Origin: an uncultured Methanobrevibacter sp.
GTDB lineage: Archaea; Methanobacteriota; Methanobacteria; Methanobacteriales; Methanobacteriaceae
Direction of reading: 5' to 3'
DNA length: 33,663 nucleotides
NCBI RefSeq assembly: GCF_947170395.1
Contig: NZ_CAMVTE010000025.1
Coordinates: forward strand, 1 to 33,663
Numbering within the stretch: the stretch's first letter is position 1; each line of letters starts with the position of its first letter. Under the pieces are notes generated by a model. The model did no database searches. It saw only the letters and a program-made list of their open reading frames with translations, and was not told the origin of the DNA. The position numbers and the translations under genes are program-made. Below, in pieces: positions 1-33,663 of the stretch.

Positions 1-1
1 A

Positions 2-304
2 TACATCCTAGCAGACAGAGCATACGACACAGAACCCATCAGAAAATGCATAAACAAAGAAGCAAAAGCACAAGATCAAATACCCCTAAAAACACGAGCA
101 AAAACAGGACATTATCGACTAAAAAGCAAAAATACATTCAAACAAGAAATCTACTCAAGAAGAAACAATGTAGAATCAATATTTAGTGTAATAAAAAGAA
201 TATTCAACGGAACAAATAGAAGCAGAAGCCTACAATTATCAAATAAAGAAACAAAACTCAAAAATACAATCTACAACATTTATCGATCAACTCAAATTCA
301 ATAA
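2..304 (+). CDS. IS5/IS4-type DDE transposase, C-terminal part (cut by window edge)
   Basis: The reading frame is open from the first bases and stops at 302-304, giving about 100 residues. The piece reads ADRAYD near the start and RNNVESIFSVIKR further on. This matches the second Asp region and the catalytic Glu helix (R..NVE..F...K) of DDE transposases of the IS5/IS4 type (DDE_Tnp_1). The N-terminal part lies outside the window, so I cannot tell whether the whole gene is intact. The residues seen look undamaged. An IS630-type element starts only 40 bp downstream, so two different insertion sequences sit side by side here. The right inverted end of this element should lie in 305-344, but without the left end I cannot define it. 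Confidence 0.75.
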   Translation, partial: YILADRAYDTEPIRKCINKEAKAQDQIPLKTRAKTGHYRLKSKNTFKQEIYSRRNNVESIFSVIKRIFNGTNRSRSLQLSNKETKLKNTIYNIYRSTQIQ

Positions 305-344
305 AAATGAGGATTTCTACAAAGCCTATATAATATTAAGTAAA

Positions 345-371
345 TATAGTTTTTCTCGAAAAGTTTATACC
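345..371 (+). repeat. Left terminal inverted repeat of the IS630-type element
   Basis: This 27-nt sequence is the reverse complement of 1691-1717 except at two positions (14th and 26th). It begins TATAGTTTTTCTC. It ends two bases before the transposase ATG at 374, so promoter and ribosome-binding signals must overlap the repeat. Confidence 0.85.
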
Positions 372-373
372 AT

Positions 374-1705
374 ATGACAGACAAAGTTATATTCATGGTT
401 GAACGAAATAAAAAGATTGTGGATCATCTTGAATTAGATGAAATTAAATCCGTAATGAAAGAATATAAAGATTCTTATGACATGTATCGAAAATTACTAG
501 TTATAAGCATGGTATATCAGGGTGAAACGATTTCTAAAGCTTCTGATTATGTTCATACGAGTAGAAAAACTGGTGAACGTTGGGTGAAAAATTACAATGA
601 AAAAGGATTAGAAGGATTATATTCTAATTATCACAATTGTGGGCGAAAAGCTAAATTAACAAACGAACAATTGGCTGAATTAAGAGAAATAATAACTTCT
701 GGTGAGGAATCATATTCTATTGATGATGTTCAAAGAATAATTAAAGACACTTTTGGCGTGAATCATGATTATAAAACCGTTTGGACAATTGTCCGCAAAA
801 AACTTGATTTAAATTATGGAAAACCCTTCATAAAATACTCAACACGTCCAGAAGATGCTGAAGAACACTTAAAAAAAACTTAGAAAACATAGATCTTCAA
901 CAGGAATTTTTGGCAATATTGGATGAAACAGCTTGCCAAAACACTCCAAATACTTCAAGAGTTCTTTATGAATCCGGAAGCAAAAATGTAATTACTAAAA
1001 TTCCAGATAGGATTAAAATAAATATGATTGGATTTCAATCAATAAATTGCAAATCATACGTTGAAGCAACAAAAAAAATCAAATGCATATACCTTTTTAA
1101 TATCTTTGTGTAACTTTCGAATTTTGAATTCTGAGAATGAAGAATGTTGTAAACTAATTAATGAAGCAATAAATCATCCAAATTTATCTGAAAAAAATAT
1201 AAAAAAAGAAATATCAAAAAATTTGTCCTCAGAGTATGATTTAATCAATAAAATCAATGATAAATTATATGATGACAATTCCAAGGAAAAATCAATCAAT
1301 TCAATCCGCAGAATCTGCAATAAAGAAGACCCCAATAACAAAGCAAAAATCGAAAGAAGAACAAGAATCAATATCAATAAAAACTTAGAAAACCCAAAAA
1401 TAAAAGAGTTAACAAACAAAGAAAAAAGAATAAACATAGTTTTAGACAATGCAAGAATACAAACAGCAAAAATGATTGAAAAAGCAGCAGAAATACTAAA
1501 TATAAACTTAATATTTTTAAGACCATATTGTCCAGATTTAAGTCCAATTGAAGATGTGTGGAGAGTAATTAAAAAAACAACCTATAAAACCAAATATAAT
1601 TCTGCAAATGAATTAATAAACCTTTTTAAAGATAAATATTATGAAATTATTGAATCAAAATCATTTTATGAAAATTGGCTAGACCAAAATGATATAAACT
1701 TTTAG
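374..1705 (+). pseudogene. IS630-family transposase, frameshifted at two poly-A runs
   Basis: Three overlapping reading frames together make one IS630 transposase. 374-883 encodes the N-terminal helix-turn-helix region (helices around SKASDYVHTSRKTGERWV) and a second winged-helix segment. About 866-1075 continues in the -1 frame with ILDETACQN, the first catalytic Asp. About 1066-1705 returns to the first frame with VLDNARIQT and the SPIEDVW motif carrying the catalytic Glu. The first shift lies in an 8-A run at 871-878, where 9 would keep the frame. The second lies in an 8-A run at 1071-1078, where 7 would keep it. The family normally reads DNA(R/S)IHT; here Gln replaces His. Explanations are decay, homopolymer sequencing error, or less likely two programmed frameshifts. 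Confidence 0.8.
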
Positions 1706-1717
1706 AGAAAAACTATA
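1691..1717 (+). repeat. Right terminal inverted repeat of the IS630-type element
   Basis: This is the partner of 345-371, matching at 25 of 27 positions in inverted orientation and ending in ACTATA. It overlaps the last codons of the transposase, whose stop is at 1703-1705. Confidence 0.85.
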
Positions 1718-1991
1718 ATTAATTAATATTTATATTATTACATCTATTAAATCTTACCAAAATCTAAAATAAGTTCAATATAAAAATCATTCGATTTTAA
1801 TGAAACAAATATTTACCTCAGAGTGCAAAAATCGCATATTTTTGTTAAATTGACCTGACATCAAACTATTGTGCTCCAAACCAACAAAAAAGATATATAA
1901 AACCGAAAATAAACTAACAGTGTAGAGATTAATCCTAATCTTTACAATACATGCAGAAAAGTACAATTAGTTTTTGAGTAGTAAAATTGGC

Positions 1992-2014
1992 GCATAAGGC
2001 CACGGGCCTTATGC
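1992..2014. promoter_or_regulatory. Palindrome next to the TATA box; candidate MarR operator
   Basis: GCATAAGGCC at 1992-2001 and GGCCTTATGC at 2005-2014 are perfect inverted repeats around a 3-nt centre (ACG). The palindrome lies directly upstream of the TATA-like tract, where the BRE and TFB would bind. That is a typical place for an archaeal repressor. The operon ends in a MarR-type regulator, and MarR dimers bind palindromes of about this size, so autoregulation is plausible. It does not look like a terminator because no T-run follows immediately. Confidence 0.5.
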
Positions 2015-2031
2015 TTATATATTTATATATC
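2015..2031 (+). promoter_or_regulatory. Archaeal TATA box of the ABC exporter operon
   Basis: The tract TTATATATTTATATAT lies about 50 bp upstream of the ATG at 2077. The expected start of transcription, about 25 bp downstream, falls near 2046-2050, on the first GGTACCTAT box. This fits a leader of about 30 nt. Confidence 0.6.
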
Positions 2032-2045
2032 ATAAAAATCTAAAA

Positions 2046-2078
2046 GGTACCTATAACAAATTATTTAGGGGTACCTAT
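2046..2078 (+). promoter_or_regulatory. Paired GGTACCTAT boxes at transcription and translation start
   Basis: The 9-mer GGTACCTAT occurs at 2046-2054 and again at 2070-2078, 24 bp apart. Its core GGTACC is palindromic. The first copy overlaps the predicted transcription start. The second covers the ribosome-binding site (AGGGG) and the first bases of the start codon. Either copy could be an operator or an RNA-level control site. The match could also partly reflect ribosome-binding-site sequence. Confidence 0.35.
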
Positions 2079-3786
2079 GAGAAATTTATTCAAACCATTG
2101 AAAAACAAAATTCCGCAGATAGTGCTTATCGTATTCTTTCTGATAATACAGGCATACACAAATCTGACATTACCATCATACACGGCGGATATTGTTAATA
2201 TCGGTATTCAAAATGCAGACATAAACTTCATAATCGATACCGGAATATCCATGCTTTTGATGGTGATTGCATCAGTGATAGCAACCGTTTTCATATCCTA
2301 CCTCTCAAGCAGGGTCTCTTCGGGATATGCAAAGGATTTGAGAAAAATCGTATACAACAAGGTATTGAAATTTTCAAACCATGAGCTCAACGAAATATCA
2401 AGATCATCCCTGATTACCCGTACAACAAACGATATCAACCAGATTCAAAACATACTCGGGGCAATCTTTTCAACACTTCTTTTTGCACCGATAATGGGCG
2501 TGGGAAGTATCATCAGGGCATTTGAACTTGGAACAGACCTGTCATGGATTATTCTTGTAACCTTCATAGCTGTTGCAAGCCTTCTTTTCATCATCATGAC
2601 AAGAGTCATACCATACTTCAAGCTGACCCAGGAAATCATCGACAGGATGAACAGGACAGCAAGGGAAATCCTAATCGGAATTCCAGTCATCAAGGCATTC
2701 GTAAGACAGCCTACCGAAAGGCAAAAGTTCGAAAAAATCAACAGGGAATTTCTGGACGTGAACATTTACGTATACAGAACCATATCAATACTCTTACCTG
2801 CAATGAGCATCATCCTAAATCTTATGATTGTTCTTATCCTCTATTTCGGAGCATTTGATGCCGTCAAAGGTTCAATCCTTACAGGTGACATCATCGCATT
2901 CATCCAATATTCCACCATGATTGTGACATCCTTCATCATGATGGGAGGATTTCTAATCATTCTTCCAAGAATCATGGTTTCAGGAAGACGTGTGGCTGAG
3001 GTGCTCAACACAGAAGTCACAATTACCGACGGAGACATATCCGAAATCGGTAATGTCGAATCACTTGAGTTTAAAAACGTATGCTACAGATATCCTGGAA
3101 GTGAACTGGAAACACTTAAAGACATCAACTTCAGCCTGCATCCCGGAAAGACCACCGCAATCATCGGAGGAACCGGAAGCGGAAAGTCAACAATACTCAA
3201 TCTCATTCCCCGCCTACAGGACCCGACTTCAGGTGAAATCCTTATAAACGGCATCAACATCAGAAATTTCAGGCTTAAAACACTCAGGGACCTGATAAGC
3301 TTTACCCCACAAAAGGCAATTCTCTTCGAGGGAACCGTAAAGTCAAACATGCTGACCGGAAAGGGCGATGCAACAGATGATGAAATCAGAAACGCTCTGG
3401 AAAAGTCCCAGGTCGATTTCATAACATCCCTAGATGATGAGGTATCCCAGGAAGCGTCCAACTTCTCCGGAGGTCAAAAGCAACGCCTTTCCATTGCAAG
3501 GGCAATTATAGGAAAACATAATTTCTATCTTTTTGACGACTGCTTTTCAGCACTTGACATGAACACCGAGGCAAGGGTGAAAAACAATCTTGCCGAGCTT
3601 GGTGAAGATTCATCCATCTTGATTGTATCCCAAAGGATTTCAACAATTAAAGATGCAGATGAGATTCTGGTGATAGACAACGGCGAGATAATTGACAGAG
3701 GCACACATGATGAGTTGAATTCAAACTGTGATATATATCACGAGATTGTAAAATCACAAGTAGACACAATGGAGGTGAGCTTATGA
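2077..3786 (+). CDS. ABC exporter half-transporter (permease-ATPase), degenerate-site subunit
   Basis: This 569-aa protein has a six-helix type-I exporter membrane domain (about 1-310) and a C-terminal ATPase. Motifs are Walker A GGTGSGKST (about 364-372), signature FSGGQKQRLS (about 463-472) and Walker B FYLFDD. The residue after Walker B is Asp instead of the catalytic Glu, and the switch region reads VSQR, with Gln instead of His. This is the pattern of the non-catalytic partner in heterodimeric exporters such as TM287/288. It overlaps the next gene by four bases (ATGA), so the two products probably pair in the cell membrane. The ribosome-binding site is AGGGG before the ATG. The substrate is unknown, perhaps a drug, lipid or peptide; the downstream MarR regulator suggests a toxic compound. 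Confidence 0.93.
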   Translation: MRNLFKPLKNKIPQIVLIVFFLIIQAYTNLTLPSYTADIVNIGIQNADINFIIDTGISMLLMVIASVIATVFISYLSSRVSSGYAKDLRKIVYNKVLKFSNHELNEISRSSLITRTTNDINQIQNILGAIFSTLLFAPIMGVGSIIRAFELGTDLSWIILVTFIAVASLLFIIMTRVIPYFKLTQEIIDRMNRTAREILIGIPVIKAFVRQPTERQKFEKINREFLDVNIYVYRTISILLPAMSIILNLMIVLILYFGAFDAVKGSILTGDIIAFIQYSTMIVTSFIMMGGFLIILPRIMVSGRRVAEVLNTEVTITDGDISEIGNVESLEFKNVCYRYPGSELETLKDINFSLHPGKTTAIIGGTGSGKSTILNLIPRLQDPTSGEILINGINIRNFRLKTLRDLISFTPQKAILFEGTVKSNMLTGKGDATDDEIRNALEKSQVDFITSLDDEVSQEASNFSGGQKQRLSIARAIIGKHNFYLFDDCFSALDMNTEARVKNNLAELGEDSSILIVSQRISTIKDADEILVIDNGEIIDRGTHDELNSNCDIYHEIVKSQVDTMEVSL

Positions 3787-5588
3787 GCCCGCCGCCTGCA
3801 AAAAGAAAACCGCCGGAAAAGGCAACAGACAACAGAAAGGCAATAAAAAATATAATGAGCCTTCTAAAGGATTACAAACTCAAACTGGCAGTAACAGTCA
3901 TCTGTGCAGTAATATCCACATTGTTTAGTGTTATAAGCCCTCTTTTTATCGGAAAGGCAACAACAACGATATTTGAGGGAATAACAAACATAACAAACCA
4001 CACAGGAACACTTGACTTTGAAACACTATTCTGGTGTCTGGGCACCGTGATTGTCCTATACATCATAAGTTCCATATTCATGTACCTTCAAAGCTACTTT
4101 CTGGTGGGAATATCCTCCGAGATAAGCTACAACCTCAGATCAAAGATCATGGACAAGATAACATCACTTGCAATGGACAATGTGGATGAAAACAAAAGGG
4201 GAGACATCCTCTCAAGGCTTACAAACGATGTGGACTCACTTCAGACAGGAATCACACAGGCATTCCTTCAGATGCTGACTGCAATAATAACAATCATCGG
4301 CGTATTTTCAATGATGCTGTATCTCAACGTGTGGATGACACTTGCAACAGTGGTTCTAGTTCCGATTTCATTTGCAATGATAATACTCGTTACCAGATAC
4401 TCACAAAGCTATTTCCTAAAGCAGCTGGTATTTAAGGGAAGTCTGAACGCACAGATTGAAGAGACATTTACAGGCCATGACATAATCCGTGCATTCAACC
4501 AGGAGGAATCATCAATAGAGAAATTCGAAAGCGACAATGAAAACTGGTATGCCCATGAGTGGAAATCACAGTTCTTCTCAAGCCTGAGCGGCCCTGCAAT
4601 GAACTTCATTTCAAACTTCGCATATGTGCTGATAGCAGTCATGGGAGCGGTATTCGTACTTCAAAAGGCAATAGCCGTTGGAGACATCATGGCGTTTTTC
4701 CAATACATTGAAAACTTCACAAGACCAATCCAACAGATAACAAGAGTGATGAACCTTGTGCAGACCGCAATGGCTGCAACTGAAAGGATTTTCGAATTTC
4801 TGGAGTTGGAAGATGAGGAAAATCCATCCTCAAAACAGATTACAGAAGTCACCCAATCAATTACATTTGAAGACGTGAGCTTTTCATACACTCCAAATGA
4901 AAAGGTCATAAACGGCCTCACATTCAACGTCAAAAAGGGTGAAAAAATAGCCATCGTAGGTGAAACCGGTGCCGGAAAGACCACAATCGTAAAGCTGCTC
5001 ATGAGATTCTATGACATCAATAAAGGTTCAATCAAAATAGACGGAGTCGACATCGAGGAGTATGACAAAAACTCACTGAGATCACTTGTCGGAATGGTTC
5101 TTCAGGACTCATGGCTATTTTCAGACACAATAGCCAACAACATCCGCTACGGAAATCTTGAGGCAAGCGACGAGGAAGTCATTGAGGCGGCAAAACACGT
5201 TTATGCAGACAACTTCATAAGACAGCTTCCGGACGGATATGATACAGTGCTCAACGAAGACAGCGACAACATATCCCACGGGCAAAAGCAGCTTCTTACA
5301 ATAGCCAGAACAATACTTTCCAAAAAGGAAATACTGATTCTGGATGAGGCAACCTCTTCAGTGGATACAAGAACAGAAAAGCTGATTCAAAAGGCCATGG
5401 ACAGGCTGATGGAAAACAGAACCAGCTTCATTATTGCCCACAGACTGTCCACAATCAAGAATGCTGACAAGATTCTCGTTATTGAAAACGGGCAAATCAT
5501 AGAGCAGGGAACACATGATGAGCTGTTGGCACAAAGGGGATACTACTACAATACCCTCAACGCACAGAACAGGGAGGCGTTATTTTGA
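3783..5588 (+). CDS. ABC exporter half-transporter (permease-ATPase), catalytic partner
   Basis: This 601-aa protein has the same fold as its upstream neighbour: a membrane domain to about residue 335, then an ATPase. Walker A is GETGAGKTT (about 393-401), Walker B with an intact catalytic Glu is ILILDEATSSVD, and the switch His is intact (IIAHRLSTI). Its signature is degenerate, reading SHGQ instead of SGGQ. So each partner lacks what the other supplies: one full ATPase site and one degraded site in the heterodimer. A perfect GGAGGTGA ribosome-binding site at 3771-3778 lies in the end of the previous gene, and the start ATG overlaps that gene's stop. This coupling favours equal amounts of both chains. 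Confidence 0.93.
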   Translation: MSPPPAKRKPPEKATDNRKAIKNIMSLLKDYKLKLAVTVICAVISTLFSVISPLFIGKATTTIFEGITNITNHTGTLDFETLFWCLGTVIVLYIISSIFMYLQSYFLVGISSEISYNLRSKIMDKITSLAMDNVDENKRGDILSRLTNDVDSLQTGITQAFLQMLTAIITIIGVFSMMLYLNVWMTLATVVLVPISFAMIILVTRYSQSYFLKQLVFKGSLNAQIEETFTGHDIIRAFNQEESSIEKFESDNENWYAHEWKSQFFSSLSGPAMNFISNFAYVLIAVMGAVFVLQKAIAVGDIMAFFQYIENFTRPIQQITRVMNLVQTAMAATERIFEFLELEDEENPSSKQITEVTQSITFEDVSFSYTPNEKVINGLTFNVKKGEKIAIVGETGAGKTTIVKLLMRFYDINKGSIKIDGVDIEEYDKNSLRSLVGMVLQDSWLFSDTIANNIRYGNLEASDEEVIEAAKHVYADNFIRQLPDGYDTVLNEDSDNISHGQKQLLTIARTILSKKEILILDEATSSVDTRTEKLIQKAMDRLMENRTSFIIAHRLSTIKNADKILVIENGQIIEQGTHDELLAQRGYYYNTLNAQNREALF

Positions 5589-6100
5589 ACAATGAATTTC
5601 TTTATCACAAATTGATATTCATCAATGAATCCCTTAAGAAAAGAAATGCCAACAACAAAAACACATCACGAGGCCAGGGAAGAATCCTGGCCATCCTAAA
5701 GCATAGGGAAGGCCTTTCTACCAAGGAACTTTCAGAGATATTGAACATCAAGGTACCATCACTTAATGAAACCCTAAACAAGCTGATAAAAAACGGGTAT
5801 ATTAGGAAAGAGGCTTCAAGTGAAGACAAAAGAGTTCTTCTGATATATCTCACAGACAAGGGCCGTGATGTCAAATTCAAAAAGCCGAAAGACATTGACA
5901 TATTCGACTGTCTGGATGAAAGCCAAAAGGAAATCTTTGACGAATGCCTGAATCTGATTTCAAAAGAACTTCATGAACGTCTGAAAGCCGACAACCCTGA
6001 AAAGTATGCTAAAATGCTTCAAGAGAGAAAGGAAGTGCTGAAAAAGTATTTTGACTGTGACATTACTCAAAGCGAATGGTATAGGTTACTTGAAAAATAA
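5585..6100 (+). CDS. MarR-type winged-helix transcription regulator
   Basis: This 171-aa protein has a winged helix-turn-helix at about residues 28-100. GLSTKELSEILNIKVPSLNE is the helix-turn-helix, and the wing (KEASSEDKRVLLIYLTDKG) is typical of MarR, where DxR contacts DNA. The C-terminal helices from about residue 105 would form the dimer. The start is TTG at 5585, overlapping the upstream TGA, with GGAGG at 5573-5577 correctly spaced; the ATG at 5592 is out of frame. It is the last gene of the exporter operon, so it probably represses that operon and responds to the exported compound. Candidate operators are the palindrome at 1992-2014 and the GGTACCTAT boxes. Confidence 0.85.
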   Translation: MNNEFLYHKLIFINESLKKRNANNKNTSRGQGRILAILKHREGLSTKELSEILNIKVPSLNETLNKLIKNGYIRKEASSEDKRVLLIYLTDKGRDVKFKKPKDIDIFDCLDESQKEIFDECLNLISKELHERLKADNPEKYAKMLQERKEVLKKYFDCDITQSEWYRLLEK

Positions 6101-6136
6101 GAAAATTTAAAAAAAATTGAATGAACTAAAAAATCA
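6101..6136. terminator. A/T-rich convergent gap, possible shared terminator
   Basis: Only 36 bp separate the stops of the convergent regulator and TPR genes. The minus strand reads through two T-rich runs here, the kind of signal used for archaeal termination. No strong stem was seen. Confidence 0.35.
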
Positions 6137-6934
6137 TCAATTTTTTTCCAAACACTTGTCCCACATCACTTTGGATTTTTCATCCAGAGGTTTTATGGAA
6201 TCTGCTTTTTTGAAAAAGCCCTTAGCCTTATCGAACTTGCCCCAATCATAATATGTGTAAGCCTTACCGATCCATACATCGAAATTGGAATCCTCATCAG
6301 TAAATATGGAATTGTATACGTTGATGGCATCATTATACTCGCCGTTCAATCTGTTTGCATTTGCAATGGCTAACCAGGCACGAACATCATCCCTGATTGC
6401 CAGACAGCTGATGAACTCTTCAATTGCACCGTCATAGTTCTCCATGTTGACCAATGCCTGACCCTTAATGTAGTATGCATCGAAATTTCTCTTGTTGACT
6501 GCTATTGCCTTGTCTGCAAGTTCAATTACACGCATATTGGTCTTGAAAAAATCATATTCATCGTAGTGCATTTTGTCAAGCTTTCTTTGAGCTCTCCTTA
6601 CATAATCGGCATCCCTATTGAGATATTCCTGGGTTTGCCTATAAGACTTTTTCAAATCCTCAGGAAGATCATCGCTGCTGATGATGCTTGACTTGAATTT
6701 GGATATGTCATCATAAATATCATCAATCTGATTGATTGTATCCTCGGCAAATTCCTCCAATTCCATATCATCGATTTTGCCTTCCAAATCCAGCTGTTTT
6801 AGAACTTCCCTGCTTTCATCTCTTAAAAAGTCGATTCCATCTGAAATCTGTTGGATTAATGTGGATTCAAAATAGACTTTGTCTGTGCTTCTTCTGTTGA
6901 CTTTAATGTCATCGCCATCATTAGATTTTTTCAT
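6137..6934 (-). CDS. TPR-repeat protein
   Basis: This 265-aa, acidic, probably cytoplasmic protein has no signal peptide or membrane segment. Residues 1-125 are charged and predicted helical, possibly coiled coil. Residues about 133-252 contain three to four tetratricopeptide repeats, recognisable by the YIKGQALVNMENYDGAIEEF pattern and two degenerate copies after it. TPRs bind other proteins, so this is probably an adaptor or assembly factor. Its partner cannot be read from the sequence. The start ATG follows an AGGTGA site. It lies downstream of the adhesin gene but behind a strong terminator, with its own AT-rich promoter region at about 6935-7010, so joint transcription is unlikely. Confidence 0.75.
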   Translation of the reverse strand: MKKSNDGDDIKVNRRSTDKVYFESTLIQQISDGIDFLRDESREVLKQLDLEGKIDDMELEEFAEDTINQIDDIYDDISKFKSSIISSDDLPEDLKKSYRQTQEYLNRDADYVRRAQRKLDKMHYDEYDFFKTNMRVIELADKAIAVNKRNFDAYYIKGQALVNMENYDGAIEEFISCLAIRDDVRAWLAIANANRLNGEYNDAINVYNSIFTDEDSNFDVWIGKAYTYYDWGKFDKAKGFFKKADSIKPLDEKSKVMWDKCLEKN

Positions 6935-7012
6935 GAGCTCACCTGAAAAATTACTTTTGCTAATAAATTAACCTTTTTAAAAATAAATATTTTTCCATTT
7001 GAACTCTAACTC

Positions 7013-7050
7013 TAAAAGAAAAAAAGTTAGTGAGAAATTAAATCTCACTA
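7013..7050 (-). terminator. Terminator of the adhesin gene overlapping its stop codon
   Basis: TAGTGAGA at 7028-7035 and TCTCACTA at 7043-7050 form a perfect 8-bp stem with a 7-nt loop. On the minus strand the stem is followed by a run of T residues (7013-7027). The TAG stop codon of the adhesin gene (7048-7050) is part of the stem. Confidence 0.75.
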
Positions 7051-10000
7051 GTTAATTTTTATTGTTGCTGTTTTAGTTGCGGATTTGTATGTATTATCTC
7101 CAGCGTAGCTGACAGTGGCTTTATATGAACCTTTTTTAGTTAAACTAAGTTTGAAGGTTGCTTGGCCTTTATCATTGGTTTTTGCTGTGATAGTTTTTCC
7201 GTCAACTTTTAAGGTTACCTTTTTGCCTGCTCCGAAGTATGTTTTGCCGTCTGCGCCTTTTACAGTGCTTAATGTTACTGTGTAGGATTTGGTTTTTGCA
7301 GATGCTTTATATGATTTGTTCGGAGCTGTGATTGTAACAGGCTTTTTGGTAATGGTAATCAGGTATACTGACATTGATGCGTCATAGCCTTCATCACCTA
7401 GGAATGCTACAGCGAAAGTCAATCTGTTTTCGGCTGCAAGGTTGATTTGTACACTTGCATAACCGTTTTCATCAGTGAATCTTTCTAAGCATTTACCGTT
7501 GTAACCTATGAGTACTGTTTTGTTTGCAAGAGGTTTGCCGCTTACGTCCTTGAGCTGTACGGTAAAGTTTCCACCTCTTTCACCTGCATTGTATTCTACA
7601 GCGTTTTGGGTGTAGTTGTTACCTTCAATGACTGTTGCAACTCTCTTAGGAGCAATGTCCTTTAAGACAATTGAAGAGTTTACAGGTGTGTTGATTTTAG
7701 AACCTGCGAAACCGAATTCAACCAAAGCGTTTGAACCAGCATCGATTGAAAATACACCGTTTTCATCAGTGGTTGTTGTATTTTCAACACCATTTACTTT
7801 GTAAACGATTTTTTCATTTGCGATTGGTTTTCCATTGCCGTTAAGTAAAGCCGCACTGATTGTTCCGTTACCGTTGATGGTCATGTCATCGAATCTGGAT
7901 TCTGTAACCTTTTGGGCTGTGATAATCATCTGGTTCAATGCCAAAATGGTGGAACCTGTTGCAACAAATGAGATGTTGACTACATCTGAAGCGTTGTCGG
8001 TTTCATAGCTAACATAATCAAGTGAGTTTGAAGAGCCGTTCCATTCATCAATGAATTCTTCTCCGTCGAGGATGATGTTTCCTTCACCTTTTTGAGCACC
8101 TGCAGCAAAGATAATTGCCTTATAGATGCTTACATCTTTGGTATCAATGGCAATTTGACTGTCTGAACTGACGATTCTTCCTGCCTTGTTGTAAGAACTT
8201 CCAGCCAGCAAATCGGCTCCGTCAGCCATGTATGCTGTGAAAATGTATTTGCTTCCGGTTTCATTCAAGAAGTAAATCATGTTGGAAGGATAGAAAGCAG
8301 TCAGTCCTTTAGGTTTATCAATGACAAGAGTGTTATTGCCGTTTTGAATGAGGTCAGTTACATCAAATACAAACAGACCGTAACCGTATATGCCAGAGGA
8401 ACCCAGATTGGACTGGTCCCTGTATTGGACTTTAGGAGTAATGACATTACCGTTGAAGGTTGCATTGAATATAGGTCCGTTTACACCGGATTTGTCCCAG
8501 TTATAGGCAAGATAAAGCAACGCTTTGGTTAATACTGAATCACCCATATCTATTTTCCAGACATCAGTTCTGTTAAGTGCAGATCCTGCTGCATATGTTG
8601 AAACATCCTGTGTATCAATTTTCATACCGCCGGTAAATTGAATGACAGAAATGTCTTCGATGTAGGTTGCATTGTAAGCCATGTCCTTTTCGAGATAACC
8701 GTTGTATAAAACAGGTACGGTTATGGAAGTTTCACCGACAAGTTCCTCTCCGTATTTTACGTTTACTGCATAGTTGACTTTTGTGTTGTTTGCACCGCTT
8801 ACGGTTGTCTCATCAACAGGCCTTACAGTAGGGTCAGTCAACATTACGGTAGTCTTGTTTGCACCATCCAAAGCGACAACGGTACTGTTTACAACACCAC
8901 CATCCGCAAGCAATTCAACTGTGTAGTTTGTTGGCTTGTTAGCTTTTACATCAATAGTAACAACATTGACGGTTCCTGCAAAGCAGGTGTTGGCATATTC
9001 GGTAGCCAAACTGACATCAGCTGCAACATTTTCTTTTGCTGTAAAAATCATCTGGTTCAATGCCAAAATGGTGGAACCTGTTGCAACAAATGATATATTG
9101 TTAATTTCAGGAGCGGTTTCATTGAACACGTAATAAACGAAACTTAATGAATTTGAAGTGTCGTTCCATACATTGACGTTTTCTACACCATTGTAAATGA
9201 TGTTACCTTCACCTTTTTGAGCTCCAGCTGCAAAGACAATAAGTTCTCCATAGTATATATTTGCAGTGTCGATTGAAATCTGACTGTCGGATTTGACCAG
9301 TCTTCCTGCCTTGTTGTATGAACTTCCAGCCAATAAATCAGCACCGTTTGCAATATATGCAGTGACAACTATATTGCTGTCTGTACTGTTCCAGAAGTAG
9401 ATTAGATTGGACGGATAGACAGCTGTCAGTCCTTTAGGTTTTTGTAAAACCATGGTATTTGTTCCATTTTGGACAATGTCAGATACATCATATACAAACA
9501 GACCGTAACCGTATTTGCCTGAGGAACCCATATTGGACTGATCCCTGTATTGGGCTTTAGGAGTAATGACCTTACCGTTGAAGGTTACGTTAAATACAGG
9601 TCCGTTTACACCGGATTTGTCCCAGTTATAAGCAATATAAACTAATGTATTGGCAAATGTTGAATTTTCATCCAGGTCAATTTCCCAAACGTCTGTTCTG
9701 TTGGTTACAGCAGCACCGATGTATGTTGAATCCTCCTGAACGTCAAACATGAATCCGCCGGTGACTGTGATTTTGGTGATGTCTTCAATGTATGTTGCAT
9801 TGTAAGCCATGTCCTTTTGAAGATAACCATTGTATAGAACAGGTACTTCCTTGGATATTTCACCAACGATGTCTGAGCCATATTTTACGTTTACTGCATA
9901 GTTGACTTTTGTGTTGTTTGCACCGCTTACAGTTGTCTCATCAACTGGCCTTACGGTAGGATCAGTCAACATTACGGTAGTCTTGTTTGCACCATCCAAA

Positions 10001-11028
10001 GCAATGACAGTACTGTTTACAACTTTACCGTCAGCCAAAAGTTCTACAGTATAATTGGCAGCCATGTCTGCTTTAACGTCACTGGTTATGACATTTACAG
10101 TGCCTGCAAAGCAGGTGTTTGTATATTCAGTAGCCAATGTGGCTTCACCAGCAATTCTATTTGACTTTAACCTTAAAACGGACAGCACATTTTTAAGTGA
10201 AGCGTAAGTTCCTGTACCTGCATTTGTAGAAATGAGTTCAGTTGAGGTATAGTCCTTTACCTTACCTGTTACGTTCCAATAGTTGTATTGGTAGTAGTTA
10301 CCGCTTGTATGGTTTGCGGCATCTCCCAGCAGTTCACCGTTGAGCATGTATGTTCCGTCACCGCTTGAAAGGGCAATGTTAATCAGGTCCGCTTCAGCGA
10401 TATCGAATGATGCGTCTGTTGGGAAAACGGTAGTCACATTTGTTTTTGTCCATTTTTGAGTAGAATCAACCCAATAGGAGATAGTATCATTGTCCCCATC
10501 ATCATAAGCTAAAATCAAAGCTATGAGTTTAATTCTTCCATCGAATGATTTGTTTTCCATACTGAAAGTATCAACCTTAATGACGACTGATGAACCGTTC
10601 AAACCCTTAAAGGTATCGGTTAAATCATAATACATCTGATAATCAGAATAACATTTGTTGATGTGATCATTTACTGTATAGATTGTTCCATCAGCGCTCC
10701 CATCTTCAATCCACAATTGCTCTGAAGCTATCTGCTTTTCTCCTGCAGTAGTATTGATGCTTACATTGGCATTTGCCCCGTAAGTATTCTTGGCACTACC
10801 TGCATAGACATTTACATATAAATCTGCATGCTTGATTTCCTTAGCATCAGAAGGCACGTCGTAGGTCAATTGCCCACTTGTAGTCCATGGATTGGCAGTA
10901 GCTACATCCACATCTCCTGAAACTACATCAGAATCAGTGCTCTGTAAATCGTCCGCACTTACAGCGCCCAGAGAAAAAACAATCATGGATATTAATACAA
11001 ATAAAAAGATAATTGATTTATTTCTCAT
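7048..11028 (-). CDS. Secreted adhesin-like protein with DUF3344 region, two large repeats and Ig-like domains
   Basis: This 1326-aa protein begins with a signal peptide (about 1-25, ending VSADD). Residues about 46-290 match the DUF3344 type found in methanogen surface proteins. Two long repeat units follow, about 297-672 and 673-1041. Each opens with (T/S)LATEY(T/A)NTCFAGTVNV and ends with VATGSTILALNQMI. The C-terminus holds Ig-like beta domains: about 1046-1125, 1130-1228 and 1230-1326. The last is of the bacterial Ig-like kind, with KVTLKVDGKTITAKTNDKGQ. Many N-x-S/T sites suggest glycosylation. No C-terminal membrane anchor is visible, so it is released or held by the Ig domains in the wall. 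Its upstream region carries six AGTAATACT-like boxes shared with the CobN operon, suggesting joint regulation and perhaps a ligand-capture role. Confidence 0.88.
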   Translation of the reverse strand: MRNKSIIFLFVLISMIVFSLGAVSADDLQSTDSDVVSGDVDVATANPWTTSGQLTYDVPSDAKEIKHADLYVNVYAGSAKNTYGANANVSINTTAGEKQIASEQLWIEDGSADGTIYTVNDHINKCYSDYQMYYDLTDTFKGLNGSSVVIKVDTFSMENKSFDGRIKLIALILAYDDGDNDTISYWVDSTQKWTKTNVTTVFPTDASFDIAEADLINIALSSGDGTYMLNGELLGDAANHTSGNYYQYNYWNVTGKVKDYTSTELISTNAGTGTYASLKNVLSVLRLKSNRIAGEATLATEYTNTCFAGTVNVITSDVKADMAANYTVELLADGKVVNSTVIALDGANKTTVMLTDPTVRPVDETTVSGANNTKVNYAVNVKYGSDIVGEISKEVPVLYNGYLQKDMAYNATYIEDITKITVTGGFMFDVQEDSTYIGAAVTNRTDVWEIDLDENSTFANTLVYIAYNWDKSGVNGPVFNVTFNGKVITPKAQYRDQSNMGSSGKYGYGLFVYDVSDIVQNGTNTMVLQKPKGLTAVYPSNLIYFWNSTDSNIVVTAYIANGADLLAGSSYNKAGRLVKSDSQISIDTANIYYGELIVFAAGAQKGEGNIIYNGVENVNVWNDTSNSLSFVYYVFNETAPEINNISFVATGSTILALNQMIFTAKENVAADVSLATEYANTCFAGTVNVVTIDVKANKPTNYTVELLADGGVVNSTVVALDGANKTTVMLTDPTVRPVDETTVSGANNTKVNYAVNVKYGEELVGETSITVPVLYNGYLEKDMAYNATYIEDISVIQFTGGMKIDTQDVSTYAAGSALNRTDVWKIDMGDSVLTKALLYLAYNWDKSGVNGPIFNATFNGNVITPKVQYRDQSNLGSSGIYGYGLFVFDVTDLIQNGNNTLVIDKPKGLTAFYPSNMIYFLNETGSKYIFTAYMADGADLLAGSSYNKAGRIVSSDSQIAIDTKDVSIYKAIIFAAGAQKGEGNIILDGEEFIDEWNGSSNSLDYVSYETDNASDVVNISFVATGSTILALNQMIITAQKVTESRFDDMTINGNGTISAALLNGNGKPIANEKIVYKVNGVENTTTTDENGVFSIDAGSNALVEFGFAGSKINTPVNSSIVLKDIAPKRVATVIEGNNYTQNAVEYNAGERGGNFTVQLKDVSGKPLANKTVLIGYNGKCLERFTDENGYASVQINLAAENRLTFAVAFLGDEGYDASMSVYLITITKKPVTITAPNKSYKASAKTKSYTVTLSTVKGADGKTYFGAGKKVTLKVDGKTITAKTNDKGQATFKLSLTKKGSYKATVSYAGDNTYKSATKTATIKIN
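7906..9012 (-). repeat. Second long internal repeat of the adhesin gene
   Basis: This encodes residues about 673-1041, a copy of the unit at 9013-10140. Long stretches are nearly identical in protein and DNA, including the segments coding TTVMLTDPTVRPVDETTVSG and ADLLAGSSYNKAGR. The near-identity points to a recent duplication or gene conversion and could allow recombination between the units. Confidence 0.8.
9013..10140 (-). repeat. First long internal repeat of the adhesin gene
   Basis: This encodes residues about 297-672, with a period of about 376 residues to the next unit. It carries the same conserved blocks as the copy at 7906-9012, with more differences in the middle and end. Confidence 0.8.
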
Positions 11029-11137
11029 AGTATCCCATAATAATTTTTCGGCATTTTATTTAAAGAAGAAATAAGAGGCGAATAAATATTAAGACATAAT
11101 AGAGCTTTAAATAAAATAGCCTTAATGTTAATGAAGT

Positions 11138-11285
11138 AGTAATACTGATATAAATATTATCTTAATACTAAATCGCGAAATTAGACCTAAAAAGTAATAC
11201 TTTTGCCAAATAGTAATACCAAATGGCTTAAAAATATAAAAAAAGTAATAACTAAATAAAAAAATAAAAAATGAAAAGTAATACT
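11138..11285 (-). promoter_or_regulatory. Array of six AGTAATACT-like boxes upstream of the adhesin gene
   Basis: Boxes start at 11138, 11161, 11193, 11212, 11244 and 11277. Those at 11138, 11193 and 11277 are exact AGTAATACT; the others differ by one or two bases (CTTAATACT, AGTAATACC, AGTAATAAC). The 9-mer is palindromic around its middle base. Distances to the start codon are 110, 133, 165, 184, 216 and 249 bp, nearly those of the array before the CobN gene. Several steps are 32-33 bp, about three helical turns. This is probably a binding array for a DNA-binding regulator. Which regulator is unknown. Confidence 0.75.
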
Positions 11286-11301
11286 TTATATATTAAATAT
11301 A

Positions 11302-11637
11302 TTAACCTTCCACCATAATCAGTTTGCCCGTTGCAGGATCCTTATATACCTTTCCCATTTCCATATAGCCCTGACCGGAACTTTCGGAAGACTCCGGAGT
11401 ATCATTGAGCTCCTGGCCCTCAGTCACTTCGGTAATGTTGGCTGTAGCCTCCTGAACCGCCTGACTCTGGTCCTGGGAAGTGTCTGAAAATATGACGCTC
11501 TGCATATTCCAGCTGATTACTACAAATATCAAAAATCCAACGGCAATAACAAGCATCGCATCAACAAGGTTTGTGGTTCCGGCTAAAGGATCCTCTTCAC
11601 CTTCACTGAATCTCTTTTTGCATTTACGCCTAACCAT
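11302..11637 (-). CDS. DUF2149 protein, ExbD-like stator subunit
   Basis: This 111-aa protein has one membrane helix (about 27-46) after a short basic N-terminus, and an outside tail rich in Gln, Glu and Ser. The motif DPLAGTTNLVDAMLVIAVGF places an Asp (residue 26) at the head of the helix, as in the proton-carrying Asp of ExbD/TolR (NVTPFIDVMLVLLI). It matches DUF2149, which occurs beside ExbB-like proteins in methanogens. It lies 15 bp downstream of the ExbB-like gene and closes the CobN operon. I infer that it forms a proton-driven motor with that protein. Confidence 0.8.
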   Translation of the reverse strand: MVRRKCKKRFSEGEEDPLAGTTNLVDAMLVIAVGFLIFVVISWNMQSVIFSDTSQDQSQAVQEATANITEVTEGQELNDTPESSESSGQGYMEMGKVYKDPATGKLIMVEG

Positions 11638-11652
11638 AGCTAGAACCCCATA

Positions 11653-12297
11653 TTACTGATTTAACTTATCCAATAAGGCATCGACCAGGGCATCAAGGTT
11701 GGATAAATCCTCTTCATACCATCTGCGTCTGATTTTTGAAACGAAATAGCCGACAGCACCCGAACCGATACCGACAACTGTAGTGTCGAATGCGACAATG
11801 ATTGCGCTGGCCAGGGTATTTACGTCACCGGCTCCCAAAGCGGCAAGACCGGGACCCATCGGAATCAGTGTACCCATAAGCCCTAATGTCGGACCGATAC
11901 GTGTGACTATATCTGTTCTTTCAATTGTTTTTCCAAGCTTTGTTTCCTCAAATTCAATCAGTTTGCGTGCAAGAGTCTGTCTGGAATCTGATGTCAATGA
12001 CTCTGCTCTCAATACCTTAACCAGAATGACTTTCTGGTTTTCATATAGCTTGGCATTCTTGATTATGTTCATCAGTTCATCAGCAGAACTTGCCCTTGAT
12101 ATTTCATAAATCAGCTTTTCAAGCAAGTCGGGTGTGACCTTCTTTCTGGAAGTGTATTCAGAAATAAGACTACCCAATGTAAGTATTGCAAAAAATGCAA
12201 ATATTACAAGAAATATGATTACAGGAATCTGGAGACTCTGAGCAATCATATTCAAACCGGAAGTCAGCACTTCACTTCCAGGAATTGTTGTTACCAT
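11653..12297 (-). CDS. MotA/TolQ/ExbB-family proton channel protein
   Basis: This 214-aa protein has three membrane helices: about 22-46, 130-155 and 165-187. Between the first and second is a cytoplasmic helical part (about 50-125). The motif RIGPTLGLMGTLIPMGPGL followed by LASAIIVAFDTTVVGI is the conserved core of MotA/TolQ/ExbB proteins that lines the proton path. It is packed tightly in the operon, 14 bp after the DUF2162 gene and 15 bp before the DUF2149 gene. With the ExbD-like protein it should make a motor driven by the ion gradient. Archaea lack the TonB/outer-membrane system, so the driven partner is probably the exported CobN-like protein or the DUF2162 permease. Confidence 0.88.
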   Translation of the reverse strand: MVTTIPGSEVLTSGLNMIAQSLQIPVIIFLVIFAFFAILTLGSLISEYTSRKKVTPDLLEKLIYEISRASSADELMNIIKNAKLYENQKVILVKVLRAESLTSDSRQTLARKLIEFEETKLGKTIERTDIVTRIGPTLGLMGTLIPMGPGLAALGAGDVNTLASAIIVAFDTTVVGIGSGAVGYFVSKIRRRWYEEDLSNLDALVDALLDKLNQ

Positions 12298-12311
12298 ATA
12301 CTATACCACCA

Positions 12312-13019
12312 TCAATCTAAATAACTGTTATTTTTAAAGTAAAATCCGCCTAAAAACATTATCATCAGCACCAAACCCAAAACAGCCAAAGCATATTCCG
12401 GAGAGGCTATTGTTATTGCATCCATAGGATTTTGCAGAAGTGCAGTAATGTTCGGCAGGAATAAAGCGGACAATAGGAAATAAATTCCTAAAAAGAACAT
12501 GAAATTTCCCAAAACAATCGGATAAGGTTTATTTACAAATCTGACCAGGTAATTTGAAGCGTAATATGTTAAAAGTATTGTCAAAACCAATGCAACAGCT
12601 ACAATTACGCTTAAATTCATGAGCCCCAATCCAACGGTAGGAGCCACCAGCATGATACTTACGATGATTGACCCAAAACAGCACGGGCAGGGAGCAACAA
12701 CCGCCATACATGTAGCTGCAGTTGTATTCTTTTCAAATACCTTATATTCCCTAATCGTAAATATTCCAGCCAAAATCATTATGACTGCCATTATCAGGAA
12801 AAATTCAAAATTATAAGTATAAATCAAATCGGTGATTTGAGTTGTAAAGAACGAGGATATCTCTGTCAATATCAAAACCCCTCCACCATAACCAATAGAA
12901 ACCATTGCCAAATATCTTTTTGACATGTTTGCAAGTCCTGTTGCAAGACCCAATTTGATTCCAAATATCAAAACAGCGGACAAGATTCCCAGCTGCCATA
13001 ACAAGTTAATTACTTCCAT
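12312..13019 (-). CDS. DUF2162 multi-pass membrane protein, probable transporter
   Basis: This 235-aa protein is almost entirely hydrophobic, with about seven helices. A Cys-Pro motif (APCPCCFGSI, about 109-118) lies at a helix end and looks suited to bind a metal or take part in thiol chemistry. The layout matches DUF2162, annotated as a predicted transporter of archaea and some bacteria. It follows the CobN-like gene by 34 bp and precedes the ExbB-like gene by 14 bp. It may carry the metal or tetrapyrrole released or captured by the CobN-like protein. The substrate is not shown by the sequence. The start ATG has a GAGGG site upstream. Confidence 0.75.
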   Translation of the reverse strand: MEVINLLWQLGILSAVLIFGIKLGLATGLANMSKRYLAMVSIGYGGGVLILTEISSFFTTQITDLIYTYNFEFFLIMAVIMILAGIFTIREYKVFEKNTTAATCMAVVAPCPCCFGSIIVSIMLVAPTVGLGLMNLSVIVAVALVLTILLTYYASNYLVRFVNKPYPIVLGNFMFFLGIYFLLSALFLPNITALLQNPMDAITIASPEYALAVLGLVLMIMFLGGFYFKNNSYLD

Positions 13020-13053
13020 TGTTTCCCTCTTTTAAAAAATAAAATAAAATGAA

Positions 13054-16000
13054 CTATAACTTTTCATTGAATAGTTCATCCAAATTATTGCTTTTCTTAA
13101 CATCATCCTTATCTCTAAAGTAACCGACTCCAATTATAAGAATTAAACATATCACTCCTAAAACTGCTATTAAACTCATTCCGACCTCACTTGCTGACTG
13201 TTGGGTTACCGGATTGATTTCAATGGATTTCTTGACGTCAGCCCCTTCCGCAGCAGATGCACCAACTTCTCCTGAAGAGGAACTTTCCCCCACATCTGAA
13301 ACTGCATCGCCGTTGGAGTTTCCATTGCTTTGTGAATGCTGAGTATTTGTTGTAGTTGCGTTTGAAGATATTGTTGAACTGGATGTTGAACCTTTTGTCG
13401 GATTTGGAGTTGAAGGTGCGCTGTTTGAAGGATCCGCATTTGCTTCAGGCGGAACGTTTTGGGTATTGTTTAAAAATACCGGGTTTTGAGTTGCGTCATA
13501 GAGTTTCGGAAGCAGTTGCGCAAGGATATCCGGATTTACGTACTGCACTGCCCATTGCATCATCGCAATGTTTCCGCAGCTGCAGTCACAGCATGCCACA
13601 CCGTTTTTGACAGTTGCCTGAGCCCATGTATTTGCAATGTTGCTCAATGTGGCATCATCAGCATTCCAATATCCTTCGTGAATGGAGGTCAGCATTGTTC
13701 CACTCATTGAAATGAGTGAATATGCATTGTTTCCGCTTTTAAGCCATTCTGTTACTCCCAGATTATATTTGTCATTGTAATATGTATCGTAAACCCTGTT
13801 CCACAGGTCATCTGAAACTGAAGAAGGCCTTGTTACCTGCCAACCGTAAAGGTTGCTTACGAATTTGTTTGACATGTAACGTGCACCGCTGTATCCTTCA
13901 GCCATCATTCCCTTAATCCAATTCGGATTGTCATATCTTGCTGCGATTTCCTTATACATCACCTCTTCAAGAGATGAGATATATGCGTTGCTTTTATCGG
14001 CATACATCAGCACCTTCATCTTAGGGGATTTTCCTGAAACGTTTTCAACAGCCATGGACAGTCCTCCCCAGTAATCGAAGAAGTCGTCGTTGTCGAGAAC
14101 CCCATACTGGTTTGTGTTACGGCTGGTAATTATTGTGTCGGAATTTGACAGCGCCCTTAAAAAAACAAGGGAATTTGTATCTCCCCAGTAATTTTTGGAA
14201 TACATGTTTCCCATTCTTCCAAGGTAGAACTGGGCAAGCTCATCAGTATTGTTCCATGTCCATGACATTGATACCAATTTTGATATTCCGGCACCGTAAT
14301 CCCCGTTAGGCGGTGCAAATATCCTTGTTATTGCGCATTCGCCTGCATAGGTTGCATTGTATCCTATGCTTAAATAATAAAGACAATCCTCTATCCAATG
14401 TTGAGCGACATAATTGTCACTTAAATCTTCATTTGAAGCACCATAATAATTGATTCCACCGACAACGCCTTCAAGAGCCTGTCTGAGCTGACTGCCGTAT
14501 TCCCCATTCATCAAAGTATCATTGTTGATTATTGTGAGATATGACCTTGCCAAAGTCACCCTATATGCGTTGTCCAAAAGAATTGACTGTGAAGAGTACA
14601 AATCCCTAAACAGTCCGCTTGTAATTACGGTTACATCTATTCTTTTTTTGGCCCATCCATCAGGACGGGTCAAATCGTTGAGTTTAATAACTTCAGGCAT
14701 TGCACCAACCTTTTTACCAGTAGGATTTCCTTCATCGTCAAAACCTGCTGATGATGAATCTGTCCAGACAGGCTTCATTCCAAGCAGATAAAGGACTGAT
14801 GAAACCAATGCCCCATCATCCCTTGCTGTTTCAACACACCAGATACCCATTATGACCTTTTCGGTTGTATCATTGAGGTCTGCCAGTGTGAGGAGTGCAA
14901 GGGTTTTTGCATAATTCCAGGCATCCTGTGTAGGAAGCTCACTTGACTGGTCCTGGAACATGTTTCCACCTGTCGGAAGCACGGAAGGTTTAACTACAAC
15001 CTCTCCACCTTCACTTACAGGAACATATCGACCGTTCAAACCGTTAAGCATTGAATCGAGCTCACAGGATATGCTCTGATTAATTAAATTGATGTATGTT
15101 TTTGCAAGGTCAAGACAGGCAATCAGATTTGCATTTGCATCCTTAATCATTGAACCGACAGTATCCACATCCCAATAAATCAGTGCCCTGCAGATGTCAT
15201 AGGACTTGTTCATTATAAATTCCCTTTCAAATGCGGACAAGTCACCGTAATCTTTTGAGTAGTAGATTTTTGAAAGTTCAGTGAATAAATTAAGGACTCC
15301 CTGATTGTCATCCAATACCAGATCATGAGCAAGCATTGCACTTACCGTATTGGCAATGTCAGCTTCGCTCCATGCCTCTCCTAAAGCATGAAGACCTAAA
15401 GGATATAAGGTATCCTGAGCTGATTTAAGGAATGTATTTACCTTCTGGATTAAATCGGCATCGCCAATTTGTCCGACATCACTCTTGTTAAGACCAAGAT
15501 TGGTTGAATAGTCATTTGCAATGACCAAATCCCTGATTGAGCTGGAAATGTTCTGTCTTTGGGAATCGGTTTTGGCACCGTCATAGTCATTGACAAGACT
15601 GGCCAAAACAGTAAGATTGCCATAAAGATGAGTGAATGCCATCGGAGATGTGAGGTGTGAAATTATCACTGCAAAACCTCTTCTTTTGGCCTGGATAGCT
15701 TCACCCAAACCGTCACTGATATAGAAATAAAGCTGCGGAACGTCACCGACAACAATTGATCCGTAATCGGTGGCTGACAAAAGAATCTCTTTTCCAGGCA
15801 GCCATTCGTGGGTTGCATGTCTTCCTACAAAAATCATTGAATTTGAATATCTTGTCTGCATATAGTAGTATGCGGCCAGATATTGATGTGTTGGAGCAAC
15901 GGCAGTACAGTGGTAGAGATTTTCAATGTCTGACTCCCAACCCCTTTGAGGTTCAGGGGCGATGAATACGTTTCCGAATGTCAGACCCGGAATTACAAAA

Positions 16001-18105
16001 TAGTCCTTGCCGTTTCTGTTTACCACCATGACTTCACCTGGAGCTTCACCCCAGCCGTTGAGTCCTGAAACGTTTAACTCCTTGAATTCATCATAATACT
16101 TTAAGTATAATCCATAATAATCGGGATTGTGTGTTTTGGCATAATTCTTCAATGCTGAGACTATATTGTCCAGAACCCTTTTGGATTGGACTGACTTTTC
16201 ATCCGGCAGAAGGGCTACAACCTGATTGTACCAGTCGTCAATGGTATCTGAGATTGTTACTGTATAGTTGAGCTCAACAGCCCTTCTGGTCAGCTCGCCG
16301 ATATATGCAACGGTTCCGTTTGAAACCTGTATCTTTACGATATCGTCAAGTGAGTTGAACCATGAGGTATATTCATCGACGCTTAAAAGAACGACACCGC
16401 TGCGGTTTGCCAGTTTTTCAAGCTCTCCCGGAGCCCATGTGGCCACGTTTATACCGCAGGAAATGATTAAATCTTCAAGCTCGGACACGTTACTTGGCAG
16501 ATTTTCTACAGTGTATCCTGCATTCTTTAATGTTAAAAGCATGTTGTAAACACTTTTTATTGTATCCAAATAACTGGAACCGATGTTCTGTTTTCCCGGA
16601 GGATAGTTGTAATAGATTATTGAAATCATTTTGTCTTCATTCAATGTGTATTTCAAATCCACCCATGAATCAATCCTGTCCGAGAGAAGCTCAATGTTTC
16701 CCTTATGGGAAATGTATGTTGAGATTCTGGCTCCTGTCAGGTTTGAAATGTAGCTTGAAGCTCCTCCTATGAATGTCGCATCAATAATACCCTGGGTTTC
16801 GGCAATGGTAATGTGCCACCATTTGTCACTCTTTTCTGTTGTAAGACCTGTTGAGCCAAGCTCCCACTGTTCATTTGAAACGTAATCAGAATGGACAGCA
16901 CGAAATACAGGCACACCTACCTCTTCAAAGAATTTGGTTGCCTTGGTGAAGTTCTCTCCACCTACACCATATGCCACCATGGACACTATTGCATCGACGT
17001 AAACGTCATAGTCTGTGGAATTTGCCAGAAATCCTGAAATGTCTCCTCCCGCATTTGTCCATGATTCAACCATTACGGCCAACTGCTCGGCAGATCCCCC
17101 TGCAGCAAAGACAGGAATTACATTGTAGCCTCTTGCTTCAAGAGATTCTATGATTGAATAGCATGTATGCAACTGTTGGGATTCGATATACATTGTACTT
17201 TCAAGAATACCTACGGTACGGGTATTTGACGGGTTGAAGAATGTTTGCATATATTCATCAAGTGAATACCATCTGTCCCTATAGATTCCATAGGTTTTGG
17301 ACCCTGTAAAGGTTGGATTTTCATATTCTGTATCATGACCCAGATAATTCAGGATGCACAATATCTGATTTTTCAGATTGTCCTTGTCATTGAGGTCCTT
17401 GTAAAGAACCATCTGGTTTAAAAAGGAGTTGAAATTCTTTCCTTCACCATTCAGATAATCATACACTTTCGAATAGGAAAGTCCCCTTTTGGTATTTTTA
17501 AAGTACTTTATCAAATCCTCGTTGGAGATGCCATTGAAAATCTTATTGTAGTTCAATGTATTGTTTCGAATAAGGCTTATTGAACTTGATTCTGAATTCA
17601 TGTTGCCTGAAGGCGGCTCCAATATCAGAAATATCTTCTTATTGGACAGGTCGGGATTTTTGCCCATGACACTTGTCAAAACGGAATCCACATCACTGCT
17701 TATCCATTCGCCGATAAAACCGTCACAAGCTGAAAGATAGCCTATAAGCTCACTTTCATCCATTGTCTTGACCTGGTCACCGCTTCTGACAATCAGATTA
17801 ACATTATTCAGGCTGTTTTCATCGAGAAGTTCAAAAGCTGCCTTGTCTAAAACATTCACTCCCGGATTATCGCTAATTATAAATAAAGTAGTTTGTTGAG
17901 AATTTGCAATATTCTCATATGAATCGTTAACTGGAATCTTTTTAGAATCCTGACTGTCTGAAACCTTCACAGTACCCTCAGACAAATCCTGACTGAGACT
18001 ATCTGTGGCATTCTGCTCGGCAAATGCAGTGTTGAGTGAAATGCCAAACAACAGCACTACCAAAAGCATCAAAACAATCATCTGTTTATTTCTAAAAAAA
18101 CTCAT
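13054..18105 (-). CDS. Exported, membrane-anchored CobN/HmuS-type chelatase
   Basis: This 1683-aa protein is of the CobN / magnesium-chelatase-H family. The family motif GRHATHEWLPGKEILLS (about 760-776) continues into GDVPQLYFY and AKRRGFAVIISHLT, matching CobN. A Cys cluster, CCDCSCGN (about 1502-1510), lies near the end. Unlike cytoplasmic CobN it has a signal peptide (about 1-30, hydrophobic VLMLLVVLLFGISL), a low-complexity Ser/Thr/Asn linker (about 1560-1635), a membrane helix (about 1642-1661) and a basic cytoplasmic tail. It must therefore work outside the membrane without CobS/CobT ATPase help. Its followers are DUF2162, ExbB-like and DUF2149, the order I recall for bacterial hmuSTUV, where HmuS handles haem. 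Removal of metal from a tetrapyrrole or corrinoid uptake is likely. The start has an AAGGTGAA site. Confidence 0.88.
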   Translation of the reverse strand: MSFFRNKQMIVLMLLVVLLFGISLNTAFAEQNATDSLSQDLSEGTVKVSDSQDSKKIPVNDSYENIANSQQTTLFIISDNPGVNVLDKAAFELLDENSLNNVNLIVRSGDQVKTMDESELIGYLSACDGFIGEWISSDVDSVLTSVMGKNPDLSNKKIFLILEPPSGNMNSESSSISLIRNNTLNYNKIFNGISNEDLIKYFKNTKRGLSYSKVYDYLNGEGKNFNSFLNQMVLYKDLNDKDNLKNQILCILNYLGHDTEYENPTFTGSKTYGIYRDRWYSLDEYMQTFFNPSNTRTVGILESTMYIESQQLHTCYSIIESLEARGYNVIPVFAAGGSAEQLAVMVESWTNAGGDISGFLANSTDYDVYVDAIVSMVAYGVGGENFTKATKFFEEVGVPVFRAVHSDYVSNEQWELGSTGLTTEKSDKWWHITIAETQGIIDATFIGGASSYISNLTGARISTYISHKGNIELLSDRIDSWVDLKYTLNEDKMISIIYYNYPPGKQNIGSSYLDTIKSVYNMLLTLKNAGYTVENLPSNVSELEDLIISCGINVATWAPGELEKLANRSGVVLLSVDEYTSWFNSLDDIVKIQVSNGTVAYIGELTRRAVELNYTVTISDTIDDWYNQVVALLPDEKSVQSKRVLDNIVSALKNYAKTHNPDYYGLYLKYYDEFKELNVSGLNGWGEAPGEVMVVNRNGKDYFVIPGLTFGNVFIAPEPQRGWESDIENLYHCTAVAPTHQYLAAYYYMQTRYSNSMIFVGRHATHEWLPGKEILLSATDYGSIVVGDVPQLYFYISDGLGEAIQAKRRGFAVIISHLTSPMAFTHLYGNLTVLASLVNDYDGAKTDSQRQNISSSIRDLVIANDYSTNLGLNKSDVGQIGDADLIQKVNTFLKSAQDTLYPLGLHALGEAWSEADIANTVSAMLAHDLVLDDNQGVLNLFTELSKIYYSKDYGDLSAFEREFIMNKSYDICRALIYWDVDTVGSMIKDANANLIACLDLAKTYINLINQSISCELDSMLNGLNGRYVPVSEGGEVVVKPSVLPTGGNMFQDQSSELPTQDAWNYAKTLALLTLADLNDTTEKVIMGIWCVETARDDGALVSSVLYLLGMKPVWTDSSSAGFDDEGNPTGKKVGAMPEVIKLNDLTRPDGWAKKRIDVTVITSGLFRDLYSSQSILLDNAYRVTLARSYLTIINNDTLMNGEYGSQLRQALEGVVGGINYYGASNEDLSDNYVAQHWIEDCLYYLSIGYNATYAGECAITRIFAPPNGDYGAGISKLVSMSWTWNNTDELAQFYLGRMGNMYSKNYWGDTNSLVFLRALSNSDTIITSRNTNQYGVLDNDDFFDYWGGLSMAVENVSGKSPKMKVLMYADKSNAYISSLEEVMYKEIAARYDNPNWIKGMMAEGYSGARYMSNKFVSNLYGWQVTRPSSVSDDLWNRVYDTYYNDKYNLGVTEWLKSGNNAYSLISMSGTMLTSIHEGYWNADDATLSNIANTWAQATVKNGVACCDCSCGNIAMMQWAVQYVNPDILAQLLPKLYDATQNPVFLNNTQNVPPEANADPSNSAPSTPNPTKGSTSSSTISSNATTTNTQHSQSNGNSNGDAVSDVGESSSSGEVGASAAEGADVKKSIEINPVTQQSASEVGMSLIAVLGVICLILIIGVGYFRDKDDVKKSNNLDELFNEKL

Positions 18106-18210
18106 TAAAATTCACCTTAAATTTTAAAGGACCGTAGCAAAATTACAAATAAAATTATTACTACATACAATATTTTTGTAATAAAATTTGATTTAAAGTT
18201 TTCTAAAAAA

Positions 18211-18363
18211 AGTAATACTAAAATGCCTTAAATCGCAAAAAAAGTAATACTAACGATTATTTAATATAAATAGTAATACTTCGTATTTAAATAAACAAAA
18301 TAAAAGTAATACATCCCAAATGAGTAATACTAAAAGTGGAAAATCAGACAAAAAAGTAATACT
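18211..18363 (-). promoter_or_regulatory. Array of six AGTAATACT boxes upstream of the CobN-type operon
   Basis: Boxes start at 18211, 18243, 18272, 18305, 18323 and 18355. Five are exact AGTAATACT; the one at 18305 ends in A. Distances to the CobN start codon are 106, 138, 167, 200, 218 and 250 bp. Five of these lie within 4-5 bp of a box in the adhesin array (110, 133, 165, 216, 249). The last box ends just before the stop codon of the MATE gene (18369). The arrangement suggests cooperative binding of one regulator on both promoters, possibly one that senses a metal or tetrapyrrole. Confidence 0.8.
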
Positions 18364-18368
18364 TTGCA

Positions 18369-19733
18369 TTACTCACATGGAGAACATTGCCTTTGAAAGC
18401 GGATGTTGAATATCCAGATGCAGACAAAACCAAACAGAGACCCTATGTTCATGCCTATTATTGCCCCAAGGTAAACTCCAAAGACTCCCATGCCCATCAA
18501 AATTCCCATGATATAGGCGAATGCCATGCTCAAAACCAGTTCACGCAGCACGGTCAGTCCCAGTGACTTGAAACCGGCACCGACACCCTGATATGCATAT
18601 GCAGCAGTGGCTCCAAAAGGAATTAAAAAATTGTAAAAGACAAGCAATCGCAAAATCTCTGCTGAGCGCTCAACCAATGCAGGATTTCCTGCCTGGAAAT
18701 TGAAAACTTCACAGATCGGATAGGCGAATATGAAAAATACGGCACTTATAATCAATGTAATGGCCAGACTCAACATTGTTGAATATTTAATCGTTTCATT
18801 GAAATTGGGTCCGTTTCGAGCCCCATATGCAATTCCCGAAACCGTTATTGTCGCAATTCCTATTGCCATACATGGCAGAAATGCGATTGATATGAATCTC
18901 CATGCTATGGTAAATGACGCTATTTCATCTACACCTGCAGTTACGACAATCAGATAATTAAGGATTATTGCCACAAGAGAAAAGATAATCTCTTCTGTTC
19001 CCGCCGGAATGGCCACAAACAATATTTCACGGTATATCTCCATTTTGCGTCTGTAATGGATGAAAGAGAAATTGAAAAATGTATCCCTTTTAACAAAAAT
19101 CCAGTAGACCATCAGCAAAAATCCGACAAATGATGAAACGACAGTTGCAAGGCCTGCCCCAAAAATTCCCAAATCCAATATGTAGATGAAAATCGGGTCC
19201 AATGCCATGTTCAAAACTGCACTCAGCATCAGCGGAATGGTTGCACGCCCCACATCACCTTCAGAGCGGAATATGTTTGAGGTAACATTCGGTGCCAAAA
19301 ACACGATATTAAGGAAAAATATGATTTGGCCATAATCAAGGCAATATGCACTTACAGGAGAAGCGCCGAAAAGCACTATTATATCCTTTAAAAGAAATAT
19401 CCCCACAAGAAAAATTACAACTGAGACAAATACCATCAAAATAAACGAGTGGATAACCGCATTGTTTGCATCCTCAAATCTCTCGGCTCCGATGAACCTT
19501 GATATGAGGGAATTTGCACCTGCACCGACACCGTTTCCAAGGCCAATGATTACCAGATACAGAGGAGCGATAAACCCCAAAGCTGCAAGAGCTTCACTGT
19601 TAATGCCGGAAACCCAAAAGCTGTCAATAAGATTGTTTAAAAACATCAAAAGCATTGAAAGGATTGTTGGAAAAGCCAGCTTGTTAATTGCATTTCTTGG
19701 ATTTCCAGTTATTGAATTGATATTGGAACTCAT
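18369..19733 (-). CDS. MATE-family multidrug/cation antiporter
   Basis: This 454-aa protein has about 12 membrane helices in two similar halves. It opens with the MATE pattern (LAFPTILSMLLMFLNNLIDSFWVSG, then GLGNGVGAGANSLISRFIGA) and has the family's LMLSAVLNMALDPIFIY region at about 165-185. MATE proteins export cationic drugs or metabolites in exchange for Na+ or H+. The ATG follows the stop of the upstream channel-like gene by one base (TGACATG), so translation is coupled and the three genes form one operon. The substrate is unknown. The short C-terminal tail ends with two Cys (RQCSPCE). Confidence 0.9.
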   Translation of the reverse strand: MSSNINSITGNPRNAINKLAFPTILSMLLMFLNNLIDSFWVSGINSEALAALGFIAPLYLVIIGLGNGVGAGANSLISRFIGAERFEDANNAVIHSFILMVFVSVVIFLVGIFLLKDIIVLFGASPVSAYCLDYGQIIFFLNIVFLAPNVTSNIFRSEGDVGRATIPLMLSAVLNMALDPIFIYILDLGIFGAGLATVVSSFVGFLLMVYWIFVKRDTFFNFSFIHYRRKMEIYREILFVAIPAGTEEIIFSLVAIILNYLIVVTAGVDEIASFTIAWRFISIAFLPCMAIGIATITVSGIAYGARNGPNFNETIKYSTMLSLAITLIISAVFFIFAYPICEVFNFQAGNPALVERSAEILRLLVFYNFLIPFGATAAYAYQGVGAGFKSLGLTVLRELVLSMAFAYIMGILMGMGVFGVYLGAIIGMNIGSLFGFVCIWIFNIRFQRQCSPCE

Positions 19734-19734
19734 G

Positions 19735-20535
19735 TCATTTCTTCTTTCTAACTAAATTTTCAAGGCGGTCAAAATCATCATTGACATATCTCATAACAAT
19801 AGAAACAGTCAATGTTGCGGTACCAACACCTGAGAGCAAAAAACCCGCCCAAACTAAAAATATTGCATTTAACTTACCCACATTTGATGAGCCCAAAACC
19901 GCATATCCATTACTTGTAAATGCATTGGAAACCATTTCAATTGAGTCTAGAGGGGTTGTTCCTTCCACAACCATCGTGAAGAAAAAGCTGATGAATATAA
20001 TAAAAAACAAAAGTATTATTGTTATTCCCAAACTGTTGGTTTCTGTATATTCAACAAACTTCCTGTAATACTGTTTTATGAAGTAGAGATAAGCAATAAT
20101 ATGCAAGAAATCTAATAGAAATATAAAATATGAATATGAAAACAGTACCCATGACATTGATCCGAAAGGAATCAGCAGGAACAGCAGGCATTTGTTTTTG
20201 AATGATGATGTGTCAACATGAATTGCAAGATAAAGTGAAACAACAACATCGATAATTAAAAGACCTCTGGAAGTGTCACGCCAATTAAATAAAAGGTAGA
20301 GTATGCATATGACAAAAATCAGAATCATTGAAAGGTAAAAAACCTGTTTTATGGAAGTGAATTCCTCTTCGGGAATATATTCATTAGGATTGAAAAACCT
20401 TGATGATTTGAAATAATCGCTGGATTTGATTTTCCTGAATGCAAATTTTCCAACATAAACCAGAACACCGAAAACCAAACATGCAACAATGAACTGAACA
20501 GCAAATATCATCAATTCAGATGTCCATCCATACAT
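19735..20535 (-). CDS. Six-TM channel-like protein with altered selectivity filter (copy 2)
   Basis: This 266-aa protein has about six membrane helices, a pore loop and a charged C-terminal helix. Residues about 167-245 line up with the S5-pore-S6 part of prokaryotic K+ channels: a helix (SLGITIILLFFIIFISFFF), a pore helix (DSIEMVSNAF), then TSNGYAVLG (207-215) where K+ channels have T-V-G-Y-G, then GK and an S6-like helix rich in Gly and Ala. The filter is not a K+ signature, so ion choice is open. It is a tandem paralogue of the gene just upstream and overlaps that gene's stop by one base, so the two may form a mixed oligomer. Kept apart: the fold is an alignment by eye; channel activity is inferred. 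Confidence 0.6.
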   Translation of the reverse strand: MYGWTSELMIFAVQFIVACLVFGVLVYVGKFAFRKIKSSDYFKSSRFFNPNEYIPEEEFTSIKQVFYLSMILIFVICILYLLFNWRDTSRGLLIIDVVVSLYLAIHVDTSSFKNKCLLFLLIPFGSMSWVLFSYSYFIFLLDFLHIIAYLYFIKQYYRKFVEYTETNSLGITIILLFFIIFISFFFTMVVEGTTPLDSIEMVSNAFTSNGYAVLGSSNVGKLNAIFLVWAGFLLSGVGTATLTVSIVMRYVNDDFDRLENLVRKKK

Positions 20536-21311
20536 TATTCGTCACCACCCTCTTCAATTAGCTTTTCAAGTTCCCTAACACGTTTTTTAAAGTGTTTCAT
20601 TAAAATTGCAGCAGTCAAAGTTGCAGTACCTGCGCCGGATATGATATATCCTCCCCAAACCAGAAAAATACTGTTGATCTTACCCGGGATACTATCACCC
20701 AAAACCGTATATCCGTTACTTGTAAAAGCATTGGAAACCATGACAAGAGAATCCAAAGGATTTACCCCTTCAACCAATTGAGTGATGAAAAAGCTAATGA
20801 AAATTATTGAAAACAGAAGGATTATGGTTACTCCCAATCCATTTGAATTAGTGTATTCCATAAACTTGTCATAATAAATCTTAATGAAGATTAGAAAAGC
20901 GGGAACCCTTATAAATTCAAGAAATATCAATGGGGAAATGTCAAATAAAAGATAGGATATTGCTCCATAAGGTATTACAAGAATAAAAAGGATTTTAGAT
21001 TTTTTAGATTCCTTATCCATTGTTATTGCAATGAACAGTGAAAGAGCTATGTCAAATATTGCAAACTCAAAAAAACTGTTGCCTGTCTCTATCAGTGAAT
21101 AAAAGACATTGACAAAACATGCCGCCATCAAAATAAGATATCCCACTTGCCTTAATGTGTGGATTTCATCTTCAGGCAGAAATTCCCTTGGATTGAGATA
21201 CCTGTTGGAACTTCCCTTCAACCTATTATTAACATTAACACCAATAAATGTCAAAATGACAAAAATAGCCACTACAATAACAAACTGAATTAATGTTATA
21301 AACAAATCCAC
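20535..21311 (-). CDS. Six-TM channel-like protein with altered selectivity filter (copy 1)
   Basis: This 258-aa protein is a paralogue of its downstream neighbour. Helices are at about 3-25, 52-72, 78-98, 105-123, 158-182 and 212-236, with a pore-like stretch DSLVMVSNAFTSNGYTVLGD between the last two. TSNGYTVLG (197-205) takes the place of the K+ filter T-V-G-Y-G. The later part (SIPGKINSIFLVWGG) resembles the start of S6. The start is GTG at 21309-21311 with GGTGA a few bases upstream. It opens a three-gene operon with the second channel-like gene and the MATE exporter, downstream of the HD-RyR genes. It could be an effector gated by a small ligand; this is inference. Confidence 0.6.
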   Translation of the reverse strand: MDLFITLIQFVIVVAIFVILTFIGVNVNNRLKGSSNRYLNPREFLPEDEIHTLRQVGYLILMAACFVNVFYSLIETGNSFFEFAIFDIALSLFIAITMDKESKKSKILFILVIPYGAISYLLFDISPLIFLEFIRVPAFLIFIKIYYDKFMEYTNSNGLGVTIILLFSIIFISFFITQLVEGVNPLDSLVMVSNAFTSNGYTVLGDSIPGKINSIFLVWGGYIISGAGTATLTAAILMKHFKKRVRELEKLIEEGGDE

Positions 21312-21370
21312 TTAAATTCACCATAAATATTTTTGGATTTAATCGTTATTAATATTTATCAAAATTTATA

Positions 21371-21400
21371 AAAGTGCAAGTAAATGTTAAATTTACTCGC
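21371..21400 (-). terminator. Probable terminator of the second HD-RyR gene
   Basis: AGTAAAT at 21379-21385 and ATTTACT at 21391-21397 form a 7-bp stem with a 5-nt loop that includes the TAA stop codon (21393-21395). On the minus strand an AT-rich tract with short T-runs follows (about 21360-21375). The T-run is weak. Confidence 0.45.
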
Positions 21401-23732
21401 TTCTGACAATCTTTAGGCCAACAAACTTATCTGCACATAACTCTGGAAGTTTTGAAAAGGTAAGTTTGTTTTTATTTTTTGTTTTAGGGTTTAAATTATC
21501 CCATTGAACAAAATTATCGCTGTCAGTTTCATTCAAATTAAGTTTGAGCTGATACCAAGCTTCATGTTCCCTTTCAGCAAAGTAATCTATGTCATCAGAA
21601 TCAAATTGAGTTATGGCATCCCTTTGGTCTGAGAGTGGAACTAGCTCAAATCCTTTCTCTTTTAAAATTTTAACCAGATGTTCGGCCTGAATATAATTTG
21701 AAAACTGTACCTGCTTAGGCAGATCCTTGAAAACGGATTCCCCATCGGAATCAGGGTCGATATTTCCTGTTTCATACAGCTGGTTCATCTTATAGGTAAG
21801 TGCCTTAAGTCGGCTTCTTACAACCTTCAATCCTATTGACTTTAAAAGTTGAGGAATGATTCTGATTGATTCCTTATCAAGTTCCTGCACTTCCGGAGAG
21901 AGGTTTTCCCATTCGGTAAGACCTGGAGATATTCTTCTGTCGACGTCCTTGTCGTCTCCAAAAATCCAGCCGCTTCCTTCCCTTTCCTCACGCCAGCTTT
22001 CATGTTCGAAAATTGCCAAATCCTCAACATCCTTTTCATTGATGTGGTCGATTTCAATCAGCTTGTCGTCATCATCTACGACACCGTCGTGAGCTATTTC
22101 ACAACCGATCATTGTTAACTTGACCGGAATAGATTTTGCCTGGCGAATGTTGGACATTATAAAGTCGGAAGGGAGTTTGTAGAAGTCATCCTTTTTATTT
22201 GCACATTTAGACTGATACAACTCGATTTCCTCTTCGTCATTGTTTTCAATGGCTTCCTTTAACTTTTCCTCATTGTAGATGTGGTTGAGTTCGATAGCCA
22301 GTTTTTCAATGTTTCTCAAAAGGACATCCGGAGCGGAAATCTGGGAGAAATGAACATCCCTTTTAACGGAATCCAATCGGATATCCGGAATAATTGATAG
22401 CTTTTCAGGGAATATCTTTTCAACATCAAGAACGCTTGCAATGAAATTGTCCTTTTTCTTTTCAAAACCAAGACCCATTGCACCGTTTTTAAGAATATAA
22501 GTTACTTTCATACGCTGGTCATCAATATAGACATCCATGTCATTTACACGATTGTTCTGCTTGTCTATCACACCATAAGGACGTCTGTTCCATTCCTGAA
22601 GCTCGTCACAGAATATCAAAAGATAGGAAATCGGTGAACTTCTAGGATTCATTTTACCAAAATCAAATGTTTCCTGCAAGGTCTTGTTGTAGTAGTTATG
22701 AAGCAAAATAGCTGTAGCACTGTCTACAATCGGATAGAAGAAGAAATCCTTATTTTTCTTGGCGTATTTCTGAATAAGTTTACCGTAAGAGTTCAAAACC
22801 AGAATGGCTGAAAAGTAACCGTGGTCAATGAAGCCCTTATCGTTCATGTGCTTTACAAAGCCGTTAAGATGCTTGATTAACTTTCTGAATTCAAGAGGTT
22901 CCATCTTGAAGTCCATTGCAATTTTGTGAGCCATGATTTCGGTGGGTTTGAATAAATCAAGGACCTTTGTTCTTTTGTATCTGCCCCTGTACTCATCGGC
23001 ATAATTATAAGGAGGCAGCTTTACGATTGCATTGAACTCGTTGAAATCCCTGAAGTCAATGTGGGCATCGACATCATAATTGACTGAAATGGATTTTACA
23101 CCATCTTCAATGAACTTGTCGATCTGTTTTCCTATGATTTCAAAAGGATATCCTATATCGTGGAACAGTGCGGCTATTCCCCAGCGGTAGAGGAACTCCT
23201 CATGAGACATTTCACCGTTGATTCTATAATATTTAGTGTAATGCTTGTTTTTGAGAATATATTCCTTAAATATCTCCCTATACCTTTTGTTTTGAGCATA
23301 GATTGCAAGACCCAGAATGAATACGTTGACGGAGTGGATGAAATGATCCCTTTGCCTGTTGATTAAATCGCCTGTATTTTCCTCATAGGTTCTCATTATG
23401 TCCACCAAATCAAGAAGAGTGTTCGGTTCGCTTATCAAAGCGTCAGGACTGCTTTCGTCGATTTCGCTTTTATCTTCGGGAGTGATTTGGTAAATCATCA
23501 GAAATGTTTCGTAAACCTGATATGCAGTGTAGGTTGATTCATTGTCTATGAAAACGTCAATGGATGATTTGAGGATTTTTTTGTAATTGTGATGTGTCGG
23601 ATTGCCGTCGGCATCGTCAAATTCCTTTAAATCATCATACAGTTGAATGTTGTCAAAGAACTTGTCGAGGTATTGCTTGAGATTGGATTTCTCGAGGATT
23701 TCGTTGTTTTCTTCAATAGTTTTTTCTGCCAT
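21393..23732 (-). CDS. HD-domain phosphohydrolase fused to two RyR-like domains (copy 2)
   Basis: This is a 779-aa cytoplasmic protein. The HD domain spans about 125-380, with His133 (HSVNVF), His191-Asp192 (LFHDIGYP) and a late Asp376 (CDELQEW). These are the expected metal ligands, so it is probably active on a phosphoester such as a nucleotide. The C-terminus carries two RyR-like domains. The first (about 570-640) reads LAIFEHESW, GWIFGDD and P.L.EW..L, the RyR consensus. The second (about 715-779) keeps LAEREHEAW-type residues but lacks the GW..G turn. RyR domains are ligand-binding modules best known from ryanodine receptors and also found in prokaryotes. It is a tandem duplicate of the next upstream gene. 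The start ATG follows AAGGTGGG. Confidence 0.78.
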   Translation of the reverse strand: MAEKTIEENNEILEKSNLKQYLDKFFDNIQLYDDLKEFDDADGNPTHHNYKKILKSSIDVFIDNESTYTAYQVYETFLMIYQITPEDKSEIDESSPDALISEPNTLLDLVDIMRTYEENTGDLINRQRDHFIHSVNVFILGLAIYAQNKRYREIFKEYILKNKHYTKYYRINGEMSHEEFLYRWGIAALFHDIGYPFEIIGKQIDKFIEDGVKSISVNYDVDAHIDFRDFNEFNAIVKLPPYNYADEYRGRYKRTKVLDLFKPTEIMAHKIAMDFKMEPLEFRKLIKHLNGFVKHMNDKGFIDHGYFSAILVLNSYGKLIQKYAKKNKDFFFYPIVDSATAILLHNYYNKTLQETFDFGKMNPRSSPISYLLIFCDELQEWNRRPYGVIDKQNNRVNDMDVYIDDQRMKVTYILKNGAMGLGFEKKKDNFIASVLDVEKIFPEKLSIIPDIRLDSVKRDVHFSQISAPDVLLRNIEKLAIELNHIYNEEKLKEAIENNDEEEIELYQSKCANKKDDFYKLPSDFIMSNIRQAKSIPVKLTMIGCEIAHDGVVDDDDKLIEIDHINEKDVEDLAIFEHESWREEREGSGWIFGDDKDVDRRISPGLTEWENLSPEVQELDKESIRIIPQLLKSIGLKVVRSRLKALTYKMNQLYETGNIDPDSDGESVFKDLPKQVQFSNYIQAEHLVKILKEKGFELVPLSDQRDAITQFDSDDIDYFAEREHEAWYQLKLNLNETDSDNFVQWDNLNPKTKNKNKLTFSKLPELCADKFVGLKIVRSE

Positions 23733-23823
23733 TTTCCCACCTTAAAAGTATTATATATTTAGTATTTATCCTTTTATTAAATAATAGTTATACACAAGTG
23801 GAAAAAATAGTTTACATAATGTT

Positions 23824-23867
23824 TTAAAAAAATAGGAAAAATTGTCAAATTAATTTTTGACAATTTT
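23824..23867 (-). terminator. Terminator of the first HD-RyR gene overlapping its stop codon
   Basis: AAAATTGTCAAA at 23838-23849 and TTTGACAATTTT at 23856-23867 are perfect 12-nt inverted repeats around a 6-nt loop. On the minus strand the stem includes the last codons of the gene and is followed by a T-run (23825-23831). The two HD-RyR genes are thus probably separate transcripts, with AT-rich promoter sequence for the second at about 23750-23790. Confidence 0.7.
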
Positions 23868-26093
23868 CAATCCGACATTATCGCATAATGTTGTCAGATT
23901 TCTGAATGTACGTTTGTTGGTTTCCTGAGCGTCATAGTCAAGAATATCCCATTCCACCAGATTAGGATTGGTTTTGGCATCCTCATCCTTGACTGAATCG
24001 TATTTCCAACCCAGGTTTACCTTGAGCTTGTACCATGCATTGTGTTCCCTTTCAGCAAGATACTCAATTTCATCCTCATCGAAACCGTCGATTGCCTTTC
24101 CAGGAGATGCAACATCAACCACATCATATCCAAGCTCTGATAAAATTTTAACAAGGAAATCAGCCTGTTTATAATTGGAATATTTGATGTAATCCGGCAA
24201 TTCATCGAAATCGTCCTTTTGAGAGTAGAACTTGTGCATTTCAAAGGTAAGCAACCTTTGTTTGGTTCTGACCACTTTAAGTCCAATTGATTTCATTAAA
24301 GAAGGAATGTTTTTGACCGGATCAATGTCATACTGCTGGATTTCTTCAGATAACTCTTCCCATGGAACAAGATACGGAGTAACCAGATTATTTACATCCT
24401 TTTCCTCACCGTATGTCCAGCCGGTACCGATTTTTTCCTCACACCATTCCTCATGTTCGAAAATAGCCAAATCAAGAATTTCATCTTCAAGGAATTCCTC
24501 AATGGCAGGCCTTTCGTCTGACATGTCTGCAAGTTCGCATCCGATGATGCTGAGCTTAAGCGGAATTGACCTTGCCTGTCTGATATTGGCTATCTTGAGC
24601 TGCGGAGTCAAATCATCAAAACTGCACAATCCGTTATACTTTTCCATGAAGTCCTCATCAAGCTCCTCACCGTTTGCCTTTTTCTCATCATACTGGGCTT
24701 TGGTTGTCTCCACATACTGATTGTGAATGCTGACAGCCAGCTTTTCCACGTTTCTAAGCAGAATGTCCGGAGACTGGGTTTCGGAGTGGACAATTTCTTT
24801 TATGACATAATCCTGTTTAACATCAGTAATGATTCTTAAACCCAATTGGAAAACGCTTGGAATGGAAAGGACATTCTTAAGCAGTTCCTCCTTATCCTCT
24901 GAAAATCCAAGACCTATTGAACCGCTTTTTACAATGTATTCGACATCCATTCCCCTGTCATCGATTCTTAAAAGAAGTTCATTCACATGACTTCTTTTCT
25001 TGTCCTTGATACCGAATGGTCTTCTGTTCCATTCCTGAAGCTCATCACATAAAATGAGCAGATATGCAAGAGGACATTGTGAAGGATGAAGCGCCTTTAA
25101 GTTGAAAGGCTTTTTCTGCAATACGTTTCTGTAGTAATTGTGCAATAGAATTGCAGTTGCACTGTCCACAATCGGATAGAAGAAGAAATCATGGTTTTTG
25201 GCATATTTCTGCATCAGATAACCATAGGAATTTAAAACAAGAATAGATGAGAAAAATCCATGGTCAATAAAACCGTTTTCACCCATAATGTCTACAAATG
25301 AATCAAGGTGTTTTGCAACGGCATTGACATTGACTCCCTTGAAATCGGTTGCAATCTTGTGAGCCATGATGTCTGTCGGCTTGAACATGTTGAGAAACTT
25401 GGATTTCGGATATGCCTTATGGAACTTGTCTGCAAAATCGGTTTCTATCTTTACGATTGTGTTGAATTCGTTGAAGTCCTTGAAGTCAATTGCAGTGTCT
25501 GCACCGTATGAGCTTGAAATTGATTTGACACCGTCGTTAATGAATTTGTTCAATTGTTTTCCGATAATTTCAACAGGATAACCTATATCGTGGAAAAGGG
25601 CAGCTACCCCCCAGCGGTAGAGGAACTCCTCATGTGAAAACTCATCATCGATTTTGTAGAACTTTTCATAAGGGCTTCTTAAAATGTACTGTTTGAAGAA
25701 CTTTCTGTAGTTCTTGTTTTGGGAGTATATTGCAAGACCCAAAAGGAAAACGTTGACGGAGTGAATGAAGTGGTCCCTTTGCTTTTCAATCAGGTCTCCT
25801 GTATTTTCCTCGTATTTTTTCATGATTTTTACCAAATCAAGAAGTGTGTTCGGTTCCTTTGTAATGGTAATCACTTCTGATTCCTTATCGGATTTGTTTT
25901 CAGCAGTAATCTGATAAATCATGAAAAATGTTCTGTATATCTCATAAGCGTTGTAGGAATTTTCATTGTCAAAGAATACATCAATTCCTGCCTTTAAAAG
26001 GTCCTTGTAGTAATGACCGTTGTGGTAGTCATCATAAAGCACCAATTCTTCAAAAAAGTCATCCACATAATCTCTTAAACTGTTGTCACTCAT
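23850..26093 (-). CDS. HD-domain phosphohydrolase fused to two RyR-like domains (copy 1)
   Basis: This is a 747-aa paralogue of the next gene, with the same layout. HD ligands are His111 (HSVNVF), His168-Asp169 (LFHDIGYP) and Asp350 (CDELQEW). The first RyR-like domain (about 540-610) has LAIFEHEEW, GWTYGEEKDV and PYLVPWEEL. The second (about 675-747) has LAEREHNAW, GWKYDSVKDED and NPNLVEW, closer to consensus than in copy 2. The start is the ATG at 26093, six bases after an AGGTG site; an in-frame GTG at 26102 overlaps that site and is less likely. It lies 62 bp after the phosphatase gene and may share its transcript. Nucleotide signalling is the likeliest role, but the substrate is unknown. 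Confidence 0.78.
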   Translation of the reverse strand: MSDNSLRDYVDDFFEELVLYDDYHNGHYYKDLLKAGIDVFFDNENSYNAYEIYRTFFMIYQITAENKSDKESEVITITKEPNTLLDLVKIMKKYEENTGDLIEKQRDHFIHSVNVFLLGLAIYSQNKNYRKFFKQYILRSPYEKFYKIDDEFSHEEFLYRWGVAALFHDIGYPVEIIGKQLNKFINDGVKSISSSYGADTAIDFKDFNEFNTIVKIETDFADKFHKAYPKSKFLNMFKPTDIMAHKIATDFKGVNVNAVAKHLDSFVDIMGENGFIDHGFFSSILVLNSYGYLMQKYAKNHDFFFYPIVDSATAILLHNYYRNVLQKKPFNLKALHPSQCPLAYLLILCDELQEWNRRPFGIKDKKRSHVNELLLRIDDRGMDVEYIVKSGSIGLGFSEDKEELLKNVLSIPSVFQLGLRIITDVKQDYVIKEIVHSETQSPDILLRNVEKLAVSIHNQYVETTKAQYDEKKANGEELDEDFMEKYNGLCSFDDLTPQLKIANIRQARSIPLKLSIIGCELADMSDERPAIEEFLEDEILDLAIFEHEEWCEEKIGTGWTYGEEKDVNNLVTPYLVPWEELSEEIQQYDIDPVKNIPSLMKSIGLKVVRTKQRLLTFEMHKFYSQKDDFDELPDYIKYSNYKQADFLVKILSELGYDVVDVASPGKAIDGFDEDEIEYLAEREHNAWYKLKVNLGWKYDSVKDEDAKTNPNLVEWDILDYDAQETNKRTFRNLTTLCDNVGLKIVKN

Positions 26094-26155
26094 TTTAAAC
26101 ACCTAATTAATATAGATTATATCATTTGTTTTAATTAAACATTGTCATTAAAAAT

Positions 26156-26923
26156 CTAGATTCTGAATTTCAGTTGCTTCTGCACATCTTTGATTGAATC
26201 CACATCAGCGGACAAATCAATGTCCAGATATGTCTTGACCTTTGTATCAAAGCTTGAGGACATGATAATCTGGTTTGAGAAAAGCTCATAGCTTTCAACA
26301 GGACAGTGCCCGACAACCATGCATTTACATCCCACAATGTCCAAAAACCTGTCCACATCTTCTCTTGTGTACTGGGTAACCTTCGTAAATCGGTTCCATA
26401 AAAAATCATACAACATAGGGCTTGAATAGCCATCCTCAAACATCCTGTTGAATGCCTCAATCGAACGGATCTTGGCTGAAGGGCCCGAATGAGATATGAA
26501 AATGCCGTTTGCGGTTCTTGCAAAATATGGCATTGTCTTGAAGAATCTGATGTAGTTGGTAAGTGCCGGTTCGATGTATCCCTTTTTGAATGAAACCAGA
26601 TTTTTAAAGTTCATAAGCAAATCCTCATGGTTTTTATAGATTGTCTTGTGGGTTATGTGAGCCCATTCATGGTTTCCCAGAAGAGTGTGGAAATTGGCAA
26701 ACTGTGAGGACTTTGACATTGCATCATCAAGGATTTCAACAGACCCGTCACTGTCCATGTCAAGGCCGTGAATCAAATCCCCCACAAATACAATGTGAAA
26801 ATCAGTGTCGCTTTCATCCCAGAGATTTACATAATAGTTATAATCATCCAGATTCCCATGAAGGTCTGTTACGACTATCAGACGACCATGATTAGGAAGT
26901 TCAATCATTTTAGGGTTAATCAT
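26156..26923 (-). CDS. PPP-type serine/threonine protein phosphatase
   Basis: This 255-aa metallophosphatase has the PPP motif set: TDLHGN (19-24, Asp20 and His22), GDLIHG (48-53), GNHE (83-86), SHSGP (His145) and VGHCP (His206). The second motif lacks the Arg of GDxVDRG. These residues bind two metal ions and the phosphate. It is probably cytoplasmic. A protein kinase and an FHA phosphopeptide reader are encoded just upstream, so removing phosphate from that kinase's targets is a natural guess. It could instead act on nucleotides such as diadenosine tetraphosphate, as ApaH relatives do. It starts four bases after the stop of a 45-aa ORF, with an AGGTGA site inside that ORF's end. Confidence 0.85.
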   Translation of the reverse strand: MINPKMIELPNHGRLIVVTDLHGNLDDYNYYVNLWDESDTDFHIVFVGDLIHGLDMDSDGSVEILDDAMSKSSQFANFHTLLGNHEWAHITHKTIYKNHEDLLMNFKNLVSFKKGYIEPALTNYIRFFKTMPYFARTANGIFISHSGPSAKIRSIEAFNRMFEDGYSSPMLYDFLWNRFTKVTQYTREDVDRFLDIVGCKCMVVGHCPVESYELFSNQIIMSSSFDTKVKTYLDIDLSADVDSIKDVQKQLKFRI

Positions 26924-26927
26924 ACTA

Positions 26928-27065
26928 TCACCTGCTTTGAATCAGTTTGTTCAGTGCGCGAATAACCTGCTTTAAATCGGATGTGGTGTTAAAATCCAAA
27001 AATCCATCCGAATTGCTTTTATTCAATACCACTGTAGGTTTCAATGAATCATCATGATTTTCCAT
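26928..27065 (-). CDS. Small 45-residue protein coupled to the phosphatase gene
   Basis: This short ORF begins at an ATG preceded by AGAGGTAATTG, a good archaeal ribosome-binding site, and by a TATA box at 27097-27108. It ends TGA four bases before the phosphatase ATG. The product is hydrophilic: an Asp/Asn-rich N-terminal half and a helix-like end (DLKQVIRALNKLIQSR). I recognise no family. The ending helix could bind a partner, perhaps the phosphatase or kinase. It may instead be a leader whose translation sets phosphatase output. The start and stop signals support real translation; function is unknown. Confidence 0.6.
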   Translation of the reverse strand: MENHDDSLKPTVVLNKSNSDGFLDFNTTSDLKQVIRALNKLIQSR

Positions 27066-27096
27066 TCAATTACCTCTAATAGTTATTTTAATCCCC

Positions 27097-27108
27097 TATA
27101 TATTTAAA
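27097..27108 (-). promoter_or_regulatory. TATA box for the small ORF and phosphatase
   Basis: On the minus strand this reads TTTAAATATATA, preceded by CCGA, which could serve as a BRE. It is about 32-43 bp upstream of the small ORF start, giving a leader of roughly 10-15 nt. It sits just after the kinase stop codon. Confidence 0.6.
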
Positions 27109-27126
27109 TCGGCTAAAGCTTTTCAT

Positions 27127-30100
27127 TTAGCTATAAAAATTCCTCTCGTCAATTTCATACAATTTCTTTACTACCGAAAACAGTTCATGATAATCCGAAC
27201 CGTTGAGTGCAGCCAGCCCATCCTTGATGAATTCCTCCGCCAGGGACTTGCTGGTTGAAAATATTCCATCATACCTCAGATTAAAGAACACATCTACAAT
27301 AACATCATCCCTGTTGAGGGACACATAGCTTTCAATAAGCTCGGAGTGGATTTTCGCCAGTTCACTGAAGTCCCTGTTTTCACAGATTGACTGTAGCCTT
27401 TCATTTATACCGTCAACTTCAAACATGCCCTTTTCTGATGCGATACTGATTTTGTTTTTAACGTTTTCAAGAAGGCTGTTGAATTCAAACTCATCGCTTG
27501 CCTCATCAACCAATATTTCCAAGTGATTGACATAAATAAGGGTCTGATTTATGGCGCTTTCATCCCTTTTGGCTATTTCAATCAGCCTTTGGGCATAATC
27601 AAGAATGTCTATTTTTCCGATGTATGAGTACTGTCTTAGATAATCGATGTGCTTTATGAGATTTATGTATTTGAAAACAAGCCTGTCAAGGTCTATGTTG
27701 TCGATTGCAGTTGAAAATTCGTCGTTGAAAAACGGAATTGAAATTTTATCATATTTAATTTCATTAGGAGATTTCTTATCAAGTGCAATACGCTTATCAC
27801 CATTATAGAGTCTGATTTCATATTCTCCCTTTTCAATGAATGCCCTGAACGTTCCGTCAATGTTTACAGGTATCCTTTGAGATGTATGATTTTTGAGGTT
27901 TTCAAATTCGATGTCATAGCCTAAAAATGAAAATTTCAAATCCTGTGAGAAAACCCTTCCCACATATGCATCTTCAAGAGAGCGGATAACCACAGACATC
28001 AAATCAACATTGACGTCAACATGCGGCTTTTCAAGTGATCCCGCATAGATGGCAGCTCCCTTTGCAACGACGGTTAACGGGTCAAGACTGTCCTCAAGAG
28101 GGATGTCAAACTCATCGCGAATTGCCTGCTTTACAATCGGGCTTAAGCATGAGCCTCCAACAAGAACAATTCTGTCGACATCTGCATCCAAAATGGAGTT
28201 TTCATCCAACAGGTTATGAACCAAATCAAAGGTATTTGCCAAAAGAGGAGTAATTATCTGGCTTAACTGCTTTTGTGTTAAAGTATAGTTAAAGTCATAG
28301 CCGTCAAAGAGATTGTGAATGAATATGTCTGTCTCTAGGGATTGGGACAACTCCTTTTTGGCTGTTTCGGAAGCTATTTTGAGCTTTGAAAATATTTTCC
28401 TGTAGCGTGGATTGCTGCGGGCGAAATCATCCAAATCCAAATCATCACAAATGACCGGAACAAGAATGTCTTCCACGATTGCCCAGTCAAACACGTTTCC
28501 TCCCAGATTGTCCAGACCATCGGTTGCAATCTTTTCAATTTCACCATCACTGTTTTTTAAAATTGAAACGTTGAATGTTCCTCCACCCAAATCATATATT
28601 ATCCATGTTCCGCTGGAGTTCTGCAGACCATATGCAAGTCCCACTGCAATAGGTTCCAATATGAGACTGTATGAACGGAATCCCGCCAGATTGGCTGCAT
28701 CGTTGACTGCCTTTGTTTTAATCGGGTTTGAATTTGCAGGAACGCAGATAACTGCATGGTCAATGCTCACGCCGTATTGGCTGAAAACAGATACTCTCAA
28801 TTCCTTAAGGATTTCTGCAGACAACTCTTCGGGAAGCATTACGCGTGAAGAGTTTTCAAACTTGAATGGAACCGGAAAGCCCATATTATGTTTAAACTCG
28901 GATACTGCATTTTTTCCGTCCTCAACCAGCGCATTTCTTGCATCGGCTCCAACACGGACATTGTTGTTATTGTCAATCAGAACTGCTGAAGGAGTGAAAT
29001 CATCACCTGTCTTATAGTTTTTGATTATGACCGGTTTTCCATTGTTGAAATAGGATATTACAGAATCAGTTGTTCCCAAATCAATTGCATAGTCGATTGA
29101 ATCGTTTTTAAGTTTGCCGTCCATTTTTAGATGCAACTTCATGTTCTGTTTCCACAGTGACAGCTTATAGGAATATTTTGCCCTTGCCCGAACGTCACCT
29201 ACAACTGCAAATTCCATCAGATTGGCTGCATCTGCCAGCTGATTTATACCTGCAAGCCTTATGGCATCTGCAATGATTTCCTCTGTGGAATATGTCTTTA
29301 ACGTGCTGATTATATTTGAATATATTTTTTCTATCTGGCTGTTTGAGGCCATCAAATCCTCAAGGCTTAAAACCGCCTTAATCAGATTGCCGTACTTTGC
29401 AAGGTCTATGAAAATCTCCCACAAATCAATGTAATGACAATATCTGTTTTTTATGGAAGGATTATAAGCCATAGCCTCCATTAAAAGGTTGCATGAAAGC
29501 TTATAATTATCTCCCCTTAAGTTGACTGTGAACGCCTTGGAAACAAGCTTGATGTCAGGATGTTGAGATTTCCACATCCTCAATGTCTCGCCGTAGCATT
29601 TTCTTATGTCATAATCCTGAAGAAGTTCCCTTTCCAATATTTCAATGGCTTCTGCCAGTCCGTTTTCACATTTGGCCAAAAAGAATGCCTTTTTAAGAGA
29701 ATCATTTATTATGTATTCAAAGTAATCGTCACTGTATTGTGCCCTGACGCTTTCGTCAAAAGACTGTTTAGAGCGGTATTTCTCAGCTACCTTTTCAATG
29801 TCTTCCAAAAGGTCCATTGCATCATGATATCTGTTTTTGGGATTCGCATCAAGACATTTGGATACAATTGCGTCAAGCTCCGGTGAAACCCGTTCATTGT
29901 AATGGCTTGGTAAAATAAGTTCCTCATCCCATGGCTTTAACTCCAGCATCTCATCAATGCCGAATTCGTTGATGTTATAGGGATATCTGTTGGTTAAAAG
30001 CTGATATAAAATAACTCCTACCGCATACATGTCGCTTTGTGTTGATGAGATTTTCCTGAAGCATTCGGGAGCCATGTAAGGCCTTGTACCTGCAATGTCA

Positions 30101-30681
30101 ATGTCGGAAATGCCTTTTGTCACCTGCTTTGCAAAGCCGAAATCGGAAATTTTAATAACTATTTCACCGCTTTGGTTATAGCTTAAAAGGATGTTGTTGA
30201 GCTTCAAATCCCTGTGAATTATGGGAGGCTTTGCCGAGTGGAGAGTATTCAAACCGTTCAGTGTCTGTTCAGTCAGGTTCAAAACCCTTGTAATCGGCAT
30301 CAGAATATCGGAATTTATGAAAGAATTCAGATATTGCTGCAGGTCCCCTCCGGGAACATATTCCATTAAAAAATAAGCTTTCTTCTGTTTTACGTCATTT
30401 TCATAGACGTCCATAACTCCGGCATCATAGATTGCGATGATGTTTTCATGGCGAAGGTCAATTGCAAGCTGGACCTCCTGAAAAATGGAATTTATGTTGG
30501 TGGTTGAACTCAAAGGCTCCTTGATAATCTTCATTGCCATGAGGTTTTTGAGATAGTTATGCTTTACAAGATAAACCTCCGCAAACGATCCTTCCCCCAG
30601 GAATTTTTGAAGTTCAAACTTTCCATTGGAAAAATCATCAACCATCTGTTTTGCTTTATCAAAGTCCACCAAAACCACCAA
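27127..30681 (-). CDS. Serine/threonine protein kinase fused to an Hsp70-type ATPase domain
   Basis: This 1184-aa protein has a complete eukaryotic-like kinase at about 20-300: glycine loop LGEGSF (28-33), Lys51, HRDLKLNN (156-163), DFG (180-182) and APE (204-206). A helical linker (about 305-520) follows. Next is an Hsp70-like nucleotide-binding domain (about 528-895) with phosphate-1 DLGTT (534-538), phosphate-2 DLGGGTF (697-703) and the adenosine motif LVGGSCLSP. The end (about 900-1184) has a short beta-rich stretch and then a helical region, unlike an Hsp70 substrate domain by eye. No membrane helix was seen. The TTG at 30681 is one possible start; GTG at 30669 after GGTGGT is another. 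It follows the FHA gene by about 20 bp, so the kinase, FHA reader and phosphatase probably form one pathway. Confidence 0.88.
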   Translation of the reverse strand: MVVLVDFDKAKQMVDDFSNGKFELQKFLGEGSFAEVYLVKHNYLKNLMAMKIIKEPLSSTTNINSIFQEVQLAIDLRHENIIAIYDAGVMDVYENDVKQKKAYFLMEYVPGGDLQQYLNSFINSDILMPITRVLNLTEQTLNGLNTLHSAKPPIIHRDLKLNNILLSYNQSGEIVIKISDFGFAKQVTKGISDIDIAGTRPYMAPECFRKISSTQSDMYAVGVILYQLLTNRYPYNINEFGIDEMLELKPWDEELILPSHYNERVSPELDAIVSKCLDANPKNRYHDAMDLLEDIEKVAEKYRSKQSFDESVRAQYSDDYFEYIINDSLKKAFFLAKCENGLAEAIEILERELLQDYDIRKCYGETLRMWKSQHPDIKLVSKAFTVNLRGDNYKLSCNLLMEAMAYNPSIKNRYCHYIDLWEIFIDLAKYGNLIKAVLSLEDLMASNSQIEKIYSNIISTLKTYSTEEIIADAIRLAGINQLADAANLMEFAVVGDVRARAKYSYKLSLWKQNMKLHLKMDGKLKNDSIDYAIDLGTTDSVISYFNNGKPVIIKNYKTGDDFTPSAVLIDNNNNVRVGADARNALVEDGKNAVSEFKHNMGFPVPFKFENSSRVMLPEELSAEILKELRVSVFSQYGVSIDHAVICVPANSNPIKTKAVNDAANLAGFRSYSLILEPIAVGLAYGLQNSSGTWIIYDLGGGTFNVSILKNSDGEIEKIATDGLDNLGGNVFDWAIVEDILVPVICDDLDLDDFARSNPRYRKIFSKLKIASETAKKELSQSLETDIFIHNLFDGYDFNYTLTQKQLSQIITPLLANTFDLVHNLLDENSILDADVDRIVLVGGSCLSPIVKQAIRDEFDIPLEDSLDPLTVVAKGAAIYAGSLEKPHVDVNVDLMSVVIRSLEDAYVGRVFSQDLKFSFLGYDIEFENLKNHTSQRIPVNIDGTFRAFIEKGEYEIRLYNGDKRIALDKKSPNEIKYDKISIPFFNDEFSTAIDNIDLDRLVFKYINLIKHIDYLRQYSYIGKIDILDYAQRLIEIAKRDESAINQTLIYVNHLEILVDEASDEFEFNSLLENVKNKISIASEKGMFEVDGINERLQSICENRDFSELAKIHSELIESYVSLNRDDVIVDVFFNLRYDGIFSTSKSLAEEFIKDGLAALNGSDYHELFSVVKKLYEIDERNFYS

Positions 30682-30700
30682 ATTAGATTCAAAAATCTAA

Positions 30701-31501
30701 TTAGAAAGAACAATAGATAACTGCTCCACCATTACCTTTAGACAATTTAATAAAGGAATTGTTGTTTAATTTAGTGGCTCTACCTTTAGGAATTTCCCTG
30801 TCCGCTATGAATGTTCCGTTTGAGCTGTCTTCATCCAGAATGTACCAGCCATCATCCTTATAGTATAGCTTCAGATGAGGTTTTGAAACGTTTGAAACAG
30901 TATCATAGCTGTTATCAAGAAGAACTGCAAACGAATCCAAATCACCGGTTGAGAAATTTCCTTTCCTTCCAATTAAAACAGTTTCATTTTTATTAACCTT
31001 AAATGTTTTTCCCTTGTCAACACCGTTGAAAACTGTCAGAACGCAGTTTTCCTCATCACAGAAACGCTGATTGGTTTTATATAATTTAAAGAATGTCAAA
31101 AGTTCATCTGACAGGAAGTTGATATCCAAAAACAAATCTTCAAATGCATCCTCCTTAAGGACAAACGCCTTTACAGTCCTCGGACCTATCTTATTGGGAA
31201 CTTCCTTTTTAACGCTTACTTCCCTGATTAAACCTGCTTCAACAAGCTGCTTCAAGTGTTGACCTAACATTTGGGTTGTTATATCAATATTATAACTTTG
31301 TAAAAGGAGAGAGTTGATTTCACGAGAATATAACGGTTCCTTTTTATATTCACCAGATTCACGTTTATTTTCCTTATCAAAATCCCTCAGAATCTTCAGT
31401 ATTGAAAACCTGACCTCGTTGTTTACGGCAGATAATTTCTCTGATATCAAATTTGAATCGGAATCCAAAATCACTGTCTTTTCCATTTCTGAATCACTCA
31501 T
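30701..31501 (-). CDS. Winged-helix DNA-binding protein with C-terminal FHA domain
   Basis: This is a 266-aa protein. Residues about 20-115 form an ArsR-like winged helix (NEVRFSILKILRD, then TTQMLGQHLKQLVEAGLIRE). Residues about 153-266 form an FHA domain with the phosphothreonine-pocket residues: IGR (177-179), S..H (SKPH, 206-209, Lys where Arg is usual) and SSNGTFI (226-232). FHA domains bind phosphothreonine, so the protein probably changes DNA binding, or is recruited, upon phosphorylation by the kinase encoded 20 bp downstream. The start is the ATG at 31501 with GGAG nine bases before it; an in-frame ATG-like start at 31540 is upstream of the ribosome-binding site and unlikely. Confidence 0.85.
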   Translation of the reverse strand: MSDSEMEKTVILDSDSNLISEKLSAVNNEVRFSILKILRDFDKENKRESGEYKKEPLYSREINSLLLQSYNIDITTQMLGQHLKQLVEAGLIREVSVKKEVPNKIGPRTVKAFVLKEDAFEDLFLDINFLSDELLTFFKLYKTNQRFCDEENCVLTVFNGVDKGKTFKVNKNETVLIGRKGNFSTGDLDSFAVLLDNSYDTVSNVSKPHLKLYYKDDGWYILDEDSSNGTFIADREIPKGRATKLNNNSFIKLSKGNGGAVIYCSF

Positions 31502-31540
31502 ATTTAATCTCCTTATTATTATAAGATTTATTCTAATCAA

Positions 31541-31555
31541 TATATAAATTTTAAA
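31541..31555 (-). promoter_or_regulatory. TATA box of the FHA-kinase operon
   Basis: The minus strand carries a TTTAAAATTTATATA tract whose centre is about 45 bp upstream of the FHA start codon at 31501. It would start transcription near 31519 and give a leader of about 18 nt that contains GGAG. The tract overlaps the last codons of the upstream SIS gene. Confidence 0.6.
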
Positions 31556-32351
31556 TCGAACTGCTTAAAACATCATGATATGCCTTCAAATCCTTTTCAC
31601 GCAAATTCAAATGCCACATCAGCTCATTTACCAAGGAATCAAGGATTATCAGAGCAGACAATTCAAATGCAGTTCCCATCAATATCAGCTCAAAAGGACG
31701 GTAAATGTTGCTTATTGCCCGAATCTCTTGTGGCAAATCCTCGATTGATTGTCTTAATTGTCTGTTGGTCAAATCCGCTGAGCTTGCAGGAAGTCTGGCG
31801 ATCTTTTCCTTGGTTTCGCCATCACTTTCAAAGTTGGCCAGTCTTCTCGGCAGAGAATCCATGAACTCCTTAATGTCTGCATCTTCCGGCTTAACCAGGC
31901 TTTGAGGAAGAGAATCAATGACGATTCTTGCATCGGAGTTTAGTGCAAGTTCGCTTTCGGTATTTCCGCAAACCGCTAGGAACCTGACATTGTCTATTTT
32001 GGAATCCTCAACTATCTGAGTGATGGAGTTGGATTTGCCGGACTTTGAAACTATGATTATAATGTCCCCCTCCTTTACGGGAGGAGCTATTGTTTCATTG
32101 AAAACGTAAACGTAAAATCCCAGATGCATCAGCCTCATGGCAAACGCCTTTGCAACGAGTCCTGACCTTCCGGCACCGGCAAGATAAATGGTCGATTTTC
32201 TTTTAGGTGAAATCCTTTTGTTTGATGCTGATAAAATCACGTCACGAAACTGACAGATTGCATCTTCCTGTTTGTCAATAACTTCTTTGGACCTGTTCAG
32301 GTTTTTCAATATTTCATCAAGGGACAAACCCATGTATTTTAACTCAGACAT
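31551..32351 (-). CDS. SIS-domain protein related to 6-phospho-3-hexuloisomerase, with repeat insert
   Basis: This 266-aa protein has the sugar-isomerase fold: AGAGRSGLVAKAFAMRL (about 58-74), then NETIAPPVKEGDIIIIVSKSGKS, then a final MGTAFELSALIILDSLVNEL helix, all as in 6-phospho-3-hexuloisomerase (ribulose monophosphate pathway, used in archaea to make pentoses). Family members are near 180-200 aa. Here about 70 extra residues (144-217) interrupt the fold with four copies of a 19-20-residue unit of the form I/M-D/A/E-x-LP. The start is the ATG at 32351; the in-frame TTG at 32360 is an alternative. It follows the RtcB gene by 21 bp. The fold is clear; the substrate is not, since the insert may change it. 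Confidence 0.8.
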   Translation of the reverse strand: MSELKYMGLSLDEILKNLNRSKEVIDKQEDAICQFRDVILSASNKRISPKRKSTIYLAGAGRSGLVAKAFAMRLMHLGFYVYVFNETIAPPVKEGDIIIIVSKSGKSNSITQIVEDSKIDNVRFLAVCGNTESELALNSDARIVIDSLPQSLVKPEDADIKEFMDSLPRRLANFESDGETKEKIARLPASSADLTNRQLRQSIEDLPQEIRAISNIYRPFELILMGTAFELSALIILDSLVNELMWHLNLREKDLKAYHDVLSSSI

Positions 32352-32372
32352 ATTTTCCAACTCACGATATTT

Positions 32373-33479
32373 TCAAGCTTTAAAATTATAGACAGGTTTT
32401 GCAATATCTACAATCTTAACTGTGTCATCGACATTATTTAAAATTGCCTCCATCGGCTTATATGCCATTGGAGATTCATCGATTGTACTTTCACTGACAG
32501 ATGTTGAAAAAATTCCATCCATTTCACGCCTATATTCATCAACAGACAGCTCACGCTTTGCCCTTGAACGCCTTAAAATACGTCCGGCACCATGGGGAGC
32601 TGAAAAGTTCCAGTCAGGATTTCCCTTGCCTTCACAAATCAGCGATCCGTCCCTCATGTTCATCGGAATGATTAGGGTTTCACCCTTAAGGGCTGAAACG
32701 GCACCTTTTCTTAAAATCATCCTGTCCAAATCAATGTAGTTGTGGACTGTAGTGAATGATTTGGTATAATCCATTCCGTATCCGCTCAATATTGTCTCCA
32801 CAATTGCCCTGCGGTTAAGTGAGGCATAATCCTGCATAATCTGCATGTCGTGAAGATAATCCTCAAACAGTTTGCCTTCGCAGTAAATCAAATCCTTATG
32901 TGAAGCCATGTTGTGGAACCTTTTGAATTCCTTTAGAGCCTGGTTCTGGTAGTATTCGCAAACATCAGCCCCAATCCTTCTGCTTCCCGAGTGGACAACC
33001 AGAATCAAATCCCCCTCGGCGGTCCGCTCAATTTCAATGAAATGGTTGCCGCCTCCAAGAGTTCCAAGAGTGAAATTGCCTTCACTTGCTGATTCAAGGT
33101 CAAAATAGCATTTAAGTTCTGTAAGGTCAATGTCTTTCATGAACCTGTGGGGTACGGCTCTTTTGTCATATCCGTGAGGCACTCTGGTTCGAACAATCCC
33201 GTCCAATCGTTTAAAATCGATTTCATCGCAGTCAAGGTATACTACTTCCATTCCGCAGCCGATATCTGATCCCACAAGATTTGGAACTACCTTATCCTTA
33301 ATTGTCATTGTGGTTCCTATGGTGCAGCCTGAACCGGGATGAATGTCGGGCATCATGCGGATGGTCTGGCCCTGGGCTATAGGCTGGTTTAGGAATTGGA
33401 TTACCTGGGAAATGCTCTCGCTTTCAACATCGTCTGCGAAAACCTTTGCAGTTGCATATTTTCCCTTGAGTTCAAACAT
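32373..33479 (-). CDS. rtcB: RtcB-family RNA ligase, short form
   Basis: This 368-aa protein has the RtcB motif set: MPDIHPGSGCTIG, GSDIGCG (Asp72 and Cys75 as metal ligands), GGGNHF (His146), VHSGSR (His163), VHNYI (His246) and APHGAGR (His296, the expected GMP-linked His). RtcB joins RNA ends bearing 2',3'-cyclic phosphate or 3'-phosphate to 5'-OH using GTP and Mn2+, in tRNA splicing and RNA repair. Archaeal tRNA-splicing RtcB is usually near 480 aa; this one is closer to bacterial RtcB, so it may be an RNA-repair paralogue. No archease gene is adjacent. The start ATG has GAGGTGAT just upstream. Confidence 0.9.
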   Translation of the reverse strand: MFELKGKYATAKVFADDVESESISQVIQFLNQPIAQGQTIRMMPDIHPGSGCTIGTTMTIKDKVVPNLVGSDIGCGMEVVYLDCDEIDFKRLDGIVRTRVPHGYDKRAVPHRFMKDIDLTELKCYFDLESASEGNFTLGTLGGGNHFIEIERTAEGDLILVVHSGSRRIGADVCEYYQNQALKEFKRFHNMASHKDLIYCEGKLFEDYLHDMQIMQDYASLNRRAIVETILSGYGMDYTKSFTTVHNYIDLDRMILRKGAVSALKGETLIIPMNMRDGSLICEGKGNPDWNFSAPHGAGRILRRSRAKRELSVDEYRREMDGIFSTSVSESTIDESPMAYKPMEAILNNVDDTVKIVDIAKPVYNFKA

Positions 33480-33663
33480 ATTATCACCTCACATCTTCAG
33501 TTATTTAAATATATAATTTGCATATTATTTAACTTGGTTAAAGGAAAATCTTTAAAGAAGCATATGAAAATGAAAAAGAATCACTATCTTTTCGTTGGGT
33601 CATAATTAATTGAACAACCTCGCCTTATAGAAGGCTAGGATTCCTAGATTATTTTTCACTCAA
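33480..33663. other. Upstream region of rtcB and window end
   Basis: A TATA-like tract at 33504-33519 lies about 25-40 bp upstream of rtcB, giving a very short leader. Farther out are two adjoining palindromes, GCCTT/AAGGC at 33622-33635 with a 4-nt loop and CTAGGA/TCCTAG at 33635-33647. On the plus strand these are followed by ATTATTTTT. They could be a terminator or the end of a mobile element outside the window. No gene was supported here. Confidence 0.4.

Follow-up and report, generated by a model that had tools for sequence, protein, structure and literature searches.

Organization of the locus and of its box arrays

The DNA analysed, a stretch of 33,663 nt referred to as the window and to which all positions belong, carries an adhesin-like gene and a neighbouring CobN-type operon, each preceded by an array of short quasi-palindromic boxes (Table 1). 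The CobN/HmuS-like protein scores under the NCBIfam equivalog cut-offs for cobaltochelatase CobN (743 versus 1619 and 456 versus 822 bits), and none of the CobN models that it matched was matched above its cut-off. Its best solved relative is HmuS (9d26, E 1e-93). The methionine-rich insertion reported to mark HmuS (PMC12583661) was not seen in the alignment of the two proteins, where residues 927-1003 of the window protein, spanning the alignment gap, contain two methionines and form a stretch about 145 residues shorter than its counterpart in HmuS. The best 120 of 884 matches obtained on searching the DUF2162 protein for Bacteroidota HmuT were all PF09930 proteins, either named methanogen proteins or plain 'predicted transporter'. 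We infer that the DUF2149 protein, whose family was found among 14 control genomes in Methanosarcina acetivorans only, is ExbD/TolR-like.

Table 1. Genes and sequence elements of the adhesin and CobN-type transcription units
Feature	Position	Strand	Basis
Adhesin-like surface protein; DUF3344 and Ig-like domains, N-terminal signal-like stretch	7048..11028	-	Pfam, translation, hydrophobicity
TATA-like element, putative adhesin promoter	11106..11114	-	by eye
Box, exact, 110 bp from adhesin start	11138..11146	-	motif match
Weak box, 2 mismatches; 32 bp from box at 11193	11161..11169	-	motif match
Box, exact	11193..11201	-	motif match
Box, 1 mismatch	11212..11220	-	motif match
Weak box, 2 mismatches; 32 bp from box at 11212	11244..11252	-	motif match
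Box, exact; 33 bp from box at 11244	11277..11285	-	motif match
DUF2149 small membrane protein; one hydrophobic stretch with acidic residue	11302..11637	-	Pfam
MotA/TolQ/ExbB-family protein	11653..12297	-	Pfam
DUF2162 predicted transporter; 7 hydrophobic stretches, CPCC motif	12312..13019	-	Pfam, hydrophobicity
CobN/HmuS-like chelatase-superfamily protein; N-terminal signal-like stretch, C-terminal hydrophobic anchor	13054..18105	-	Pfam
Extra CobN-side box, 1 mismatch, AGTAATAAT on gene strand; near expected transcription start	18154..18162	-	
BRE/TATA-like element, putative; similar in 9 aligned relatives	18190..18204	-	alignment; assignment inferred
Box, exact, 106 bp from CobN start	18211..18219	-	motif match
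Box, exact	18243..18251	-	motif match
Box, exact	18272..18280	-	motif match
Box, 1 mismatch	18305..18313	-	motif match
Box, exact	18323..18331	-	motif match
Box, exact	18355..18363	-	motif match

A sequence-only reading of this DNA had placed six AGTAATACT-like boxes 5' of the DUF3344 adhesin gene and six 5' of the CobN-type operon, and all were found again at the distances claimed. From the adhesin start these are 110, 165 and 249 bp for the exact boxes, 184 bp for a box with one mismatch, and 133 and 216 bp for boxes with two; from the CobN start, five boxes are exact (106, 138, 167, 218 and 250 bp) and that at 200 bp has one mismatch. When each intergenic stretch was shuffled 5000 times with dinucleotides preserved, no shuffle reached the three and five exact boxes observed (shuffle means of 0.008 and 0.010 for the adhesin and CobN stretches, respectively), and all eight exact boxes of the whole window fall inside these two stretches. 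The proposed steps of 32-33 bp are present in the adhesin array, at 11161-11193, 11212-11244 and 11244-11277, but only when the mismatched boxes are counted, the exact ones being separated by 55 and 84 bp. The matching distances of the two arrays were dropped as a functional feature, since orthologous CobN arrays with exact boxes hold one to five of them at other distances. The six-box count and the matching distances are a local detail; what recurs is a pair of boxes with a spacing of 31-33 bp. In the CobN upstream region of the window and nine relatives, column identity is 94.1% within boxes versus 72.5% outside, and AGTAATA of the extra box at 18154-18162 is kept in the nine aligned relatives.

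Conservation of the boxes and of their spacing

When CobN genes were located by protein and not by motif, 44 loci were found, from which five with less than 200 bp upstream were left out. Of the remaining 39, 37 have an exact box in the 400 bp before the gene and 34 have a box pair; ten control palindromes averaged 0.3 of 39. Adhesin-type genes, 52 of them found and 48 with the required upstream stretch of at least 200 bp, have an exact box in 33 cases. The genes inside the operon have no exact box in the 400 bp before them (DUF2162, 0/40; MotA, 0/40; DUF2149, 0/39). The other genes of the CobN loci have an exact box in 18 of 185 cases and a pair in 13, most of the latter sharing the CobN intergenic stretch; the idea that the divergent CobN neighbours are nicotianamine synthases was abandoned, with no match in seven tested. 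The proposal that one regulon joins the adhesin and the CobN operon is supported by this distribution, the boxes being neither scattered without regard to start codons nor lost at CobN and adhesin orthologues.

Single exact boxes are close to background, with 52 in the window's own genome versus 40 for the control, and were rejected as a regulon marker. Box pairs are enriched: 516 versus 18 control pairs in 119 genomes, being present in 100 of these genomes (control pairs in 16). Their spacing peaks at 32 bp, with 15, 67 and 25 pairs at 31, 32 and 33 bp among 243 distinct pairs within 90 bp, many loci behind which had been chosen for pairs 24-54 bp apart; ten control palindromes gave no pairs at 28-33 bp. 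Seven genomes of genera g9, g11, g12, g14 and g17 show no enrichment of 32-bp pairs (108 versus 104 control, up to three mismatches), and two genomes of family f3 gave 4 versus 6 control pairs.

Genes marked by boxes and their probable link to nickel

The regulon is wider than the adhesin gene and the CobN operon. In the fetched loci, an exact box within 400 bp upstream was found for genes of NikA-like binding proteins (15), CbiM (13), GNAT proteins (12), P-type ATPases (12), OppD-like proteins (6), adhesins (4), CobN (4), nicotianamine synthase (3), Hmd (3), HmdC (3), CbiQ (2) and, once each, HypA, HypB, a CbiX-type protein and CbiB. Nickel-uptake and nickel-enzyme genes are thus among the targets, as expected of a NikR regulon, the NikA-like ABC transporter protein being below the nikA cut-off (141 versus 393 bits). 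About 30 singleton clusters, mostly genes of the own genome behind lone boxes, show no clear nickel link, except for the few already named. P-type ATPases of the targeted type are usually exporters, and their presence among the strongest box targets was counted against a nickel-limitation reading.

Hmd-family matches occur in 90 of 149 genomes, and 39 loci of the own family and 11 of families f2 and f3 were inspected. After two loci were dropped (L349, start missing; L355, 5 bp upstream), 37 hmd genes picked without the motif remained, 23 with an exact box (controls 0.2) and 23 with a pair of up to two mismatches (controls 0); the other 14 have no exact box. One genome (G087) has NikR and hmd and no box pair, and f2 hmd genes have one box 25-26 bp from the start without a partner at 32 bp. 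Transcription of hmd is reported to rise under nickel limitation (PMC3087415), as are the Hmd, HcgG, CobN1 and NikR1 proteins of M. marburgensis (PMC12350162). Because the box-marked set includes nickel-uptake and nickel-saving genes, the CobN-like protein and the adhesin are probably switched on under nickel shortage. Nickel becomes a concrete and testable answer through the control that these genes share with hmd, nicotianamine synthase and nickel-type transporters.

Candidate regulators and alternative readings

The boxes probably serve the Methanobacteriales as operators for a regulon that answers to nickel limitation, NikR being the most likely binder, and the window arrays probably control nickel-capture genes. 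Among the NikR-, DtxR- and TroR-like candidates put forward earlier, NikR fits best because the wider regulon members point to nickel; a DtxR-type regulator is rated low. A NikR_C match is present in 109 of 119 genomes. The own-genome NikR (L097:4220-4669; PF08753 and RHH_1) combines a ribbon-helix-helix with a nickel-binding domain and resembles P. horikoshii NikR (2bj1, E 4e-34), and the nickel ligands H, HxH and C are present in the alignment of the two. In family f2, where six genomes were examined, a diverged pair at exactly 32 bp precedes the NikR paralogue in all four genomes having it, the first box being exact in one and with one mismatch in three, and the second with two mismatches; the diverged pair also lies before CobN, nicotianamine synthase/GNAT and CbiM-operon genes. 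Upstream of nikR itself, no exact pair was found in the 31 own-family loci examined from the 109 genomes with a match, and a single exact box in one (L073). According to PMC10617489, Rodionov 2006 predicted NikR sites in eight methanogens, with control of NikMNQO-type transporters. Part of the present operator may already be described in that study.

A nickel regulon with another binder, such as a MarR-, TrmB- or Lrp-type dimer oligomerizing over boxes three turns apart while NikR has another role, is rather unlikely. Several genera have NikR without pairs, the seven unenriched genomes all having a NikR_C match, and the 32-bp spacing is unlike that of E. coli NikR. Among the genes no further than 3 kb from boxes, a MarR gene recurs in three of 14 genomes, and four of the 14 have a gene that matches TrmB below the cut-off. 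However, neither neighbour was found in most of the 14, and no regulator was found near box targets in more than four of them; the scan covered ten of the clusters that recur in at least three genomes, those of 704, 332, 206 and 372 aa not included. The paralogue-associated pairs of f2 also argue against another binder.

That the boxes answer to cobalt or B12 is improbable. The names CobN, CbiM, CbiB and CbiX suggest it, and boxes precede CbiM and CbiQ genes as well as a single CbiX-type and a single CbiB gene, but hmd, HmdC, HypA, HypB and nicotianamine synthase are linked to nickel rather than cobalt, and the window protein lies under the cobaltochelatase cut-offs. CbiX-type proteins also serve F430, which was counted against the cobalt reading. 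An iron or haem regulon of the DtxR/Fur/IdeR type, in which the CobN-like protein would be a haem de-chelatase as its closest solved relative is, appears very improbable, given that no Feo or other iron-uptake gene occurs among the scanned proteins of box loci and that the HmuS insertion was not seen. A non-regulatory repeat, architectural or mobile and with no specific regulator, would accommodate arrays differing in number and position but is hardly credible for boxes that mark a coherent gene set, spare internal operon genes and are kept while their flanks diverge.

A model for nickel-dependent control

Under the nickel-limitation reading, the operator unit would consist of a pair of quasi-palindromic 9-mers (AGTAWTACT) spaced by about 32 bp, or three helical turns, and the arrays would repeat this unit. 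When nickel is plentiful, the nickel-bound regulator, most likely NikR, would occupy pairs of boxes around the promoter, along the same face of the helix, and repress transcription, and when nickel is short the genes would be released. The position of boxes relative to TATA-like elements, judged by eye, varies, so that this anatomy is no proof of repression. The CobN-side array would control the operon that encodes the CobN/HmuS-like protein, secreted and anchored in the membrane, together with a permease, an ExbB-like protein and the DUF2149 protein, and the adhesin-side array would control the neighbouring surface protein. The products would probably act together, catching a source of nickel on the outer side of the membrane and freeing or importing the metal. 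In all this the boxes, their spacing, their conservation and the genes behind them are observed; the nickel response of this organism, binding by NikR, repression and the substrate of the CobN-like protein belong to the proposal.

A more specific version is tentative and, in our judgement, rather doubtful: the adhesin would present the source and an ExbB-energized, extracytoplasmic CobN-like de-chelatase would strip nickel from tetrapyrroles, such as F430 of dead methanogens, or from other chelates, under NikR acting through a three-turn operator unlike that of E. coli. If true, it would give a function to the expanded and unexplained archaeal CobN/HmuS homologues. Adhesin-like proteins are usually regarded as attachment factors, and control by nickel would connect them with metal supply; the box operator could provide a sequence read-out of the nickel response in gut and rumen methanogens.

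Comparison with known systems

The gene order of CobN-like protein, permease, MotA/TolQ/ExbB protein and small protein is that of hmuSTUV of Bacteroidota, and HmuS is likewise a membrane-bound protein of the chelatase superfamily. The likeness of HmuT and HmuV to DUF2162 and DUF2149 is one of gene order and not of established homology. Unlike the complete six-gene hmuYRSTUV operon, the window has the S-T-U-V-like order only; no hemophore was seen in it and no TonB receptor was found among the 18 window ORFs scanned, the link is to nickel genes and not to iron, and an adhesin gene lies alongside. With cobaltochelatase CobN the window protein shares the Pfam CobN/Mg-chelatase domain; it differs in its signal-like start, its C-terminal anchor and its scores.

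The regulons of NikR in E. coli and H. pylori resemble the present one in their nickel-uptake targets, in the presence of NikR, in half-sites whole helical turns apart and, here, in a NikR paralogue of f2 that is itself preceded by a diverged pair of boxes. The E. coli site is given as GTATGA-N16-TCATAC (PMC7055735). Its half-sites are 22 bp apart centre to centre, whereas here near-perfect 9-bp palindromes lie 31-33 bp apart in arrays of up to six, and the targets include CobN-like proteins, adhesins and hmd. The gene kinds that respond to nickel limitation in M. marburgensis are box-bearing here; the parts of those accounts used here (PMC12350162, PMC3087415) give no operator, and the word 'adhesin' is absent from the main text of PMC12350162.

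Box and pair statistics

The own genome (2.25 Mb, 88.8% complete) contains 52 single exact AGTAWTACT boxes against 40 matches to the reversed-pattern control, a slight excess, and hence a lone box carries little meaning. Exact pairs 24-54 bp apart number 13 against 1 for the control in this genome, and 516 against 18 in the 119 genomes of the family, part of the 516 being chance or low-complexity matches, such as those in one genome (G015); 100 of the 119 genomes hold an exact pair. In the fetched loci, 243 distinct pairs were counted up to a distance of 90 bp; 107 of them have a spacing of 31-33 bp (32 bp in 67), and although many of these loci were selected for pairs 24-54 bp apart, that selection gives 32 bp no advantage inside the range. 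Ten control palindromes of like form gave no pair at 28-33 bp in the fetched loci. When 133 pairs at 32 bp were compared, one box being exact and the partner being permitted two mismatches, the partner core GTAWTA was nearly invariant and its outer bases variable.

Box arrays of the window

The sequence-only reading had placed six boxes upstream of the adhesin gene and six upstream of the CobN-like gene, and re-reading of the sequence confirmed all 12 positions and distances to the start codons. Exact boxes account for three of the six at the adhesin gene and five of the six at the CobN gene, the remainder carrying one or two mismatches each; these exact-box numbers were reached in none of 5000 dinucleotide shuffles of either intergenic stretch. 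The CobN array contributes 4 of the 13 exact pairs of the genome. The adhesin array has no exact pair 24-54 bp apart, and its 32-33 bp steps appear only if mismatched boxes are counted. When the CobN upstream stretch was aligned with those of nine close relatives, box columns were 94.1% conserved versus 72.5% for their surroundings. We read in this alignment a putative BRE/TATA-like element that directly follows the last full box, and an additional box that would be situated near the expected transcription start.

Other genes in the window
Feature	Coordinates	Remark
Transposase in two ORFs	374-1705	HTH part 374-883, DDE_3 part 1061-1705
Two ABC exporter subunits, then MarR-family regulator	2077-6100	
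Two adjoining RyR-domain proteins	21393-26102	
Metallophosphatase	26156-26923	beside RyR-domain proteins
Protein kinase-Hsp70 fusion	27127-30681	beside RyR-domain proteins

Conservation and the genes behind the boxes

The CobN operon was followed in 44 loci from named genomes, located by protein and independently of the motif. Upstream sequence of 200 bp or more was available for 39 of them; an exact box is present in 37 of these 39 and a pair spaced 31-33 bp in 34, against a mean of 0.3 of 39 for control palindromes. Adhesin-type genes in these loci have an exact box in 33 of 48 cases and a pair in 16; exact boxes were absent upstream of the inner operon genes DUF2162, MotA and DUF2149 (0/40, 0/40 and 0/39). 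Other genes there bear an exact box in 18 and a pair in 13 of 185 cases, most of these 13 being divergently oriented genes next to CobN, with the intergenic stretch in common.

Exact pairs of the own genome precede nicotianamine synthase, a GNAT protein, two heavy-metal P-type ATPases, the CobN operon and the NikA-like gene of an oligopeptide/nickel-type ABC transporter; a HypA gene is preceded by two boxes at a distance of 63 bp from each other. Over the fetched loci, genes with an exact box at most 400 bp upstream were NikA-like (15), CbiM (13), GNAT and P-type ATPase (12 each), Fe-S protein (7), OppD-like (6), adhesin and CobN (4 each), nicotianamine synthase, Hmd and HmdC (3 each), CbiQ (2), and HypB, HypA, CbiX type and CbiB (once each); about 30 further clusters have a single member, for the most part a gene of the own genome that follows a lone box. 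In 14 genomes picked for having pairs, the genes that recurred most often at up to 3 kb from an exact box were NikA-like (14), OppB (13), GNAT, OppD, CbiM, CbiQ and a PDGLE-domain gene (12 each) and P-type ATPase (11).

A P-type ATPase of usually exporting type sits oddly in a proposed nickel-limitation regulon. Two P-type ATPase promoters (loci L016 and L017) contain near-identical box-TATA-box units in repeat, each with an inner GAGT-N10-ACTC-like palindrome, and a second regulator may act there.

The hmd gene provided a test independent of motif selection. Upstream of hmd (38 loci of the family, 37 with enough upstream DNA) an exact box and a pair with at most two mismatches were each found in 23 of 37, the control figures being 0.2 and 0, respectively; no match to hmd was obtained in the own genome. 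Hmd and HmdC genes with boxes stand in divergent orientation, HmdC being presumably the HcgG family. Published work points to nickel as the probable signal. According to a passage of PMC3087415, hmd replaces a nickel hydrogenase under nickel limitation and its transcription goes up, and a passage of PMC12350162 reports that Hmd, HcgG, one CobN and one NikR increase in nickel-limited M. marburgensis.

NikR as candidate regulator

The evidence argues for NikR as the regulator, though not with certainty. A NikR_C match is present in 109 of the 119 family genomes, and the own NikR is similar to the solved P. horikoshii protein. In a second family (f2), which from its gene content appears Methanothermobacter-like, 32-bp pairs with at most three mismatches are enriched (59 versus 22 for the control, six genomes). 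Pairs of this kind were followed in 19 fetched f2 loci. The genes behind them are those of a NikR paralogue, several CobN proteins, nicotianamine synthase/GNAT, CbiM operons and large surface-type proteins; at least one pair (L307) precedes genes without visible nickel link. The paralogue is present in four of the six f2 genomes examined, with a pair upstream in all four. At f2 hmd a single box lies 25-26 bp ahead of the start in 8/8, without a partner at 32 bp.

Against NikR as the binder, the E. coli NikR operator has a spacing of 22 bp, exact pairs are missing from 31 nikR loci in the own family, two genomes of a third family (f3) give 4 pairs versus 6 for the control, and seven NikR_C-positive genomes of five genera show no enrichment (108 versus 104), although in one of these seven (G027) a diverged pair separates the CobN gene from the DUF2162 gene.

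In two f2 loci (L308:2773-9001 and L317:2699-5931) a pair with a single mismatch lies upstream of the gene for a 591-aa protein that looks like a putative Mg-chelatase ATPase. Genes of membrane and ABC type follow, and L308 has a CobN gene after them.

Comparison with known systems

No published description of the box, or of a nickel regulon that includes both CobN and adhesins, was found, as judged mostly by titles and abstract openings and by some passages. Part of the operator may already be contained in a study from 2006 that dealt with NikR sites of eight methanogens and is cited in a passage of PMC10617489.

A second DUF2149/MotA-like/DUF2162-like set lies in the own genome (L020, C12:25000-38000, at 8-6148). 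The set follows the gene for an 872-aa FmdE-domain protein, which begins with a signal-like stretch and is itself preceded by lone boxes, as though this protein stood in CobN's place. A related 773-aa gene, likewise with boxes, occurs in another genome (G060, locus L129).

The CobN-like protein of the window begins with a signal-like stretch and carries a hydrophobic anchor at its C-terminus, and from its co-regulation we infer that it may free nickel from a chelate. Its best solved relative is HmuS. For hmuSTUV, a passage of PMC13227078 describes HmuT as a putative permease, HmuU as a member of the MotA/TolQ/ExbB proteins and HmuV as hypothetical; the window order of CobN-like protein, permease, MotA/TolQ/ExbB and small membrane protein matches, DUF2162 and DUF2149 by gene order alone. 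The methionine-rich insertion of HmuS is not seen in the CobN-like protein, which is therefore not classed as HmuS.
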